Assembly: GCF_002803085.1 (NCBI RefSeq)
Contig: NZ_NNBJ01000020.1
Span: 1 to 64,000 of the forward strand
Origin: Streptomyces sp. CB01201
GTDB taxonomy: Bacteria > Actinomycetota > Actinomycetes > Streptomycetales > Streptomycetaceae
Direction: 5' to 3'
Length of the DNA stretch: 64,000 nt
The translations under genes were made by a program, and so were the position numbers. Below are positions 1 through 64,000 of the stretch, piece by piece (within the stretch, counting starts at the first letter, position 1; the number at the start of each line of letters is the position of its first letter). The notes beneath the pieces are model-generated. The model was given only the letters and a program-made list of their open reading frames with translations. It ran no database searches and was not told where the DNA came from.

Positions 1-59
1 AGGCCATGGTCACCCTCGCCTGCCTGCGGCTCTGGCTCCCATGACTTTCCGGACACCCC

Positions 60-1007
60 CTAGTCCCCGGCCCGTCCCTCGTCGTCCGCGAACCCGGCGA
101 TGAGGCGTTCGAGCAGAGCCAGCGTTTCCCGCTTGCCGAGGCTGTGCTGGATCAGCTCGGTCATCGAGGCGGCGTGCAGGTCCACGTCACCGAGTTCGCT
201 CAGCCAGGTCCCGCCGCTGTTCAGCCCCTCGGTGTAGACCATGTCCGGCTCGTCCCGCGGCCGGAACTTGAAGACCGTCATCGCGGTCGTCGGCGGGAAC
301 ACCCGCGCGCAGGCGCGGTCGGTGAAGACGCGGATGTGCACCCGGTCGCGGTTCTCCGCGAGGTTGAACAGGTGCCGCAGCTGGCCGCGCATCACCTTGC
401 GGCCGCCCACCCATTTGCGCAGCGCCCCCTCGGAGATGACCGCCGAGTAGTCCGGCGCCTCGGGCGATTCGAGTATCTGCTGCCGTCGCCGCCGCACCTC
501 CCACCGGCGGTCGATCGTGGGGAGGTCCGGTCTGCCCAGGTAGGGGGCCTGCATGATGGCCCGGGCGTACTCGGAGGTCTGGAGCAGACCGGGCACCAGC
601 GAGTCGGAGAAGGTGCGGATCTCCGTGGCGGCGCTCTCGACCGCCATCAGGTTGTGCAGGGACTTGTCCACCACGTCGCGGTAGTCCGTCCACCAGCGGC
701 GCTGGTTCGCGTCGTCCACGAGGCTCGTCAGCGCCCTCAGGGATTCCCGGTCGTCGTAGCCGTAGAGCGTGGCCAGCCGGGTCACGGTCTCGGTGTCGGG
801 CCGGGCGTCGCCGTTGGCCGTCTCGTACCGGCTGAGCTTGGAGGCCGAGCCGATCGCGCCCGCGGCCACCACGTCCTGGCCGCGCAGCCCCGCCTCGATC
901 CGCATCTCGCGCAGCCGCAGACCCAGTACGCGGGCCGGCGGGGCGGCGCTCGCCCGGGGGCTCTCGGGCTCCTCGTCCGGGACGGGACCGAGAACGCGTG
1001 CGGCCAC
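60..1007 (-). CDS. XRE-family regulator with DUF5753 (Scr1-like)
   Basis: The 315-residue product has an N-terminal helix-turn-helix (LGLRLREMRIEAGL through the KLSRYETANGDARP turn, about residues 25-85), followed by a DUF5753-type domain with the family's VPGLLQTSEYARA and MTVFKFRP blocks. Proteins of this kind are abundant in Streptomyces and usually partner a small DUF397 protein, and here a DUF397 gene lies immediately upstream on the same strand. I chose the GTG at 1007 because TCCTCC at 1014-1019 gives a GGAGGA ribosome site 6 bases ahead. A longer reading from 1079 adds 24 basic residues without a ribosome site. The DNA target is unknown. Confidence 0.88.
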   Translation of the reverse strand: MAARVLGPVPDEEPESPRASAAPPARVLGLRLREMRIEAGLRGQDVVAAGAIGSASKLSRYETANGDARPDTETVTRLATLYGYDDRESLRALTSLVDDANQRRWWTDYRDVVDKSLHNLMAVESAATEIRTFSDSLVPGLLQTSEYARAIMQAPYLGRPDLPTIDRRWEVRRRRQQILESPEAPDYSAVISEGALRKWVGGRKVMRGQLRHLFNLAENRDRVHIRVFTDRACARVFPPTTAMTVFKFRPRDEPDMVYTEGLNSGGTWLSELGDVDLHAASMTELIQHSLGKRETLALLERLIAGFADDEGRAGD

Positions 1008-1096
1008 CCTGACTCCTCCAGCGCACGGCGACCGTCGCCGATACGCGCCCATCCTGAGGAACCCGGGTGGCCGCCACAACCCGTCGCTACGGGTTT

Positions 1097-1333
1097 TCAG
1101 CCAACCATTCCGTCGAACTCCCCCTTGCGCGCCCCGTCAAGGAAGGCCGCCAGTTCGGAGGAGGTGAAGACTAACGCCGGCCCTTGTGGGAAGCGGGAGT
1201 TGCGCAGTGCCACCTCCCCCTGGGGAAGCCGCGCAATTTCAACGCAGTCGTTGTAGGCGTCGCTCGCGGTCGCCTTCACCCACACCGCGTTCGCGATCTC
1301 GTCGGCCCGTACGCCGTTGCCATGGCCTGCCAT
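1097..1333 (-). CDS. DUF397 domain protein
   Basis: A 78-residue DUF397 protein with the family pattern of a WVKATASD.YNDCVEIA segment, RNSRFPQGPALVFTSSE, and a terminal FLDGARKGEFD. It is the usual small partner of XRE/DUF5753 regulators such as the one 90 bases downstream on the same strand, so the two probably form one transcript and one regulatory or toxin-antitoxin-like pair. The ATG at 1333 was preferred over an in-frame start at 1588 because the extra 85 residues are low-complexity, unlike DUF397, and a GA-rich ribosome site precedes 1333. The molecular activity is not established. Confidence 0.85.
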   Translation of the reverse strand: MAGHGNGVRADEIANAVWVKATASDAYNDCVEIARLPQGEVALRNSRFPQGPALVFTSSELAAFLDGARKGEFDGMVG

Positions 1334-1675
1334 CAGGTTCCGCCTCTCTCCGTCCGAGCTGCGCGAAGCCCTTGGTGGCCTCGCACGCCGTCGAACTCCC
1401 GGCCCCTTCTCCGTCGGGCGCGGACCCGGGCGGTGAAATTTCAGGGACCGAGGAGTGCCGCCGATCGTAGCGATGCCGCGCCGGGCCGTGCTGTCCCTCG
1501 AAAGTGGGCAATTCCCGTTGCCCGCAGGGGGTTTCACTTGCCAAGCCGGGCCGATCGCACGCCCCATGCGTCCCTCCCGCCACGTCACTGACGACGAGGC
1601 TCGGCGGATAGGTTAGGTTAGGCATACCTAAGCAGAGGGCTTGGGTATCGACGCCGCCTCCCAGGAGGAACCCGC
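1334..1675. other. intergenic region with iron box
   Basis: About 340 bases between the divergent DUF397 and DUF2470 genes. Open frames here are shadows without plausible protein character. It holds the iron box at 1613-1631 and the ribosome site of the DUF2470 gene. I see no RNA gene. Confidence 0.6.
1613..1631 (+). promoter_or_regulatory. iron box (DmdR/IdeR-type operator)
   Basis: TTAGGTTAGGCATACCTAA is a 19-base near-palindrome that differs from the DtxR/IdeR/DmdR1 consensus TTAGGTTAG(G/C)CTAACCTAA at only the two bases 12-13. It lies 45 bases upstream of the DUF2470 gene start. By knowledge of the family, it predicts iron-dependent repression. Confidence 0.85.
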
Positions 1676-2380
1676 ATGCGCCCCTTCCGCGCCCGCACCG
1701 CCACGCCGACCGCCGCCGAGCGCGTACGGTCGATCCTCGCGGCGGCCCATTCGATGACCGTGGTGACCGACGAGGGCCGACACGAGGTGTACTGCGCCGG
1801 CGATGGCGGTGCGGCGGGCCGTGTGCATCTGCACGAGCCCGGCGACCTGGACCACGGGCAGCACACCGGCCCCCTGCCCGTCCGCCTGGAACTCACCGAC
1901 ATCGCGCCCACCCCGGTCCGCGACCGGATGCGCGCCCGCGTGACCCTCTCGGGACTCCTGAGCGCCCCCTACGATCCGGCCGCGGCCGCGAGTACGTGCG
2001 TGGAGTTCGGCGGGGCGTGGATCGAGGACGCCCAGGGGCGTACGGACCTTTCCCTGGACGCGCTCCAGGAGACGGACCTCGACCCACTGGCCACCCGTGA
2101 GGCGGGCATGCTCAACCATCTCGTCGACAGCCACAAGGATCTCGTTCCGTTGCTGCTGCGGCTCGTCCGGCCCCAGGTGAAGAGCTCCCTGTCCCGCGTC
2201 CTGCCCGTCGCTCTCGACCGCTACGGGCTGACCCTGCGCCTGGAGTACCCCGCCACCCACCAGGACGTACGACTGCCCTTCCCCCGCCCCGTCCAGGACA
2301 TCGAGCAGGCGGGCCCCCAGATCCACGCCCTGCTGTCCGCGGCCCGCCGCTCCTCCCACTCCAGCCGCCTGCCGGCCTGA
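1676..2380 (+). CDS. DUF2470 domain protein, iron-regulated
   Basis: A 234-residue soluble protein. The C-terminal half (about residues 140-225, from TREAGMLNHLVDSHKDL to RYGLTLRLEYP) resembles the DUF2470 domain that is fused to FMN-binding heme-degrading proteins of the HugZ type. The N-terminal part is a divergent flavin-split-barrel-like segment (TAAERVRSILAAAHSMTVVT). AGGAGG at 1662-1667 precedes the ATG. The iron box upstream implies derepression in iron starvation, consistent with a role in siderophore or heme-iron handling. The reaction itself cannot be read from the sequence, and no siderophore genes adjoin it. Confidence 0.8.
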   Translation: MRPFRARTATPTAAERVRSILAAAHSMTVVTDEGRHEVYCAGDGGAAGRVHLHEPGDLDHGQHTGPLPVRLELTDIAPTPVRDRMRARVTLSGLLSAPYDPAAAASTCVEFGGAWIEDAQGRTDLSLDALQETDLDPLATREAGMLNHLVDSHKDLVPLLLRLVRPQVKSSLSRVLPVALDRYGLTLRLEYPATHQDVRLPFPRPVQDIEQAGPQIHALLSAARRSSHSSRLPA

Positions 2381-2550
2381 AGGCGCCTGCCCGCACCGCC
2401 CGATGCCCGGCGCGCGACCGCGCCGCATCGCGGAAAAACGACATCACCCCGCCTCCGCGCCCTTGGTGTCGGAATCCTGCCGGAGGCGGGCCACCACCCC
2501 TGCTGGACTGGTGATCACAGCCCCAAGTGACACTCTCCAGAAGGGGATCC

Positions 2551-3759
2551 ATGTCCTCCGCGACCGCAGCCGTCGAACCCTCGGCCACATCGACCACCCG
2601 CTCCCCCCTGCTCTCCTGGCTGGCCGTGCTCTCGGTGACGATGGGGATCTTCTCGATCGTCACCACCGAGATCCTGCCCATCGGCCTGCTGACGTCCATC
2701 GGTTCCGGCTTCACCGTCTCGGACGGCATGGCCGGCCTGATGATGACGATGCCCGGCTTCCTCGCCGCGATCTGTGCGCCGTTGGTGACCGTGGCCGCCG
2801 GGCGCATCGACCGCCGGACGGTGCTGGGCGCCCTGATCCTGCTCCTCGCGCTGGCCAACTTCCTGGCAGCGACTGCGTCGAGCTACTGGCTGATCCTCGT
2901 GTCACGCGTGCTGGTCGGCATCACCATCGGCGGCTTCTGGTCCATCGGCGCCGGTCTCGCGGGCCGGCTCGTACCGGCGGCGCAGACGGGTCGGGCCACC
3001 TCGTTGATCTTCTCGGCGGTGCCGCTCGGTTCCGTACTCGGCGTTCCGCTCGGTACGTTCGTCGGGGACCTCGCGGGCTGGCGGACCACCTTCCTGGCCA
3101 TGGGCGTCTTCACCCTCGCGGTGTTCGTCCTGCTGCTCCTGGTCGTGCCGGCACTGCCGGCCGGGCGAGGGCCGCGCCCCAGCGTGCTCGGCGGGATGTT
3201 CCGGGGCACCAACACCCGGTACGCACTGGTCGTCACCTTCCTCGTCGTCCTGGCGCACTTCGGGACCTACACCTACATGACTCCCTTCCTGGAGCAGGTC
3301 ACCGGTGTGAGCCCCGCGCTCATCACGTTCCATCTCCTCGCCTACGGAGTCGCGGGCATCGTGGGCAACTTCCTCGGCGGCTCCACCGTGGCCCGCTATC
3401 CGCGGGCCACCTTCGCCGCCGCTGCCGCGGCGATCGCCTGCGCGACCCTGCTGATGCCGCTGCTCGGCCGCCGGGACTGGGGCGCGGTGACCCTCCTGGT
3501 CCTGTGGGGTGCCGCCTACGGCGCGGTGCCGATCTGCTCCCAGACCTGGTTCGCGAAGGCCGCCCCCGCCTCCCCCGAGGCCTCTTCCGTCCTGTTCACG
3601 GCGTCCTTCCAGGCCACCCTCTCGCTCGGCGCGCTGGTGGGCGGGTTCGTGATCGACCGCTCCTCCCCGTCGGCGGTCATGGTGGTGGGCGGCTGCGCCG
3701 CCGTTCTGGCGGTGCTGGTGGTCGCGGTGCACGGCGCCAGGAGGATCGCGTGGGCCTGA
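2551..3759 (+). CDS. MFS transporter, DHA1/AraJ-NepI type
   Basis: A 402-residue, roughly 12-helix major facilitator. The first helix reads MGIFSIVTTEILPIGLL, typical of the AraJ/NepI/CmlR-like drug and metabolite efflux group. The loop-2/3 motif is the degenerate AAGRIDRR, and the 4th-5th helices carry RVLVGITIGGFWSI and AVPLGSVLGVPLGTF (motif C-like). The ATG at 2551 follows AAGGGG at 2541-2546. A thioesterase gene follows 44 bases downstream on the same strand, so co-transcription is possible. Substrate unknown; proton-driven efflux is inferred from the family. Confidence 0.9.
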   Translation: MSSATAAVEPSATSTTRSPLLSWLAVLSVTMGIFSIVTTEILPIGLLTSIGSGFTVSDGMAGLMMTMPGFLAAICAPLVTVAAGRIDRRTVLGALILLLALANFLAATASSYWLILVSRVLVGITIGGFWSIGAGLAGRLVPAAQTGRATSLIFSAVPLGSVLGVPLGTFVGDLAGWRTTFLAMGVFTLAVFVLLLLVVPALPAGRGPRPSVLGGMFRGTNTRYALVVTFLVVLAHFGTYTYMTPFLEQVTGVSPALITFHLLAYGVAGIVGNFLGGSTVARYPRATFAAAAAAIACATLLMPLLGRRDWGAVTLLVLWGAAYGAVPICSQTWFAKAAPASPEASSVLFTASFQATLSLGALVGGFVIDRSSPSAVMVVGGCAAVLAVLVVAVHGARRIAWA

Positions 3760-3803
3760 GTCCCCTTGCCGCGCAGCTGCCCCATGGTCTACAGATTTCC
3801 GCC

Positions 3804-4628
3804 ATGAGCCCTGAACCCGCATCCGCTTCCCCCGCCCCGCCCGCGTCCTTCTACCGGGAACTCGCCGACGGTAGCTTCGAGAGCACACCGGCGACCGCGG
3901 GCCCGTGGAGTCCCAAGACCCAGCACGCCGGCCCCCCGTCGGCGCTCGTGGGGCGGGCCATGGAACGGCACCCCGGGCGTTCCGGTGCGAGGATCGCCCG
4001 CGTCACCGTGGAGCTGCTCCGGCCGGTGCCGGTCGCGGACCTGCGGGTGGAGGTGCGGGCCGTACGCACCGGCGCCCGGGTCGAGCTCCTGGAGGGCGAG
4101 TTGACGGCCGACGGCGAGCCGGTACTGCTCGCCCGTGCCTGGCGCATGGTGGCCAGCCCCGATGACACGCCCTCGCTGCGGCACGGGCCCGCCGCACCGC
4201 CGCTGCCGGGGCCGCGGCCCCTGGGGAGCATGACGGGGGCGTACCTGGGCGGCTATGTCTCCGCGATGGAGTGGCGGTTCGAGGACGGCCGGAGCTTCGA
4301 CTCACCCGGCCCGGGCACCGTCTGGGCCCGCCAGCGCGTCCCGTTGGTGGCCGGGGAGCAGGACACCGCCCTGACCCGGGCCCTCACGCTGGCCGACAGC
4401 AGCTGGGCCGTGGCGTTCGAGCTGGACCACCGCGAAGGCCTGGTCATCAACACCGACATCACCCTCGCCCTGCACCGCGATCCCGTCGGCGAATGGCTCT
4501 GCCTGCGCTCGGAGACGGCGGCCAGCCCTGCTGGTTCGGGCCTGGCCACGGGGCTGATGTACGACGGCTCCGGGGACTGCGGGCGGGTGTTGCAGACCCT
4601 GCTGGTGACAGAGCGCAGAGCCGGCTGA
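3804..4628 (+). CDS. acyl-CoA thioesterase family (TesB-like hotdog)
   Basis: The 274-residue product fits the double-hotdog TesB/acyl-CoA thioesterase family found in actinobacteria. There is an N-terminal FYRELADGSFESTPATAGPWS segment and HAGPPSALVGRAMERHP, then strands ARIARVTVELLRPVPVADLRVEVRAVR, and a second hotdog containing LTLADSSWAVAFELD and VINTDITLALHRDPVGEWL. It probably hydrolyses an acyl-CoA in the cytoplasm, but the substrate cannot be inferred. Start ATG at 3804; an open frame extends upstream through the MFS gene but is only a shadow. It probably shares a transcript with the MFS gene. Confidence 0.8.
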   Translation: MSPEPASASPAPPASFYRELADGSFESTPATAGPWSPKTQHAGPPSALVGRAMERHPGRSGARIARVTVELLRPVPVADLRVEVRAVRTGARVELLEGELTADGEPVLLARAWRMVASPDDTPSLRHGPAAPPLPGPRPLGSMTGAYLGGYVSAMEWRFEDGRSFDSPGPGTVWARQRVPLVAGEQDTALTRALTLADSSWAVAFELDHREGLVINTDITLALHRDPVGEWLCLRSETAASPAGSGLATGLMYDGSGDCGRVLQTLLVTERRAG

Positions 4629-4745
4629 ATCCGGGTGGCGGGTCCGCGGGGCGTCCGCCCTCCCGGACCCGCCGCAGATACCTTCCCCCGCTCCCGTCCC
4701 GGCACGACGCGGACGCCGCACGCCGACGCAGACGACGTGGACGGA

Positions 4746-5342
4746 TCAAGACGGCTTGGACGACCTGGGGGAATCGCCCCGCACATGGGCGCGCACCCCT
4801 TGCAGGCCGAACAGGACGAGAAGCTCCACCGCGCCGCCGTCCGAACTGCCCAGCCAGTGCGGAAGGGACGTGTCGAACTCGGCGGCCTGGCCGGGCGGCA
4901 GGGTCAGATCACGCTCGCCGAGCACCAGCCGCAGACGCCCGCTGAGCACGTACAGCCACTCGAACCCCTCGTGTGTCTGCGGAGTCGGTGCCCGCGGTTC
5001 GGGGCGGGCGGGAATGATCATCTTGAACGCGTGTACGCCGCCGGGCTGCCGGGACAGCGGCACGAACGTCATCCCGAACCGTTGGACCGGCTTCAGATGG
5101 ATGCGGGGATCACCGGTGCGCGGGGCGCCGACGAGGTCGTCCAGCGGAACGTCGTACGTCCGGGCCAGCGGCAGCAGCAGTTCCAGGGTCGCCTTGCGCT
5201 GTCCGCCTTCGAGGCGGGACAGGGTGCTCTCCGAGATCCCGGTCGCCGCGGCGAGGTCGGCGAGGGTGATCCGGCGCTCGCGCCGCAGCGCCCGCAGTCG
5301 CGGTCCCACCGCGTCGAGCACGTCTTCCGTTCCCCGGTCCAT
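4746..5342 (-). CDS. XRE-family regulator with cupin sensor
   Basis: A 198-residue regulator. The N-terminal helix-turn-helix (LRALRRERRITLADLAAATGISESTLSRLEGG, about residues 15-50) is followed by a cupin_2 barrel (about residues 105-185, TPQTHEGFEWLYVLSGRLRL and LPPGQAAEFDTSLPHW). This architecture usually represses a neighbouring gene in response to a small ligand. It is divergent from a SAM-dependent methyltransferase that starts 88 bases away, the likely target. The ATG at 5342 begins just before the HTH; the longer frame to 5411 would run into the methyltransferase promoter. Confidence 0.88.
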   Translation of the reverse strand: MDRGTEDVLDAVGPRLRALRRERRITLADLAAATGISESTLSRLEGGQRKATLELLLPLARTYDVPLDDLVGAPRTGDPRIHLKPVQRFGMTFVPLSRQPGGVHAFKMIIPARPEPRAPTPQTHEGFEWLYVLSGRLRLVLGERDLTLPPGQAAEFDTSLPHWLGSSDGGAVELLVLFGLQGVRAHVRGDSPRSSKPS

Positions 5343-5429
5343 GCGCCCATCTTGCCAGAGCGGCAACTTTTCGTGCCAAGCCGCGGTGGCCTGCCGACAC
5401 TGGGCGCACACCTACCCGAGGAGCCCTCC

Positions 5430-6065
5430 ATGAGTACCCCCGAAGCCGCGGACGCGGCCACGTACTGGCAGGACGTCTACGCGGCACGGCCGGTGCCCAC
5501 CGATCCCCGGCCGAACGTCCGCCTCACCGAAATCGTCGCGGCCCTGCCGCCCGGCGCCGCCCTGGACCTGGGCTGCGGCAACGGCGGCGACGCGCTGTGG
5601 CTGGCCCGCCGGGGCTGGCGGGTGAGCGCCGTCGACATCTCGGCCGTCGCGGTCGAACGGCTCACCGGCCTCGCCGGCGCCTGCGGTCTGGGCGAGCTCA
5701 TCGACGCACGGCAGCACGATCTGCACGAGTCCTTCCCCGGGGGCCGGTTCGACCTGGTCAACGCCCACTATCTGCACACCCCCCACGCCCTGGACAGGTC
5801 GAAGGTCCTGCGCGGCGCCGCACACGCGCTGCGCCCCGGCGGCCGCCTCCTGGTCGTCGATCACGGGTCGACCGCCCCGTGGTCGTGGAACCAGGATCCC
5901 GACGCGTACTTCCCGCCCCCGAGCGAGGTAGCGGCCGGCATCGGCGCGGATCCTGCCACCTGGACGATCGAACGAGCGGAACCGTCCAGCCGTGTCGCCA
6001 CGGGGCCCGACGGCCGGATGGCCGAGGTCACCGATCACATCCTGGTTCTGCGGCGCGCTTCGTGA
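5430..6065 (+). CDS. class I SAM-dependent methyltransferase
   Basis: A 211-residue Rossmann methyltransferase. Motif I is ALDLGCGNGGDALWLARRGW (about residues 47-66), with an acidic residue after strand 2 (VSAVDISAVAV) and motif IV RFDLVNAHYLH. The overall pattern is closest to the TehB/thiopurine-like group. GAGGAG at 5418-5423 precedes the ATG. It is divergent from an XRE-cupin regulator, which probably controls it. The acceptor is unknown; detoxification of a small hydrophobic or metalloid compound is possible by analogy to TehB only. Confidence 0.85.
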   Translation: MSTPEAADAATYWQDVYAARPVPTDPRPNVRLTEIVAALPPGAALDLGCGNGGDALWLARRGWRVSAVDISAVAVERLTGLAGACGLGELIDARQHDLHESFPGGRFDLVNAHYLHTPHALDRSKVLRGAAHALRPGGRLLVVDHGSTAPWSWNQDPDAYFPPPSEVAAGIGADPATWTIERAEPSSRVATGPDGRMAEVTDHILVLRRAS

Positions 6066-6082
6066 CGAATCGCCCGCTCCCG

Positions 6083-6505
6083 TCACCGGGTGGCGAGCCG
6101 ATCGAGCAGGGCGGCGCTGCGGGCGAGCAACTCCCTTTCCGCATCGGTCAGTTCGGCCTCGATGGCCTGTGCCAGCCAGCCGGCCCGGCGACCGCGCTCG
6201 GCTTCGAGCGCGGACCGGCCCGCCTCCGAGAGCTCGACCAGCGACTTGCGGCCGTCGGTCGGGTGCGCGCGGCGGGTGACCAGGTCCTGCTCCATCAGCA
6301 GCCCCACCGCCCGGGCCATCGACTGGGGGCGCACCCGCTGGTCGGCGGCGAGGTCACTGGTGGTCATCGCGCCGTTGCGGTCGAGCGCACCGAGCACGGC
6401 GGCCTGACCCAGCGGGATGCGGTCCTCGTGTTTGACGCGTCGGGTGAGCTTGCCCATCGCAGTGCGCAGTTCGGTGGCGATGGCGGCGGCTTCCGGGGTG
6501 GACAT
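6083..6505 (-). CDS. MarR-family transcriptional regulator
   Basis: A 140-residue winged-helix protein with the MarR pattern: the recognition region LGALDRNGAMTTSDLAADQRVRPQSMARAVGLLMEQDLV followed by the wing RRAHPTDGRKSLVELSEAGR (about residues 40-95). It is divergent from the enolase gene across a 175-base region with three copies of an 8-base box (see 6549-6606), the obvious operator. The ATG at 6505 has only a weak ribosome site. Ligand unknown. Confidence 0.88.
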   Translation of the reverse strand: MSTPEAAAIATELRTAMGKLTRRVKHEDRIPLGQAAVLGALDRNGAMTTSDLAADQRVRPQSMARAVGLLMEQDLVTRRAHPTDGRKSLVELSEAGRSALEAERGRRAGWLAQAIEAELTDAERELLARSAALLDRLATR

Positions 6506-6548
6506 AGGGCACTTTAACCCGCTGGTCGGCCGGGTGGCGCGGCTGACC

Positions 6549-6606
6549 TGCACAGCCATGCTGCACAGCAAAACTGAGCAGCATTGCTGTGCAGTATTGC
6601 TGTAGG
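6549..6606. promoter_or_regulatory. repeated TGCACAGC boxes between marR and enolase
   Basis: TGCACAGC occurs at 6549-6556 and 6562-6569, and its complement GCTGTGCA at 6586-6593. The last two belong to a perfect 10-base inverted repeat, CTGCACAGCA (6561-6570) and TGCTGTGCAG (6585-6594). A degenerate fourth half-site GCTGTAGG ends at 6606. The position between divergent genes suggests the binding site of the adjacent MarR protein; that assignment is inference. Confidence 0.65.
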
Positions 6607-6680
6607 GTTTGACTCGTCGGGCTCAGCGCCAGCGCTGTCGCAGCCGGAGCCACGGCATACGACAACGGGAAGGAACTCCC

Positions 6681-7988
6681 ATGTCCGCACGCCCAGTTGA
6701 AACCGCAGCCGCCGCCATCCGCACCGTCCACGGCCGCCGGATCATCGACAGCCGGGGCAACCCCACGGTCGAGGTCGATGTCGTCCTGGCGGACGGATCC
6801 CTGGGGCGAGCCGCCGTCCCCTCCGGAGCCTCCACCGGCGCCCGGGAGGCCGTGGAACTGCGCGACGGCGACTCCGCGCGCTGGCACGGCAAGGGCGTCG
6901 ACCGGGCGGTGGCCCAGGTCAACGGGGAGATCGCGGCGGCCGTGCGCGGCCGGGACGCGGTGGACCAGGCCGGGCTGGACGCCGCCCTGATCGCCCTTGA
7001 CGGCACGCCCACGAAGTCACGGCTCGGCGCCAACGCGATCCTCGGCGTCTCCCTCGCCGCCGCCAAGGCCGCCGCGGCGGCCCACCGCCAGCCCCTCTAC
7101 CGCTATCTCGGCGGCGCCCACGCCCGCCTCCTGCCGCTGCCGATGATGAACATCGTCAATGGCGGTGCGCACGCCGACAACCCGCTGGACTTCCAGGAGT
7201 TCATGATCGCGCCCATGGGCGCGGCCACCTTCGCCGAAGCCGTCCGCATGGGCAGTGAGGTCTTCCACACCCTGCGCCGCGACCTGCTGGCCGCCGGGCA
7301 CTCCACCGGGGTCGGCGACGAGGGCGGCTTCGCACCCGCACTGCGCACCGCCGAAGAGGCCCTCGACTTCGTGGTGACCGCCATCGAGCGCACCGGCTAC
7401 CGTCCGGGCGCGGACATCGGTCTGGTCATGGACCCGGCGTCGTCGGAGTTCTTCCGCGACGGTGCGTACGACTACGCCGGCGAGGGGGTGCGCCGCACGC
7501 CCTCCGAGCAGGTCGACTACCTGGCCAAGCTGATCGACGCCTATCCGGTGGTCGCCATCGAGGATCCGATGGCGGAGGACGACCTGGACGGCTGGCGCGA
7601 ACTGACCGCGCGCGTGGGCGACCGCTGCCAGCTCACCGGCGACGACGTGTTCTGCACCAACGAGACGCTGCTGCGCGAGGGCATCCGCACCGGCGTCGGC
7701 AATTCGGTCCTGGTCAAGGTCAACCAGATCGGGACGCTCACCGAGGCCCTGGACGCGGTGGCCACCGCCCACCGGGCGGGGTGGACGGCCGTCATGTCGC
7801 ACCGCTCGGGCGAGACGGAGGACACCACCATCGCGGACCTGGCGGTCGCGACCGGCTGCGGTCAGATCAAGACCGGCTCGCTCTCGCGCTCCGACCGGAC
7901 GGCCAAGTACAACCAACTGATGCGGATCGAGGAGGAGTTGGGGGGCTCGGCCCGTTACGCGGGCCGAGCCGCTCTGCGCCGGGCGTGA
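6681..7988 (+). CDS. eno: enolase (phosphopyruvate hydratase), probable second copy
   Basis: A 435-residue enolase that interconverts 2-phosphoglycerate and phosphoenolpyruvate. All diagnostic blocks are present: [17 protein letters not shown] (catalytic His and Glu), VGDEGGFAP, the metal-binding Asp of [10 protein letters not shown], Glu of IEDPMAEDD and Asp of TGDDVF, the catalytic Lys of [16 protein letters not shown], and the C-terminal [19 protein letters not shown]. The ribosome site AAGGAA at 6669-6674 precedes the ATG. The housekeeping eno of Streptomyces usually sits beside a divIC-type septum gene. This copy instead faces a MarR regulator, so I read it as a conditionally expressed paralogue. 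Confidence 0.93.
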
Positions 7989-7995
7989 ACCCCGG

Positions 7996-8025
7996 GCAGC
8001 CCCGCCCGCTCAGGGGCGGGGCTGC
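7996..8025. terminator. bidirectional hairpin terminator
   Basis: A perfect 12-base stem (GCAGCCCCGCCC at 7996-8007 with GGGCGGGGCTGC at 8014-8025) closes a 6-base loop that contains the stop codon of the convergent deiminase gene. It sits 8 bases after the enolase stop. There is no T-run, as is common in high-GC actinobacteria. Confidence 0.7.
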
Positions 8026-9161
8026 TCCCTGGTGACGCAGTGGATGCCGCCGCCGCCCGCGCCGAGGCTGTCGATGTCGAGCTGTTCCACCACGCGCCCC
8101 GGGAACAGCTGCCGCAGGCTCGACCTGGCCGCGGCGTCCGCGCGCGCGTCGCCGAACTGGGCCGAGATCACCGCGCCGTTGCAGACGTAGTAATTGGCGT
8201 ACGCGGCGACGAAGTTGGGGTCACTCGACCGGATGCGGCCGTAGTCGGGACCCTGGATCTGGGCGACGGCGATGGGCCAGCCGTCCGCGTCCTTGGCCGC
8301 CGACAGGATCTGGTACTGCTGGCGGGCGTCCTTCGACCAGGCGTCGGTGTCCGTGGCCAGGGGCATCTGGACCAGACCGGACCCGGCGGCCAGAAATCTG
8401 GAGGTCGCGTCCACGTGGTCGTCGGTGATGTCCCGCCCGGTCACGCCGTTGAACCAGATCACCTGGTCCGCGCCGTACGCATCGCAGAGCGCCGCCTCGA
8501 TCTGCGCCTGCTTGAGCCGAGGGTTGCGGTTGGTGTTGATGAGACTGCTGCGGGTCGCCATGAGCGTGCCGTTGCCGTCCGTCTCCACCGCGCCGCCCTC
8601 CCCGACGAGGGCCGCCGTGGTGAACGGGACCCCGAGGCCGGCCGCTATCCGCTGCGCGACCAGGGCGTCCTTGGCATGGGTCTGTTTGTTGCCCCAGCCG
8701 TTGAAGTTCAGCCCCACGGCGTCGAGGCCTCCCGCGCCGTCGGTGCGAAAGACCGGACCGGTGTCACGCATCCAGCAGTCGTCGACCGGGATCGTGCCGA
8801 TCACGGTGACGGACGGGCCGCACGCGGTGCGGGCCTTCGCCACACTGGCGGAGTTGGCGCACAGCGTGACGGGCTCGTACTGGGCGATGGTCCTCGCGAT
8901 GAGCGCGATGTCGGCCTGCACTCCGGCCAGTTGGCGTCCCCAGATGGCACTGCTGTCGGGCCACGCCATCCAGGTACGGGTGTGCGGAACCGCGTCGACG
9001 GGCACGGCGAAGGCCGCGGCCGGGGCCGGGGCCGCATGTGCCCTGCCGCCCGTGCTGACCGCCAGGGTCGCACCCGCCGCGGCGGCTCCGGCGGCCGTCA
9101 GGAAGGTGCGCCTGCCGAGCCGGCCGGACGCGGGGACGCTTGAAGCGAGCTGGTCGTTCAT
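8010..9161 (-). CDS. agmatine deiminase family protein, Tat-exported
   Basis: A 383-residue member of the peptidylarginine/agmatine deiminase family (PAD_porph). The N-terminus GRLGRRTFLTAAGAAAAG followed by an Ala-rich stretch is a Tat signal (cleavage probably near residue 43). Catalytic positions of agmatine deiminase are kept: Asp of DDCWMRDTGP, Glu of GEGGAVETDGNGT, His and Asp of DITDDHVD, and the nucleophilic Cys of GGGGIHCVT. It hydrolyses a guanidino group to a ureido group plus ammonia; agmatine is the default but unproven substrate. It begins 13 bases after the importer ATPase gene and is the last gene of a seven-gene operon. Confidence 0.88.
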   Translation of the reverse strand: MNDQLASSVPASGRLGRRTFLTAAGAAAAGATLAVSTGGRAHAAPAPAAAFAVPVDAVPHTRTWMAWPDSSAIWGRQLAGVQADIALIARTIAQYEPVTLCANSASVAKARTACGPSVTVIGTIPVDDCWMRDTGPVFRTDGAGGLDAVGLNFNGWGNKQTHAKDALVAQRIAAGLGVPFTTAALVGEGGAVETDGNGTLMATRSSLINTNRNPRLKQAQIEAALCDAYGADQVIWFNGVTGRDITDDHVDATSRFLAAGSGLVQMPLATDTDAWSKDARQQYQILSAAKDADGWPIAVAQIQGPDYGRIRSSDPNFVAAYANYYVCNGAVISAQFGDARADAAARSSLRQLFPGRVVEQLDIDSLGAGGGGIHCVTREQPRP

Positions 9162-9174
9162 CTCTGATCTCCGA

Positions 9175-10018
<844 letters not shown>

Positions 10019-10026
<8 letters not shown>

Positions 10027-11059
10027 GGTCGGCACTCCCCGTGACGCGGTCGCTGTGGTGGCAGGCGACCCGGTGCTCACGTCCGTCGGGGGCAGCCGTG
10101 ACGGCCCGGTCCTCGGGGGCCTGTTCCGTGCAGATCCCGGTGGCGTGGACGCAGCGGGGCGCGAACGGACAACCCGTCAACTCGGCTTTCAGATCCGGAG
10201 GTTGGCCGTCGATCGCGTTGAGCCTGCCCTGCGGTGCGTCGAGTCGCGGGGTGGCCGCGAGCAGGGCCGCCGTGTAGGGGTGACGGGGCCGGGCGAACAG
10301 GGCGTCGGCGGGGCCGGCTTCGACGATCCGGCCGGCGTACATCACGTACACCCGGTCGCTGATGGTGGCGGCGAGGCCGAGATCGTGGGTGACGAAGAGC
10401 AGCCCGGTGCCGAAGCGGTCGCGGAGGTCACCGAGGAGGGCTACGACCTCGGCCTGGGTGGTGACGTCGAGGGCGGTGGTGGCCTCGTCCGCCAGGAGCA
10501 GTGCCGGGTCGCCCATCAACGCGGCCGCGATCATGACGCGTTGGAGCATGCCGCCGGAGAGCTGTCCCGGGTACTGGCGCATCACCGCCGGAGCGAGGCC
10601 GACCGCCACGAGCAGCTCCCCGGCACGCCGCTCGGCCTCCTCGGCGGATGTCCCGGTGTTCAGGCGCAGGCTCTCGGTGAGGAAGTCCCCGATCCGGCGC
10701 AGCGGGTTGATGGCCGCGCGGGGGTCCTGGAAGATCATGGCGGCCGTGCCGGTGCGCAGCGCGCGCAGCCGTGCGGCGCTCATGGTGAGCACATCCTCGC
10801 CCGCGACCCGGACGGCACCTTCGGTGCCGGCGCCGGGCGGGAGCAGGCGCAGCACACTGCGCGAGGTGAGGGTCTTGCCGGAGCCCGACTCGCCGACCAG
10901 GGCGACGGTCTCCCCGGCGGCCACGGTGAGGTCGACGCCGTCGAGTACGGGCCGTGCGGTGCGCGGAAGACGCAGGCGCAGCCCTCGGATGTCGAGCACG
11001 GGCGAGGCGGTGACGGAGCCCGTGGACGCGCAACTGGCGTGTTTTTCCTGGGTGTTCAT
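10019..11059 (-). CDS. ABC importer ATPase, DppD/OppD type
   Basis: A 346-residue ATPase. Walker A is GESGSGKTLTSR, the signature LSGGMLQRV, Walker B LLLADEATTALDVT, and the switch His is in FVTHDLGL. The C-terminal oligopeptide-family extension has the cysteine cluster GCPFAPRCVHATGIC, which in this family is associated with an iron-sulfur or metal site. GGAGGG precedes the ATG at 11059, which overlaps the permease stop by 4 bases (ATGA). Part of the deiminase-importer operon. Confidence 0.92.
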
Positions 11060-11910
11060 CGATCCCTCCTGGCGACCCGGTCGGCCCAGCGCTCGCCGAC
11101 GACGTTGAACGCGACGACCGTGAGCACGATCGCGACACACGGCCAGATCGCGGAGAGCGGGTAGCCGCGCTGGACGGCGGTCTGGCCGTCGAGCACCATG
11201 CGGCCCCAGTCGGGGGTGAGTGCGGGCACGCCGAGGCCGAGGAAGGAGAGCCCGGCCAGGTCGATGAGGGCGTACCCGAAGTTGATGGTGGACTGGGCCA
11301 GGACGACGGGCCCGACGTTGGGCAGGACGTGCCGCAAGCAGATCTGCGGGGCGGAGTGGCCCTGCACCACGTAGGCGTTCACATAGGGCCGTTGACGTTC
11401 GGCGAGCACCAAGGAGCGGGTGAGTCTGCTGACGTAGGGGAGATAGGCGACGGCGAGTGCGATGACGGGGGCGGTGAGTCCCTCTCCGTACACCGCGACG
11501 ATGAGGATCGCGAGGAGCATGCCGGGGAAGGCGAAGACGAGTTCCGTGCTGCGGGAGAGCACGGAGTCGAGCCAGCCGCCCCGCCACGCCGCGGTGGTTC
11601 CGATGGCCACGCCGGCCAGGGTGGAGAAGGCCACCACTCCGAGGGGCCCGAGCAGGGAGGTGCGGGCTCCGGTGACCAGTCGGGCGAGCGTGTCGCGGCC
11701 GGAGGAGTCGACGCCGAAGGGGTGGGCCGCGGAGGGGCCGGCGAGTGCGTTGCCCAGGTCCACGGCGTTGGGGTCGGCCGGCGAGATCCAGGGCGCGAGC
11801 AGGGCCGCGAGGACGACGACGGTGACGAAGGCGAGGCACAGCAGGTAGAGGGGTGCGTGAGGGGTGCGGAGCCGGGACAGGCCCGGGCGCCGCAGGACGG
11901 CGACGCTCAT
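11056..11910 (-). CDS. ABC importer permease, DppC type
   Basis: A 284-residue inner-membrane permease with about six helices and the BPD_transp_1 domain. The EAA-like coupling segment is AYVVQGHSAPQICLRHVLPNVGPVV (about residues 185-210). The N-terminal PWISPADPNAVDLGNALAGPS and HPFGVDSSGRDTLARLVTGARTSL are typical of DppC/NikC. The ATGA overlaps at both ends place it in a tightly coupled operon with DppB upstream and DppD downstream. Confidence 0.92.
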   Translation of the reverse strand: MSVAVLRRPGLSRLRTPHAPLYLLCLAFVTVVVLAALLAPWISPADPNAVDLGNALAGPSAAHPFGVDSSGRDTLARLVTGARTSLLGPLGVVAFSTLAGVAIGTTAAWRGGWLDSVLSRSTELVFAFPGMLLAILIVAVYGEGLTAPVIALAVAYLPYVSRLTRSLVLAERQRPYVNAYVVQGHSAPQICLRHVLPNVGPVVLAQSTINFGYALIDLAGLSFLGLGVPALTPDWGRMVLDGQTAVQRGYPLSAIWPCVAIVLTVVAFNVVGERWADRVARRDR

Positions 11911-12866
11911 GCGGCGGACCTCCGGGGGCCGAGGGCGATGCGCGGGTCGACCAGGGGATGTGCCAGGTCAACGGCCAGATTGATCAGCATGAACAGGCCG
12001 ACCATGGTGAGGGATATGGCCTGCACGGTGGGGAAGTCCTTGGTGGTGATGGACAGTTCGAGGAGCTGGCCGATGCCGCCGACGCCGAACGCCGACTCGA
12101 CGAGGACGGTGCACACCAGGAGGGTGGACACGATCAGGCCGCCGGTGGTGAGGACCGTGCCGAGCGCGTTGCGGAAGACATGACGGCCCATCACCTTGCG
12201 TCGGGGCACCCCCCGGCTGAGGGCGACGGTCACGTGCTCCTGTCCGAGGACCTCGACCATGGCGCTGCGGGTGACCCGGGCGAGCATGCCGATCAGATAC
12301 AGGGCGAGCGCTACCGCGGGCAGCGTGAGGTGCCACAGCATCTGGACCGGCCCGTCGCCGGTGCCGCCGGCCGGGAACCAGTGCAGCCGGACCGCGAAAA
12401 GGCCCTGGAGCAGGACGGCGGCGACGAAGGACGGGGTGCCGACGGCGAGCGTGGTGGTGACCAGGATCGTCGAGTCCACGGCGCCGCCGCGCACCGCGGC
12501 GATCCGACCGAGCGCGAGGCCCGCGGCCACCACGAGCACCAGGGCCATGGCGACCAGGAGCAGGGTGCTGGGAAGGCGGTCGGCGAGCAGCCGTGACACA
12601 TCGGTGCGGTAGGTGATCGAGCGGCCGAAGTCGCCGTGCAGCAGCTGGCCGAGCCAGCGGAAGTACCGTACGGCGAAGGGGTCGTCGAGGTGGTACTGCC
12701 GGTTGATGGCCTCCAGCGCGGCCGGGGACGCGGACCGTCCGGAGAGCAGGAAGCTGGCGGGGCTTCCCGGCGCCAGATACATCGCGCCGAAGATCACGAA
12801 CGAGGCCGCGAGCAGGGTGACCGCCATTTCGGCGAGGCGCCGCAGTCCGAATCTGAGGAAGTTCAC
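11907..12866 (-). CDS. ABC importer permease, DppB type
   Basis: A 319-residue permease. The N-terminal FGLRRLAEMAVTLLAASFVIFGAMYLAPGSP and the DYGRSI-like motif GDFGRSITYRTDVSRLL are DppB/NikB hallmarks, and the coupling loop is VALSRGVPRRKVMGRHVFRNALG. The GTG at 12866 was chosen because it overlaps the binding-protein stop as GTGA and the family N-terminus starts there; an ATG at 12983 would add 39 unrelated residues. Pairs with the DppC-type permease. Confidence 0.92.
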   Translation of the reverse strand: MNFLRFGLRRLAEMAVTLLAASFVIFGAMYLAPGSPASFLLSGRSASPAALEAINRQYHLDDPFAVRYFRWLGQLLHGDFGRSITYRTDVSRLLADRLPSTLLLVAMALVLVVAAGLALGRIAAVRGGAVDSTILVTTTLAVGTPSFVAAVLLQGLFAVRLHWFPAGGTGDGPVQMLWHLTLPAVALALYLIGMLARVTRSAMVEVLGQEHVTVALSRGVPRRKVMGRHVFRNALGTVLTTGGLIVSTLLVCTVLVESAFGVGGIGQLLELSITTKDFPTVQAISLTMVGLFMLINLAVDLAHPLVDPRIALGPRRSAA

Positions 12867-14530
12867 CGCGCGGCCCCCACATCCGCCGCCCAGGGGTAGT
12901 ACAGGTAGGAGATGGTGGTGGGGGCGCCGGTGATCCGTTTGTTGAGGAACACGGTGGTCGGCCACTCGGCGACCGGTATCCACAACACCTGCTCGGCCGC
13001 CTTCTGCTGGAGCTTCGCCTCGACGGCGAACCGGGTGGCCGGGTCGTAGGCGGCGCGCGCCTGGTCGACCAGCCGGTCGTAGTCGCGGTCGCTGTATCCG
13101 GCGTAGTTCTGGTAGGCGCCGGTGCGGAAGTTGCTCAGGAGGTCCAGCGGGTCGGTGATGGAGTCGTAGTACGTCTCCGGGAAGAGGTCGATGCCCTCGC
13201 GTGCCTTGGGGTCGGTGAACAGTGCCGTGAAGGCGTTCGGCGCGATCGTCTTCAGTTGGACGTCGAGCCCGATCTGGGTGCCGGCCGCCTGGAGGGCGGT
13301 GGCGAGCAGGGACACGTCCTGTCCGATCGAGCTGGTCGCGACGGTCACCTTCTTTCCGGTGGCCCCGGCCTCCTTGATGAGCTTTCTGGCTTCGCCCAGG
13401 TTCGGCTCGGTGGCGGGGAGCCCCGCGAAGGCGGCCTGCCGGGTCTGCTCGGGCGCCTCGGCCCAGGCCGCTCTGGTGGTGAGGGAGTGGGTGACCGTCC
13501 CGGCACCGCCCAGGCCGGTCGTGACGAAGCCCTTGCGGTCGAGGGCCAGCGACAGGGCCCGCCGTACCCGGACGTCACCGAGCACGCCGTGCATGTTGGT
13601 CACGTTGACGTTGTCGGTGCTGAGCCCCTCGCCGAAGTAGAGCGTGCCCGCCCCGCTGGAGCGCAGCGCGCCGTAGCTCTCGGTGGGGATGAGGTACCCG
13701 CCGTCCACCTCGCCGTTGAGCATGGCCTTGGTGCGCGCGGAGGAATCCGTGAGGAAGCGGAACACCACCTTGCCGGACTTGGCCCTGCTCCCCCAGTACG
13801 CGGCGAACCGGTCGAGCTCGATCGACTGCCCCTTCTCCCACCTCCCGAGCTCGTACGGTCCTGTGCAGTCGAGGCCGCCGGAGGTGCCGTAGTCCTTTCC
13901 CGCCGCCTCGACGCCGGCCTTGCTCGCGACCACGCCCGCGGCGGTCGCCATGTACTGGGGGAACTGGGAGTCGGGGCGCTTCAGTTTCACCGTGACCTGG
14001 AGTGGTCCGGTCTTGGTGACCGAGCCGACGTTCTCGAAGACCTGCGCCCAGGACGCCCCGTTGTCGGGGTTCATCTGCCGCCCGAGACTGAAGACGACGT
14101 CGTCCGCGGTCATGGTGGCCCCGTTGTGGAAGCGCACTCCGGGGCGCAGATCGTAGACCCAGGTCGAGGGTTCGGGGTTGGTCGCCTTCTCGGCGAGGCC
14201 CGGAGCCGTCTTGAGCTGGGGCGTCCAGCGCATCAGGCTCTCGCAGACATTGGACAGGATCATGTTCTGCGGATAGTCGAAGGCGGAGATGTAGTCGAGT
14301 GTCGGTGGCTCCGCGTACAGGGCCCAGCCGAAGGAGGCGATCTCGCCCTTGGCGGGCGGAGTGCCGGCGGACAGCTCGAAGTCGGCTGCCGCGGCCGGGG
14401 AGTTGGTGCCGGGCGGTCCCGCGCAGGCGGACATCAGGAGGGCGGCGGACAGGGCCGCGGCGATCAGGGCGAGCCGGTGGGGACGGCGTACTCCTGGCCG
14501 GGCTCCTGGCCGGGGCGGTGGGGTGGGCAT
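12863..14530 (-). CDS. ABC importer substrate-binding lipoprotein (SBP family 5)
   Basis: A 555-residue extracellular binding protein. The signal peptide ends in the lipobox LLMSAC, with the lipid-modified Cys at about residue 36. The family-5 fold is shown by PPTLDYISAFDYPQNMILSNVCESLMRW, WVYDLRPGVRFHNGATMTADDVVFSLGR and GPYELGRW. Family members bind dipeptides, nickel chelates, opines or other cationic solutes. Here the flanking deiminases suggest a guanidino or amine ligand, which is inference. A GAGAGGAA ribosome site precedes the ATG at 14530. It follows the first deiminase gene by 98 bases. Confidence 0.92.
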   Translation of the reverse strand: MPTPPPRPGARPGVRRPHRLALIAAALSAALLMSACAGPPGTNSPAAAADFELSAGTPPAKGEIASFGWALYAEPPTLDYISAFDYPQNMILSNVCESLMRWTPQLKTAPGLAEKATNPEPSTWVYDLRPGVRFHNGATMTADDVVFSLGRQMNPDNGASWAQVFENVGSVTKTGPLQVTVKLKRPDSQFPQYMATAAGVVASKAGVEAAGKDYGTSGGLDCTGPYELGRWEKGQSIELDRFAAYWGSRAKSGKVVFRFLTDSSARTKAMLNGEVDGGYLIPTESYGALRSSGAGTLYFGEGLSTDNVNVTNMHGVLGDVRVRRALSLALDRKGFVTTGLGGAGTVTHSLTTRAAWAEAPEQTRQAAFAGLPATEPNLGEARKLIKEAGATGKKVTVATSSIGQDVSLLATALQAAGTQIGLDVQLKTIAPNAFTALFTDPKAREGIDLFPETYYDSITDPLDLLSNFRTGAYQNYAGYSDRDYDRLVDQARAAYDPATRFAVEAKLQQKAAEQVLWIPVAEWPTTVFLNKRITGAPTTISYLYYPWAADVGAAR

Positions 14531-14628
14531 CGGCGCGGTTCCTCTCCGTACGGGCACGATGGGGCGGTGCGGGGCGGCCGGCCCGGTCTGGGCGGTCAGA
14601 CCGGGCGGGCAGCGCTGGGCAGGAGGGG

Positions 14629-15639
14629 TCAGTCGCGGCGGGGCGCGGCGGGCACCTGCTGGGTGATGCAGTGGATGCCGCCGCCGCCGTGGGCGAGCGC
14701 CGTCGTCGGTACCCCGACGACCTTGCGGTCGGGACAGGCGGCGGCGATCACGGCCAGCGCCTCCGCGTCCTGGGGCAGGCCCGCCACCGGGACGACCACT
14801 CCGCCGTTGGCCACGTAGAAGTTGAGGTAGCCCACTTCGACGGGCACGCCGTCGACCTCGGTGAACGCGCTCTGCGGAAGGTCGACGATTTCCAGGGTGC
14901 GGCCCTGGGCATCGGGGGTGGCTTCGAGGATCGCGCGGTTGGCGCGCATCCGGGCGTAGTCCGGGTGCTCCGGGTCGTCCGGCAGCTGGACCACGACCTT
15001 GCCCGGCGCGACGAAGGCGCAGACGCCGTCGACATGGCCGTCGGTCTCGGTGTCCAGGAGCCCGCCGTACGGCAGCCAGATGACCTTGGTGACACCGAGC
15101 CGGGCCTTCAGCTCGGCCTCGACCTGGTCCCTGTCCAGGCCGGGATTGCGGTTGGGGTGGAGCAGGCACTGCTCGGTGGTGATCAGGGTGCCTTCGCCGT
15201 CCACGGTGATCGCGCCGCCTTCGAGAATCATCTCCGAGCGGATCGCGGTCTCGCCGAAGTGTTCCAGGAGCGCCGCCCCGAGCCGGTCGTCGGCGTCGTA
15301 CGGGTGGTGCTTGCGGCCCCAGGCGTTGAACCGGAAGTCGACGCCGGCCCGGTGGCCCTCGGGGTCGAGAACGAAGATCGGCGCGGAATCCCTGAACCAG
15401 GAGTCGTCCAGCGGCAGTTCGATCACGTCGACATCCCCGCCGCACCGGGTACGGGCCTCGTCGCCGTGGCCGGGCGGCGCGACCATGGTCACCGGCTCGA
15501 ACCCGGCGATGGCCCGGGCCACCTGGGCGTACTCCTGCTTGGCCTGTTCCAGGACGGCGCCCCACAGATCGGGGCGGGTGGGCCAGGCCATCAGGCAGCG
15601 CTCGTGCTCGGTCCACTCGGCGGGCATGCGGAAGGTCAT
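14629..15639 (-). CDS. aguA: agmatine deiminase (cytoplasmic, AguA-like)
   Basis: A 336-residue enzyme without a signal peptide, closest of the four deiminases here to classical AguA. It starts TFRMPAEWTEHERCLMAWPTR and carries SWFRDSAPIF, ILEGGAITVDGEGTLITTEQCLL, DTETDGHVDGVCAF and GGGGIHCITQQVP, which supply the Asp, Glu, His/Asp and Cys catalytic residues. The expected reaction is agmatine plus water to N-carbamoylputrescine plus ammonia. It is the first gene of the operon that continues with the importer. The promoter at 15817-15845 carries the shared palindromic operator. No nitrilase-type AguB, the usual next enzyme, is present in the window. Confidence 0.9.
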   Translation of the reverse strand: MTFRMPAEWTEHERCLMAWPTRPDLWGAVLEQAKQEYAQVARAIAGFEPVTMVAPPGHGDEARTRCGGDVDVIELPLDDSWFRDSAPIFVLDPEGHRAGVDFRFNAWGRKHHPYDADDRLGAALLEHFGETAIRSEMILEGGAITVDGEGTLITTEQCLLHPNRNPGLDRDQVEAELKARLGVTKVIWLPYGGLLDTETDGHVDGVCAFVAPGKVVVQLPDDPEHPDYARMRANRAILEATPDAQGRTLEIVDLPQSAFTEVDGVPVEVGYLNFYVANGGVVVPVAGLPQDAEALAVIAAACPDRKVVGVPTTALAHGGGGIHCITQQVPAAPRRD

Positions 15640-15670
15640 CACAGCTCTCTTCGTCAGATGTTCGACAGGC

Positions 15671-15708
15671 TCTTCGCAAGGACGGGCAATCGGTCTTCGC
15701 AAGGACGG
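15671..15708. repeat. 15-base direct repeat in aguA leader
   Basis: TCTTCGCAAGGACGG occurs at 15671-15685 and again at 15694-15708, a 23-base period, in the leader between the promoter at 15817-15845 and the aguA start. The second copy is followed, as the first, by GGGCAA within a few bases. Function unknown; it could be a small duplication. Confidence 0.6.
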
Positions 15709-15816
15709 AGGACGGGCAACGGTGGGCCGCGAAGTGGCCGGTTCCGGGTGGGTCGCACCCGAAGGGCCGGGCCGAGCGGGCGGTCGATGACCACGACGGC
15801 CGTTGATGTGCCCGGA

Positions 15817-15845
15817 ATACTCCTCCGAACTGAAAATTCAGTCAA
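15817..15845 (-). promoter_or_regulatory. promoter with embedded operator, deiminase-importer operon
   Basis: Read on the minus strand, TTGACT (15845-15840), a 17-base spacer and GAGTAT (15822-15817) form a vegetative-type promoter. The operator ACTGAAAATTCAGTCA (15829-15844) fills the -35 and spacer. It is the degenerate copy of the palindrome at 18509 and 19944, with the outermost two bases of one arm changed. Repression by occlusion is inferred. The aguA start is about 180 bases downstream. Confidence 0.75.
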
Positions 15846-15887
15846 GGTGGGCGACCGAACGATCTCGGCCGCGTGGTGTCGGCGGCC

Positions 15888-17597
15888 CTACAGGAAGTAC
15901 AGGCGGCTCAGGGATACCTCCTGGGCCGGTTCCGAACTGATCGGGACACCGTCAAGGGTCACGAGCCCGGTGTCCGCCCCCACCTGTACGGCGCCGAGGC
16001 GCGAGTTGTGCACCAGATCGGCGGGGCCGATGCCGCGGGTGCCGCGCACCGCCACGCGCCGGCGCCGGGTGGCCAGCGCGTCGTAGGGCCGCCCGAAGGA
16101 GCCGGACTCCGCCGCGGCCCGGCTGACGAACGCCACGGACAGGTCGGCCGCGGTGGCACCGTGGGCGCCGAACAGCGGCCCGAGCACCAGGGGTTCGCAG
16201 CGGTCGGTCGCGGCATTCGGGTCGCCGGTGACGCCCCAGGCGGGGAAACCGGACTTGAGGACCATCTGCGGTTTGGCGCCGAAGTAGGCCGGGCGCCACA
16301 GCACGATGTCGGCCATCTTGCCGATCTCGATGGAGCCGATCTCGTGCGCGAGGCCGTGCGCGATGGCGGGGTTGATGGTCAGCTTCGCCATGTACCGCAG
16401 GACCCGCGCGTTGTCGTCACCGTCCCCGTCGCCCTCCAGCGGACCCAGCTCCGCCTTCATCTTCCCGGCCATCGCAAACGTGCGCCGCACCGTCTCACCG
16501 GCCCGGCCCATGCCCTGCGCGTCCGAGGACGTGATCCCGATCGCCCCCAGGTCGTGCAGCACGTCCTCGGCACCCATCGTGCCCGCCCGGATCCGGTCCC
16601 GGGCCATCGCCGCGTCCCCCGGCAGATCCGTCTTCAGATCATGAACCGAGACGATCATGCCGTAGTGCTCCGCGACCGCGTCCCGCCCGAACGGCAGCGT
16701 CGGATTCGTGGACGAACCGATCACATTCGGCACCCCCGCCATCTTCAGCACGTTCGGCACATGCCCACCACCACACCCCTCGATGTGGAAGGCGTGAATG
16801 GTCCGCCCCTCCAGCACCTTCAAGGTGTCCTCGACCGTCAGGCACTCGTTCAATCCGTCACTGTGCAGGGCGACCTGCACATCGTGCTCCTCCGCCACCC
16901 GCAACGCCGTGTCCAGCGCCCGGGTGTGCGCACCCATGTCCTCGTGCACCTTGAACCCGCACGCACCGCCCTCCGCCAAAGCCTCCACCAGCGGAGCCCC
17001 GTCCGAGGACGAACCCCGGCCCAGGAAACCGATGTTGACCGGCCACGCGTCGAACGCGTTGAAGGCGTTGCGCAGCGCCCAGGGCGAGTTGACGCCCACA
17101 CCCCAGGCCGGCCCGATCTCCTGGCCGATGATGGTCGTGACGCCGGAGGCGAGCGAGGCCTCCATGATGCGCGGGGACAGCAGATGCACATGGGTGTCGA
17201 CGGCTCCGGCGGTGGCGATCAGCCCTTCACCGGAGACGATCGTCGTGCCGGTGCCGACGACCACGTCCACACCGGACAGGGTGTCAGGGTTGCCCGCCCG
17301 GCCGATGGCAGTGATCCGCCCCTCGCGGATACCGATGGACACCTTGCGGATCCCGACCGCCGCGTCGATGACGACGACGTTGCTGATGACGACGTCGCAG
17401 GTCTCGCGGACGGCGGCGGCCTTCAGATGCAGCCCGTCCCGGGCCGTCTTGCCGAAGCCCGCGAGGAACTCGTCACCCGGCGCCTGCGAGTCGGATTCGA
17501 CCCGGACCACGAGGCCGGTGTCCCCGAGCCGCACCCGGTCGCCGGCCCGCGGACCGTGTACGGCCGCGTATGCCGTTGGATCGACTGAGCTGTTCAC
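15888..17597 (-). CDS. ureC: urease alpha subunit-like amidohydrolase (UreC family), altered flap
   Basis: The 569-residue length matches UreC. Nickel-site residues align: His136 and His138 (DTHVH), Lys216, the carbamylated position (GFKVHED), His245, His271 and Asp359 (TSSDAQGMGR). The substrate-binding His218 and Arg335 are also present. The mobile flap differs: where Klebsiella urease has Cys319-His320-His321, this protein reads Val318-His319-Asp320 (SVHDLK). The ATG overlaps the ureAB stop by 4 bases. No ureD/E/F/G accessory genes are nearby, so nickel loading would depend on another locus. It may hydrolyse urea or a substituted urea; context favours a link to deiminase products, which is inference. 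Confidence 0.88.
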   Translation of the reverse strand: MNSSVDPTAYAAVHGPRAGDRVRLGDTGLVVRVESDSQAPGDEFLAGFGKTARDGLHLKAAAVRETCDVVISNVVVIDAAVGIRKVSIGIREGRITAIGRAGNPDTLSGVDVVVGTGTTIVSGEGLIATAGAVDTHVHLLSPRIMEASLASGVTTIIGQEIGPAWGVGVNSPWALRNAFNAFDAWPVNIGFLGRGSSSDGAPLVEALAEGGACGFKVHEDMGAHTRALDTALRVAEEHDVQVALHSDGLNECLTVEDTLKVLEGRTIHAFHIEGCGGGHVPNVLKMAGVPNVIGSSTNPTLPFGRDAVAEHYGMIVSVHDLKTDLPGDAAMARDRIRAGTMGAEDVLHDLGAIGITSSDAQGMGRAGETVRRTFAMAGKMKAELGPLEGDGDGDDNARVLRYMAKLTINPAIAHGLAHEIGSIEIGKMADIVLWRPAYFGAKPQMVLKSGFPAWGVTGDPNAATDRCEPLVLGPLFGAHGATAADLSVAFVSRAAAESGSFGRPYDALATRRRRVAVRGTRGIGPADLVHNSRLGAVQVGADTGLVTLDGVPISSEPAQEVSLSRLYFL

Positions 17598-18367
17598 GGC
17601 GCTGCCTCCTGATCATCCGATTCGTCCGTGCCGGACCCGCTCGCCGCGTTGCGGGTGTAGACAGCGGGGGCCCCGCCCGCCGTGCCGTTCACGCCGAGAT
17701 AGCCGCAGGCGGCGGCCCGGCGCAGCGCCTCGGCTTTCGCGCCCGGGGCGTCCAGCGGACCGTCGACGAGACCGGCGAAGCCGATGGCCACGCGGTCCCC
17801 GCCCATGGGTACGAGCGCGACCTCGCGGGACAAACCCGGGGCGAACCGCGTGGACGATCCGGCCGGCTCGGCGAGCCGCATGCCGTAGGCGGCGGCCCGG
17901 TCGAAGTCGAGCCGCGGGTTGCTCTCGAAGAAGTGGAAGTGCGAGGTGACACTGATCGGGACCGCGGCGGTGTTGCGGACCGTCAGCACACATTGCGGCT
18001 CGGGGCCGCGCACATCCCCGGCGCCGGGCAGCACCGCCCCCGGAGCGAGCGCGCCGAGGCCTCCACCGCCGAACGGCTCCCCGACCACGGCCAGCCGGCT
18101 CCCGTCGTCGAACACCGCCTCCACATGGATCTCGGTAACGACATCGGGCACGCCGGGCAGTACGTCCTCGGGCCCGAGGACCTTGCGGGCCGCGGCAACG
18201 GCCTCGGCGAGCCGGGCACCGTCCCGGGCCGCCTCGCAGACCGTGTCGGCGATGAGCGCGGTCGCCTCCGGCACGTTCAGCCGCAGTCCCCGGGCCCGGC
18301 GCGCTCTGGCCAGTTCGGCGGCGCCGAACAGCAGGAGCCGGTCGCGTTCCGTGGGAGTCAGCCGCAT
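17594..18367 (-). CDS. ureAB: fused urease gamma-beta subunit (UreAB)
   Basis: A 257-residue fusion. Residues 1-100 are UreA-like (MRLTPTERDRLLLFGAAELA, LNVPEATALIADTVCEAARDG, the VLPGVPDVVTEIHVEAVFDDG end) and about 125-220 are UreB-like (VRNTAAVPISVTSHFHFFESN, LDFDRAAAYGMRL, GSSTRFAPG, VALVPMGG). Such fusions occur in some actinobacterial and Helicobacter-type ureases. It would form the trimeric scaffold with the UreC-like protein translated from the overlapping next gene. The ATG at 18367 matches the canonical UreA start; the frame extends further upstream without support. The promoter with its operator is at 18499-18527. Confidence 0.9.
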   Translation of the reverse strand: MRLTPTERDRLLLFGAAELARARRARGLRLNVPEATALIADTVCEAARDGARLAEAVAAARKVLGPEDVLPGVPDVVTEIHVEAVFDDGSRLAVVGEPFGGGGLGALAPGAVLPGAGDVRGPEPQCVLTVRNTAAVPISVTSHFHFFESNPRLDFDRAAAYGMRLAEPAGSSTRFAPGLSREVALVPMGGDRVAIGFAGLVDGPLDAPGAKAEALRRAAACGYLGVNGTAGGAPAVYTRNAASGSGTDESDDQEAAP

Positions 18368-18498
18368 GTCCGCGGCTCCGGATGGACGCCCGGTACGGGA
18401 GGCGGGGCGGGGGCATGGATGAGCATGGAAGAGACCTCTTTCAACGAGGGCCTGTCGATGCGGGCCGGCTCCTTGGCGGGTCGGCGGCGCGTGGCCTG

Positions 18499-18527
18499 AA
18501 CATCTCACTGACTGAAAATTCAGTCAA
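18499..18527 (-). promoter_or_regulatory. promoter with embedded palindromic operator, ureAB-ureC
   Basis: On the minus strand TTGACT (18527-18522), a 17-base spacer and GATGTT (18504-18499) precede ureAB. The operator TGACTGAAAATTCAGTCA (18509-18526) has perfect 8-base arms around two bases and covers the -35 and spacer. It also lies 89 bases ahead of the divergent TetR gene, which could therefore autoregulate. Confidence 0.82.
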
Positions 18528-18614
18528 GAGATGAGGCAATAGGCAATCGGACCACATGAGCGTTCGCTCCCGACCGTCAGAACGTGTTCGGCCGGGCAGA
18601 TAGGGTGGGCGACC

Positions 18615-19196
18615 GTGGGTGACCGTAGAACAGCGATCATGGAAGCGGCCGCGCGGGTCATCGCCCGGCGCGGGGTGCGGGGACTGCGGGTGGAGGAGCT
18701 GGCCGCCGAGGCCGGGGTGTCCACCGCGCTGATCTACTACCACTTCAAGGACCGGGCCGGAATCCTGCGCCGCACACTGGAGTTCATCAGCGACCGCGCC
18801 GAGCGCTACACCTCCGAGCGCGAGACGCCGGCCCGACCGCTGGACCCGCGCCGGGAGCTGGAACAGACCCTCCTCCTGGAACTCCAGGACGAGCCCGTGG
18901 TCCGGGAGAACAGCACCGCCTGGGGCGAGCTGCGGGCGAACGCCGTCTTCGATCCCGAACTGCGCGAAGACCTCGCCAAGGCCACGCTGATCTGGGTGCA
19001 GGAGACCGCCGAGCTGCTCGGCCAGGTCAGCCCCATGTCCCCGGCCGCGAGCCTGGCCGCGTCGGCCGAGCGGCTCACCGCCCTCCTCGAAGGGCTCAGC
19101 ATGCGCTGGCTCAGCGGCATCCTTCCGCTGACGCACGCCCGCACCCTGCTGCTCGAAGCCGTCGCCGTCGAGCTGGAGCGCCTGGACCGCAAGTAG
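18615..19196 (+). CDS. TetR-family regulator (first of tandem pair)
   Basis: A 193-residue TetR protein. The helix-turn-helix is VIARRGVRGLRVEELAAEAGVSTALIYYHFKDRAG (about residues 15-49), and the all-helical ligand domain starts at EFISDRAERYTSE. It is divergent from ureAB-ureC, with the palindromic operator between them. The next gene encodes a close relative (shared RGVRGLRVE..AAEAGVS..LIYYHF.DRAG), suggesting duplication and possibly heterodimers. The start is GTG at 18615; an internal ATG at 18639 would cut into the first helix. It is the leading candidate for the repressor of the three operators. Confidence 0.88.
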   Translation: MGDRRTAIMEAAARVIARRGVRGLRVEELAAEAGVSTALIYYHFKDRAGILRRTLEFISDRAERYTSERETPARPLDPRRELEQTLLLELQDEPVVRENSTAWGELRANAVFDPELREDLAKATLIWVQETAELLGQVSPMSPAASLAASAERLTALLEGLSMRWLSGILPLTHARTLLLEAVAVELERLDRK

Positions 19197-19259
19197 CCGG
19201 GCTCCCGGTAAAAGCGCCGCACGGCAAGCGCACCGCTGTTGACTGGTTACTGTACGAAC

Positions 19260-19838
19260 GTGAGTACTCGACGTGCCAAGCTGCTGGAAGCGACCTGCCG
19301 AGTGATAGCCCTGCGGGGCGTCCGAGGGCTGCGGGTGGAGGACGTCGCCGCCGAGGCGGGCGTCTCCAAGACGCTGATCTACTACCACTTCCGCGATCGC
19401 GCGGGCCTGGTCACCAGCGCCCTTGAGTACGTCAACGACCGCGCCGAGGGCTATGCGGACATCGCGGAGGACGACGACTCCCTCGCCCGTGACCTGCTTC
19501 TTCGCCTGCTCGCCGCGGAGTTCCAGGACGACCCCGCGGTACGGGAGAACTCCGCGGTATGGGCCGAGGTGCGCGCGGCGGCCACCTTCGACGAGGCGCT
19601 CCGGCCCGTCCTGACCGCACTGACCGAACGCTGGCTGGTCGACCTGGCCGAGCTGATCGCCGACGGCCAGGACGACGGCACCATCCCCGCGTCGGTGGAT
19701 TCGCGGGCCGCCGCGATCCGGCTGACCGCCCTGGTCGAAGGACTGAGCGGTCGCTGGCTGGCCGGCCTGGTCACCACCTCCGAGGCGCGGGCCCATGTGG
19801 AGGCGGCCCTGGATCGGGAGCTTCAGGCCACCGCGTAG
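19260..19838 (+). CDS. TetR-family regulator (second of tandem pair)
   Basis: A 192-residue TetR protein with HTH VIALRGVRGLRVEDVAAEAGVSKTLIYYHFRDRAG (about residues 16-50) and a ligand domain of the same lay-out as the preceding regulator (EYVNDRAEGY, EFQDDPAVRENSAVWAEVRA versus ELQDEPVVRENSTAWGELRA). I chose the GTG at 19260; a TTG at 19239 is also possible and no clear ribosome site supports either. The next operator (19944-19961) lies 105 bases beyond its stop. Which of the two proteins binds which operator cannot be told from the sequence. Confidence 0.86.
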   Translation: MSTRRAKLLEATCRVIALRGVRGLRVEDVAAEAGVSKTLIYYHFRDRAGLVTSALEYVNDRAEGYADIAEDDDSLARDLLLRLLAAEFQDDPAVRENSAVWAEVRAAATFDEALRPVLTALTERWLVDLAELIADGQDDGTIPASVDSRAAAIRLTALVEGLSGRWLAGLVTTSEARAHVEAALDRELQATA

Positions 19839-20167
19839 GTCCGCCCGGCCGGCCCCGCACCCGCACCCGCACCCGCACCGGATTCGATGCGCGTCATGCC
19901 GAATCGTGCGCCATGCCCAATCCGCCGAGCCGCCCTCACACCTTGACTGAATTTTCAGTCAGTGCGACAGTAGAGGCACAGCCGACGCACGGACCTCCGG
20001 TGCGCCCGGTGTGCGCGGCGCGTCATCGCCGTGTACACAGGAGCGCCGTACACACGGGAGCGCGTACGCACAGAGCAGCGTGCCCCGAGTCCGCGTCGGC
20101 CCGCCGGGAGGCCGTCCGTACACCGCGGCCCCCCTCGATCCACAGCACGCGATGCGGAGCACCACCC
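19839..20167. other. leader and promoter region of third deiminase gene
   Basis: A 329-base gap. It holds a short CACCCG run (about 19857-19880), the promoter/operator at 19943-19971 and then some 195 bases of leader with no convincing reading frame before the deiminase ATG. The leader is long for this kind of gene, but I see no riboswitch I can name. Confidence 0.5.
19943..19971 (+). promoter_or_regulatory. promoter with embedded palindromic operator, exported deiminase pair
   Basis: TTGACT (19943-19948), a 17-base spacer and GACAGT (19966-19971). The operator TGACTGAATTTTCAGTCA (19944-19961) has perfect 8-base arms around TT and covers the -35 and most of the spacer. It has the same geometry as the two minus-strand copies at 15817 and 18499. 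Confidence 0.82.
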
Positions 20168-21259
20168 ATGAGCCACCTCCCCCCAGGCAGGCGTCTGCTG
20201 GATGCCCTCCTCGGTACGCGCCCCTCAGCCGCACCCCCGGACGGCCGCGCGAACGGCGCCTGGCGCGTACCGGCGGACGATGTGCCGCATGCCAGAACCT
20301 GGATGTCCTGGCCGTCCCGCAGGTCCATCTGGGGACGCCGACTGGGCGGCGTGCAGCAGGACATCGCGCTGATCGCCCGTACGGTCGCGGCGTACGAGCC
20401 CGTCGTCCTGTGCGCCCCGGACGACTACACGGCCGCACAGGCCAGGGCCGCGTGCGGGCCCGGGGTCACCGTCATCGACTCGATCCCCACCGACGACCTG
20501 TGGATGCGCGACACCTGCGCGGTCTTCCGCCGCGACGGCCACGGCGGCCTCGACACCGTGGGCCTCAACTTCAACGGCTGGGGCCGTAAGCAGACCCATC
20601 ACGACGATGGCGAAGTCGCCGCGTGCGTAGCCGAGTTCACCGGCCTCGGGTTCCACCGGGCCGACTTCGTCGGGGAAGGCGGCTCGGTCGAGACCGACGG
20701 CGACGGTACGGTCATGGCCACCGAGAGCAGCCTGGTGAACAGGAACCGCAATCGTGGGATCGGCCGCCCGGAGATCGAGGAGGCCGTGCTCGCGGCGTAC
20801 GGCGCCGAGAAGATGATCTGGGTTCCCGGAGTGCCCGGCCGCGACATCACCGACAACCACATCGACGTCACCTCCCGCTTCGTGCGCCCGGGTGTGATCA
20901 TGGTGCAACTGCCGCCCGACGACCGGAACGACGTCTGGGCCCGCGACGCGCGCGAGCAGTTCGCGATCCTCTCGGCGGCCACCGACGCCCGCGGCCGCCG
21001 GCTCCGGGTGATCCGGGTGGACGGTCCCGCGACCGTGCGGTCGCGGAGTTCGGCGTTCGTCGACTCCTATCTCAACTTCCATCTCGTCAACGGCGCGGTC
21101 ATCACGGCGCAGTTCGGCGACCACGCGACGGACGCCGCGGCCCGCCGGAGCCTGGCCGAGGCGTTCCCCGGACGCGAGGTGGTCCAGCTGGACGTGGACC
21201 GCCTCATGGCCGGAGGCGGCGGCATCCACTGCTCGACGATGCAGCAGCCGCACCCCTGA
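20168..21259 (+). CDS. agmatine deiminase family protein
   Basis: A 363-residue deiminase-family enzyme. Catalytic blocks are LWMRDTCAVF, GEGGSVETDGDGTVMATESSL, GRDITDNHIDVTSRF and GGGGIHCSTMQQP. It shares VPADDVPHARTWMSWP, VGLNFNGWGRKQ and GRDITD.H.D with the Tat-exported protein at 8010-9161, so these form a subfamily apart from AguA. No export signal is evident: the first 35 residues are PG-rich and not hydrophobic. The ATG at 20168 has a poor ribosome site. The operator-bearing promoter lies about 200 bases upstream. Confidence 0.86.
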   Translation: MSHLPPGRRLLDALLGTRPSAAPPDGRANGAWRVPADDVPHARTWMSWPSRRSIWGRRLGGVQQDIALIARTVAAYEPVVLCAPDDYTAAQARAACGPGVTVIDSIPTDDLWMRDTCAVFRRDGHGGLDTVGLNFNGWGRKQTHHDDGEVAACVAEFTGLGFHRADFVGEGGSVETDGDGTVMATESSLVNRNRNRGIGRPEIEEAVLAAYGAEKMIWVPGVPGRDITDNHIDVTSRFVRPGVIMVQLPPDDRNDVWARDAREQFAILSAATDARGRRLRVIRVDGPATVRSRSSAFVDSYLNFHLVNGAVITAQFGDHATDAAARRSLAEAFPGREVVQLDVDRLMAGGGGIHCSTMQQPHP

Positions 21260-21434
21260 TCCGGGATCCGCCCCCACGGCGGCCCAACACGCACGCCCGA
21301 CCCGGGTGCGCGAAAAGAAAAACACCCTCGGCTACTTTCCTCCCAAGGGACCGCTCTTCGGGTTCTGTCCGGCATCCGTCCGGCTCCGTATGCCCCCGAA
21401 CGGCGACCCACCCGCACGACGCAGGAGTTTCTCC

Positions 21435-22610
21435 GTGACCCCTCCCCCCATGTCCCGGCGCACCGCGCTGCGCACGTTCGCCGGCTTCGGCGCCCTCTCC
21501 CTCACCGCCGCGGCCTGCGGCCCCGGGGACACCCCGGCCGGATCGTCCTCCGCCTCCCCCACGGCAGCGGGCGAACGAACGGCGGGCGAGCGGACGGCGG
21601 GCCGGCGCTTCGGTGCCGAGTGGGACAGTCACGCCCGTACGTTCATGTCGTGGCCCGCGCTCGATTCGGTGTGGGGCGAGCAACTCCCGTCCGTGCGCGC
21701 GGACATCGCGCGGGTGGCACGAGCGGTGGCGGAGTACGAGCCGGTGGTCCTGATGGCCAGGCCCGACCAGCAGGCGGCGGCCCAGAAGGCGTGCGGCTCC
21801 CAGGTCGAGGTGATTCCGCTGGCCGTGGACGACCTGTGGGCCCGTGACACGGTGCCGGTGTTCGTGGAGGAGGACGGCCACACCCTGGGTGTCGACTTCA
21901 ACTTCAGCGGCTGGGGCAACAAGCAGGTCCACACCAACGACGCACAGGTGGGCCGTCTGCTGCTCGCGAAGTACGGCATCGCCCGCGCCAAGGCTCCGCT
22001 GGTCGCCGAGGGCGGCTCCTTCGAGACCGACGGCGAGGGCACACTGATGGTCACCGAGAGTTCGGTGGTCAACAAGAACCGCAACCCGGGCAAGTCACGG
22101 GACCAGATCGAGGCCGAACTCAAGAGCAGCCTCGGCGTGAAGAAGGTGCTCTGGCTCGCCGGAGTGCGGGGCAAGGACATCACGGACGCACACGTCGACA
22201 GCATCGCCCGCTTCACCGCGCCGGGGGTCGTCCTGGTCGACCAGGCCTTCCCGGGCAGCCCGCCGGACGTGTGGTCGCAGTCGGCGGACCAGGCCAGGTC
22301 GGTCCTCAAGCGGGCAACGGACGCCCGCGGCAAGCGACTTGAGGTCATCGACCTGCCGCAGCCAGACCTGGACAAGATCACCGGCCGGGGCGACTCCTTC
22401 GTCTCCACCTATGCGAACTTCTACGTCGCCAACGACTCCGTGTTCATGCCCCGCTTCGGCGACGCACAGGCCGATGACCGGGCGAAGGGCATCCTCCAGG
22501 AGCACTTCCCCAAGCGCGACATCGTGATGGTGAAGATCGACACCATCGCCTCCGGAGGCGGCGGAATCCACTGCTCGACCCACGACCAGCCCGGCAAGCC
22601 CGCCCAGTAG
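21435..22610 (+). CDS. agmatine deiminase family protein, Tat lipoprotein
   Basis: A 391-residue deiminase. The N-terminus has SRRTALRTFAGFGALSLTAAAC, which combines a twin-arginine motif with a lipobox-like end (Cys at about residue 29), so the enzyme is probably anchored outside the membrane. A Ser/Ala/Thr-rich linker follows. Catalytic blocks are LWARDTVPVF, AEGGSFETDGEGTLMVTESS, GKDITDAHVDSIARF and GGGGIHCSTHDQP. AGGAG at 21423-21427 sets the GTG start at 21435. It lies 175 bases after the third deiminase and could be co-transcribed. Confidence 0.87.
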   Translation: MTPPPMSRRTALRTFAGFGALSLTAAACGPGDTPAGSSSASPTAAGERTAGERTAGRRFGAEWDSHARTFMSWPALDSVWGEQLPSVRADIARVARAVAEYEPVVLMARPDQQAAAQKACGSQVEVIPLAVDDLWARDTVPVFVEEDGHTLGVDFNFSGWGNKQVHTNDAQVGRLLLAKYGIARAKAPLVAEGGSFETDGEGTLMVTESSVVNKNRNPGKSRDQIEAELKSSLGVKKVLWLAGVRGKDITDAHVDSIARFTAPGVVLVDQAFPGSPPDVWSQSADQARSVLKRATDARGKRLEVIDLPQPDLDKITGRGDSFVSTYANFYVANDSVFMPRFGDAQADDRAKGILQEHFPKRDIVMVKIDTIASGGGGIHCSTHDQPGKPAQ

Positions 22611-22648
22611 CCACCTGGATCGGCCGCGGCCGGGCGTCCGGACGCGGG

Positions 22649-22936
22649 CTACCCGCCGTGGACGGTGGTGAGGTCGCTGAGGCCCGAGATGGTCAGGACC
22701 GGGTCCAGCAGCGGGTTGGTGACGAGTTGGAGCCGCTCGGCGTGCGGGAACAGGACGCTGAGGCCGGCGCTGTCGAGGTAGTCCACACCGGTGAGGTCGA
22801 GGACCAGGGGGCCGGCCGTGGTCGCGAGGGCGGCGGCCAGCTCACCGGCGTTGCTCATGTCGATCTCGCCGACCGCGGTCACCAGCCCCGTTCCGTCGGG
22901 CCGTCGTCCATGGGTGAGGGTCAGGGCAGTGGTCAT
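22649..22936 (-). CDS. STAS-domain anti-sigma factor antagonist
   Basis: A 95-residue single STAS domain of the SpoIIAA/RsbV type. GEIDMSNAGELAAAL, PLVLDLTGVDYLDSAGLSVLF (phosphorylatable Ser in DSAG at about residue 56) and a C-terminal helix are present. Its ATG overlaps the stop of the large kinase-phosphatase gene by one base (TGATG). It is the natural substrate of that protein's phosphatase domain and the partner of its terminal ATPase domain. Confidence 0.9.
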   Translation of the reverse strand: MTTALTLTHGRRPDGTGLVTAVGEIDMSNAGELAAALATTAGPLVLDLTGVDYLDSAGLSVLFPHAERLQLVTNPLLDPVLTISGLSDLTTVHGG

Positions 22937-25900
22937 CAGACGATCCTCGTGTGCATGTCGACGGTGGTTCCGGACGGTCCGGGGGTGACGGTGACGTGCT
23001 GCATCAGCGCCCGCATCAGTCTCATCCCCCGCCCGCGATGGGTGTTGAGTTCCGGCTCCGGAGCCTTCCAGCGGCCCGTGTCGGCGATGGTCAGGCGCAG
23101 ATTGTCGACGTAGGCCTCGGCCCGGAAGTGGATGGTCTCGCCGGGGGTGTCGCGGTGGCCGTGCTCGATGGCGTTGGCGCACGCCTCGCCGGCGGCGACC
23201 AGAACGTTCTGCACCGTGGTGGGGGGCAGGTCGCACTGGTCGAGCCAGCTGCGCAGCGACTTGCGCACGGGGGCGAGCTGGGAGGACTCGGCGGGGAACG
23301 TCATCTCCAGCGGGGCCGGGTGGCGGTAGAGCAGCAGGGCGACGTCGTCGTCGTACCCGCCGACGGGCGCCAGCTTGGACATGACATCGGTGGCGAGCTC
23401 GTCGACCGCCGTGTTGCGGCCGTCCTGGAGGGCCTCGCTGGCCTGGTCGATGCCCGCGCTGAGCGGACGGCGGCGGCGCTCGACGAGGCCGTCGGTGTAC
23501 AGGAGCAGCGTGGACCGGGCCGCTATGACGCAGGTGCCTTCGGGCCGCTGCCTGCCGGTGCGGACGGCCAGCGGAAGGGACCGCCCGTCTTCGAGGAGCC
23601 GGGTGGTGCCGTCCGGGTGAACGAGGATGCCGGGCGGATGGCCCGCGCTGGAGTACGTCAGCTGTCCGGTGTCGGCGTTTAGGACACCGCAGAAGACGGT
23701 GGTGCAGACGGCGCCCGGAACACCGGCGGCGAACTGGTCCAGGGCCATCAGCGTCTGGGCCGGGCTGGCGTCCTGGAGCAGCAACGCCCGGCAGGCGCTG
23801 CGCAGTTGACCCATGACGCTGGCGGCTTCGAGGCCCCGGCCGACACAGTCACCGACGACGATGCCTATGCGGCCGTCCGGCAGGCCGACGGTGTCGTACC
23901 AGTCGCCGCCGACCTCCAGGGGCTGGGTGGCGGGCTCGTACCGGACGGCGAATCCGTCGGGCAGCTGCGCGGGGCCGAGGATGGCCCGTTGCAGGGCGAT
24001 GGCGGTCTCGCGCTGCTGGTCGAACTGGTGGGCCCGGTGCAGACCCTGGGCGAGGTGGCCGGCCAGGAGGGAGAGCAGCAGCTGGTCCTCGCCGGTGAAG
24101 GGCCGGTTCTCGCCCAGATCGATCCACAGGGCGAGCGGGCCGTCGGGGAACTCCAGGAGGACACCGGCCCCGGTGGGGTCGGCGGCCGGGGTCAGGATCG
24201 GCCCCTGGCGAAGGGAGTTGAGGGTGTCGCGCCGTCCGGCGGGCAGTTCCGCCCAGCGCGGTGTCCCGTCGGTGGAGGTCAGTGTGGGCTCGTCGCCGTG
24301 GTCGAACACGGCTGCCATGACCCAGCGGGCGCGCCAGATCTTCTTCAGTTCGTCCAGGGCCCCGGCCAGCGCCTGGGGCAGGCTGGTGGCCCGGGCCAGG
24401 CAGGTGCCGAGGGCGGCCAGGGCGCTTTCGCGTTGGATGGCGTAGTGCTCGGCCGTCACGTCCCGGAAGGTGCCGACGGTCACCCGGCGGCCGGTGTCGG
24501 GATCGTCGACCTGGTTGAACGTGGCCGTGACCCAGAGCCGGTGGCCGTCCCGGTGGGTGATCGGAATGGTGTAGGAGCCCTTGGTGCTGCCGAGCAGCAG
24601 CGCGAAGGCGTCGCTGACCTGCTGGTGTGCCTCGGAGTCGGTGGCGTCGGGCCACCAGGGGTGGACCGGACGGTAGGGCAGGCCTTCGGGTCCGTAGCCG
24701 AGGATGTCGGTGAACGCCGTGTTGATCTCGACGACGGCGCCGTCCTCGTCGCAGACGAAGAAGGCTTCCTGTAGGGAGTCCACCAGCGCGGTGCGCCAGC
24801 GGGCGTGATGGCTGCGCAGCCGTGCCAGCTCGATGTTCGCCCGGACCCGGGCGAGGAGTTCCGCGGCCGCGAACGGCTTGACGAGGTAGTCGTCGGCGCC
24901 CGCCCGCAGGCCCTCGATGGACGCCTCCTGTCCGGCCCGTGCGGACAGGAGCAGCACGGGGACCGAGGCGGTCCGTGAGTCCGCCCGCAGCGCCGCGACC
25001 AGGGCGAGTCCGTCCATGTGGGGCATCATGACGTCGCTGATCACCAGGTCGAAGGCCTGTGCGCGGACGGCCCGCAGCGCCTGTCGGCCGTCGTTCACCG
25101 CGCTGACCCGGTGCCCCGCACCACGCAGCAGCCGCATGAGGTACTCGCGCATGTCGGCGTTGTCGTCGGCGACAAGCACATGGGCCTGCTCGGCGCCGGC
25201 GTCCTGGCCGTCGGCGCTCGCGTTCGCGTCGCTCCCGACCGGGACCGGCATCGTCGTGGACTGCTCGCCGGGCAGCCAGCGCAGGGCCTCCTGTACGAAG
25301 GGGTCGGCCATGGCAGCCGATCCCGGGCCCGCCTCCGCGAGGACGGCATCGGCGGGCAGATGCGCGGAGCCGAAGGGCAGCCGGATGGTGAAGCTGGTGC
25401 CCCGGCCCTCGGCGGAGGTGGCGCCGATGTCGCCGCCGTGCAGTCCGACCAGCTCCTTCACCAGCGCCAGGCCGATACCGCTGCCCTCGTTGGAGCGGGA
25501 ACGGGCGTTCTCGATGCGGTGGAACCGCTCGAAAAGGCGCGGCATCTCCTGCGCCGCGACCCCGATCCCGGTGTCGTCGACGGTCACCACCGCCATGCCG
25601 TCCTCGATGCCCACGGCGACCCGGATCGAGCCGTCGAAGGTGAACTTCAGCGCGTTGCTGAGGAGGTTGAGAACCACCTTCTCCCACATGCTCCGGTCGA
25701 CGAAGACCGGCTCGGGCAGCGGCGGGCACACGACCCGGAAGTCCAGACCGGCCCGGTCGACGGCGGAGCGGAACACGCTGGCCAGTTCGCCGGTCACCGC
25801 GGCCAGGTCGACCGGCTCGTACTGGGCCTGCATCCGGCCGGCCTCGATGCGGGAGAAGTCGAGGAGGGTGTTGACCAGTTTGCCCAGGCGCAGCCCGTTG

Positions 25901-27093
25901 CGGTGGATGACCTCCAGTTCCGCCCGCGCGGCCTCGTCCGTGAGCCGGTGTCGCAGCTCCTCGACCGGCCCCATGATCAGGGTCAGGGGCGTACGGAACT
26001 CGTGGCTGATGTTGGAGAAGAACGTCGTCTTCGCCCGGTCCAGCTCCGCGAGTTCCTCCGCGCGGCGCTGCTGCGCCTGGTAGCTGCGGGCACTGGCGAC
26101 GCCGGTGGCGACATGGCCGGCGACCAGTTCGACGAAGCCGCGGTAGCCGTCGTCGAGATCCCGGTACCGGTTCAGACCGACCACCATGAATCCGTACGGG
26201 GCGCCGCCCTGCTGCCGCAGGGGCACCACCATCGCCTGGAAGGGCGCTTCGGCCCACTCCCCCGTCGGGAGATCCGCGAAGGTGGCGCCGTCCAGCGGCG
26301 TCAGCACGGTCTCGCCCCGCGCCGGAGCGCCCGTCGGCCACACGGTCTCGGATCCCGCCGGGAGCAGCTTCTCGGCGGCCGGATGGCCGTCGTCGAGTCC
26401 GGTGACGGCGGCCAGCGCGGCACTGCCGTCGTCCTGGAACAGATAGGTCAGCGTGAAGGGCAGGTCGTGCGGGTTCCGGCTCAGCTGTACGCACGCGAAG
26501 TCGAGCATCTCCTGTTCGGTGCGCACCACGCTCGGGTCGGACCCCAGGTCGCGCAGCGTGGCCATCCGCCGCTCCCCGATGACCCGTTCGGTCTCCTCGC
26601 TGACCACGCACAGCATGCCGACGACGAGGCCCGCGTCGTCCCGCAGCGGGCTGTAGGAGAAGGTGTGGTAGCTCTCCTCCAGGTACCCGGAGCGCTCCAC
26701 GAACAGCAACAGCGCCTGGTCCCAGGTGGCTTCGCCGGTGGTGAGCACGGTGTCGATCCGGGGGCTGATGTCGCTCCAGATCTCCGCCCAGACCTGGCTC
26801 GCCGGCCGTCCCAGCGCCCACGGGTATTTGCGGCCCAGGGTGTCGCGCCGGTAGGCGGCGTTGCAGAAGAACGTCAGTTCCGGTCCCCAGGCCATCCACA
26901 TCGAGAACTTCGACGACAGCAGGATGCTCACGGTCGTCCTCAGGCTCTGCGGCCAGCCTTCCGGGTCCCCGAGCGGTGTGGTCGCCGCCCAGTCCACCAG
27001 AGCCAGGTCCCGGCCGATCTCCGTGTCCGCGCCGAACACATCGCTTCCGGCCGCCGCCGTGGCCTCCGGCTCGGCATCCTCGGAACGCGTCAC
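22936..27093 (-). CDS. hybrid sensor kinase-receiver-PAS/GAF-SpoIIE phosphatase-ATPase
   Basis: A 1385-residue cytoplasmic signalling protein. In order: PAS-like (about 25-175), GAF-like (185-340), HisKA with His364 ([10 protein letters not shown]), HATPase (470-575, [19 protein letters not shown]), receiver with Asp687 (VISDVMMP), PAS (768-885), GAF-like (890-1025), PP2C/SpoIIE (1030-1260, GGDWYD at 1062-1067, [15 protein letters not shown]) and an RsbW-type ATPase (1265-1385). It can thus act both as a phosphorelay kinase and as the phosphatase/kinase of a partner switch. The GTG at 27093 follows AAGGGGTGGG. The next gene encodes the STAS partner. A sigma-B-like promoter is at 27190-27215. 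Confidence 0.9.
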
Positions 27094-27666
27094 TGCCCAC
27101 CCCTTCGTTCACGGCAGCCGTCGCCCGAGCACCTGTCGGTGCCGGTCGTGCTGCCGCCCCTCCGCGCGTCGTGCCCGCTCGACCATGGGATACCCGCATG
27201 ATCGCCGGACCATCCGGGCCGAGCCCGTTGACGTGATCCGTAGGATAGGACAGCCGTGTCCGGCACCAACAGGCACGGTCGACCAGGAGGGGCGGGGGGG
27301 TGACATGGCGGCGGCCGACCACGCCGTGCACCGGGACGTCCGTGCCGTCGCCCGCGGCGAAGAGCGGTGGCCGACCGCGCTGTTCGGCCCCTTCTGCGCT
27401 GCCTCGGCCGCCCCTTCGATCCTCGCCCCGACCGGCGGCGGCCACCCCGCGGCTCCGGCACCGCGCGAGAGCACGTTCGGCGAACTTGGGGCCGGCCCGC
27501 CGTCCGCGCGCGCCTGTCCCGCGCGCGCCTGTCGCGGGACCGGCAGTTCGACGCCCGCGGCGCACACGCTTTTCGCCGAACTGGGTACTGGGGTGAGCGA
27601 CGACACCGCGTTGCCCGCCCTGTCCGTCCCGCCCCACCGCACGCCCCCGTCCGCTCAGGAGAACCG
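27094..27666. other. divergent intergenic region
   Basis: About 570 bases between the hybrid kinase and a STAS gene. Frames in this stretch are Arg/Pro/Ala-rich and lack family features, so I call no gene. It contains the sigma-B-like promoter at 27190-27215 on the minus strand. A GGGTAC at 27583-27588 on the plus strand resembles a sigma-B -10 but has no matching -35 at the right distance. Confidence 0.5.
27190..27215 (-). promoter_or_regulatory. sigma-B-like promoter for the hybrid kinase gene
   Basis: On the minus strand GGAT (27215-27212), 16 bases, then GGGTAT (27195-27190) fits the Streptomyces sigma-B-family consensus GNNT-N14-16-GGGTA(C/T). It lies about 97 bases upstream of the GTG. 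A partner-switching gene read by its own stress sigma factor would be a typical feedback loop. No transcript evidence is available here. Confidence 0.5.
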
Positions 27667-28023
27667 GTGACCGACCCCACTCTGACCGCCACCCGACACA
27701 CCCACTCCCGCGGGGCGACGGTTTTGGCCGTGGCCGGCGAACTCGACCACCACACGGCGCCGCAGCTCTCCCGGCTCATCCAGGACACCGCCTTCGGCCC
27801 CGAGGCCCCGGTGCTGATCGAGCTGTCCGGGCTCACCTACTGCGACTCCACGGGCATCACCGTGCTGATCGGCGCCGACCGGCGGGCGCGTCAGGCCGAA
27901 GCCCCGCTGTCCCTCGTCGGCGTCAACCCCGACCTGATGCACGTGTTCCGCATCATCGGCCTCGACCAGCTCTTCAACTTCCAGCCCACGGTCGAGGACG
28001 CCATCGACGCGCTGCACGCCTGA
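27667..28023 (+). CDS. STAS-domain anti-sigma factor antagonist
   Basis: A 118-residue STAS protein. GELDHHTAPQLSRLI, PVLIELSGLTYCDSTGITVLIGADRRAR (phosphorylatable Ser in CDSTG at about residue 62) and FRIIGLDQLFNFQPTVEDAIDAL fit the SpoIIAA family. The GTG at 27667 follows AGGAGAA. It is divergent from the hybrid kinase and could be a second substrate of the phosphatases in this region. It binds an anti-sigma kinase when dephosphorylated, by family knowledge. Confidence 0.9.
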   Translation: MTDPTLTATRHTHSRGATVLAVAGELDHHTAPQLSRLIQDTAFGPEAPVLIELSGLTYCDSTGITVLIGADRRARQAEAPLSLVGVNPDLMHVFRIIGLDQLFNFQPTVEDAIDALHA

Positions 28024-28181
28024 CCCGGTCCGCGCCCGGCCCAGGTCTCGGCGCGAGGCGGACGCCCATAACCTGACGCTCTGTCAACTCTCGCCCGGGC
28101 AGCCCTGGTTGGAACTCGGCCGGGCAGGGGCGGCGCGGCCGGGAACGCGGGCTCGGGCTCGGGCTCGGGCTCCAAGGACGG

Positions 28182-29105
28182 TCACGGCCTCTCGGCGTTC
28201 TCCAGCGGCGGCTCGCTCATGGGAGCGGGGGTGATCCCCAGCCGCTCCGCCACGGTGGTGAGGGCCGCTCCCAGAGGGAGTGCGATACGTGTGGTGGCGT
28301 GGCGGTCGCCCCTGGTCGGATCACGGTTGATGATCAGCACCGGCCGGCCTTCCTGGGCCGCCTGGCGGACGAAGCGGAGGCCGGACATCACCGTCAGGGA
28401 GGAGCCGAGGACCAGCAGCGAGGACGCCTCGCCGACCAGCGCCCGGCAGTGCTCGACCCGCCGCGGCGGCACGGTCTCGCCGAAGAAGACCACGTCCGGC
28501 TTGAGGATGCCGCCGCAGAGCGCGCAGGGCACCACCTGGAAGTCCTTGACCTGCTCGTCGGTGAGATCGGCGTCCCCGTCCGGGTTGAGGGCGGCCGCCA
28601 CCGGCGCGAAACCCGCGTTGGCCTCCTCCAGCCGCCCCGCCAGTTCGCGGCGCGGGCTGAAGGCGCCGCAGGAGAGGCAGACGACGCGGTCCAGGCTGCC
28701 GTGGAGCTCCACGACGCCCTCGCTCCCGGCGGCCTGGTGCAGACCGTCGACGTTCTGGGTGATCACGCCCGAGAGCAGGCCCTGCCGCGCGAACGCGGCC
28801 ACTGCCAGGTGCCCGGTGTTCGGCCGGGCGCGGCCGAAGGTGCGCCAGCCGAGGTGGCTGCGGGCCCAGTACCGGCGGCGGGCCTGAGGGCCGGCCGTGA
28901 AGTCCTGGTAGGTCATCGGGGTGTGCCGACTCAGGCTCCCTCCCTCACCCCGGTAGTCGGGGATGCCCGACTCGGTGGAGATGCCCGCCCCGCTGAGGAC
29001 CAGCACTCCCCCGGCGCCCAGCGCTTCGGCGACCGGCCCCAGGTCCGTGGTGCCCGGCGCGATCTCCCCGGTGGGGGTCCAGCTCAGGGTGGGACGTATG
29101 CGCAT
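28182..29105 (-). CDS. NAD-dependent protein deacylase, sirtuin
   Basis: A 307-residue Sir2 protein with all core motifs: VLSGAGISTESGIPDYRG, TQNVDGLH, ELHGSLDRVVCL, two zinc-binding CxxC pairs (CLSC and CALC), LKPDVVFFGE and GSSLTV. The sequence between the CxxC pairs is long, as in class II (SIRT4-like) sirtuins. It removes acyl groups from lysines using NAD. There is no clear ribosome site before the ATG, but TACCCT lies about 10 bases upstream, so a very short or leaderless mRNA is possible. It does not obviously belong to an operon. Confidence 0.92.
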   Translation of the reverse strand: MRIRPTLSWTPTGEIAPGTTDLGPVAEALGAGGVLVLSGAGISTESGIPDYRGEGGSLSRHTPMTYQDFTAGPQARRRYWARSHLGWRTFGRARPNTGHLAVAAFARQGLLSGVITQNVDGLHQAAGSEGVVELHGSLDRVVCLSCGAFSPRRELAGRLEEANAGFAPVAAALNPDGDADLTDEQVKDFQVVPCALCGGILKPDVVFFGETVPPRRVEHCRALVGEASSLLVLGSSLTVMSGLRFVRQAAQEGRPVLIINRDPTRGDRHATTRIALPLGAALTTVAERLGITPAPMSEPPLENAERP

Positions 29106-29182
29106 GCACCCAGGGTACGGAACGGGCCGTCGGCGCCTCGTCCGCCGCGGGACGGCCCCGCGGGGTGGTTACTGCGGGACGG

Positions 29183-30145
29183 TTACTGCGGGATGTCCAT
29201 GTGGAGCCGGACCGTCGTGCCCTGGTCACGGGTGGACCGGATCTCGACCAGGTCGCACAGCTGATGAGCGAGCCAGAGGCCGCGGCCGCCCATCTGCTCC
29301 GCCGTGGGGCGGGTGCGGCCGGCCAGCTGGTCGGAGATGTATCCGGCGTCCCGGAGTTCGCACAGGAAGGTCGCGTCCCGCGTCCAGGTCCGCAGCGTTC
29401 CCCTCCCCCCGCCGTGCCGGATGCTGTTCGTGGCGATCTCGGTCACGGCCACCGCCAGCTTGGGCAGCCGGTCCTCGGGCACGCCCGCGTCGGAGGCGCA
29501 CTGGGCGACCTTCGACCGGACCGCGGAGAGGTCGCCGTGCGTATAGGCCAGCTCCTGGAGCGGATCGCAGGGATCGGGCAGGGCGTCGAAGACGTAGTCG
29601 TCGGCGCTGAGGTAGTCCTCGTTGCGTACGGACTGTCCGTCCTGGTGGATCAGTGGATGACAGCGTGAGACGGACCGCAGCGCGCTGCGGTCCTCGTCGG
29701 CGGCGTCGTAGGGGCACAGCATCGACCACGCCTGGCTGCGGGCGAAGGCCCGGTTGAGCAGCCATTCGTTGTAACGCAGCTCGGAGAGGTGCGACGCGTT
29801 GCGCGCCAGGCGCCACGCGGTCTCCCCGATGCCGCGGACCGGCCTTCCCCCTTCGCCCTGTTCGCTCATCCAGGCCGTCCAGGCCGCGATGTGGCGGCCG
29901 GGGTTGGGTCCGGCCGTCGACGCCTCGACGAACGTGACGGCGGGCTCGTCGGTGAGTTCCCCGCGCAGCAGCGACGCCTTGTCGGAAGGGACGGCGATGA
30001 TGATCGCCTCCCCCGCGTCGAGGGCCTCACGGATGAAACCGAGCGTGCCCGTCAGGAACTGTGTGTCACCCCGGTACGGGTACAGCTCGTGCCGGAAGGG
30101 GGACTCCTGTCCGGCGGACGTCTTCGACGTCCGGGAGACGCTCAT
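29183..30145 (-). CDS. MEDS-domain anti-sigma-type ATPase
   Basis: A 320-residue protein. The N-terminal MEDS domain (HELYPYRGDTQFLTGTLGFIREALDAGEAIIIAV) is followed by a C-terminal HATPase_c_2 domain of the RsbW type (about residues 195-318, ELAYTHGDLSAVRSKV, VAVTEIATNSIRHGGGRG, GGRGLWLAHQLCDLVEIRS). Such proteins act as serine kinases or anti-sigma factors. The ATG overlaps the stop of the MEDS-STAS gene by 4 bases, so the two proteins are made together and probably bind each other. Confidence 0.88.
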   Translation of the reverse strand: MSVSRTSKTSAGQESPFRHELYPYRGDTQFLTGTLGFIREALDAGEAIIIAVPSDKASLLRGELTDEPAVTFVEASTAGPNPGRHIAAWTAWMSEQGEGGRPVRGIGETAWRLARNASHLSELRYNEWLLNRAFARSQAWSMLCPYDAADEDRSALRSVSRCHPLIHQDGQSVRNEDYLSADDYVFDALPDPCDPLQELAYTHGDLSAVRSKVAQCASDAGVPEDRLPKLAVAVTEIATNSIRHGGGRGTLRTWTRDATFLCELRDAGYISDQLAGRTRPTAEQMGGRGLWLAHQLCDLVEIRSTRDQGTTVRLHMDIPQ

Positions 30146-30948
30146 GCGCCCATCACCACCGAGAGGTCGGCCGCCTGGTAGCCGGCGAGTTCCCAGCACA
30201 GGCGGACGGTGTCGTTGGCGCCCTCCACGAGGATGCGGCGGGACGGCAGCCGGCGGGATGCGTCGACGAGGGCGTGCATCCCGGCCGCGTCGATCATTTC
30301 GAGGGTGTCGAACCGCAGCGTCAGGGTGGGCGCCTGGACGATCGCCGCGCGCAACGCCGCGTTGAACGCCGCCGCGCCCTCCGAGTCGATCACCCCGTCC
30401 ACGCTCCAACTGTCGGCACCCGTGCTGAACATCCGGAAGGCCGGGCGCTCAGCACGTGTGCCCACCTCATGGGGGTGCACACATGCCATGTGGTCCAGCG
30501 TAGGCGCGTTCCACTGCGACGGCCGGAAGGCACACACCACGATCGCACCGCTCTCCGACGCGAACTGGTCGAGCTTGAGCTCCTGGTCCAGCAGCTCCTC
30601 GACCCCCTCGGGAGCCGCCTTGGGAACCCGCTCGGTGAGGACACGGACCGCGCGGAAGCCCTCCCGCAGCGCGGTACGCGCCTCACGGCGCACCGCGGCC
30701 AGGACCGAGGCGCTGTCCGCGGCCTCCGAGAAGTCGAGCACGACCGAGGCCGAGGGCACGGCATCACGCGGAAGGTCGAAGGTCTCGCCCATGCCGCCGA
30801 TGACGACGATCTTGTCCCCGTACAGGGCGCCGTCGGCCACGAAGGCCCGCGCGTCGGCCAGGAGCGCCGCCGTGGGGTCCATGCGCCAGCAGACGTGGTC
30901 TCCGAGCCCGACCTCGTCCAGCGTCGCCAACGCCCGTGCCGCTCTCAC
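30142..30948 (-). CDS. MEDS-STAS anti-sigma factor antagonist
   Basis: A 268-residue protein. The N-terminal MEDS domain (LDEVGLGDHVCWRMDPTAALLADARAFVADGALYGDKIVVI, about residues 10-180) is joined to a C-terminal STAS domain (about 190-265, LTLRFDTLEMIDAAGMHALVDASRR). The usual phosphorylatable Ser is replaced: the site reads IDAAG. It may therefore act independently of phosphorylation. The GTG at 30948 follows GAAGGGGGT. It is translationally coupled to the MEDS-ATPase gene. Confidence 0.87.
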   Translation of the reverse strand: MRAARALATLDEVGLGDHVCWRMDPTAALLADARAFVADGALYGDKIVVIGGMGETFDLPRDAVPSASVVLDFSEAADSASVLAAVRREARTALREGFRAVRVLTERVPKAAPEGVEELLDQELKLDQFASESGAIVVCAFRPSQWNAPTLDHMACVHPHEVGTRAERPAFRMFSTGADSWSVDGVIDSEGAAAFNAALRAAIVQAPTLTLRFDTLEMIDAAGMHALVDASRRLPSRRILVEGANDTVRLCWELAGYQAADLSVVMGA

Positions 30949-31053
30949 CCGACCCCCTTCCGGCCGCCGGTCGATCTCTCGGCGGAGTATGCACAGACCT
31001 CTGAGCCTAGCCGAGCGTCGGCTCGGCATCCGCCCCGTTCAGCGGGGGCGCCG

Positions 31054-32247
31054 TCAGACGGCTCCCCAGTCGAGGCGGAGCACGGCCAGGTCGTCGGAGT
31101 GGCGTCCGGCGTTCAGTGCGTAGGTCTCCTTGATGAGACGGTCCACATGGGCGGCCGGGTCGGTCGGTGGCAGCCGGCGGATGAGGCCGAGCAGGCCTTC
31201 GACGCCGAGCCGGCCGTCCGCCGTGCCGTTGTGCCCCTCGGTGAGGCCGTCGGTGTAGAGGGTCAGCGCCCCGCTGTCGGGAAGCGGGACCACGGTGGCC
31301 GGCCAGTCGCGCTGTTCGGGCGCGATGCCCAGGGCGATGCCGTGCGCGGCGGCCACCTCCTGGGTGCCCGTCGCGGTGGTGAGCAGCGGCTCGTGGTGGC
31401 CGGCCAGGTGGAGGGTGGCGGTGCGGGTCTTCTCCTCAAGGGTGAGCAGCGCACAGGTGGCGAACAGGGTGTGGCTGTCCCGTTCGGCGATCAGGATGCG
31501 TTCCATGAGGTGCAGCAGTTCCGGGCCCCGATGTCCGCCGAGGACCAGCGAGCGCCAGGCGATGCGCAGGCACACGCCGAGCGCGGCCGCGTCCGGGCCG
31601 TGGCCGCTGACGTCGCCGACGACGGCGCACAGGAGTCCGTCGTCGCACTCGACGACATCGAGGAAGTCCCCGCCGAGCAGGGCCAGTTCGCCACCGGGGA
31701 GATAGCGCGAGGTGACCCGCACCGTGGAGGTTTCGAGGATCGGCTGCGGCAGCAGGCCCCGCTCCAGGCGGGCCATCTCCTCGGCGCGCAGCCGGGCGGC
31801 CTGCGCCTCGGCGCCGGCGCGTTCGGTCTGGCTTCGGTAGACGGCGTAGCTCACGGTGCGGCGCAGGAGCTCCGCCTCCACCTTGCCCTTGACGAGGTAG
31901 TCCTGGGCACCGGCCGCCATCGCCTCGGGGCCGGCCTGTGCCTCGGACAGGCCCGTCAGGACGATCACCGCGGTGTGCGGGGCGAGGGAGCGGACGGTGG
32001 TGACGGCGTCGGTGCCCGCCACGTCCGGGAGGTGCAGATCGAGCAGGATGCAGTCCAGGGGCGCCGCGGCCAGGTCGGCACGGGCGTCGGCCAGGCTGGA
32101 CCGGCTGGTGAGTTCGAAGCGCAGGCCCGTGTCGTGGAGCAGCTCTTCGACGAGCAGGGCGTCGCCCTCGTCGTCCTCGATCAGGAGGACGCGGTACACC
32201 GGCTCCCCGGGCCGGGTGCCGTGGAGTGTGGTCGCCGAGCTGGTCAT
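31054..32247 (-). CDS. response receiver-SpoIIE protein phosphatase
   Basis: A 397-residue two-domain output protein. The receiver (about residues 18-130) has LLIEDDEGDALLVEE and the phosphoacceptor Asp70 in CILLDLHLP. The PP2C/SpoIIE domain (about 170-395) has [35 protein letters not shown] and HSDDLAVL. It probably dephosphorylates a STAS protein when activated by the CHASE3 kinase encoded just upstream; the two genes overlap by 4 bases (ATGA). A decayed relative is at 42983-43378. Confidence 0.92.
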   Translation of the reverse strand: MTSSATTLHGTRPGEPVYRVLLIEDDEGDALLVEELLHDTGLRFELTSRSSLADARADLAAAPLDCILLDLHLPDVAGTDAVTTVRSLAPHTAVIVLTGLSEAQAGPEAMAAGAQDYLVKGKVEAELLRRTVSYAVYRSQTERAGAEAQAARLRAEEMARLERGLLPQPILETSTVRVTSRYLPGGELALLGGDFLDVVECDDGLLCAVVGDVSGHGPDAAALGVCLRIAWRSLVLGGHRGPELLHLMERILIAERDSHTLFATCALLTLEEKTRTATLHLAGHHEPLLTTATGTQEVAAAHGIALGIAPEQRDWPATVVPLPDSGALTLYTDGLTEGHNGTADGRLGVEGLLGLIRRLPPTDPAAHVDRLIKETYALNAGRHSDDLAVLRLDWGAV

Positions 32248-33902
32248 GACGTGGGCTCCGCCCCGGACCGGATCGCGGCCGGCTCCGTGCCCGCGCTCTG
32301 CCCCAACTCGGCTCCGCCGCGCGCCGGTTCGGTCTCCAGGAGCAGTCCGGCGGCTGCCGGGGGTGCTTCGGCGAGGGTGAAGGTGATGCGGGCGCCGCCC
32401 GTGTATCGCGGGTCGACGGCGATGGTGCCGCCGTGGAATTCGACGATCTTCTTGCACATCGCGAGGCCGATGCCGCTGCCGCTGTACGCGTCCTTGGTGT
32501 GCAGCCGCTGGAAGATCACAAAGACCTTCTCGGCGTACTCGGGCGCGATGCCGATGCCGTCGTCGGTGACCGAGAACCGCCACAGCCCGCCCTCCCGGGC
32601 CGCCGTGACGCGGATGCGCGGCGGTTGTCCGGGGCGGCGGAACTTGACCGCGTTGCCGATCAGGTTCTGCCACAGCATGCCCATCTGTGTGGGATCCGCG
32701 ACCAGGGTCGGCAGTTCCTCACAGCTGATCTCGGCGGCCGTCTCCTCGATGCTGACGCTCAGGGCGGACAGCACGCTCTCCACCACGGCATCGAGGGCGA
32801 CGCTCTCCTGGGTGTGGTGCACCCGGCCCACCCGGGAGAAGTCCAGCAGGTCGTTGATCAGGGTCTGCATGCGGTTCGCGCCGTCGACCGCGAAGGCGAT
32901 GTACTGGTCGGCCTTGGCGTCGAGCCGGCCCGCGTAGCGGCGCTGGAGGAGCTGGGTGAAGCTGGAGACCTTGCGCAGCGGCTCCTGGAGGTCGTGCGAG
33001 GCCACATAGGCGAACTGTTCGAGTTCCGCGTTGGAGCGCTGGAGTTCGGCCGCCTGTACGTCCAGATGCTGCCGCGCCTGTTCACTGACCTCCAGCTCCC
33101 GCACCAGGCGCTGCCGCATCGCGTCGATCTCCCCGCTGAGGTGGCGCAGGTCCGCGGGCCCTGTCGCGACGATGGGGCGGCCGAAGTCGCCGGCCGTCAC
33201 GCTGCGGGCGTCCCTGCCGAGCCGCTCCAGCGGCTTGGTGACGCCGCGGCGCATCGCTTCGAAGATCAGCCCGGCCAGCGCGGCGATGACCAGCGCGATC
33301 GCGGCGAACACCCAGTTCCGCAGCCGCATGGTGGCCGCCAGGTCATCGCGCCCGGCGTCCTGGTCGGCCCGGAGGCGCTCCTGCTGCCGTGCCATGGCGG
33401 CCCGCAGCGCGTCGAATTCCGTCTTGCCCTCCGCCGCCCGTTCGGTCGCCAGCGGCGAGGGCGCCCCGGCGGGTGAGGCCGCGATCGGCCGGGCGATCCG
33501 TGCCTGCCACGTCTCGACCGCGTCCTGGACGCCGCGCAGATCGCCGAGTTCGGCACGATCGTCGCCCACCAGCCGGGAGAGCGTGCCGATGTGCGTCTTC
33601 TGGTCGGCGAGACCCTGCTGGTACGGCCTGAGGAAATCGGGGGCGCCGGTCAGCCCGTAGCCCCGGATCCCGGTCTCCTGGTTGAGCAGCGCCGACTCCA
33701 GCCGGAACGAGGTGCTCAACGCCGGGGACTTCACCTTCACCAGGGCGTCACTGATCGAGGCCGTACGCCCCAGCACCCACGCCCCGGTCGCGCCCAGCAC
33801 GGTCAGGACGGCCAACGAGACGGCCACCCCGACGCGCAGCCACCGCCGCGTAGTCCACCCGGAAAGCCGCCGCCCATGCGGTAGCTCCTCCTCGCCGGTC
33901 AT
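32244..33902 (-). CDS. CHASE3 sensor histidine kinase
   Basis: A 552-residue membrane kinase. A helix at about residues 22-45 and another at 197-217 bracket an extracellular CHASE3 domain (LLNQETGIRGYGLTGAPDFLRPY). A HAMP domain (218-270), a coiled segment and a phytochrome-type HisKA with His303 (FAYVASHDLQEPLRKV) follow. The HATPase has GNAVKFR, DDGIGIAPEY, FQRLHTKDAYSGSGIGLAMCKKI. GGAGGGG precedes the ATG at 33902. It should phosphorylate the receiver-phosphatase encoded downstream and possibly the Rcp1-like receiver divergent to it. Closely similar to the kinase at 41364-42986. Confidence 0.92.
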   Translation of the reverse strand: MTGEEELPHGRRLSGWTTRRWLRVGVAVSLAVLTVLGATGAWVLGRTASISDALVKVKSPALSTSFRLESALLNQETGIRGYGLTGAPDFLRPYQQGLADQKTHIGTLSRLVGDDRAELGDLRGVQDAVETWQARIARPIAASPAGAPSPLATERAAEGKTEFDALRAAMARQQERLRADQDAGRDDLAATMRLRNWVFAAIALVIAALAGLIFEAMRRGVTKPLERLGRDARSVTAGDFGRPIVATGPADLRHLSGEIDAMRQRLVRELEVSEQARQHLDVQAAELQRSNAELEQFAYVASHDLQEPLRKVSSFTQLLQRRYAGRLDAKADQYIAFAVDGANRMQTLINDLLDFSRVGRVHHTQESVALDAVVESVLSALSVSIEETAAEISCEELPTLVADPTQMGMLWQNLIGNAVKFRRPGQPPRIRVTAAREGGLWRFSVTDDGIGIAPEYAEKVFVIFQRLHTKDAYSGSGIGLAMCKKIVEFHGGTIAVDPRYTGGARITFTLAEAPPAAAGLLLETEPARGGAELGQSAGTEPAAIRSGAEPTS

Positions 33903-33959
33903 CCCTGCACCCCTCCGCCTGTGCCGCCACGAATCGGCGCCGCGCACACTGTAGAGCCT

Positions 33960-33983
33960 CCGCGACAACAGATGTTGTCGCGG
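33960..33983. promoter_or_regulatory. inverted repeat with GACAAC/GTTGTC half-sites
   Basis: CCGCGACAACA (33960-33970) and TGTTGTCGCGG (33973-33983) form perfect 11-base arms around two bases. The element lies between the divergent CHASE3 kinase operon and the HTH-receiver gene. The GTTGTC half-site recurs at 40399 and 43458 beside related signalling genes. Confidence 0.6.
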
Positions 33984-34011
33984 GGCCACTCAGGGGCCTA
34001 AGGTGCCAGAC

Positions 34012-34785
34012 ATGCCTGGCAAGAACTACCCATCCCGGACCTCGTCGCAGGAGACGGCCGAGGTCACGGACCGGGCGGTCGACGAACTTGCGCGGCGCAT
34101 CGCCGGGCACCTGCTGCGCGATCCCGGGCAGCCGGAGGGCGATGGCACAGCGCAGGCGCTGACCCTGCTGCACGTCCTCGTCCAGGTCCAGCGGTCCGCC
34201 GAACGTCTCCAGCGGTCCGCGGCCGAGCGAGCCGCACATGCTGGAGCCGGGTACCCCCAGATCGGCGAAGCATGCGGCCTGACGCGTCAAGGTGCCCGCC
34301 GGCGTTGGCCGGAACTCTTCCACCACTCCCCCGAAGCACCCACGGAGCCATCGATGACGACCGCCCCCGCCCGCGCCTTCGACGTTCTGCTCGTCGAGGA
34401 CGACATCGCCGACGCCATGCTCATCGAGGAAGCGCTCTCCGAGCGCGGAGCCCGCAATCTGGTGCAGGCCACCGACGGAGTGGCCGCCCTCGAACACCTC
34501 CGCGACCCCGCCAAGGTGCGCCCCGACCTCATCGTGCTCGACCTCAACATGCCCCGCATGAACGGCCGCGAGCTGCTCCGGGTCCTCAAGACCGACGAGG
34601 CCCTCCAGACCATTCCGGTCGTCGTCCTCACCACGTCCTCCGCCCCGGACGACGTGACCGACGCCTACAGCAGCCACGCGAACGCCTATGTGACCAAGCC
34701 GGTCAACCTCCAGGAGTTCGAGCAGGCGGTGCAGAGCATCGACGCCTTCTACCTGGAGACGGCGACCCGGCCGCCGCACAGCTGA
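34012..34785 (+). CDS. HTH segment fused to Rcp1-like response receiver
   Basis: A 257-residue reading frame. Residues 1-113 form a helical segment with YPQIGEACGLTRQGARRRWPELF, an HTH-like element seen alone in small Streptomyces proteins. Residues 120-250 are a receiver of the Rcp1 type (FDVLLVEDDIADAMLIEEAL, phosphoacceptor Asp in IVLDLNMPRMNG, VVLTTSS, YVTKPVNL). A possible second start is the ATG at 34354 with GGAG at 34344-34347, which would make the receiver alone. It is divergent from the CHASE3 kinase, its probable phosphodonor. Confidence 0.8.
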   Translation: MPGKNYPSRTSSQETAEVTDRAVDELARRIAGHLLRDPGQPEGDGTAQALTLLHVLVQVQRSAERLQRSAAERAAHAGAGYPQIGEACGLTRQGARRRWPELFHHSPEAPTEPSMTTAPARAFDVLLVEDDIADAMLIEEALSERGARNLVQATDGVAALEHLRDPAKVRPDLIVLDLNMPRMNGRELLRVLKTDEALQTIPVVVLTTSSAPDDVTDAYSSHANAYVTKPVNLQEFEQAVQSIDAFYLETATRPPHS

Positions 34786-34834
34786 GCGTTCGCCCCCGCC
34801 CGCCGCACGCGGGCCGGGGCCACGCCGGGGGCCC

Positions 34835-35074
34835 TCAGCTGCCGGGTCCGCTCGGCGCCCGGTCGATGTCCGGGTGCTTGCCCGGTTCGATGATCTTGTC
34901 GAGCACCGATCGCACCACCGTGAACGCGCCGGCCAGCTCGGCAGGCCCGGAAGCCCCCTGCGCTCCGGGAGCCGCGTCGGCCTCGGCGCGGAGCCTGGCC
35001 TCCTCCTCGATCGCCCAGTCACGGGCCCCGCGAATGCGCCGCAGGAGTTCGTCTCCGTCCACCGCGTCAGCCAT
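34835..35074 (-). CDS. small hypothetical protein
   Basis: A 79-residue acidic, soluble product (ADAVDGDELLRRIRGARDWA, EEEARLRAEADA, LAGAFTVVRSVLDKIIEP). Codon choice is typical of the neighbours, but no domain is recognised and the ribosome site before the ATG at 35074 is weak. It stands between the HTH-receiver and a membrane protein with no obvious partner. Confidence 0.5.
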   Translation of the reverse strand: MADAVDGDELLRRIRGARDWAIEEEARLRAEADAAPGAQGASGPAELAGAFTVVRSVLDKIIEPGKHPDIDRAPSGPGS

Positions 35075-35151
35075 GGGTGAGGTCTACCCACAACCACCCC
35101 TGGGGAAGCGGCGGTTGGGCCCCGCGGTGCCGTTGGGCTCCGGCCCCGGCC

Positions 35152-35916
35152 TCATCGCGGAGTGTCGGCGTCGGGGCCCGGAATCCCGTCCCTGCCGTGC
35201 TGCGTCCGGTACGAGGCGATCCACTGCTGGACGGTGGCCACGGGGAGCCGGGCGTCCTGGGCGATGGCCTGGAGCGGAACGCCGGTGCGCCAGGCGTCCA
35301 CGGCCGCTCGGTGCAGGGCCGCGATACAGGCGTCGAGGTCGCCGAGAATGGCGTCGGCGGACACGTGCGGTGGCCGCTCGGTGAGGCGCTGGGCCGCTCT
35401 GCGCACCGCGCGCCGCCGCTCGATCAGCAGGATCCGGTACGCGCGGGGAGTCCGGCGGACGCGCCCTGTCGAGCCGCGGGAGCGGCACTTGCCGGCCCGC
35501 TCCGCCAGGAGCCATGCCGCATCGGCCCGCAGACCCAGCAGGCCGATGAGGCTCGGGGCGTCGTGGCCGCGCAGGGCGAGCGTCCAGGCCAGGTAGCAGG
35601 TGTTCAGGCCGGGCGGGTCGGCCCTGAGCAGCAGCGGCCGCAGGGCGTCCATCGGGAAGTGGTCCTGATGCCGCGCGTCGGGGCAAGCGGCTGCCGCCCC
35701 GGCGTCGGAGCCCGGCCATGCGCCGTTTCGGCTCGCTCGCCGGTGGGCGAGGAACAGGACCAGGCCGGCGGCGGCCGTGCCCGCCGCGGCGCTACAGAGC
35801 AGCGCCCGCGCTCCCGGCGGGGCGTACGCGAAGCCCAGCGCTTCGATCGTGGCGCAGAGACCGAGGGTCGCGGCAGCCGTACCGACCGCGCCGGGTCGGT
35901 GACGTGAGATTTTCAT
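35152..35916 (-). CDS. membrane protein with cytoplasmic helical domain
   Basis: A 254-residue protein. Two hydrophobic segments (about residues 12-30 and 36-55) are followed by a long cytoplasmic region. The end DAWRTGVPLQAIAQDARLPVATVQQWIASY resembles a helix-turn-helix, so a membrane-linked DNA-binding role is possible but unproven. The middle is Arg/Ala-rich. A good vegetative promoter is at 35947-35975. I do not recognise the family. Confidence 0.65.
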   Translation of the reverse strand: MKISRHRPGAVGTAAATLGLCATIEALGFAYAPPGARALLCSAAAGTAAAGLVLFLAHRRASRNGAWPGSDAGAAAACPDARHQDHFPMDALRPLLLRADPPGLNTCYLAWTLALRGHDAPSLIGLLGLRADAAWLLAERAGKCRSRGSTGRVRRTPRAYRILLIERRRAVRRAAQRLTERPPHVSADAILGDLDACIAALHRAAVDAWRTGVPLQAIAQDARLPVATVQQWIASYRTQHGRDGIPGPDADTPR

Positions 35917-36316
35917 GCGGCAGGCCCCTGTTCGACAGCTGCCCGGATCTAAGCACCGCTTGCGCAACTAGGCAAGTGTTTCCAGTATGCTGCGGAAGCA
36001 CTTCGCGCCCATCGGGGCCTCCACCGGCGGAGGTTGGGGTGTGACCGGTCCGGGCACCTCCGAGTGTCGATCCGGCCACACGGGCATGGGGTGTGACAGC
36101 GGAGCACCGGGTGCTCACGAGCGGGGGGAGGCGGGATGGACAGTGGTCCGGGCCATAGTCGGCCCTCCCTGCTGTGTTCTTCGCCGTCTCTCCGCGACAC
36201 CGGATAACCGCCGCTCCCCGCGGTCCCGTTCGAGCCCCGCTCGTTCGGTTCGCGGAACGCGCCTGCCGTGACCCGGTGTTGCCCGGTCCCGCCGTGGCGG
36301 GTTCAGGGAGTTCGCC
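35917..36316. other. divergent intergenic region before MgtE_N/CBS gene
   Basis: A 400-base gap. It contains the minus-strand promoter at 35947-35975, an 8-base palindrome TTGCGCAA within its spacer (35960-35967), and a long untranslated leader ahead of the magnesium-related gene. I looked for an M-box-type magnesium riboswitch and could not find its conserved core. Confidence 0.45.
35947..35975 (-). promoter_or_regulatory. vegetative promoter for the membrane/HTH protein
   Basis: On the minus strand TTGCCT (35975-35970), 17 bases, TTAGAT (35952-35947), 31 bases upstream of the ATG at 35916. The spacer contains the palindrome TTGCGCAA, a possible operator. Confidence 0.5.
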
Positions 36317-37684
36317 TTGTCTGCCAGCCATCTCCTCATGACCACCTCCGCGCGGCTGCGCGACCGCCGCGTCAAGCTCGCCCGCCGCGCCCTCGCCGCC
36401 AAGACGGTGCGCGGCTCCCTGGTGTCCGTGGCCGGCCTGGTCAAAGGCCCTGTCACCAACCAGGCCGGCGACGACGTCGGCCGTGTCGTCGACGTGGTCG
36501 CGCGGCTGTACGGAACCGACTCCTATCCGCCCGTGACCGGGCTCGTCATCCGGGTCGGACGCCGGCGCGCCTTCCTCCAGATCGACACGGTCGAGCAGAT
36601 CGACGCCGGACGGGTACGGCTGCGGACCGCGCGGATGGATCTGCGCGAGTACGAGCGCCGACCGGGTGAGGTGCTGCTCGCCCGGGACGTGCTCGACCAC
36701 CAACTCGTCGACGTGGACGGCATTCAGGTCACGCGCGCCGCCGACCTGTACCTCGCCCCGCTGGCCGAGCGCATCGTCCTGGTGGGCGTGGACGTCTCGC
36801 TGCCCACCCTGCTGCGCAGGCTGGGACCCCGGCGCTGGCAGGCCCGGCCCACGCCCGAGCGCGTACTGGACTGGCAGTCGATCGCGCCGTTCGCCGAGCA
36901 CGCCACCGAAGGGCCGGCCGAGGTCAGCCTGCGCGGCACTCGCGCCTCGCTGCACCGGCTCAGGCCCGCGGACCTGGCGGACGTACTGGAGGATCTGGGC
37001 CGCGCCGAGCGGCAGCAGTTGCTGACCTGGCTCGAACCCGGTCACGCCGCAGACGCCCTGGAGGAGATGGAGCCCGGCGAGCTGGAGAACCTGCTGCGGG
37101 AGGCCGGGCCCTCGTACGCCGCTCAGATGCTGGGCGAGATGGAACCCGACGAAGCCGTCGACGCGTTGCGCGATCTGGGCGCGGGCGAGCGCTCGAACCT
37201 CCTGGACCGCATGGCCCCCACCCAGGCCACCGGGCTGCGCGGACTGCTCGCCCGCCCCGAGGACACCGCGGGCGGCGCCATGACCACGCGGCTCGTCACC
37301 GCGCTGCGCGAGCACAGCGTCGCCCGGGTCCGCGGCCGGCTCGCCGAACAGGCCGAGCACCGCACCGAGATCGACGCCGTCGCCGTCGTCGACACCGGCG
37401 GACGGCTGATCGCGGACGTACCGCTGTTCCATCTCACCGTCGCCGAGGACAGCTCGACCATGGGTGAACTGGTCGACTGGCTCGCCCAGTTCGGGCCACA
37501 GGTCGCGGTGCGCCCCGACACCCCGGTCGACGAGGTCGCCGACCATCTGCTCGCCTCGCGCGCCTCGTCCCTGCTGGTCGTCGACGAGAACGAGACCCCG
37601 CTGGGACGCCTGCTCGCCGACGACATTCTCGACGCCCTCCTGCCGGAGCGCGGGCGGCGCCACTTCCGGAGGTTCCTGCGATGA
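36317..37684 (+). CDS. PRC-barrel/MgtE_N/CBS regulatory protein
   Basis: A 455-residue soluble protein. An N-terminal PRC-barrel-like part (GRVVDVVARLYGTDSYPPVTGLVIRVGRRRAFL) is followed by repeated helices of the MgtE intracellular N domain (about residues 215-325, LRPADLADVLEDLGRAERQQLLTWLE, AADALEEMEPGELENLL) and a pair of CBS domains (330-450). In MgtE these parts sense cytosolic magnesium and gate an attached pore, but no membrane helices follow here. The NRAMP-like permease overlaps by 4 bases, so it may be the gated pore. The TTG start follows GGGAG at 36306-36310; an ATG at 36338 lacks a ribosome site. Confidence 0.85.
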   Translation: MSASHLLMTTSARLRDRRVKLARRALAAKTVRGSLVSVAGLVKGPVTNQAGDDVGRVVDVVARLYGTDSYPPVTGLVIRVGRRRAFLQIDTVEQIDAGRVRLRTARMDLREYERRPGEVLLARDVLDHQLVDVDGIQVTRAADLYLAPLAERIVLVGVDVSLPTLLRRLGPRRWQARPTPERVLDWQSIAPFAEHATEGPAEVSLRGTRASLHRLRPADLADVLEDLGRAERQQLLTWLEPGHAADALEEMEPGELENLLREAGPSYAAQMLGEMEPDEAVDALRDLGAGERSNLLDRMAPTQATGLRGLLARPEDTAGGAMTTRLVTALREHSVARVRGRLAEQAEHRTEIDAVAVVDTGGRLIADVPLFHLTVAEDSSTMGELVDWLAQFGPQVAVRPDTPVDEVADHLLASRASSLLVVDENETPLGRLLADDILDALLPERGRRHFRRFLR

Positions 37685-38982
37685 CGAGCGACACGGACAC
37701 CGCCGCGGAGGACACCGCCCCGCACGGCACGCGGCGGCGGACGCCCCGAACGGGGTGGCGCAGGGTGGTCGCCGTATCGGCGGTCGCGGGCCCGGGCCTC
37801 GTCGCGGCGAACGCCGGCAACGACGCGGCGGGCATCGCGACCTACGCCTCGGCCGGCTCCCAGTTCGTCTACGGCACCCTGTTCTTCATGGTGCTGGTCA
37901 CCATCGCCCTGGTGATGGTCCAGGAGATGGCGGTCCGGCTCGGCGCCCACACCGGCAAGGGCCTGGGTGCTTTGATCCGCGAGCAGTTCAGCCTGCGCCT
38001 GACCGCACTCGCCCTGTGCTGTCTGCTGCTGGCCAACACCGGCCTGGTCGTCTCCGAATTCGCGGGCATCGGCGCAGCCTTCGAACTCCTCGGCGTACCC
38101 AAGTGGGCCGTCATCCCGCCGGCCGCCCTGCTGCTGTGGGCCCTGGTGCTCTTCGGCTCCTACCGATGGGCCGAACGCATCTTCCTGATCATGTCGCTGG
38201 CCTTCTTCGCCTATCCCGTCGCCATGGTCCTCGGCCATCCCGACTGGGGCCGGGTCGGCTCCCATCTGGCACTGCCCCACATGGAAAGCAGCCAGGCGTT
38301 CATCCTGCTCGCGGTCGCGCTGATCGGCACCACCGTCAGCCCCTACATGCAGTTCTACGCCGCCGCCGGAGTCGTGGACCGCGGCGCGAAGCCCGAGGAC
38401 TACAAGCTCATCCGGGCCGACGCCGTACTGGGTGCCGTGTTCGCCTGCCTCATCAGCCTGACCATCATCATCGCCACCGCCGCGGTCATCGGCGGCAGCG
38501 GACCGCTGCAGTCCGCGGCCCAGGCCGCCCAAGCACTCGAACCCGTCGCCGGACAGGGCGCGGAGCTGCTCTTCGCGTTCGGCCTGATCGGCGCCTCCGC
38601 GCTGGCCGGGGCGGTGGTGCCGCTGTCGGCCAGCTATGCCATCGGCGAGGCCGCCGGGGTCGAGCGCTCGGTCTCCCGCCGCTTCCGCGACGCGCCGCTG
38701 TTCCTCGGCCTGTTCACCGCCCAGATCATCCTCGGCGCCGCCGTGGCCCTCACGCCGGTCAACGTGATCCAGCTGCTCATCGGCACCCAGGTTCTCCAGG
38801 GGCTGATCAGCCCCGTCGTCCTGGTCTATCTGCTCGTCCTCACCAACCGCCGTTCGGTCCTCGGCTCCGCGGCCAACGGACCGCGCTATCGGATCGCCGC
38901 CGCCCTGGTCGTCCTCGCCGTCGCCGCCATGTCCACCATCCTGCTCGTCCAGACCGTCCTGACGTGGCTCGGCTGGGCCTGA
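37681..38982 (+). CDS. NRAMP-like divalent cation permease, noncanonical metal site
   Basis: A 433-residue, 11-helix NRAMP-family protein. The TM1 metal motif DPGN is replaced by Asn44-Ala45-Gly46-Asn47 (AANAGNDAAG), and TM6 has Ser220-Pro221-Tyr222 (VSPYMQFY) where Mn/Fe transporters have MPH. Such substitutions are known in NRAMP-related magnesium transporters and in other divergent clades. Translational coupling (ATGA) to a MgtE_N/CBS protein supports a magnesium role. This combination is inference from sequence and context. Confidence 0.87.
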   Translation: MTSDTDTAAEDTAPHGTRRRTPRTGWRRVVAVSAVAGPGLVAANAGNDAAGIATYASAGSQFVYGTLFFMVLVTIALVMVQEMAVRLGAHTGKGLGALIREQFSLRLTALALCCLLLANTGLVVSEFAGIGAAFELLGVPKWAVIPPAALLLWALVLFGSYRWAERIFLIMSLAFFAYPVAMVLGHPDWGRVGSHLALPHMESSQAFILLAVALIGTTVSPYMQFYAAAGVVDRGAKPEDYKLIRADAVLGAVFACLISLTIIIATAAVIGGSGPLQSAAQAAQALEPVAGQGAELLFAFGLIGASALAGAVVPLSASYAIGEAAGVERSVSRRFRDAPLFLGLFTAQIILGAAVALTPVNVIQLLIGTQVLQGLISPVVLVYLLVLTNRRSVLGSAANGPRYRIAAALVVLAVAAMSTILLVQTVLTWLGWA

Positions 38983-39083
38983 ACGACGTACTCGGCCGCG
39001 CGGGTGGTCTGCGCGGTGCGGCGAGGGGTTGGACTGCGCGCCAACCAAAGGGGACCCGGCCGGGCGCGGTGACCGGGGCGCCG

Positions 39084-40262
39084 CTACTGGGCCGCGCGCT
39101 CCTCGCGGCCGAACCAGTCGAGGCAGACGACGAGTTCGTCGTCGTCCGCCGCGTCGCCCCGGTGGGCGGCCAGCTCGCCGAGGACGGCGCGCGGGACCGC
39201 GGCCGCGGGCAGCAGGCTCGCCGCTTGGATGACCCGCGTCAGGGCCCGCTCCCCGTACGCCTCGCCGAGTTGGCCGGCGGCTGCGTACACCCCGTCGCTC
39301 ACGAAGATCAGCCGGTCGCCCGGGCGGACTTGGAAGCTCTGGGCGACGTAGGGCGTCTCGTCGAACATGCCCAGGGGGAACTGCGCCTCGATGGGGATGC
39401 GTTCGACGGTCTTGTCGCGCTGGCGCCACAGTTGCGGGGATCCGGCGTCGACGATCTGCACATGCCCGGTGGCGAGTTCGAAGGACAGCAGCAGGGTGGA
39501 CACGTACTGGGCCCCCGCGTGCTGGGCGTAGAGGGCCTGGTCGGCGAGGGCGGCCTGATCGGCGATGCCGATGCCTGCCCGGCGGGCGTTGCGCAGGGCG
39601 TTGACGGCGAGATTGGTGAGCAGCGAGGCCTGGATGCCCTCGCCCATGCCGTTGGTGATGGTGAGGGTGAGGCTCTCGGCGGTGGTGGCCCAGTCGAAGT
39701 TGTCGCCGTGAATGGCGTAGGCCGGCTCCAGTTGGGCGCCGATCGCATACTCCTGGCGGGCGCAGGAGCGTCCTGGCAGGAGCTGCCACTGCATTTCGGC
39801 GGCCAGGGTCAGGCGGCTGGCCCGGCGGGCCTGCAAATAGAGGTCGGTGTCCCGCTCGGCGACGATGATCTCGTGCCCCAACAGCTCGGCGAGGCTGGTG
39901 AGTTCATCGACGGCCTGCGGGCTGCATCTGTGTTTGGGCAGGCGCACCGTGAGGATGCCGAGTCTGTCGCCGCGCACGGTCACGGGCAGGTGCAGGTCCA
40001 CCGCGCCGTCGTGTGCGGTGTACTGGCCGAAGGGTTCCTGGCTGCCGAAGGCGCGCCCCTCGGGGCTGGTGTGCAGGGGCAGCGGCTGGGCGGTGTGGGG
40101 CAGCGCGGTGACGGGTTGCAGGACGGTGAGGCCGTAGTCGGCCATGAGGAGTTCCACGCCGAGGGCCTCGTAGTGCTGCACGAGTGCGGCGCGTGCGGCA
40201 TCGAGCAGAGCGTGCGGGGGCGCACTGCGCACGGCACGTTCCACGGCCAGGAAACGGCTCAC
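39084..40262 (-). CDS. divergent SpoIIE-type protein phosphatase
   Basis: A 392-residue protein. The N-terminal GAF-like sensor (about residues 10-145) leads to a PP2C/SpoIIE domain (155-390). Its motifs are altered: the usual GGD(F/W)YD is HGDNFD (185-190), and the second metal motif GD.xGHG is TNGMGEG (203-209), with Asn for the metal-binding Asp. DAGSPQLW, FVSDGVY and DDDELVVCLDW remain. Catalysis may be weak or lost. The GTG at 40262 follows GAAGG; a TTG at 40283 is the alternative. A possible sigma-B-like promoter (GCTT-N16-CGGTAC, 40334-40309) lies upstream. Confidence 0.82.
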   Translation of the reverse strand: MSRFLAVERAVRSAPPHALLDAARAALVQHYEALGVELLMADYGLTVLQPVTALPHTAQPLPLHTSPEGRAFGSQEPFGQYTAHDGAVDLHLPVTVRGDRLGILTVRLPKHRCSPQAVDELTSLAELLGHEIIVAERDTDLYLQARRASRLTLAAEMQWQLLPGRSCARQEYAIGAQLEPAYAIHGDNFDWATTAESLTLTITNGMGEGIQASLLTNLAVNALRNARRAGIGIADQAALADQALYAQHAGAQYVSTLLLSFELATGHVQIVDAGSPQLWRQRDKTVERIPIEAQFPLGMFDETPYVAQSFQVRPGDRLIFVSDGVYAAAGQLGEAYGERALTRVIQAASLLPAAAVPRAVLGELAAHRGDAADDDELVVCLDWFGREERAAQ

Positions 40263-40398
40263 CGTCAGCCTGCCTTCGTTCAAGGGGTAGAGGTCTGGAC
40301 GCAGTAGCGTACCGGCACCGCAGGGCCGTCAAGCACGTGTTTCCCGGAGTAGCGGACGCGCGACGGGCCCTTGACCTCATCATTAACTCACGAGAACT

Positions 40399-40414
40399 GT
40401 TGTCTTTTGGCAAC
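40399..40414. promoter_or_regulatory. GTTGTC..CAAC element (copy 1)
   Basis: GTTGTCTTTTGGCAAC lies between the divergent phosphatase (start 40262) and STAS (start 40547) genes. It matches the element at 43458-43473 in 15 of 16 bases. TTGTCT with TACGGT 18 bases further (40425-40430) could also act as a plus-strand promoter for the STAS gene. Confidence 0.5.
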
Positions 40415-40546
40415 GGTTGGCGCTACGGTGGGGCCAGTCGCCCGATCGGGTTGTCCTGACGGGGCCTCCCCTTTACGACTACGGGAGTTTTTGAGCTCCC
40501 CATCGGGCCTCAACCGGCTTCACCGCCACCATTCGAGGGGCCAGTT

Positions 40547-40909
40547 TTGGACACCCCAATCACCGATCAGCGGATGTTCCTCGTCACGTACCACAGTGCG
40601 GACACCGTCGTACTCGCCGTGCACGGCGAAGTCGACCTCGATTCGGCACAGCCCCTGCGACTGGCCCTCGACGAGGCGGCCCGCTACGGCGCCGGCCCGG
40701 TCGTGGTCGATCTGTCGGGGGTCCTGTTCGCCGACACCACCATCGTCAACACCCTGCTGCGGGCCCGCTCGGGTCTCGGGGAACGGCTGCGGCTCGCCGC
40801 CCCGTCGTGGCCCGTGCTGCGGCTGCTGCGGATCCTCGGCATGGGCAGTGTCTTCGCCATCCACACCGGCCGGGCCGCCGCGCTCCGCGACGGTCCTGTC
40901 CACGTGTAG
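40547..40909 (+). CDS. STAS-domain protein (Thr at phospho-site)
   Basis: A 120-residue STAS domain. VVLAVHGEVDLDSAQPLRLALDEAA and VVVDLSGVLFADTTIVNTLLRARSG are typical, but the phosphorylation site reads ADTTI, with Thr where SpoIIAA has Ser. The TTG start at 40547 follows GAGGGG at 40535-40540. It is convergent with the receiver gene, 15 bases away, and divergent from the altered phosphatase, a possible partner. Confidence 0.86.
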   Translation: MDTPITDQRMFLVTYHSADTVVLAVHGEVDLDSAQPLRLALDEAARYGAGPVVVDLSGVLFADTTIVNTLLRARSGLGERLRLAAPSWPVLRLLRILGMGSVFAIHTGRAAALRDGPVHV

Positions 40910-40923
40910 GAACCAGCCGGCGA

Positions 40924-41367
40924 TCAGCCCTTGGGAAGCTTCACCACGGTGACGAAGAAGTCGTCGATCTGGCGGATGGCCAGGATGAACTGGTCCAGGT
41001 CCACCGGCTTGGTGACATAGGCGTTGGCGTGCAGCTTGTAGCTGCGCAGGATGTCCTCCTCGGCCGACGAGGTGGTCAGCACGACCACCGGGATGTGGCT
41101 GAGCTCCGGGTCCGCCTTGATCTGCTCAAGCACCTGGCGGCCGTCGTACTTGGGCAGGTTCAGGTCCAGCAGGATCAGGTCCGGTGTGGGCGCTTCGGTG
41201 TGGTCTCCACGCCGGTAGAGGAAGTCGAGCGCCTCCAGGCCGTCGCGGACCACGTGGAGGGTGTTGCCGATCTTGTTGTCCTCGAACGCCTCACGGGTCA
41301 TGAGTTCGTCGCCCGCGTCGTCCTCCACGAGCAGGACTTCGATGGGCTGCGGCGGGGGTGTGGTCAT
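40924..41367 (-). CDS. Rcp1-like single-domain response receiver
   Basis: A 147-residue lone receiver. EVLLVEDDAGDELMTREAFE, phosphoacceptor Asp of LILLDLNLPKYDG, VVLTTSS and YVTKPVDLDQF match the cyanobacterial/bacteriophytochrome Rcp1 class. It lacks an output domain and probably relays phosphate or works by protein contact. Its ATG overlaps the stop of the CHASE3 kinase (41364) by 4 bases, so the kinase is the phosphodonor. Similar to the receiver part at 34354-34785. Confidence 0.92.
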   Translation of the reverse strand: MTTPPPQPIEVLLVEDDAGDELMTREAFEDNKIGNTLHVVRDGLEALDFLYRRGDHTEAPTPDLILLDLNLPKYDGRQVLEQIKADPELSHIPVVVLTTSSAEEDILRSYKLHANAYVTKPVDLDQFILAIRQIDDFFVTVVKLPKG

Positions 41368-42986
41368 GAGGCGACTCCTTCGGACTGCGATGCGGACGGC
41401 TCCGGGCCCTCGGGCACGGAAACACCGGGGAGTGTGAAGACGAGCCGGGTCCCGTCCGTGTGGGCGGTGTCCACCCAGATGCGGCCGCCCCGGTGCTCGA
41501 TGATTTTGCGGCATACGGCGAGGCCGATGCCAGTGCCCCCGTAGGCGTCCCTGCTGTGCAGGCGCTGGAAGATGACGAACACCTTCTCCGCGAATTCGGG
41601 GGCGATGCCGATCCCGTTGTCGGTGACGGCGAACCGGACGAAGCCGGGTTCCTCGTCCGGCTCGGCACTCACCCGGATGTGCGGAGGCCGGTCGGGGTGG
41701 CGGAACTTGACGGCGTTGCCCAGCAGGTTCTGCCACAACATGGTGATCAGGGTGGGGTCGCCGGTCACCCCCGGCAGATCGTCCGGGCAGTCGATACGGG
41801 CCCCGTGCTCCTCCACGGCGGTGGCCAGGTTGCGCAGCGCGCGGTCCACGACGGCGTTCGTGTCGAGGGCTTCGCAGGCGTCGTTGACCCGTCCGACGCG
41901 GGAGAAGGTCAAAAGGTCGTTGATGAGGGTCTGCATGCGCTTCGCGCCGTCGACGGCGAACGCGATGTACTGCGTGCCGCGCTCGTCGAGCCGGTCCCCG
42001 TACCGCTTCTCCAGGAGCTGGCAGAAGGAGGCCACCTTGCGCAGGGGCTCCTGGAGGTCGTGCGAGGCGACGTAGGCGAACTGCTCAAGTTCCGCGTTGG
42101 AGCGGCGCAGCTCGACCGCCTGGGCGTCCATGTCCGACGCCTGTTCCGCCATGACGGCTTCCCGGCGGCGGCCGGCGCCCAACTCCCCCACCACGCGAAG
42201 GCGCATGGCTTCGACCGCCTTCGACAGGGCCCGGACGTCGGCCGGCCCGTGCGCGGGGATGGGGTGGTCGAAGTCTCCGTCGGCCACCCGCCGCGAGGCC
42301 GTACGCACGTCCTCCAGCGGGCGCACGACGGTGAACTGGAGGAGCAGCGCCAGCCCCACGCCGATCAGGACGAACAGCACCAGCGCCGCGAGGAAGGTGC
42401 GGTCGCGCTGTGCGCGTACGTCGGCGAGGTCCGATTTGGCCTGCTCCTGTTCCTGCTGCAACTGCCGCAGGACGGTGGCCAGACGCGTACGGACCTGATC
42501 GAACTCGGCCTTGCCCTGCGCTACGGAGACGGTCCCCGAATGGGACCTGGTGGCGGCGACGGCGGGCTCGGCAAAGCTCTCCTGCCACTGCTTCACCGCG
42601 GCGTCGAGCGCGACGAGAGCGTCGGTCCGCATGCCCATCTCGCCCACCAGCGTGCCCAGTTGGGCCCGTGCTGCGGCTCCCGCCGGGCGGCCGCGCTCGT
42701 AGGGCACAAGGAGCGTGCCGTCCCCCGTCAGGAGATAGCCGCGCACTCCCGTCTCCTGGTCGAGCAGGGCCGCCTGGAGCTGGAAGGCGGCGGTGCGGGC
42801 CGGTGCGACGTTGTTGACGAGCCGGTCGGCCGCTTCATTGGTACGCGACAGAACGGCCGCTCCGACACCGGCCGTTACGAGCGTCATGGCCCCCATCACC
42901 CCCAGGGCGAGGAGGAACCACCTCCTGACGGTGAGCGTGCGCCACCTGGCACCGAGCGTCGATGTCCGTGTGCGTTCGGGAGTCAT
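41364..42986 (-). CDS. CHASE3 sensor histidine kinase
   Basis: A 540-residue membrane kinase with two helices (about 22-48 and 198-221), an extracellular CHASE3 domain (LLDQETGVRGYLLTGDGTLLVPYERG), HAMP, phytochrome-type HisKA with His309 (FAYVASHDLQEPLRKV) and HATPase (GNAVKFRH, DNGIGIAPEF, GGTGIGLAVCRKI). It is a paralogue of the kinase at 32244-33902. The ATG at 42986 overlaps the upstream remnant's stop (ATGA); an ATG three codons earlier is less likely. The downstream coupled gene is its receiver. Confidence 0.92.
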   Translation of the reverse strand: MTPERTRTSTLGARWRTLTVRRWFLLALGVMGAMTLVTAGVGAAVLSRTNEAADRLVNNVAPARTAAFQLQAALLDQETGVRGYLLTGDGTLLVPYERGRPAGAAARAQLGTLVGEMGMRTDALVALDAAVKQWQESFAEPAVAATRSHSGTVSVAQGKAEFDQVRTRLATVLRQLQQEQEQAKSDLADVRAQRDRTFLAALVLFVLIGVGLALLLQFTVVRPLEDVRTASRRVADGDFDHPIPAHGPADVRALSKAVEAMRLRVVGELGAGRRREAVMAEQASDMDAQAVELRRSNAELEQFAYVASHDLQEPLRKVASFCQLLEKRYGDRLDERGTQYIAFAVDGAKRMQTLINDLLTFSRVGRVNDACEALDTNAVVDRALRNLATAVEEHGARIDCPDDLPGVTGDPTLITMLWQNLLGNAVKFRHPDRPPHIRVSAEPDEEPGFVRFAVTDNGIGIAPEFAEKVFVIFQRLHSRDAYGGTGIGLAVCRKIIEHRGGRIWVDTAHTDGTRLVFTLPGVSVPEGPEPSASQSEGVAS

Positions 42987-43378
42987 ACCGTCCATTCGAG
43001 TAGCAGCACTGCCACGTCGTCGGCCAGGCCGCCGCCGGGTGCGTCAAGGGTCCGGGCGCCGGGCGGCCGGGGATCGAGAAGCGCACGGGGCGCTCTACCC
43101 GCCCGCAGCTGTACGGGCGCGTCCGCGAGCGACCGCGCCCGTACGAGATCGAGGGGTGGGCCGCTGTCCGGGACCATGTCCTCGACGAGCAGGGCACCGC
43201 CCGTGTCGTCCTCGATCAGCAGCACGCGCGGGCGCCCGCCCACCCGGAGCGGGTCCGCGGGGCTTCGGCCGAGCGTGCCGGTCGCGTTGTGCGGGGGCTG
43301 CCCGAGCGACACGGCCCGGGTCGGCACATCGGGTCTCCCCGGTGCCGGTTCCGGGCGGGTTTCAGGGCTGATCCCCAT
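42983..43378 (-). pseudogene. internally deleted receiver-phosphatase remnant
   Basis: A 131-codon open frame. About residues 50-105 align with the receiver of the protein at 31054-32247 (RVLLIEDDTGGALLVEDMV versus RVLLIEDDEGDALLVEELL; ARSLADA; ALLDPRPPG versus ILLDLHLPD). The final LADDVAVLLLEWTV matches the extreme C-terminus of the phosphatase domain (HSDDLAVLRLDWGAV). Everything between, about 270 residues, is missing and the phosphoacceptor is degenerate (LLDPR). The ATG at 43378 has a GAGAGGAG ribosome site, so a short protein may still be made. It leads the kinase-receiver operon. Confidence 0.75.
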
Positions 43379-43457
43379 GGCAGGATGTCTCCTCTCGCCA
43401 CGGGCACCGCGACCCATGCGGCCGCCCGACACGTCCGCGACGAGACTAGGGCGATCA

Positions 43458-43473
43458 GTTGTCTTTTCGCAAC
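43458..43473. promoter_or_regulatory. GTTGTC..CAAC element (copy 2)
   Basis: GTTGTCTTTTCGCAAC lies 80 bases upstream of the remnant-kinase-receiver operon and downstream of a MarR gene. On the minus strand TTGCGA (43472-43467) with CTAGTC 17 bases on could be a promoter overlapping the element. Confidence 0.5.
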
Positions 43474-43535
43474 AATTGCCCTCGCCAGGTATCCGGTAGG
43501 GCAGTACGCACCGGCGCTCGGGCCGGAAAGCCGCT

Positions 43536-44069
43536 TCAGGCAGGGCGCGCGATCCTCAGTCGGGGCTCGTCCACTGGGTCCTGCGGCGCCGTCCGGCGCA
43601 CGTCCTCGGTGGCTCCGTCGACGGCCCCGGCCGCCGCCTCCCGGAACGCGATCAACCCCTTGGCCAGGTGCTCCAGCGCCTCCGGCGCCATCGCGCCGAG
43701 GACGGGCTGAAGTTCATGCATTTCGCGGCGGCGCACCTCGTCGAGCAGCGCACGGCCCTGCCGGCTGAGATACAGCTCCAGCTCCCGGCGACTGGCGGTG
43801 CTGAGGCGCCGCTCGATGAGGCCCGCGGCCTCCAGGCGGTCGCACAGGCGGCTCGTGGCCGGCGCGCTCGATCCCAGCGCCTGGCCGAGGGCCCGCAGAT
43901 TGCCGCCCTCAAGGCGCTCGATCGCCACCAGGGCGCGCGTCTGCGAGGCCGACACCGGTCCGGCCGGCGCCTTCGCCTGGGCCCTACCGAACAGCACACC
44001 GAGCAGCCCACTCACCTCTGCCGCGGTGTCCGCTGCCTTCTGTGATGGAGAGGTAGAGCCTGGACGCAT
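43536..44069 (-). CDS. MarR-family transcriptional regulator
   Basis: A 177-residue MarR protein. [47 protein letters not shown] is the winged HTH (about residues 40-88), followed by [29 protein letters not shown]. The C-terminal tail ([20 protein letters not shown]) is extra. It lies upstream of the stress-kinase operon; the repeated GTTGTC element at 43458 may be its operator, which is only a guess from position. Confidence 0.86.
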
Positions 44070-44225
44070 TGTTCCACTGTGCCATCCGCGAGCCCACCGT
44101 GTCAGCCCTTGGCCAGAAGCCCGCACGGCCCGGGCCGCGCATCGGCCTCGCGTCGGCTCCGCGTCGGCACTGCACCGGGTCGCGCGGAGGCCGCTGCCCG
44201 CCGAGGAGCGTGAGACCATCCGCCC

Positions 44226-44513
44226 ATGAGCGACGGCCCGGAAGTGAGTGCTCTGGCGATCAACGTCACGGTCCCCGAGGCGCTTCGCTGGACGGACACG
44301 CGACGCGGCCAGGAGTTCACACTGACCACGCTCAACATCCGGCTCCTCCCCGACGGCCGCCTCGCCGCCAAGGCCTACGGACGACCGGTCGGCGGTGGCC
44401 GGGGCGCCTATGTCTCCTTCCCCGTGCCCGAGCGGCCCGAGCTGGCGGCTCTGATCGCCGACGCCGCCGGCCGCGCCGCCGGATGGTGGGCCGCCCATCG
44501 GGGCCTCGGCTGA
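44226..44513 (+). CDS. small conserved-looking hypothetical protein
   Basis: A 95-residue product: [38 protein letters not shown] and [20 protein letters not shown]. Beta-strand followed by a helical end, with normal codon bias. No family recognised. It starts 156 bases from the divergent MarR gene with a weak ribosome site. Confidence 0.6.
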
Positions 44514-44867
44514 ACCGGGTGCTCCGCGTTCGGAAAGGGCCTTTCAGGGCAGGCCCGTTCACCTTCAGCACGATCGTGGTGCCCGGCGAATTCGGCAGGC
44601 CAAGGAGGCGCCAGCCGTACCAGTCCTACCGATCCGCCGGGCGTCGCTGCGGGCGTGCGGGCACACCCCGCGCAATCACCGGTTCGGGTGGCCGACCCCT
44701 CAGGAGTGAATCGAACGCAAGATCACGGACTCGCGGCCCGTCGCCACGGCCCCCCGAGCCGACGGGGAACATTGTGGCGAGGATTCGCCCTCGCATCACC
44801 GTTACGCATGACGGACCCGGCGAGTTTTCCGAGCACCTGTCCGTGCTGATGCCACCGGAGGAGCCCT
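44514..44867. other. intergenic region before Nudix gene
   Basis: About 350 bases. Frames here are short and Arg-rich on both strands; I see no gene, hairpin of note or named promoter apart from the GGAGGAG ribosome site of the Nudix gene at 44857-44863. Confidence 0.45.
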
Positions 44868-45311
44868 GTGCGAACCCATCCCAATATCGTCGGTGTACAT
44901 CTCGTGTTCGAGCATGCCGGCCACGTCCTCCTCCAGCGGCGCTCCCCCAACTCCCCCTTCGCGCCCGGCTCCTGGCATGTGCCGGCCGGCCACCTGGAAG
45001 AGGAGTCGGCCACCGCATGCGCGGTGAGGGAGTCGCGCGAAGAACTCGGGGTGACCATCGAGCCGGGGGACCTCAGGCTCGTGCATGTGCTCCACCACCG
45101 TCACACGAGCACCGGTACGCCCCGAATGCAGCTCTTCTTCCGCGTCCTGCGCTACCAGGGCACCCCCAGGATCTGCGAGCCCGACCGGCACACCGCACTG
45201 GAATGGCACCGCTACACCGCCCTGCCCTCGCCGCTCGTCGACTACACCGCCGTGGCACTCACGGCCATCGCCGTCGGCCGCCCGTACGCCGCGATGGGGT
45301 GGGCCGCTTGA
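44868..45311 (+). CDS. Nudix hydrolase
   Basis: A 147-residue Nudix protein. The helix part [11 protein letters not shown] is canonical, but the loop before it reads [13 protein letters not shown], one residue shorter than the usual G-x5-E-x7-REUxEExGU (no Gly before the second Glu). It hydrolyses a nucleoside diphosphate-linked substrate by family rule. GGAGGAG at 44857-44863 sets the GTG start. The ABC transporter begins at the overlapping TTGA of its stop, so the two are co-translated. Confidence 0.88.
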
Positions 45312-47365
45312 GCGCCGGGCCGAAGCGGAAGCCTGAGCAGCAGGTCCTGGACGAGCAGGCGTCGACCTCGTCCGAGGAGGCACTGTTCGGCGGGTCGCTC
45401 CGCTACGACCTGGGCTGGAACAAGCACGACGAGGCCTTCCTGGAGCTGAACCTGCGGGCCATGCTGGCCCGGCTCCCCCGGCTGATCGCGCTCACGGTGA
45501 AGCTGGCCTGGCAGGCCGACCGGCAGGCACTGCGGCTGGTCGCCGGGGCCGAGGCCGGGCGGGGCATCTGCCAGGCCATCGGCCTGGTCGCCGTCAACCA
45601 GGCCCTCGCGCACCTGCTCACCGGCGGCACGACGGCCCAGCGTCTGACCGCGGCGAGCGGCGCGATCGCGACGGCCGCGATCACCGCGGCGTTCGGCGCG
45701 GTGCTGCGTTCCGTGTCGACGGCCGGTACCGGACGGCTGGAGCCGAAGGTCGAGCGGGTGGCGACCGAGCAGTACCTCCGGCACACCGCGGCGGTGGAGC
45801 TGGCGGCTATCGAGGACGACGCGTTCCACCGGCTGCTCGACAGTGCCTCCTACGGAGCAGGCTCAGCGCGGCGCCTGGTGAAGTACGTCCAGAACATCGT
45901 CACCGGCCTCATGTCCCTGGCGGCCGCCGCGGGTGTACTCGCGGTGCTGCACCCCTTGTTGATCGTGCTGCTCATCGCCATGACGGTGCCCAGCTCCTGG
46001 GCCGCCCTGACCGTGGCCCGGCGTCGCTACGCCTCGTTCCAGACCTGGGTCCAGCACTCGCGGGCCGGACAGCTGATCAGCAGGCTCCTGATGTCCAACG
46101 AGGCCGCCGCCGAGATCCGCGTCCACGATGTCGGTCCGTATCTGCTGGCCCACTTCCGGCAGATGTCGATGGACCAGGAGGCCGAACAGCGCAGGCTCGC
46201 CCATCTCGCCGCCCGGACCGGCCTCATCGCCGCCGGCTGGACGGGGCTGGCCACCGCCGCGGCGTACGCCACTCTCGGCGGGCTGCTGTGGAGCGGGGCG
46301 ATGGCCCTGTCCGTCGGCGGCACCGCGATCCTCGCCATCCGCACGGGGTCGTCCAGCCTGTCCAACCTCGTGCTCCAGATCAACTACTGCCACGAGGAGA
46401 GCCTGTTCGTCGCCGACCTGCACGAACTGTGCGCCGAGGCCACCGTACGGGCGATCCCCACCGGCGGCCGGGCCCTCCCGGAGAAGCCGCGCGAAATCCG
46501 CTTCGAGAACGTGGTGTTCACCTACCCGGGCAAGAGCGACTCTCCGGAACCGGTCGAGGGGAGGAAGGCACTCGACGGCGTCGACCTCACCATCCCCACC
46601 GGGAAGATCGTCGCCCTGTGCGGAGAGAACGGCTCCGGCAAGTCCACCCTGGTGAAACTTCTCGCGGGCCTCTACCAGCCCGACGCCGGACGCATCCTGT
46701 GGGACGACGTCGACACCCGCACCGCCGACCGCCAAGAACTCGTCTCCCGTATCGCCATGGTCGGCCAGGACTTCTACAAGTGGCCGTTCACCGCCGAGGT
46801 CAACATCTGCATCGGCCGCGCCGACGTTCCGGCGAGCACCGAGCGCCGTGACCGCGCGGCCCGCTACGCAGGCGCCGAAAAGGTCGTAGCCGACCTGCCC
46901 AACGGCTGGAAGACCCTGCTCGCCCGCGGCTACAAGGGCGGTCACAATCCCTCCGGCGGCGAATGGCAACGCCTGGGCATCGCCCGCGCGCACTTCCGCC
47001 GCGGGGAGATCCTGATCGTCGACGAGCCGACCTCCGCGCTGGACGCCAAGGCCGAGCAGAAGCTGTTCGACGAGTTCCGCAGCCTCGCCGACGAGGGGCA
47101 GACCGTCGTCCTGATCACCCACCGCCTCGGCTCCGTCCGTACCGCCGACCTCATCCACGTCCTCGACCAGGGCCGGGTCGTCGAGAGCGGCACCTTCACC
47201 GAACTCCTCTCCGACCGGGCCGCCGGTGTGTTCCGCGGCCTGTACGAACTCCAGGCCGCGCAGTACCGGCCGACGGCCGCAGGGAGCATTCCACATCCGT
47301 CGAGTCCGTCGAGTCCGTCCAGTTCGGCAAGTCCGGCGACTCGGGAGGAGTCGAGCCCATCGTGA
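45308..47365 (+). CDS. ABC exporter, fused membrane and ATPase domains
   Basis: A 685-residue half-transporter. The membrane domain (about residues 60-370) contains helices such as [25 protein letters not shown]. The ATPase domain (about 385-650) has Walker [10 protein letters not shown], an unusual signature NPSGGEWQR in place of LSGGQ, Walker [14 protein letters not shown] and switch His in LITHRLG. The C-terminus is a PSS-rich tail ([20 protein letters not shown]). The start is TTG at 45308, overlapping the Nudix stop; a GTG at 45299 is also possible. Substrate unknown; peptide or lipid export is typical of the family. Confidence 0.85.
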
Positions 47366-47439
47366 CCGTCAGAGCCGTCAGGGCCGTCAGTGTGCTCAGG
47401 GCCCTCAGGGCCCTCAGGGCCGTCGCAGCCGTCGCGGAG
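47296..47439 (+). repeat. 9-base minisatellite across the exporter stop codon
   Basis: Sixteen consecutive 9-base units keep one register from TCCGTCGAG (47296) to GTCGCGGAG (47439). They are identical or similar at both ends (TCCGTCGAG twice, CTCAGGGCC three times) and diverged in the middle. The exporter's TGA (47363-47365) falls inside, and the same frame continues beyond it as further P-S-x triplets. Confidence 0.7.
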
Positions 47440-47502
47440 AGAAGTCAGGCCGTCGCACGGCCGTCACCGCCATCAGCCCCTGCCCTCGGGCGGCGGTCGG
47501 CT

Positions 47503-48819
47503 TCAGCGGGGAGACCGGGCGATGACGACGCTGGCGTCGTCGCGGCGCGTCCCGGCCTGGCGGAGCAGGCCGGTGGCGAGCACCGCGGGCGGGTGGTGCA
47601 GCAGGCCCGCCAGGTCGGCGGCGCTCCAGCGTTCGCTCAGCCCGTCGGAGTGCATGACCAGGACACCCGCGGCGGGCAACTGGGCTTCGTAGGTGCGCAG
47701 TTGACGCATCTGGTGGCCGACGATGCCGGGGTGGGACATCAGCGTGGTGCGGTCGGCCGTGGTGACCAGGGCGGCCGTGATGTTGCCGATGCCACAGAAC
47801 AGCAGCCGCCCGTCCGGTTCCAGGCGCGCGATGGCCACGGCGGCGCCGCGGGTCCCGCGCAGCGCCCGGTGCACTTCCTCCATCACCTTCTCGGGGGTGC
47901 GTCCCGTCGCGGTACGAAAGGCCTGGACGGCGGCCTGCGCGGCGAGTGCGGCTTGCGGGCCGTGGCCGAGCCCGTCGCAGGACATGACGAGCAGGCCCGC
48001 CCCGCCCCCCGGCGAGGCGGCCCGCACCGGGGTGGTCCGCCCGGTCGAGACCGTCCGGGCATCGTCCGGGCCGGGCCGGCCAGGTGCCTCCGGTCGGGCA
48101 CCGGCGGGGCGCGGGTCGATCGAACGCGACTGCTGTGAAAGGGGGTTGGTCAGAGCCGACCAGCTCGGGCGGCCCTCTGCGGACGGGCCGTGCGGGGGCG
48201 TCCCGTCGCCCCGCGGCCCGGCCGAGGGTGCCCGGCCGCGGACGGTTGGCAGGGAGCCGCTGTCGGTGCGGGCGGCCCAGGCGTCACCGCAGGTCTGTTC
48301 GCCACTGATCGGGCGAGTGACACCTGCCACGGCCGGTTCGGCCCGCGCGGCCGACGGCGCCGGACGCGGCCAGAAGCGGGCGAGTTGGATCGTGCCCGTA
48401 CCGGGCCGGGAGTGGATGTCGTAGCTGTCGGCGAGGCGTTGGACCGCGCCGAGGCCGATGCCCAGGGTGCCGCTGGTCGACATCCCGTCGCGCAGGGCGG
48501 CCGGGATGTCGGCCATGCCGGGCCCGCTGTCGACGGCGATCACCTCCACCCCGGCCGTCACTCCGATCCCGGCCGCCGCCTCCGCTCCGGACTCCGCATG
48601 CGTGCGCAGCACGCGCAGCAAGAGGGAGCCGTCGACGGCGTGCTTGGTGAGGTTGCCTGCCAACTCGGCCACCGCCAGCACCAGTTGGGCGGTCCGCTGC
48701 TCATCGAGGCCGATCCTGCGGCCCAGCGCGGCGGCCGCGCCGCGGGCGGCCTCGGGCTGGTCGCGGAACCAGGCCACGTCCTCGCAGTCCACCAGCACCG
48801 GTGAACGGGTGACGGTCAT
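47503..48819 (-). CDS. anti-sigma-type ATPase fused to RsbX-like SpoIIE phosphatase
   Basis: A 438-residue protein. Residues 1-130 are an RsbT/RsbW-type ATPase (LDEQRTAQLVLAVAELAGNLTKHA, DSGPGMADIP, TLGIGLGAVQRLAD). A Pro/Gly/Arg-rich linker of about 110 residues leads to a PP2C/RsbX-type phosphatase (about 245-435, LVMSCDGLGHGPQA, FCGIGNITAALV, HSDGLSERW, RRDDASVVIAR). The stop-start overlap with rsbT (ATGA) puts it at the end of the stressosome operon, where Bacillus has rsbX; it would reset RsbR and RsbS. Confidence 0.88.
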   Translation of the reverse strand: MTVTRSPVLVDCEDVAWFRDQPEAARGAAAALGRRIGLDEQRTAQLVLAVAELAGNLTKHAVDGSLLLRVLRTHAESGAEAAAGIGVTAGVEVIAVDSGPGMADIPAALRDGMSTSGTLGIGLGAVQRLADSYDIHSRPGTGTIQLARFWPRPAPSAARAEPAVAGVTRPISGEQTCGDAWAARTDSGSLPTVRGRAPSAGPRGDGTPPHGPSAEGRPSWSALTNPLSQQSRSIDPRPAGARPEAPGRPGPDDARTVSTGRTTPVRAASPGGGAGLLVMSCDGLGHGPQAALAAQAAVQAFRTATGRTPEKVMEEVHRALRGTRGAAVAIARLEPDGRLLFCGIGNITAALVTTADRTTLMSHPGIVGHQMRQLRTYEAQLPAAGVLVMHSDGLSERWSAADLAGLLHHPPAVLATGLLRQAGTRRDDASVVIARSPR

Positions 48820-49229
48820 CGGCCCCACTTGGTGATGGTGACGGTGGTGCCCGCTCCCGGCGTCGTGTCCAGGACGAAGTCGTCGACCAGGCGTTTGGAG
48901 CCGGACAGACCGAGCCCCATACCGGTGCCCGAGGTCCAGCCGTCGGTCAGCGCGAGGTCGACGTCCGCGATGCCCGGTCCCCGATCGGCGAAGGCCAGGC
49001 GCACGCCACGCCGGCCGCGTTCCTCCAGCAGGAGGGCGGTCATGGTGCCGCCTCCGCCGTGGACGAGGGTGTTGCGGGCCAGTTCGCTCGCGGCCGTGAT
49101 CAGCTTGGTCTGGTCGACCAGGGAGAGCCGGCACTGCTGGGCGAGTGCGCGCACCTGCTGGCGTGCCTGCACGACACCGGCGGTGGTGGTGATCTCCAGT
49201 ACCTCCGAGGTACGGGAGGCGCCGCTCAT
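48816..49229 (-). CDS. rsbT: stressosome switch kinase RsbT
   Basis: A 137-residue GHKL serine kinase. EITTTAGVVQARQQVRALAQQ, KLITAASELARNTLVHGGGG (N-box), FADRGPGIADVDLA and GTGMGLGLSGSKRLVDDF match RsbT. In Bacillus it phosphorylates RsbR and RsbS on stress, is released from the stressosome, and then activates a phosphatase. It overlaps rsbS and the phosphatase gene by 4 bases each. Confidence 0.92.
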   Translation of the reverse strand: MSGASRTSEVLEITTTAGVVQARQQVRALAQQCRLSLVDQTKLITAASELARNTLVHGGGGTMTALLLEERGRRGVRLAFADRGPGIADVDLALTDGWTSGTGMGLGLSGSKRLVDDFVLDTTPGAGTTVTITKWGR

Positions 49230-49630
49230 GCGCCGGCCGCGACATCCGGCGCGATGCCCTCGTGCCCTCGCTCGGCGTGGTCGTCCTCCAGCATCCGCAA
49301 CCCCTTGTCCAAGGTCAGCGCGGTCCGCACGCCACCGAGGGAGAGGCCGAGTTCGACCAGGGTGATGGCGACGGCAGGCCGCATGCCCACCAGGACGGTC
49401 CCCGCGTCGAGCAACCGGGACAGCGAGGCGATGGTGGCCAGCATCCGCCCCACGAACGAGTCGACGATCTCCACGGCGGTGATGTCGATGACCACCCCGT
49501 GCGCACCGCTGTCCACCACGGCCTGGGCCAGATCGTCCTGGAGCAGCAGCACGGCCTGGTCGTCCAGGTCGGTCTGGATGGACACCAGCAGCACCTGCCG
49601 GATCCTCAGGATGGGAACCCGCTCGCTCAC
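49226..49630 (-). CDS. rsbS: stressosome scaffold protein RsbS
   Basis: A 134-residue lone STAS protein: VPILRIRQVLLVSIQTDLDDQAVLLLQDDL and VVIDITAVEIVDSFVGRMLATIASLSRLLDAG, with the phosphorylatable Ser58 in VDSFVGR (Bacillus Ser59). It forms the core of the stressosome with RsbR. The GTG at 49630 overlaps the rsbR stop (GTGA). Confidence 0.92.
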   Translation of the reverse strand: MSERVPILRIRQVLLVSIQTDLDDQAVLLLQDDLAQAVVDSGAHGVVIDITAVEIVDSFVGRMLATIASLSRLLDAGTVLVGMRPAVAITLVELGLSLGGVRTALTLDKGLRMLEDDHAERGHEGIAPDVAAGA

Positions 49631-50481
49631 CGGGCACCGGCCTGCGGCGCGGTACGGGAGACCGTGTTGCCGGTGCGGCGCAGCGCATGGCGCAGGGCGT
49701 CGGCGAGCGTGGCCTTGGTGACGATGTCCCCGAAGTCGATGCCGAGGGCGACGATGGTCTGGGCGATCCCCGGACGGATGCCGGAGATCGTGCACTCGGC
49801 GCCCATCAGACGGGCCGCGACGACCGTCTTCAGGAGGTGCTGGGCCACTTCGGTGTCCACGGTCGGCACACCGGTGATGTCGATGATGGCCTGCTCCGAC
49901 CCGGTGTCGATGAGCGCCTGGAGCATCTTCTCCATGACCACCATGGTGCGTGCCGAGTCCAGGGTGCCCACGAGCGGGACGCCGATCACGTTGTCCCACA
50001 GCTTCACGACCGGGGTCGAGAGTTCGAGCAGCTGCTCGGCCTGCGCGGAGATCAGCTCTTCGCGGGTGCGGGCGTAGACCTCGATGGTGAACAGGCCGAG
50101 GGTGTCAAGGAGACCGGCGAACTCCAGGTACGCCTCGACGTCGCCGTCCTCACCGGCCAGTGACGGTTCCAGAACCTGCTTGAGCGCGAACACGCTCACC
50201 GCGGTCTCGGTGGGAGTGAAGCCCTGGAGGGCCCGGTTGCGGGAGAGTTCGGTCAGCAGCGCGCGTACCTCACCGAACGCTTCGCCGTGCCCGTCCAGAC
50301 TCCCGTCGGCCAGCGCGGCGACCAGAGCGGTGTAGATCTCCCGCAACTCGCGCTCGACCTCGGCACGGGCCACCCGTCCGCCCAGCGAACCGGTCACCCT
50401 CTCCGCCCACTCGGCGCCCAGATCCTCTCCCCGGACCGACAGGAGACCGATCAAACGTTCCGAAACATGCTTGTCAGCCAC
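49627..50481 (-). CDS. rsbR: stressosome sensor protein RsbR
   Basis: A 284-residue protein. The N-terminal globin-like/RsbR_N sensor (about residues 5-150) is followed by a STAS domain (158-270). Thr173 (VGTLDSART) and Thr210 (ITGVPTVDTEVAQHLL) correspond to the two phosphorylated threonines of Bacillus RsbRA. GGGAGG precedes the GTG at 50481. First gene of rsbR-rsbS-rsbT-phosphatase. Its only homologue in this window is this copy, so sensor diversity must come from elsewhere. No sigma factor gene is adjacent. Confidence 0.92.
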   Translation of the reverse strand: MADKHVSERLIGLLSVRGEDLGAEWAERVTGSLGGRVARAEVERELREIYTALVAALADGSLDGHGEAFGEVRALLTELSRNRALQGFTPTETAVSVFALKQVLEPSLAGEDGDVEAYLEFAGLLDTLGLFTIEVYARTREELISAQAEQLLELSTPVVKLWDNVIGVPLVGTLDSARTMVVMEKMLQALIDTGSEQAIIDITGVPTVDTEVAQHLLKTVVAARLMGAECTISGIRPGIAQTIVALGIDFGDIVTKATLADALRHALRRTGNTVSRTAPQAGAR

Positions 50482-50906
50482 AGGGCCTCCCTCTTCCAAG
50501 GGATCAAGCGACCCCACCGGAACTTTAAGCCATCCGAGTGGGCGAGGTGGTCGCCCTCCTGCGGCATCCGGCCGACCGACCCGGAGGTCTCGCGACGGCA
50601 ACTCCGCCGGCGCCGTGTCCCGCCTGATGTGGCCGGCCGTCTCGCGGAGAAGGCTTTCGGCTCCGACGACCGCTTCAACTCCCCGAGAGGCAGATCACGT
50701 TCGCGATACCTGGCGCACAACTCGCGCCCGGTGACGCGAGTCGGATTCCGCGGATCCGGTGTGGTCCCGCGGCGAGCCCCGGTGCGCCCCCGTGGCGAGC
50801 CGAAGAAGCATGACCATTTGCCCGGTCAAGAATCTTGTAAACAGTAGCCGCGAACCGGTGTGGGCCGCCTCGGCGGGGGCATTCGGTGGCTCGGAGGTTG
50901 ATAACT
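50482..50906. other. divergent intergenic region of stressosome operon
   Basis: About 425 bases. Open frames are shadows with no family features. I see an 11-base palindrome CAAGAATCTTG (50827-50837), about 70 bases before the hydrophobic-protein gene, and no sigma-B-like promoter for rsbR. Confidence 0.45.
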
Positions 50907-51068
50907 ATGGTTCCCCTGCTTCTCGTTCTTCTACTGGCTCTGATCCTCTTCGGTGCGGGCTTCGCCCTGAAGGCCCTGTGGTGGATCGCGATCATCGTGC
51001 TCGTCGTCTGGCTGGTCGGCTTCGTCGCCCGCCCCAAGGGAGGAAGCGGCCGCTGGTACCGCTGGTAA
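50907..51068 (+). CDS. small hydrophobic membrane protein
   Basis: A 53-residue protein made of two helices (VPLLLVLLLALILFGAGFAL and WWIAIIVLVVWLVGFV) and a basic tail KGGSGRWYRW. Similar small hydrophobic proteins are common in Streptomyces and often stress-induced. GGAGG at 50893-50897 is 9 bases before the ATG, which I prefer to the GTG at 50886. A strong terminator follows 26 bases after the stop. Confidence 0.85.
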   Translation: MVPLLLVLLLALILFGAGFALKALWWIAIIVLVVWLVGFVARPKGGSGRWYRW

Positions 51069-51093
51069 TTCGCGGCCGCGAAATAGCTGAATT

Positions 51094-51128
51094 GTGGGCT
51101 CCCCGCCAAAACAAGGCGGGGAGCCCAC
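51094..51128 (+). terminator. hairpin terminator
   Basis: A perfect 14-base stem, GTGGGCTCCCCGCC (51094-51107) with GGCGGGGAGCCCAC (51115-51128), around the A-rich loop AAAACAA. It ends the small hydrophobic-protein gene; no T-run follows. Confidence 0.88.
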
Positions 51129-51291
51129 AGGCATGTCATCGCGGGAATTCACCTGCACCGGAACACTCGGTACGTAAAACTCGCTACGTAAATGGGTGGA
51201 CGTATTTCCCGGAAACGGGTCCGGGCATCCCGTGACCGGGATCATGTTCGTGGCGGCGCCCGGACCGGCGGCCGGTTGCGGCGCCGGGTTC

Positions 51292-52425
51292 TCAGTGCGC
51301 GCTGTCTGTGACGAAGTCGGGCAGCTCCGCCGAGAGGAGTTCCTCGGCGCCGTGGTCCAGGAGCCTCTGCCACGCGTGGGAGCGGGGCACCATCGTCGCC
51401 TCGTAGGCGTGGACGGCCTCGGCCACGGTGCCGCTGTTCGCGAGGGCGAGGGCGAGTTCGCAGCCGTCGAGTATGGCGAGATTGACCCCGACGCCGAGCG
51501 GCGGCATGAGGTGGGCCGCGTCGCCGAGCAGGGTGACGGCCGGGTTCTGTTCCCAGGTGTGCGGTACCGGCAGGGCGTGGAGGGGGCGGTGGATGTAGGG
51601 GCCGTCGTGGTCGGTGATCGTGCGGCGCAGCCGGGGCGACCAGTCGCGGTACCGGTCGAGGAGGAGCGCGCGGATGCCGGCCGTGTCCTCAACGGTCAGC
51701 CCGGCGTCGGCGATCCAGTCGGCGGGGACGCGCTGGATGAAGTAGACGCGGAGGTGGTCGCCGCTGTTGCGCTGGGCGAACAGGCCGCGCTCGCCGTCGG
51801 ACACGCCGGCACTGCCCTGGCCGACGAGTTCGGCGATGTCGGGGTGCCGGTGCTGGATGTCGTGGAACCAGGCTTCGAGGAAGCTGACGCCGCTGTAGTC
51901 GGGCGTGGCGTCGGAGACGGCACGACGGACCTTGGACCAGGCGCCGTCGGCGCCGATGACGAGGTCGGCCTCAAGGGTGGTCCCGTCGGCGAAGTGCAGT
52001 CGGCGGGGGCCTTCGGCGGGCCCGTCGACGGAACGCAGGGCGTGGCCCCAGCGCACTGTGCCGGGCTCAAGGGAGTTGAGGAGGAGGTCGCGAAGGTCGC
52101 CGCGGTCGATCTCGGGCTTGAAGCGTTCGTCCGCTTCGGGGGCGTGGTGGAAGAGGAGGTTCCCGCTCGGATCCAGCTGGCGCATCTCCTGTCCCTCCGG
52201 GCGGCACAGCCGGAGGAACTCCTCCAGGAGCCCGGCTTCGCGCAGGGCGAGTTGGCCGCTGTCCTCGTGCAGGTCGAGCGAGCCGCCCTGGTCGCGGAAC
52301 CCGGGGCCGCTCTCGGCGTCGTGGACGGTGACGGCGATGCCGTGCCGCTGAAGGACGCGGGCACAGGTCAGGCCGCCGGGGCCGGCGCCGATGACCGCGA
52401 TGCGGGGGGTGTGAGTGGTGTTCAT
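51292..52425 (-). CDS. TetX-like FAD monooxygenase
   Basis: A 377-residue flavoprotein of the PHBH/TetX class. The FAD-binding GAGPGGLTCARVLQRHG, the DG motif ADLVIGADGAWSKVR and the GD motif VTLLGDAAHLMPPLGVGVN are present. FRDQGGSLDLHEDSGQLALREAGLLEEF recalls the TetX segment TLDLHKGSGQ. It may hydroxylate an aromatic or tetracycline-like compound. GAAGGGAG precedes the ATG. It follows the DHA2 pump gene by 59 bases, so the two form a resistance-type operon under the TetR. Confidence 0.88.
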   Translation of the reverse strand: MNTTHTPRIAVIGAGPGGLTCARVLQRHGIAVTVHDAESGPGFRDQGGSLDLHEDSGQLALREAGLLEEFLRLCRPEGQEMRQLDPSGNLLFHHAPEADERFKPEIDRGDLRDLLLNSLEPGTVRWGHALRSVDGPAEGPRRLHFADGTTLEADLVIGADGAWSKVRRAVSDATPDYSGVSFLEAWFHDIQHRHPDIAELVGQGSAGVSDGERGLFAQRNSGDHLRVYFIQRVPADWIADAGLTVEDTAGIRALLLDRYRDWSPRLRRTITDHDGPYIHRPLHALPVPHTWEQNPAVTLLGDAAHLMPPLGVGVNLAILDGCELALALANSGTVAEAVHAYEATMVPRSHAWQRLLDHGAEELLSAELPDFVTDSAH

Positions 52426-52484
52426 GGTGCGCTCCCTTCATGCCGCGTACGGCGGGACTGCGGAGTACGCGGGGCGGAGAGGGT

Positions 52485-53975
52485 TCAGTGGACCGCGCCG
52501 GCCGAAGCGTTCTCGGCCACGACGGGGGCGGGCGGGCCCGCCTTCTTGAGCGGTACTTCGATGACGAAGAGCGCCGCCGCGAAGGCGAGCGCGCAGACGA
52601 CCGCGCCGAGCGCGAAGATGTGGCCGGTGCCGTTCGTGACCGCGGCAAGGTGGGCGGCCTTCGGGCCGGTGGACGGGGCGGACCGCACGGCGCGGGTGAA
52701 CAGCGAGCCGAAGACGGCGACGCCGAGGGATCCGCCCAGCGTGCGGAAGAGGTTGACCGAGCTCATCGCGGCGCCCATGTCCCGCAGCGGGACGCTGTTC
52801 TGCGCGATGGTGCCCGCCATCTGGAGAGTGAAGCCCAGGCCGATGCCGACGAGGACCATGTACACGCTGGTCACCAGAGACGACGTGGTGGTGCTCATGG
52901 TGGCCAGGAGGCCGAGTCCGGCTGTGAGGAAGAGGGTGCCGACCACCGGGAAGACCTTGTACTTGCCGGTGGCGGACATCGCCTTTCCGGCGAGGGTGGA
53001 GACGATCACGACGGGGATCATCATCGGCAGCATCAGCAGCCCGGAGTTCGTGGCCGAGGCGCCCTGGACCGTCTGCTGGAACAGCGGCAGGTACAGGCCC
53101 GCGCCGAACATGACCACTCCGGCCGCGAGGATCATGACCATCGAGAGCGGGAAGTTGCGGTGGTTGGTGAAGACCGTCAGCGGCAGCAGCGGCTCGGCGG
53201 CCCGCTGCTCCACGAGCACGAAAGCGGCGAGTCCGATCGCGGCAGCGGCCGCGAGCGACAGGATCTGCCAGGACCCCCAGGCGTAGCTGACGCCCGCCCA
53301 GGTGGCCGCGAGGACGACGGCGGTGATGGAGAACGTCAGCAGGACGATGCCCGCCCAGTCGATCCTCGCCTCGATGCGCCTGGCCGGGACGTGGAGCCGC
53401 AGCCAGAGCCAGACCAGGGCGACCAGGCCGAGCGGCAGGTTGACGTAGAAGGCCCAGCGCCAGTCGAAGTGGCCGGTGACGAACCCGCCGAGCAGCGGGC
53501 CGCCGATGGTGCCGATGGCCATGACGGACGCGGTCATGCCCTGGTACTTGCCGCGTTCGCGCGGCGGTACGAGCGCCCCGATCAGCGCGAACGCGCCCGC
53601 GCCGATGCCGCCGGCGCCGATGCCCTGCACGACGCGGAAGGCGATGAGCTGGCCCATGGACTGGGACGCCCCGCACAGCGCGGAGCCGACGATGAACACA
53701 GCGATCGAGGCCAGATACATGGGCTTGCGCCCGAACAGATCGCCGGACTTGCCCCAGACGGGCGTGGTCACCGCGGTGACCAGCGTGTAGGCGGTGACGA
53801 CCCAGGAGATGTGGTCGAGGCCCCCGAGGTCGCCGACGATCGTCGGCATCGCGGTGCTGACGACCATGTTGTCGAGCATCGACAGCAGCATCGCGAGCAT
53901 CACGCCGAGCAGTACCCAGCGCACGTTCTTCGGGACCGCGGGCGGGGCGGGCGGGAGGGATGTGGTCGTGGACAT
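52485..53975 (-). CDS. MFS drug transporter, DHA2 (14-helix)
   Basis: A 496-residue pump of the EmrB/QacA class: LSMLDNMVVSTAMPTIVGDLGG in helix 1, GKSGDLFGRKPMYL (motif A), RVVQGIGAGGIGAGAFALIG and SVMAIGTIGGPLLGG (motif C). It exports a drug by proton exchange. It is divergent from a TetR regulator with a palindromic operator between them (54086-54104), and followed by the TetX-like monooxygenase. Confidence 0.92.
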   Translation of the reverse strand: MSTTTSLPPAPPAVPKNVRWVLLGVMLAMLLSMLDNMVVSTAMPTIVGDLGGLDHISWVVTAYTLVTAVTTPVWGKSGDLFGRKPMYLASIAVFIVGSALCGASQSMGQLIAFRVVQGIGAGGIGAGAFALIGALVPPRERGKYQGMTASVMAIGTIGGPLLGGFVTGHFDWRWAFYVNLPLGLVALVWLWLRLHVPARRIEARIDWAGIVLLTFSITAVVLAATWAGVSYAWGSWQILSLAAAAAIGLAAFVLVEQRAAEPLLPLTVFTNHRNFPLSMVMILAAGVVMFGAGLYLPLFQQTVQGASATNSGLLMLPMMIPVVIVSTLAGKAMSATGKYKVFPVVGTLFLTAGLGLLATMSTTTSSLVTSVYMVLVGIGLGFTLQMAGTIAQNSVPLRDMGAAMSSVNLFRTLGGSLGVAVFGSLFTRAVRSAPSTGPKAAHLAAVTNGTGHIFALGAVVCALAFAAALFVIEVPLKKAGPPAPVVAENASAGAVH

Positions 53976-54085
53976 GACGGATCACTCCTTTCGGGCAGGA
54001 GGGTGGAGAAACGGAAGGGAAAGGGGCGGCCGGGGCGATGGTCCGCAGGCCGGGCCGCTACTCCAGAAGAGCACAACGACTCAAC

Positions 54086-54104
54086 AAGTGCAACCGTTTC
54101 ACTT
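54086..54104. promoter_or_regulatory. imperfect palindromic TetR operator
   Basis: AAGTGCAACCGTTTCACTT is a 19-base palindrome with one mismatched pair around its centre. It sits between the DHA2 pump and TetR genes, 25 bases before the TetR ATG, where the divergent promoters should be. Confidence 0.65.
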
Positions 54105-54128
54105 TTGAAGCTGAGCAACCTTGGCGGT

Positions 54129-54770
54129 ATGATCGACCTCATGCCCGAGACCCAGCCCTCCGCCGAGGCACCTCCGATGGGGCGCCGCGAGCGCAAGAAG
54201 GCCGCCACCCGTCAGGCCATCGCCGATGCCGCGCTCCGCCTGTTCCTGGAGCGCGGATACGACGACGTCGGCATCCGGGAGATCGCGGACGAGGCGGACG
54301 TGTCCACCACCACCCTGTTCAAGCACTTCCCGGTCAAGGAGGCCCTCGTCTTCGACGAGGAAGCCGACCAGGAGGCCCTGCTGCTCGCCGCCGTCCACGA
54401 CCGCCCGAAGGGCCGGTCGATCCCGGCGGCCCTGCGGGAACATGCGCTGCGCTACCGCATGGCGGCGACCGGGAGCGATGCCCGCTTCACCGCGTTCTTC
54501 GAGCTGATCGACACCACCCCGGCCCTGCGCGACTACGTCCAGGCCATGTGGCTACGGCACACCGAGGCGCTCGCCCACGCGATCGCGGAGGAGTGCGGCC
54601 TGCCCGAGGACGATCCCGGCTGCACCGCGCTGGCCCACTTCGCACTCGAAGCCCCCCGCGCCGCCCGCGGCCACGACGACCCCCGCCGGGCCGTCGAGCG
54701 GGCCTTCGACCTTCTGGAACACGGCTGGCAGCCTGATCCGCCGAAGCGCACACGGCCCGGCGGACGTTAG
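54129..54770 (+). CDS. TetR-family regulator of efflux
   Basis: A 213-residue TetR protein. The HTH is AIADAALRLFLERGYDDVGIREIADEADVSTTTLFKHFPVKEALV (about residues 30-75) and the C-terminal domain is of the MftR-like type (YRMAATGSDARFTAFFELIDTTPALRDY). It is divergent from the DHA2 pump and likely represses it. The ATG at 54129 or one four codons later (54141) could be used. Confidence 0.9.
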   Translation: MIDLMPETQPSAEAPPMGRRERKKAATRQAIADAALRLFLERGYDDVGIREIADEADVSTTTLFKHFPVKEALVFDEEADQEALLLAAVHDRPKGRSIPAALREHALRYRMAATGSDARFTAFFELIDTTPALRDYVQAMWLRHTEALAHAIAEECGLPEDDPGCTALAHFALEAPRAARGHDDPRRAVERAFDLLEHGWQPDPPKRTRPGGR

Positions 54771-54929
54771 GCCAGGCCCACCCGAGTCCACCCGAGGTGT
54801 CGGCGGCGATGAGTTCCGCCGGGTTCCGCGGTCATAGATCATGGTCGGTACGCCGCGTCCCCGAGCACGGCCGAAGCGCCCCGACCCGAACGGGCCGCCC
54901 GTCGGACACGAGACACCGAGGAACAACAG

Positions 54930-55502
54930 ATGCGCACCCTGATCAGTACCGCCTTCATCTCCCTCGACGGCGTGGTCGAGGCCCCCGGCGGGGAGGCCGG
55001 ATACCGGAACGCCGGGTGGACCTTCAAGAACGTCGACTTCCTGCCCGAGGCGTTCGACATCAAGGGCCGGGAGCAGCAGGAGGCCACCGCGATGCTGCTG
55101 GGCCGGAACAGCTACGAAGCGTTCAGCCAGGTGTGGCCCGACATGCCGGACTTCGCCGGCTACAAGGTGATGCCGAAGTACGTCGTCTCCACCACCCTCG
55201 CCGAGGACGACCTGGTGTCGAACTGGGGCGAGACGACGATCCTGCGCTCGCTCGACGACGTCGCCGCGCTGAAGAACACCGAAGGCGGCCCGATCATCAT
55301 CCACGGCAGCGCCGAGCTGAACCAGGCCCTGTCGGACGCCGGCCTGATCGACCGCTACCACCTGCTGGTCTTCCCGCTGCTGCTCGGCGCGGGCAAGCGG
55401 CTCTTCAGCACCACGGACAAGGACACCCAGAGGCTGAAGCTCGTCGAGCACGAGGCCTACGCCAACGGGTTGCAAAAGCAGGTCTTCGACGTCGTCCGCT
55501 GA
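54930..55502 (+). CDS. dihydrofolate reductase family (RibD C-terminal) protein
   Basis: A 190-residue reductase-fold protein. RTLISTAFISLDGVVEAPGG, MLLGRNSYEAF, KYVVSTTLAEDDL and IIIHGSAELNQALSDAGLIDRYHLLVFPLLLGAGKRLF match the YyaP/RibD_C family, which binds NADPH. True folate reductase activity is not expected. GAGGAA precedes the ATG. It stands alone between the TetR gene and a convergent two-component operon. Confidence 0.9.
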   Translation: MRTLISTAFISLDGVVEAPGGEAGYRNAGWTFKNVDFLPEAFDIKGREQQEATAMLLGRNSYEAFSQVWPDMPDFAGYKVMPKYVVSTTLAEDDLVSNWGETTILRSLDDVAALKNTEGGPIIIHGSAELNQALSDAGLIDRYHLLVFPLLLGAGKRLFSTTDKDTQRLKLVEHEAYANGLQKQVFDVVR

Positions 55503-55514
55503 TCCGCCCGCCAC

Positions 55515-55540
55515 GCCCGCGGCCGTTCGCGGGCGGCTTT
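55515..55540. terminator. hairpin terminator
   Basis: GCCCGCG (55515-55521) pairs with CGCGGGC (55528-55534) around GCCGTT, followed by GGCTTT. It separates the convergent reductase and response-regulator genes. Confidence 0.6.
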
Positions 55541-56206
55541 CTACGCCGGTCTCACGAGCCGGGTCTCATAGGCGAACACCACGGCCTGGACCCGGTCGCG
55601 CAGCTCCAGTTTGACCAGGATCCGGTTCAGATGTGTCTTCACCGTCGCCTCCGCCAGATGCAGGACGGCGGCGATCTCCGTGTTGGACAGCCCCCGGCCC
55701 ACTTCCGTGAGCACTTCGCGTTCGCGGGCGGTGAGCCGGCCGAGCCGGTCGTCCAGACCGGCCCGGTCGGTCCCGGACGGGAGTTGATGGGCGAAGTTCT
55801 CCAGGAGCAGCCGTGTGACGCGCGGAGCGACCACCGCGTCGCCGGCCGCGACCGAGCGGATCGCGGCGAGCAGTTCCTGCGGCAGCGCGTTCTTGAGCAG
55901 AAAACCCGAGGCTCCCGCCCGAAGCCCCGCGAAGGCGTACTCGTCCAGGTCGAACGTGGTCAGGATGAGGACCCTCGAACGCGGTGACTCGGCGACGATG
56001 CGCTCGGTCGCCTCGATGCCGTCGGTGCCGGGCATCCGGACGTCCATCAGCACGACATCGGGCCGCAACTCGCGGGTGAGCCGGGCGGCTTCGGCGCCGT
56101 CGCCGGCCTCGCCGACGGGCTCCATGTCGGCCTGCGCGTCGAGCACCATGGTGAAGGCCATGCGCAGCAGGGGCTCGTCGTCGACGAGCAGGACACGAAT
56201 GGGCAT
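55541..56206 (-). CDS. NarL/LuxR-type response regulator
   Basis: A 221-residue regulator: receiver IRVLLVDDEPLLRMAF with the phosphoacceptor Asp in VVLMDVRMPGTDG, then a LuxR HTH (about residues 155-215, LTAREREVLTEVGRGLSNTEIAAVLHLAEATVKTHLNRILVKL). The ATG at 56206 is 4 bases after the kinase stop. It is expected to control the ABC transporter of the same operon; an inverted repeat at 59386-59403 is a candidate site. Confidence 0.92.
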   Translation of the reverse strand: MPIRVLLVDDEPLLRMAFTMVLDAQADMEPVGEAGDGAEAARLTRELRPDVVLMDVRMPGTDGIEATERIVAESPRSRVLILTTFDLDEYAFAGLRAGASGFLLKNALPQELLAAIRSVAAGDAVVAPRVTRLLLENFAHQLPSGTDRAGLDDRLGRLTAREREVLTEVGRGLSNTEIAAVLHLAEATVKTHLNRILVKLELRDRVQAVVFAYETRLVRPA

Positions 56207-56210
56207 GCGG

Positions 56211-57428
56211 CTACGCTTCGTTCTGGTTGAGGGCGAGTACGGCGCGGACCTGCCAGCCACCGCCGGGGCGGGGCCCGGCCGTCAGTTCGCCGTTGTAGGC
56301 CGCGGCCCGCTCGCGCATTCCGTGCAGGCCGTGACCGGTCGTGCCGGCGGGCAGCGCGCCGCCGGGCCCGTCGTCGGTGACGTCGACGGTGATCCGCTGC
56401 TCGGCGCAGCTCACGTACACGGACGCGCTGGTGCCGGCCGGTGTGTGCTTGAGGGTGTTGGTGAGGGCTTCCTGGACCAGGCGGTAGACCGTCAGCTGGG
56501 CCGCCGCCGGAGCACCGGACGGATCGCCCTTGACGGTGAGGCGGGTGGGCAGCCCCGCGGCGCGCACCTGGTCGGCCAGCGGTTCCAGCTGGGCGATGGC
56601 CGGCATCGGGTGGCGCAGGGCGTCCGGCTCGTCGGCGCGCAGCACGCCGAGGAAGCGCCGCATGTCGGTGATCGCCTGGCGTCCGGTGGTGGAGACCTGG
56701 CGCATCGCCGTCGTGGCCCGCTCGGGGGCCCGGTCCTGTGCGAACACCGCGCCGTCGGCGAGGGCCACCATGACGGACAGGTTGTGCGTGACGATGTCGT
56801 GCATCTCGCGGGCGATCCGGGAGCGTTCTCCCGCCACGGCGAGCTGGGCCTGCTGGTCCCGCTCGCGCTCCAGGCGCTGGGCGCGCTCTTCGAGCAGCGC
56901 CATCGCGGCGCGCCGGCCGCGCATGTTGATGCCGATGACCGAGGCGGCGACGACCATCGCGGAGAGCCCGATGAACGTCTCGGCTCCCCGGTCGTCCGGC
57001 GCCCAGCGGAGCGCGGCCAGCAGCACACCGCCCTGGAGCACCCCGATGGCCGCCCGGACGCGCCGCCCGCTCGCATGGGCGGCGACCGTGTACAGGCCGA
57101 TGAGCAGGGCGATGTCCGCCGGGAGCCGCACATCGTCAAGCCACTGGACGAACGCGACCGCCGACATCGTCAGGAACACGGCGAGGGGTGCCCGCCGGCG
57201 CCACACGAGCGGCGCCACCATCGGGGCGGTGAAGCCCACGATGGTCCAGGGGTGGTCGTGCAGCGGCCGGCGTGCCATGCCGGTGAGGGCAAGGAAGACG
57301 GCGGCCGCGAAGACGGCGTCGACCGTGCGCGGCGACAGCCGGGCGCGCGCCCGGAGCCGGACGCGCACCACGAGTGCGCGCCACGACTCCAGCCACTGCC
57401 GCGCCGCGCCCGCGTACGCGTACGTCAT
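56211..57428 (-). CDS. two-component sensor kinase (NarX/DesK type)
   Basis: A 405-residue kinase. Four or five hydrophobic segments (about residues 35-165) are followed by a HisKA_3 domain (RSRIAREMHDIVTHNLSVMV) with the phosphorylated His in EMHD and an HATPase (VQEALTNTLKHTP, DDGPGG, GHGLHGMRERAAAY). The lack of a large external domain suggests sensing within the membrane, as in kinases coupled to ABC transporters. Confidence 0.92.
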   Translation of the reverse strand: MTYAYAGAARQWLESWRALVVRVRLRARARLSPRTVDAVFAAAVFLALTGMARRPLHDHPWTIVGFTAPMVAPLVWRRRAPLAVFLTMSAVAFVQWLDDVRLPADIALLIGLYTVAAHASGRRVRAAIGVLQGGVLLAALRWAPDDRGAETFIGLSAMVVAASVIGINMRGRRAAMALLEERAQRLERERDQQAQLAVAGERSRIAREMHDIVTHNLSVMVALADGAVFAQDRAPERATTAMRQVSTTGRQAITDMRRFLGVLRADEPDALRHPMPAIAQLEPLADQVRAAGLPTRLTVKGDPSGAPAAAQLTVYRLVQEALTNTLKHTPAGTSASVYVSCAEQRITVDVTDDGPGGALPAGTTGHGLHGMRERAAAYNGELTAGPRPGGGWQVRAVLALNQNEA

Positions 57429-57492
57429 GACCGCGCCCGGCAGGGCGGCCGGCGCACGGCGTCACCGGCTGGTGAACCCGCCGCCGGCTTCA

Positions 57493-58308
57493 TCAGGCGT
57501 CCCGCCGCTTGAGCGCCACTCCCGCCCCGGCCAGCGCGATCAGCGCGTAGAGGCAGAAGAATGCGAACCCGGTCCATGGGGCCAGCGTATGCGGCTCCTG
57601 ATGGATGTGGAGCAGGCCCTGTCCGGCCGTGCTCGGCAGGTACGGGTTGATGTTCTGGAACCACGAGGACGGCAGGGCCTCCGCGAGCACCGGCAGGACG
57701 AGGAGCACGCCGAACACGGTGGCGATGCCGCCCGCCGTGTTGCGGATCAGGGCGCCGAAGGCCACTCCCAGCAGGCCCACGACCGTGAGGTAGAGCCCGG
57801 CGCCGAGGACCGCGCGCACCACGCCGGGTGCGCTCAGCGAAGTGCCCAGATGGTGGCCGGACATGGCGGCCTGGCCGATGAGGAACGCCACCAGCGAGGC
57901 GGCCGTGGTCAGCACCCACGCCACCACGCCGTACACCAGGGCCTTGGCCCACAGAACGGGCAGCCGGCGGGGCACCGCGGACAGCGAGGCACGGATCATG
58001 CCGGTCGCGTACTCACCGCTGACGACGAGGACGCCGAGCACGCCGACGGCGAGCTGGGCCAGGTAGAAGCCGCGCAGGCTGACCAGCGTCGGGTCGAAGT
58101 GGGCCTTCTCGTCCGCGGGCAGATGGGCCCAGCGGTCGGCTGTGAAGTAGCTGAACAGCAGACCGAGACCGATCATCGCGAGCACGGCCGCGAGCAGGGT
58201 GAAGAGCGTGGACCGCAGCGAACGCAGCTTGATCCACTCGGAGTGGATCACCCGGGCCTGCGTCACCTCGCCCCGGGCCGCGGCGGGGATGAGGGATGCC
58301 GTCGTCAT
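57493..58308 (-). CDS. ABC-2 type permease
   Basis: A 271-residue, six-helix permease. [25 protein letters not shown] and [30 protein letters not shown] are typical of bacitracin/lantibiotic-resistance-type transporters. Its ATG overlaps the ATPase stop by 4 bases. The kinase gene follows 64 bases later. Confidence 0.9.
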
Positions 58309-59249
58309 GCCGCACTTCCTTCGCTGCCCGCGGCGACCAGCTCGGGCGCCGGGGCCTGGAACTCCACGGCGTCCCTGGTGAGTTCCATGAACGCCTCTTC
58401 GAGCGAGGCCTGCTGTGGGGTGAGTTCAGCGAGGGCGATGGCGTGGTCGGCCGCCACGCGACCGATGCGGTCGCTGCTCAGGCCGGTCACTTCGAGGACG
58501 CCGGGCGCGCGCGATTCGACCGTGACGTCGGGAGCCGCGAGCAGTGCGCGCAGCTTCTCCGCGTCCTCGGTCCGTACCCGCACCACATCGCCCGCGGCCT
58601 GCGCGGTGAACTCCGCCACCGAGGTGTCGGCGATCAGCCGGCCGCGCCCGATCACGATCAAGTGCTCGGCGGTCAGCGCCATTTCGGACATCAGGTGCGA
58701 GGACACCAGGACCGTACGGCCCTCGGCGGCCAGCCCCTTGAGGAGATTGCGTATCCACAGGATGCCCTCGGGGTCGAGACCGTTGACCGGCTCGTCCAGG
58801 ATCACCGTCGCGGGGTCGCCGAGCAGCGCACTGGCGATGCCGAGCCGCTGCCCCATGCCGAGCGAGAAGCCGCCCACTCGCTTCTTCGCCACCTCGCGCA
58901 GCCCGACCAGGTCGATCACCTCGTTCACCCGGCGCGCCGGGATGCCGGTGGTGGCGGCGAGGGCAAGCAGGTGGTTGTAGGCGCTGCGGCCGGTGTGGAT
59001 GGCCCGCGCCTCCAGCATCGCCCCCACCTCGTGCAGCGGCGCCCGGTGCTCGGCGTAACTCCTGCCGTTCACGACCGCGCGCCCCGAGGTGGGGGCGTCG
59101 AGGCCGAGGAGCATCCGCATCGTGGTGGATTTGCCCGCGCCGTTCGGCCCCAGGAACCCCGTGACGATGCCGGGTCGCACGCTGAAGCTGAGGTCCGAGA
59201 CGGCTGTGCGCTCACCGTAGCGTTTGGTGAGGGAATGGGCTTCGATCAT
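58305..59249 (-). CDS. ABC transporter ATPase (BcrA-like)
   Basis: A 314-residue ATPase. Walker A is GPNGAGKST, the signature [12 protein letters not shown], Walker [14 protein letters not shown] and the switch His is in LVSSHLM. The [10 protein letters not shown] segment near the end is typical of the BcrA/CcmA group. AAGGA precedes the ATG at 59249. First gene of ATPase-permease-kinase-regulator, a self-regulated export or resistance module. Confidence 0.92.
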
Positions 59250-59385
59250 GAAAGGTCCTTGCGCGAAAAGGTCGATCGGGAGTCCGAACCGGACGCTGCC
59301 CACGCTAGGCCCGGGCTCCCCGGCCCCACGACGGCCCACGGACCGACATCACGGGGCTCCGTGTGCACCCCGGGATGGATCGTCA

Positions 59386-59403
59386 GTACATCTGGCGGTG
59401 TAC
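59386..59403. promoter_or_regulatory. GTACA-N8-TGTAC inverted repeat
   Basis: Five-base arms GTACA (59386-59390) and TGTAC (59399-59403), 137 bases upstream of the ABC ATPase start. The position suits the operator of the NarL-type regulator at the end of that operon, but short arms make this tentative. Confidence 0.3.
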
Positions 59404-59831
59404 GCACGGGCCGGCCGGTGTCGGAGCCGCGGCGCGTCAGCCGCGGCTGCTGCCGCTGCTGCCGCACCCCGGCCAAGGTGTCGTACCTGGACCACGTGGC
59501 CCGGCCAACAGCACTGCCACGCCCCGGCCGTGGGCGAGCGGGCCCGGCCCGGCGACAGGCGACATCGGCCTGGTCCCCCAGCAAATCCCAGCCCGGAATG
59601 GTGCGTCGCCTCCTGCGCCGACATCGCGCGAACCGGTCAGCACGCTTAACAACTCCGTCGGCCGGCCGACGCCTGGAAACGCCCCGTGACATGCGACGAG
59701 GTCCGAGCCCGCCAGACGTCCGCGTGGGCACCGATGCCACCCGGCCCGCCTCACCGCGTGTTCGGCCCGCCCACTCGACACCACACCCCCGTCACGAGAT
59801 CGCGCGCCACCACCGCTCTGCCAGGAGCCGA

Positions 59832-59846
59832 TCTGCCCGGGGCAGA
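59832..59846 (+). promoter_or_regulatory. PopR box
   Basis: TCTGCCCGGGGCAGA fits TCTGCC-N3-GGCAGA, the sequence I recall as the PopR target upstream of clpP3 in Streptomyces lividans. An extra half-site TCTGCC occurs at 59817-59822. It lies 81 bases upstream of clpP3; popR is encoded two genes further on. Confidence 0.82.
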
Positions 59847-59927
59847 GAACGGTTCCGCCACCCGCCCCCGCGGCGCAGGCTGAAGGAAACGACCGCCCTT
59901 CGTCACGCAGCCCGAGGAGGCCGCCCG

Positions 59928-60563
59928 ATGAGTTCCCGCTTCACCGCCGAGGAAGGCGACACCCCCATCACCCGCTACGACGACCATCTGTCCGCCCAGC
60001 TCCTGGACCAGCGGATCATCGTCCTGGGAACCCAGGTCGACGACGTCTCCGCCAACCGCATCTGCGCGCAGCTCCTGCTGCTCTCGGCGGAGGATCCGCG
60101 CACCGACATCGCGCTCTACATCAACTCCCCCGGCGGATCGGTCACGGCAGGTCTGGCCATCCACGACACCATGCAGCTGATCCCCAACGACGTGGCGACG
60201 CTGGCCATGGGATTCGCCGCCAGCATGGGGCAGTTCCTGCTGACCGTGGGCACCAAGGGCAAGCGGTACGCCCTGCCCAACTCGCGGATCATGATGCATC
60301 AGCCCTCGGGTGGCATCGGCGGTGTCGCCGCCGACATCGCGATCCAGGCGGAGAGCCTGGAGTTCACCAAGCGGACCATGGAGAAGCTCATTGCCGAGCA
60401 CACCGGGCAGTCACCGGAGACGGTGTCCCGGGACGGCGACCGCGACCGCTGGTTCACCGCCGAACAGGCCCTGGAGTACGGGATGGTGGACCACGTCCTG
60501 ACCTCCCTCGACTCCGTCCGCCCCGCCGCGTCGAGGGCCCGCACGGGCCTCGGCATCCGCTGA
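59928..60563 (+). CDS. clpP3: ATP-dependent Clp protease proteolytic subunit ClpP3
   Basis: A 211-residue ClpP. The catalytic Ser lies in GFAASMGQF, the His in [11 protein letters not shown] and the Asp follows in the C-terminal handle ([21 protein letters not shown]). [15 protein letters not shown] is the oxyanion strand. It forms tetradecamers with a Clp ATPase partner. In Streptomyces, clpP3-clpP4 is a backup protease switched on by PopR when ClpP1/P2 fail. GAGGAGG at 59914-59920 precedes the ATG. Confidence 0.93.
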
Positions 60564-60585
60564 TCACCCCCGAAGGAGGCACCCC

Positions 60586-61191
60586 ATGAGCCAGTACACG
60601 ATCCCCAACGTCATCGAGCGCACCCCGAACGGTGAACGCGTCGCCGACATCTACAGCGCGCTGCTGTCCGAACGCATCGTCTTTCTCGGTACGGAGATTG
60701 ACGACGGCGTGGCCAACGTCATCACCGCGCAGCTGCTCCACCTGGAGTCCGCCACCCCCGAGAGCGAGATCTCCATCTACATCAACTCGCCCGGCGGATC
60801 GGTCACTTCACTGATGGCGATCTACGACACCATGAGCTTCATCTCCTCCCCCATCGCCACCTACTGCATCGGCCAGGCCGCCTCCACCGCCGCAGTCCTG
60901 CTGTCCGGCGGCGACCCGGGGCGCCGCTTCGTGCTCGAACACTCCCGGGTGCTGCTCGGCCAGCCCGCCAGTGGCGGCCGCCAGGGCACCGCCGCCGACC
61001 TGGCGGTGCAGGCCAGGGAGATGCAACGGATCCGCGCCCAGGTGGAAGAGGTGCTCGCCCGGCACACCGGACACGAGCGGGCCCGACTCCGCGCCGACAT
61101 GGACCGCGACAAAATCTTCACGGCGCAGGAGGCGGTGGAGTACGGGCTCGCCGACGAAGTGATCAGGAAGCGCGTGCTCGTACCGTCCTGA
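60586..61191 (+). CDS. clpP4: ClpP4, ClpP paralogue lacking the catalytic His
   Basis: A 201-residue ClpP-fold protein. [15 protein letters not shown] and the Ser region [13 protein letters not shown] are present, but the catalytic His position reads [10 protein letters not shown], with Gly instead of His. It is therefore probably inactive on its own and works as a partner of ClpP3 in mixed rings. AAGGAGG precedes the ATG, 22 bases after the clpP3 stop, so the two are one operon. Confidence 0.92.
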
Positions 61192-61206
61192 ACAGAGGGT
61201 TTCCGG

Positions 61207-61578
61207 TCAGGCGGCGAGGCAGAGGGCGCCGCCGCGGGTGGGCGCACCCGCACGGCCCGTGGCCGACAGATCGCTGTGCACACGGAGGATCAGGTCGCCG
61301 AGCCCCAGACCGAGCGCGTTCGCCGCGGCCGCGAGGACCTCGGAGGATGCCTCCTTGAGGCCGCGCTCGATCTCCGACAGATACGGCATCGAGATGCGCG
61401 CATCGTCCGCGACCTCCTTCAGGGTCCGCCCCTGCGACTGCCGCTCCCGCCGCAACACACCCCCGACGAGATCGCGCCAGAGAGGTTCCCGGGCGGGCGG
61501 GGCCTTGTCGGAGTCGGACTGCACCAGACGGAGGGGACGCACGGGGACCGGAGCGCTGGGTACGGGTCGGCTGCTCAT
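61207..61578 (-). CDS. popR: PopR, activator of clpP3-clpP4
   Basis: A 123-residue XRE-type regulator. The HTH is LKEVADDARISMPYLSEIERGLKEASSEVLAAAANAL (about residues 55-91), as in ClgR/PopR. The chain ends CLAA; terminal Ala-Ala is the degradation signal described for PopR, by which ClpP1/P2 remove it. When those fail, PopR accumulates and turns on clpP3-clpP4 through the box at 59832. It converges on clpP4 with 15 bases between stops. Confidence 0.9.
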   Translation of the reverse strand: MSSRPVPSAPVPVRPLRLVQSDSDKAPPAREPLWRDLVGGVLRRERQSQGRTLKEVADDARISMPYLSEIERGLKEASSEVLAAAANALGLGLGDLILRVHSDLSATGRAGAPTRGGALCLAA

Positions 61579-61739
61579 GCCGACCAGTATCGGCGGCGGC
61601 GCCGGAGTGCGGCACGGCGTGTCGCTCTGCCCTCAGCCGATCCGCTCTCGGCGAAACCGAGCAGACGACCGATCGGCTCCGCAGTGCGTCGACTTGGACG
61701 GTCATGGATTCCCGGACCGGGGCAGGCATCGGCTGGCCG

Positions 61740-63179
61740 TCAGGTGGAGCTGGCCGGCTTGGGGAGGGTGAACATCAACGCCCACATGACCGTCAGGGCG
61801 GCGATGATGTACCAGATGGTCCCCGCGAAGGCGGTGGTCACAGCGGTGCCGTGGCTGCCCGCGGGCGCGTGGTCGAAGAAGATGAGTGAAGCCGTGGCCA
61901 GGCCGAGGGCCGTGCCCAGTTGCATGGCCGTGTTGAACAGTCCAGCCGCGGATCCGGCGTCGTCGTTGTGGATCCGGCTGAGGGTGAGGCCGGACAGTCC
62001 GGCGCCGATCGCGCCCAGGCCGACCCCGATCAGAAGCATCGGGGCGGCCGCGGCCGCGAACGGCAGGTGGGTGCCGTAGCCGGAGATCAGCAGCTGGTAG
62101 CAGGCCAGGGTGCACACGATCAGCAGCGTTCCCGCCTGCGGTATCCGGCGCAGATGTCGGGCCGCCCACTTGGAGGCGAGCATCGCGCCCGCCATCCCGC
62201 CGACGGAGATGGCGATGTTGGCCGGGGCGAACTGCCACGGCGTCAGGCCGAGGCCGTCCTGCATGAACAGGACCCAGGTCAGCAGGAAGACACCGAGCAT
62301 CAGGCCGAAGACCAGCTGGGCGGCCAGTCCGCCGGCGAACGCCCGGCTCCTGAAGAGGGACAGCGCCATGAGCGCCGAGTCACCCCGGGCCGTCCTGGCC
62401 CGCTGCTGGAGAAGGAACGCGACCAGGACGACCGCGCCGGCAGCGAGCATGGCCAGGCTCCATGTGGGCCAGTGCTGCTCGCCGCCCACGGTGAGGGGGT
62501 AGGCGATCAGCAGCATGGCCGCGGCGGAGAGCACCACACCCATCAGGTCCAGACGCTGGGCCCGCGGGGCGCGGGACTCGGGGAGGAACCGGATTCCGCA
62601 TGCCAGAGTGGCCAGTCCGACGGGCAGATTGATCAGGAAGATCATCTGCCAGCCGAGGCCGGCGATGTCGGCGGCGGTCAGGATGGCGCCCAGGGCCGGC
62701 CCGAGGATGCCGCCGAGCGACATGACCATGCCGTACAGGCCGAACGCGCGTGCACGTCCGGGGCCTTGGAAGGTGACGGCGACGGTGGCCAGGACCTGCG
62801 GCACCATCACCGCTGCCCCGGCGCCCTGAAGGGCGCGTGCGGCCACCAGGAGTTGGGGACCGGTGGCGATCCCGCACAGGAGCGAAGCCAGGGTGAAGCC
62901 GGCTGTTCCGGCGAGGAAGACACGTTTGCGTCCGTAGAGGTCGCCGAGGCGTCCGCCGGTGATCAGGCCGAGAGCGAAGGTGAGCGCGTAGGCGGCCGGG
63001 ATCCACTGCATCGCGGCGCTGGAGGCGCCGGTGTCCGCCTGGATCAGCGGCAGCGCGGTGTAGACGATGGAGGCGTCGAGCGCGTTCATCAGCTCGGCGA
63101 TGAGGACGACGGCCAGAATCACTGAGGTGCCGCTCCCGGCCCGTGCGGGGCGCGGCTGGGTGTGGGTGTTGGTGAACAC
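61740..63179 (-). CDS. MFS drug transporter, DHA2 (14-helix)
   Basis: A 479-residue pump of the EmrB/QacA type: AELMNALDASIVYTALPLIQ in helix 1, GGRLGDLYGRKRVFL (motif A), RALQGAGAAVMVPQVLATV and GMVMSLGGILGPALG (motif C). The GTG at 63179 follows AGGAA. No regulator gene is adjacent in the window; the substrate is unknown. Confidence 0.9.
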   Translation of the reverse strand: MFTNTHTQPRPARAGSGTSVILAVVLIAELMNALDASIVYTALPLIQADTGASSAAMQWIPAAYALTFALGLITGGRLGDLYGRKRVFLAGTAGFTLASLLCGIATGPQLLVAARALQGAGAAVMVPQVLATVAVTFQGPGRARAFGLYGMVMSLGGILGPALGAILTAADIAGLGWQMIFLINLPVGLATLACGIRFLPESRAPRAQRLDLMGVVLSAAAMLLIAYPLTVGGEQHWPTWSLAMLAAGAVVLVAFLLQQRARTARGDSALMALSLFRSRAFAGGLAAQLVFGLMLGVFLLTWVLFMQDGLGLTPWQFAPANIAISVGGMAGAMLASKWAARHLRRIPQAGTLLIVCTLACYQLLISGYGTHLPFAAAAAPMLLIGVGLGAIGAGLSGLTLSRIHNDDAGSAAGLFNTAMQLGTALGLATASLIFFDHAPAGSHGTAVTTAFAGTIWYIIAALTVMWALMFTLPKPASST

Positions 63180-63987
63180 GAGGTTCCTGTTCGCGTGCGG
63201 TGAGGAATCGGGACAGGGGCGGGCCCGGTCAGGCCCCCGTACGCCGACAGCGCGACAGGGTGAGGCGAAGAATTGTTACGGGCCCAGGCCGTGGGAGGGC
63301 GCCGTCGTCGAGGCATGCGTCAGTGGTCCGGCGTGGCGGACGCGACTGGAATGAGCCTCAGAACGAGCGGCTACAGGGCCTGGCGGATCGGATTCTCCTG
63401 GGACGTGCAGGGCCGGGTCCGAACAGTGAGCGGAGCCGACGGGACCCGAAAAGCGTAGAGGACGATTTGTCCTCGGCGCAAAGCGGTCGGGCTCACGGAC
63501 CGTCAGGCGATCGGGGCAGCCTGGGGATCCGGGGCGGGAGGACACGCGGGCCGAGCCGGTCGGGAGGAAGTGTGCGCGAGGCCGCGGCCCGTCGGTGTGG
63601 ATCTCTCTCCAGCACTCGGACGCGCGGCGGATGAGCGTCGGCCGAAAGGAGGATGGTCCGGTGGTGCGAGCCATGTGTAACGTGATGGGCGGTCCTGTTG
63701 TCGCCGATTGAGGTGGACTTTGCGCATCTGAGGTTCATGCCCCTGCTGCCTGCACGGTGTCCACTCCGTGCGGCCCCGCCGCGGTCGGCCATGCCGACGG
63801 TGGTGGCGTGCATGTGACCTCTGCGCCTGCTCGGCATCTCCGGACGCCGCCTGCCGCGCTTCGTGTCCGAGTCCGCATCCCGATGTGTTGCGCTGCCGCC
63901 CTGCCGTCGCCCCACCGATCGCGTGCGATCTCCCACGCACCCGATCCCGTCACCTCAGGTGACGGACCTTTTCCGGTAGGTGACCTC
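63180..63987. other. region without convincing gene
   Basis: About 800 bases upstream of the DHA2 pump. Frames on both strands are Arg/Pro/Gly-rich, overlap one another and show no domain. Except for the palindrome at 63947-63965 I see no repeat or hairpin of note. Confidence 0.4.
63947..63965. promoter_or_regulatory. 19-base palindrome
   Basis: CCGTCACC (63947-63954) and GGTGACGG (63958-63965) are perfect 8-base arms around TCA. A second partial copy, GGTGACCTCATGACC, follows at 63979-63993. It lies just before a possible gene start at 63988 and may be an operator. Confidence 0.4.
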
Positions 63988-64000
63988 ATGACCGCGACCC
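63988..64000 (+). CDS. possible 5' end of next gene (partial)
   Basis: ATG-ACC-GCG-ACC begins at 63988, about 5 bases after TAGGTGA, and runs off the window. Four codons cannot identify a product; the palindrome upstream and the weak ribosome site are the only support. Confidence 0.25.

Follow-up and report, generated by a model that had tools for sequence, protein, structure and literature searches.

A urease-like protein group of Streptomyces with an altered substrate pocket, linked to PAD-type deiminases and possibly acting on substituted ureas

We have analyzed a stretch of 64,000 nucleotides from Streptomyces sp. CB01201 (the window) that encodes a UreC-like protein together with a fused UreA-UreB subunit. 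This protein belongs to a group, designated UreC* here, in which the metal-binding and catalytic residues of urease are kept, the part of the pocket that contacts the amines of the substrate is changed group-wide, and linkage to a PAD-type deiminase is conserved among close relatives. On the best reading of these sequence comparisons, UreC* would be a urease-derived hydrolase of the mono-substituted urea made by its deiminase, a proposal to which we give slightly less than an even chance. The features of the locus are listed in Table 1.

Table 1. Features of the UreC* locus, with coordinates in the window.
Feature	Coordinates	Strand	Basis
Second PAD_porph deiminase, putative twin-arginine-like leader	8010..9161	-	Profile matches; leader by reading
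Rest of oligopeptide/nickel-class ABC importer, predicted ATPases and permeases	9175..12862	-	ORFs; mostly assigned by reading
Family-5 extracellular solute-binding protein of ABC importer, putative lipoprotein	12863..14530	-	SBP_bac_5 231.3 bits; lipoprotein signal read by eye
PAD_porph (agmatine-deiminase-like) deiminase, downstream of ureC	14629..15639	-	PF04371 386.5 bits
UreC-like catalytic subunit, altered substrate pocket	15888..17597	-	569 aa, GTG start; Pfam Urease_alpha and Amidohydro_1
Gly362 codon (Klebsiella 363), fixed group signature	16512..16514	-	Alignment
Flap codons V318-H319-D320	16638..16646	-	Alignment
Cys275 codon (Klebsiella 276), fixed group signature	16773..16775	-	Alignment
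Substrate-loop codons G158-S171 (GQEIGPAWGVGVNS)	17085..17126	-	Alignment, 158 group members and 10 canonical rows
Fused UreA-UreB (gamma/beta) subunit	17594..18367	-	PRK13192 bifunctional gamma/beta 306.9 bits, cut-off 243
Two TetR-type regulators, divergent from ureAB	18615..19838	+	ORFs and profile search
Third PAD_porph deiminase	20168..21259	+	Profile matches
Fourth PAD_porph deiminase, putative twin-arginine lipoprotein-like leader from internal Met49	21306..22610	+	Profile matches; leader by reading

Almost the whole of the window UreC can be aligned with ureases of solved structure (best E value 7e-161), and its gene overlaps ureAB by 4 bases. Its score against the TIGR01792 urease_alph equivalog is 636.7 bits (cut-off 680), compared with 895.8 bits for the canonical UreC of the same genome, which served as a control. 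All 8 UreC* members scored, the window protein included, miss this cut-off (522-647 bits), and all of them pass the broader PRK13207 subfamily model. The six metal ligands (H136, H138, K216, H245, H271 and D359) and the V-H-D flap that an earlier note had read in this protein were confirmed, and, as it had also stated, ureD, ureE, ureF and ureG were not seen among the neighbouring ORFs.

A total of 189 UreC ORFs aligned over more than 500 residues, giving 168 distinct sequences (158 of the group and 10 canonical), of which 55 were taken into a tree. The window UreC falls in a group that is split from the canonical ureases with 100/100 support, and four matches from outside the class (50% identity) cluster with the canonical ureases. 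In Klebsiella numbering, which is used from here on, the metal ligands H134, H136, K217, H246, H272 and D360 and the catalytic residues His219, Asp221, His320 and Arg336 are kept in all 158 members; of the 20 positions followed in the metal site and pocket, 14, all ligands among them, are identical throughout. These residues are shared with the canonical nickel urease alpha subunits of Klebsiella aerogenes and Sporosarcina pasteurii, as are the protein family and the UreA/UreB partners, whereas the loop is shorter, positions 167, 222, 276, 321 and 363 are changed and Cys319 is mostly lost. The substrate loop around position 167, counted between fixed columns, has 16 residues in 158/158 members, four fewer than the 20 of nine canonical rows (the tenth has 17). 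Position 276 is Cys in every member and Ala in 10/10 canonical rows. Position 363 is Gly in every member and Ala in 9/10 canonical rows, the remaining one also having Gly. Position 167 is V, L or I throughout the group, and Ala167 is missing from 3/10 canonical rows. His321 is lost and position 222 changed in 158/158; Cys319 is lost in 156, with two deep members retaining it.

Ten pocket residues have been listed for Klebsiella urease in the relevant section of PMC7433671, among which Ala167, Gly277, Ala363 and possibly Cys319 contact the NH2 groups of urea. Seven of the ten (His219, Glu220, Asp221, Gly277, His320, Arg336 and Met364) are unchanged in all 158 members. The other three (167, 319 and 363) are among the residues given as NH2 contacts, 319 as a possible one; Gly277, the fourth, is kept throughout. 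The same section gives the contacts from 167 and 363 as backbone carbonyls, so that side-chain changes at these positions need not abolish urea binding; this and the retention of Gly277 speak against a substituted urea as substrate.

The earlier note had taken the V-H-D flap as the sign of a rebuilt pocket that may accept a substituted urea, and had proposed a tree to see if V-H-D forms a clade linked to deiminases. Its idea of a changed pocket stands, in that three of the four NH2-contact residues differ, and the group is both distinct and deiminase-linked, but V-H-D is not the key change and does not mark the group. The flap reads x-H-y, where x is V, A, S, T or C and y is D, G, A, S or Q, never His (n = 158), and only the middle His is invariant (158/158 group members and 10/10 canonical rows). 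One solved urease chain, 4z42, has Asn at the third position of the flap, and thus the flap alone is not diagnostic; V-H-D was ruled out as the defining change. An AlphaFold prediction for UreC that used an alignment of 11 rows had a mean pLDDT of 43 and was unusable.

A second UreC* copy in the genome (contig C4, position 240079) is 93% identical to the window UreC, which is 47% identical to the canonical Cys-His-His UreC that the genome also holds. UreC* is therefore a paralogue family and no lone oddity of the window; by a hand count, with as a rule 4 candidates scored per genome, it is present in about 202 of 293 genomes from the order. In contrast to canonical nickel urease, the accessory genes are not adjacent to UreC*, and UreD is often absent from the genome. 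In CB01201 itself the only UreD and UreF matches adjoin the canonical urease on contig C1. UreD is absent from 20 of 21 deep carrier genomes, and neither UreD nor UreF was found in G177, G244 and G272, whose ureAB-ureC* unit stays intact; we count both observations in favour of independence from the ordinary urease. Counting against the best reading are UreD in 6 of 7 f17 carriers and the stand-alone ureF and ureD that three f3 genomes (G040, G045 and G047) keep elsewhere, their sole UreC being UreC* and no urease structural gene lying near ureF/ureD in the stretches read. These stand-alone genes suggest nickel maturation of UreC*, and because of them and of the f17 UreD the stronger statement that UreC* never needs accessory proteins was dropped.

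The link to a deiminase, which the earlier note had suspected for the clade, is borne out by the 80 loci most similar to the window protein, a choice that over-represents close relatives. A PAD-type (PAD_porph) deiminase lies in the cluster in 79/79 informative loci; 77 of the 80 have it 3' of UreC* in the same orientation, two from Kitasatospora have it upstream, and one locus meets a contig end. A deiminase also follows UreC* in 4/4 f3 and 4/5 f17 loci read. By hand counts, PAD_porph is found in 47 of 54 UreC* carriers versus 44 of 290 non-carriers, and within the window's own genus in 26/26 carriers versus 3/11 non-carriers (p = 4e-6, uncorrected for descent). The 7 carriers without any PAD_porph weigh against the best reading. 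Members of the PAD_porph family are known for acting on substituted guanidines.

The longest ORF of the deiminase adjoining UreC* in the window starts at 15702. This deiminase (340.1 bits) and the neighbour of the C4 copy (318.0 bits) lie below the TIGR03380 aguA equivalog cut-off of 381.8; the scores for deiminases adjoining UreC* in this genome, f17, L194 and L200 are 340, 318, 301, 300 and 260 bits, which again tells against the best reading. The ATPase at 9178-10080, the sole ORF of the 9175..12862 importer segment searched, matches Dpp/Nik-type models below their cut-offs. Both TetR-type regulators have relatives that come up repeatedly in loci of this type.

Deep loci were read in 15 of the 21 deep genomes; L186-188 share a genus, and so do L192-194, so the members of each set are not independent. 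Three of the 15 (L191, L192 and L193, two from one genus) have a deiminase above the aguA cut-off (518, 552 and 544 bits) within about 2.1 kb of UreC*. An Amidohydro_3 (YtcJ-like) gene stands in place of the deiminase in 9/15, and PotABCD-like importers are present in 6/15, on the same strand as UreC* in L195 and L199. In a sixteenth deep locus (G513, L221) a deiminase adjoins ureAB. In G359, a relative, a deiminase above the aguA cut-off is found apart from UreC*, beside a putrescine-carbamoyltransferase-like gene (459 bits, cut-off 500); like the Amidohydro_3 loci, this counts against the best reading.

In the mechanism that we propose, the PAD-family deiminase would convert R-NH-C(=NH)-NH2 to R-NH-CO-NH2 and ammonia, and UreC*, as a metal-dependent enzyme, would convert R-NH-CO-NH2 to R-NH2, CO2 and ammonia, elsewhere the job of AguB, a nitrilase-family enzyme. 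The two would act in series, with R, presumably bearing an amine, accepted on one nitrogen by the changed pocket. N-carbamoylputrescine is the leading candidate and the best single one for the substrate, although other ureido amines or acids may be used. The absence of AguB from the locus, pointed out before, holds for all identified neighbours; the best match in the genome reaches 259 bits against a curated cut-off of 410, which is attained in none of 55 genomes (44 carriers and 11 non-carriers). Most of the 55 encode nitrilase-family proteins that score 240-266 bits against AguB and might fill its role, a further point against the best reading. The AguA-AguB agmatine pathway, as outlined in part of PMC9397018, likewise pairs a deiminase with an enzyme that hydrolyses its ureido product, but there AguB performs this step, whereas here a urease-type enzyme would do so.

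The S. coelicolor genes SCO5525-5526 appear to be of the same type, judging by described gene content and numbering: the relevant passages of PMC3293853 and PMC2492869 report fused ureAB and ureC without accessory genes, next to the AguA homologue SCO5527. Those passages treat ure(AB)C as a urease, in contrast to the ureido hydrolase proposed here. PMC3293853 describes the genes as unresponsive to arginine or ArgR, which counts against our proposal. A passage of PMC4991794 applies the numbers SCO5524-5527 to nrdABS. Searches of open-licence PMC papers for a substrate or for the function of SCO5525/SCO5526 yielded no study of the substrate.

The plain urease reading is a live rival, although we think it unlikely: UreC* would still hydrolyse urea, as a second true urease kept for a different metal or different growth conditions, and the deiminase would supply the urea, e.g. 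from free guanidine. UreC* retains every metal ligand and catalytic residue, Gly277 and, potentially, the backbone contacts from 167 and 363; the 47% identity shared with the canonical UreC of the same genome and the ureF and ureD of the three f3 genomes favour this rival as well. Harder to explain with urea are the group-wide changes in three of four amine-contact residues and in loop length, with the seven other pocket residues fixed. The lack of UreD in nearly all deep carriers and the known action of PAD_porph enzymes on substituted guanidines also argue against a second urease. Such genes are counted as urease genes in the parts of PMC3293853, PMC5489568 and PMC2492869 that deal with them, and an accessory-independent iron urease is known. 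This enzyme, UreA2B2 of carnivore Helicobacter, is likewise encoded by a second urease set and works without accessory proteins, but it acts on urea, belongs to a different gene set and has no deiminase link in the account consulted from PMC6737895. The absence of UreD would be compatible with a similar iron centre in UreC*.

It is improbable that the substrate is no substituted urea at all and is instead an N-acyl, formamide-type or cyclic amide of a polyamine, the deiminase link being a later association. Such an activity would fit the deep loci in which Amidohydro_3 and a polyamine-type importer take the place of the deiminase, but the pairing with a deiminase turns up again in several lineages with differing gene orders, and the catalytic residues match those of enzymes that hydrolyse urea. 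That UreC* has lost catalytic activity, or survives as a structural or regulatory relic, is very improbable: the changed pocket and the lack of adjacent accessory genes would agree with this, but the tracked positions identical in 158/158 and the persistence of an intact unit in genomes without canonical UreD and UreF would not.

Extended to the whole 'urease' subfamily, found in about two thirds of the order's sampled genomes, the proposal becomes rather doubtful; all of it would then be a ureido-amine hydrolase on a urease scaffold, replacing AguB after the deiminase and made in many lineages without the UreDFG nickel-loading machinery. Urease is generally taken as urea-specific and dependent on dedicated nickel chaperones. 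If UreC* does hydrolyse substituted ureas, it would show the urease scaffold gaining a new substrate, in a sister group within a model genus. A common annotation would be corrected, since 'urease' may be a misnomer for these proteins, and a gap in the guanidino and polyamine nitrogen metabolism of Streptomyces would be filled.

The UreC-like protein of the window (UreC*, of the changed type partnered with a fused UreAB) lies in the locus summarized in the table below. The metal ligands proposed for it earlier (His136, His138, Lys216, His245, His271 and Asp359) are in place, its altered flap V318-H319-D320 is confirmed, and solved ureases align with it almost over its full length. Four PAD_porph (agmatine-deiminase-like) genes are found inside 15 kb of the window, with pairwise identities of 36-58%. 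Twin-arginine-like leaders, recognized by reading on two of the four products, suggest that deimination may take place outside the cell and feed the ABC importer.

Features of the ureAB-ureC* locus in the window
Feature	Position	Strand	Remarks
Enolase-family gene	6609-7988		Pfam Enolase_N and Enolase_C; adjoins the deiminase cluster
Second PAD_porph deiminase	8010-9161	-	downstream of importer ORFs
Remaining ABC importer ORFs	between solute-binding protein gene and second deiminase	-	by reading
Family-5 solute-binding protein	12863-14530	-	downstream of ureC*, same strand
PAD_porph deiminase	14629-15639	-	downstream of ureC*
ureC*	15888-17597	-	569 aa
Fused ureAB	17594-18367	-	4-base overlap with ureC*
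Two TetR regulators			other side of ureAB-ureC* from importer
Third PAD_porph deiminase	20168-21259		far side of ureAB-ureC*, with TetR genes
Fourth PAD_porph deiminase	21306-22610		far side of ureAB-ureC*, with TetR genes
Very long ORF	22936-27093		1385 aa; hybrid sensor kinase-like with response-regulator and phosphatase parts, by reading

Three UreC genes of the genome are strong matches; two further matches, to the N-terminal domain, are weak. The copy on contig C1 is canonical, with a Cys-His-His flap and separate ureA and ureB; that on contig C4 is of the changed type, 93% identical to the window copy and likewise accompanied by fused ureAB. The C4 gene is flanked by leuB-ilvE on one side and a citramalate-synthase-like gene on the other; a permease lies upstream, and downstream are a deiminase, a TetR and an MFS transporter (names by reading save the deiminase). 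This locus resembles S. coelicolor SCO5525-5527; in a portion of PMC3293853, SCO5525-5526 are named ureABC and SCO5527 is a homologue of the ADC pathway. UreC was detected at E 1e-100 in 277 of 293 genomes of the order, about 202 with the changed type (hand count), and UreC* in 54 of 344 genomes of the class sample, including members of other families at 53-73% identity. The phylum sample yielded 16 of 396 genomes at E 1e-100; four of these matches, outside the class, are 50% identical and group with canonical enzymes.

Matches among 61 relatives split into two sets, at least 79% and at most 49% identical. In a midpoint-rooted tree of 55 of the 168 distinct sequences, for which the program warned of long branches, all 45 changed-type rows fall on one side of a 100/100 branch. 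The earlier note proposed checking for a V-H-D clade; the group is fully supported, but V-H-D does not define it, since the third flap residue, His321 in urease, is D, G, A, S or Q in the 158 members counted (with 10 canonical rows; Klebsiella numbering, offset 7 from this genome's canonical UreC). The six metal ligands, His219, Glu220, Asp221, Gly277, His312, His320, Arg336 and Met364 are kept in all 158. Every member also has Cys for Ala276, Gly for Ala363, M, L or T for Trp222, and V, L or I for Ala167, where gap placement is approximate; Cys319 is absent from 156. At 16 residues throughout the group, the loop around 167 is shorter than in the canonical rows, where nine have 20 and the tenth 17. 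Because canonical rows also vary (Gly363 in one, Ala167 missing in three), single positions are not diagnostic.

All eight members tested scored 522-647 against the TIGR01792 urease equivalog, below its cut-off of 680, while a canonical control reached 895.8; the eight passed the broader PRK13207 model (urease subunit alpha). UreC* has the ligand and catalytic features of the equivalog but neither its substrate-contact features nor a score over its cut-off. Part of PMC7433671 lists the pocket residues and has the urea NH2 groups hydrogen-bonding the backbone carbonyls of Ala167, Gly277 and Ala363, and possibly also Cys319. Three of these four amine-contact residues (167, 363 and 319) are altered in UreC*, and those that act on urea's carbonyl and its leaving group remain as in urease. 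This fits the pattern expected with a substituent on one nitrogen, as had been proposed, but is suggestive and not proof, since the contacts at 167 and 363 come from backbone atoms and Gly277 is kept; the same facts slightly lower our estimate for a ureido hydrolase and slightly raise that for a plain urease.

The proposed link to deiminases is supported. Among the 80 named loci of highest similarity, 77 have a same-strand deiminase 3' of ureC*, at a median alignment gap of 27 nt; it is upstream in two Kitasatospora, and the contig ends in the last. Two deiminase subtypes, 44% identical, fill that place in two chromosomal locales, and the same order was read in 4/4 and 4/5 loci of two further groups (f3 and f17). 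PAD_porph occurs in 47 of 54 UreC* carriers vs 44 of 290 non-carriers (Fisher p 5e-25), and within Streptomyces in 26/26 vs 3/11 (p 4e-6), both from hand counts not corrected for descent. The deiminases tested in this genome score under the aguA cut-off (381.8 bits). For AguB, the usual N-carbamoylputrescine hydrolase, noted earlier as absent from the locus, 55 genomes (44 with UreC* and 11 without) gave no match at or above the 410-bit aguB cut-off; scores peaked at 266, with 259 in the window's genome. These weaker nitrilase relatives, which could still have AguB activity, do not track UreC*, since non-carriers also have them.

Fifteen loci (L186-L200) were read from 15 of 21 genomes of distant carriers, neighbours in L186-188 being assigned partly by BLAST likeness. 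An Amidohydro_3-type gene adjoins ureAB-ureC* or lies within ~5 kb in nine, a PotABCD-like importer occurs in six, and a deiminase is nearby in five. In L195 (2438-10497) and L199 (9179-17177), from actinobacteria with 2-3 Mb genomes, PotABCD-like importer, Amidohydro_3, ureAB and ureC* share one strand; among solved chains the L195 Amidohydro_3 protein matches uncharacterised hydrolases only. The deiminases of L191, L192 and L193 exceed the aguA cut-off (518, 552 and 544 bits) and lie 0.5 to 2.1 kb from ureC* on the opposite strand, with two genes between in the latter two. Another actinobacterial carrier, G359, has in a row (L214 10140-13908) an agmatine deiminase over the cut-off, an amino acid antiporter-like gene and a putrescine-carbamoyltransferase-like gene (459 bits vs a cut-off of 500). 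This row sits apart from UreC*, which, with the low scores of the window genome's deiminases, argues against a single agmatine story.

UreD was not found in 20 of the 21 distant genomes (G542 has it) and is present in six of seven f17 carriers. In three Streptomyces genomes (G177, G244, G272) UreC* is the only strong UreC, G244 having one additional weak N-terminal match; neither UreD nor UreF was found there, and the UreAB-UreC* unit and flap are intact. UreC* must therefore do without UreD in some genomes. No UreD was found in the 16 genomes of the order lacking a UreC match. In three others (G040, G045, G047) UreC* is the sole UreC type, but UreF and UreD are retained at other sites, including ureF-ureG-ureD sets at L142 5858-7972 and L144 2125-4227 (ureG by reading, between the other two); the stretches fetched around these stand-alone genes held no ureAB or ureC match. 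UreC* may be nickel-loaded by UreDFG where those exist; an iron urease of Helicobacter is described in part of PMC6737895 as independent of accessory proteins. In G064 the canonical ureC is split into two ORFs ~1.6 kb apart (L231 5410-9185), and ureC*, elsewhere, is open throughout.

An excerpt of PMC5489568 distinguishes three types of urease cluster in Streptomyces, ure(AB)C among them, and treats this one as urease, as does an excerpt of PMC2492869 for the same gene set; the open-licence PMC papers searched contained no study of its substrate. As far as this literature was searched, the group signature and its overlap with the amine-contact residues are new, as are the genomic context of deiminases and polyamine transporters and the occurrence of UreC* in genomes without UreD. 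That UreC* is a plain urease, as these papers treat it, appears somewhat unlikely. N-carbamoylputrescine specifically is perhaps the substrate, a doubtful assignment. We tentatively predict that UreC* functions as a ureido hydrolase in the step following a deiminase, and would hydrolyse a mono-substituted urea made by its neighbour.
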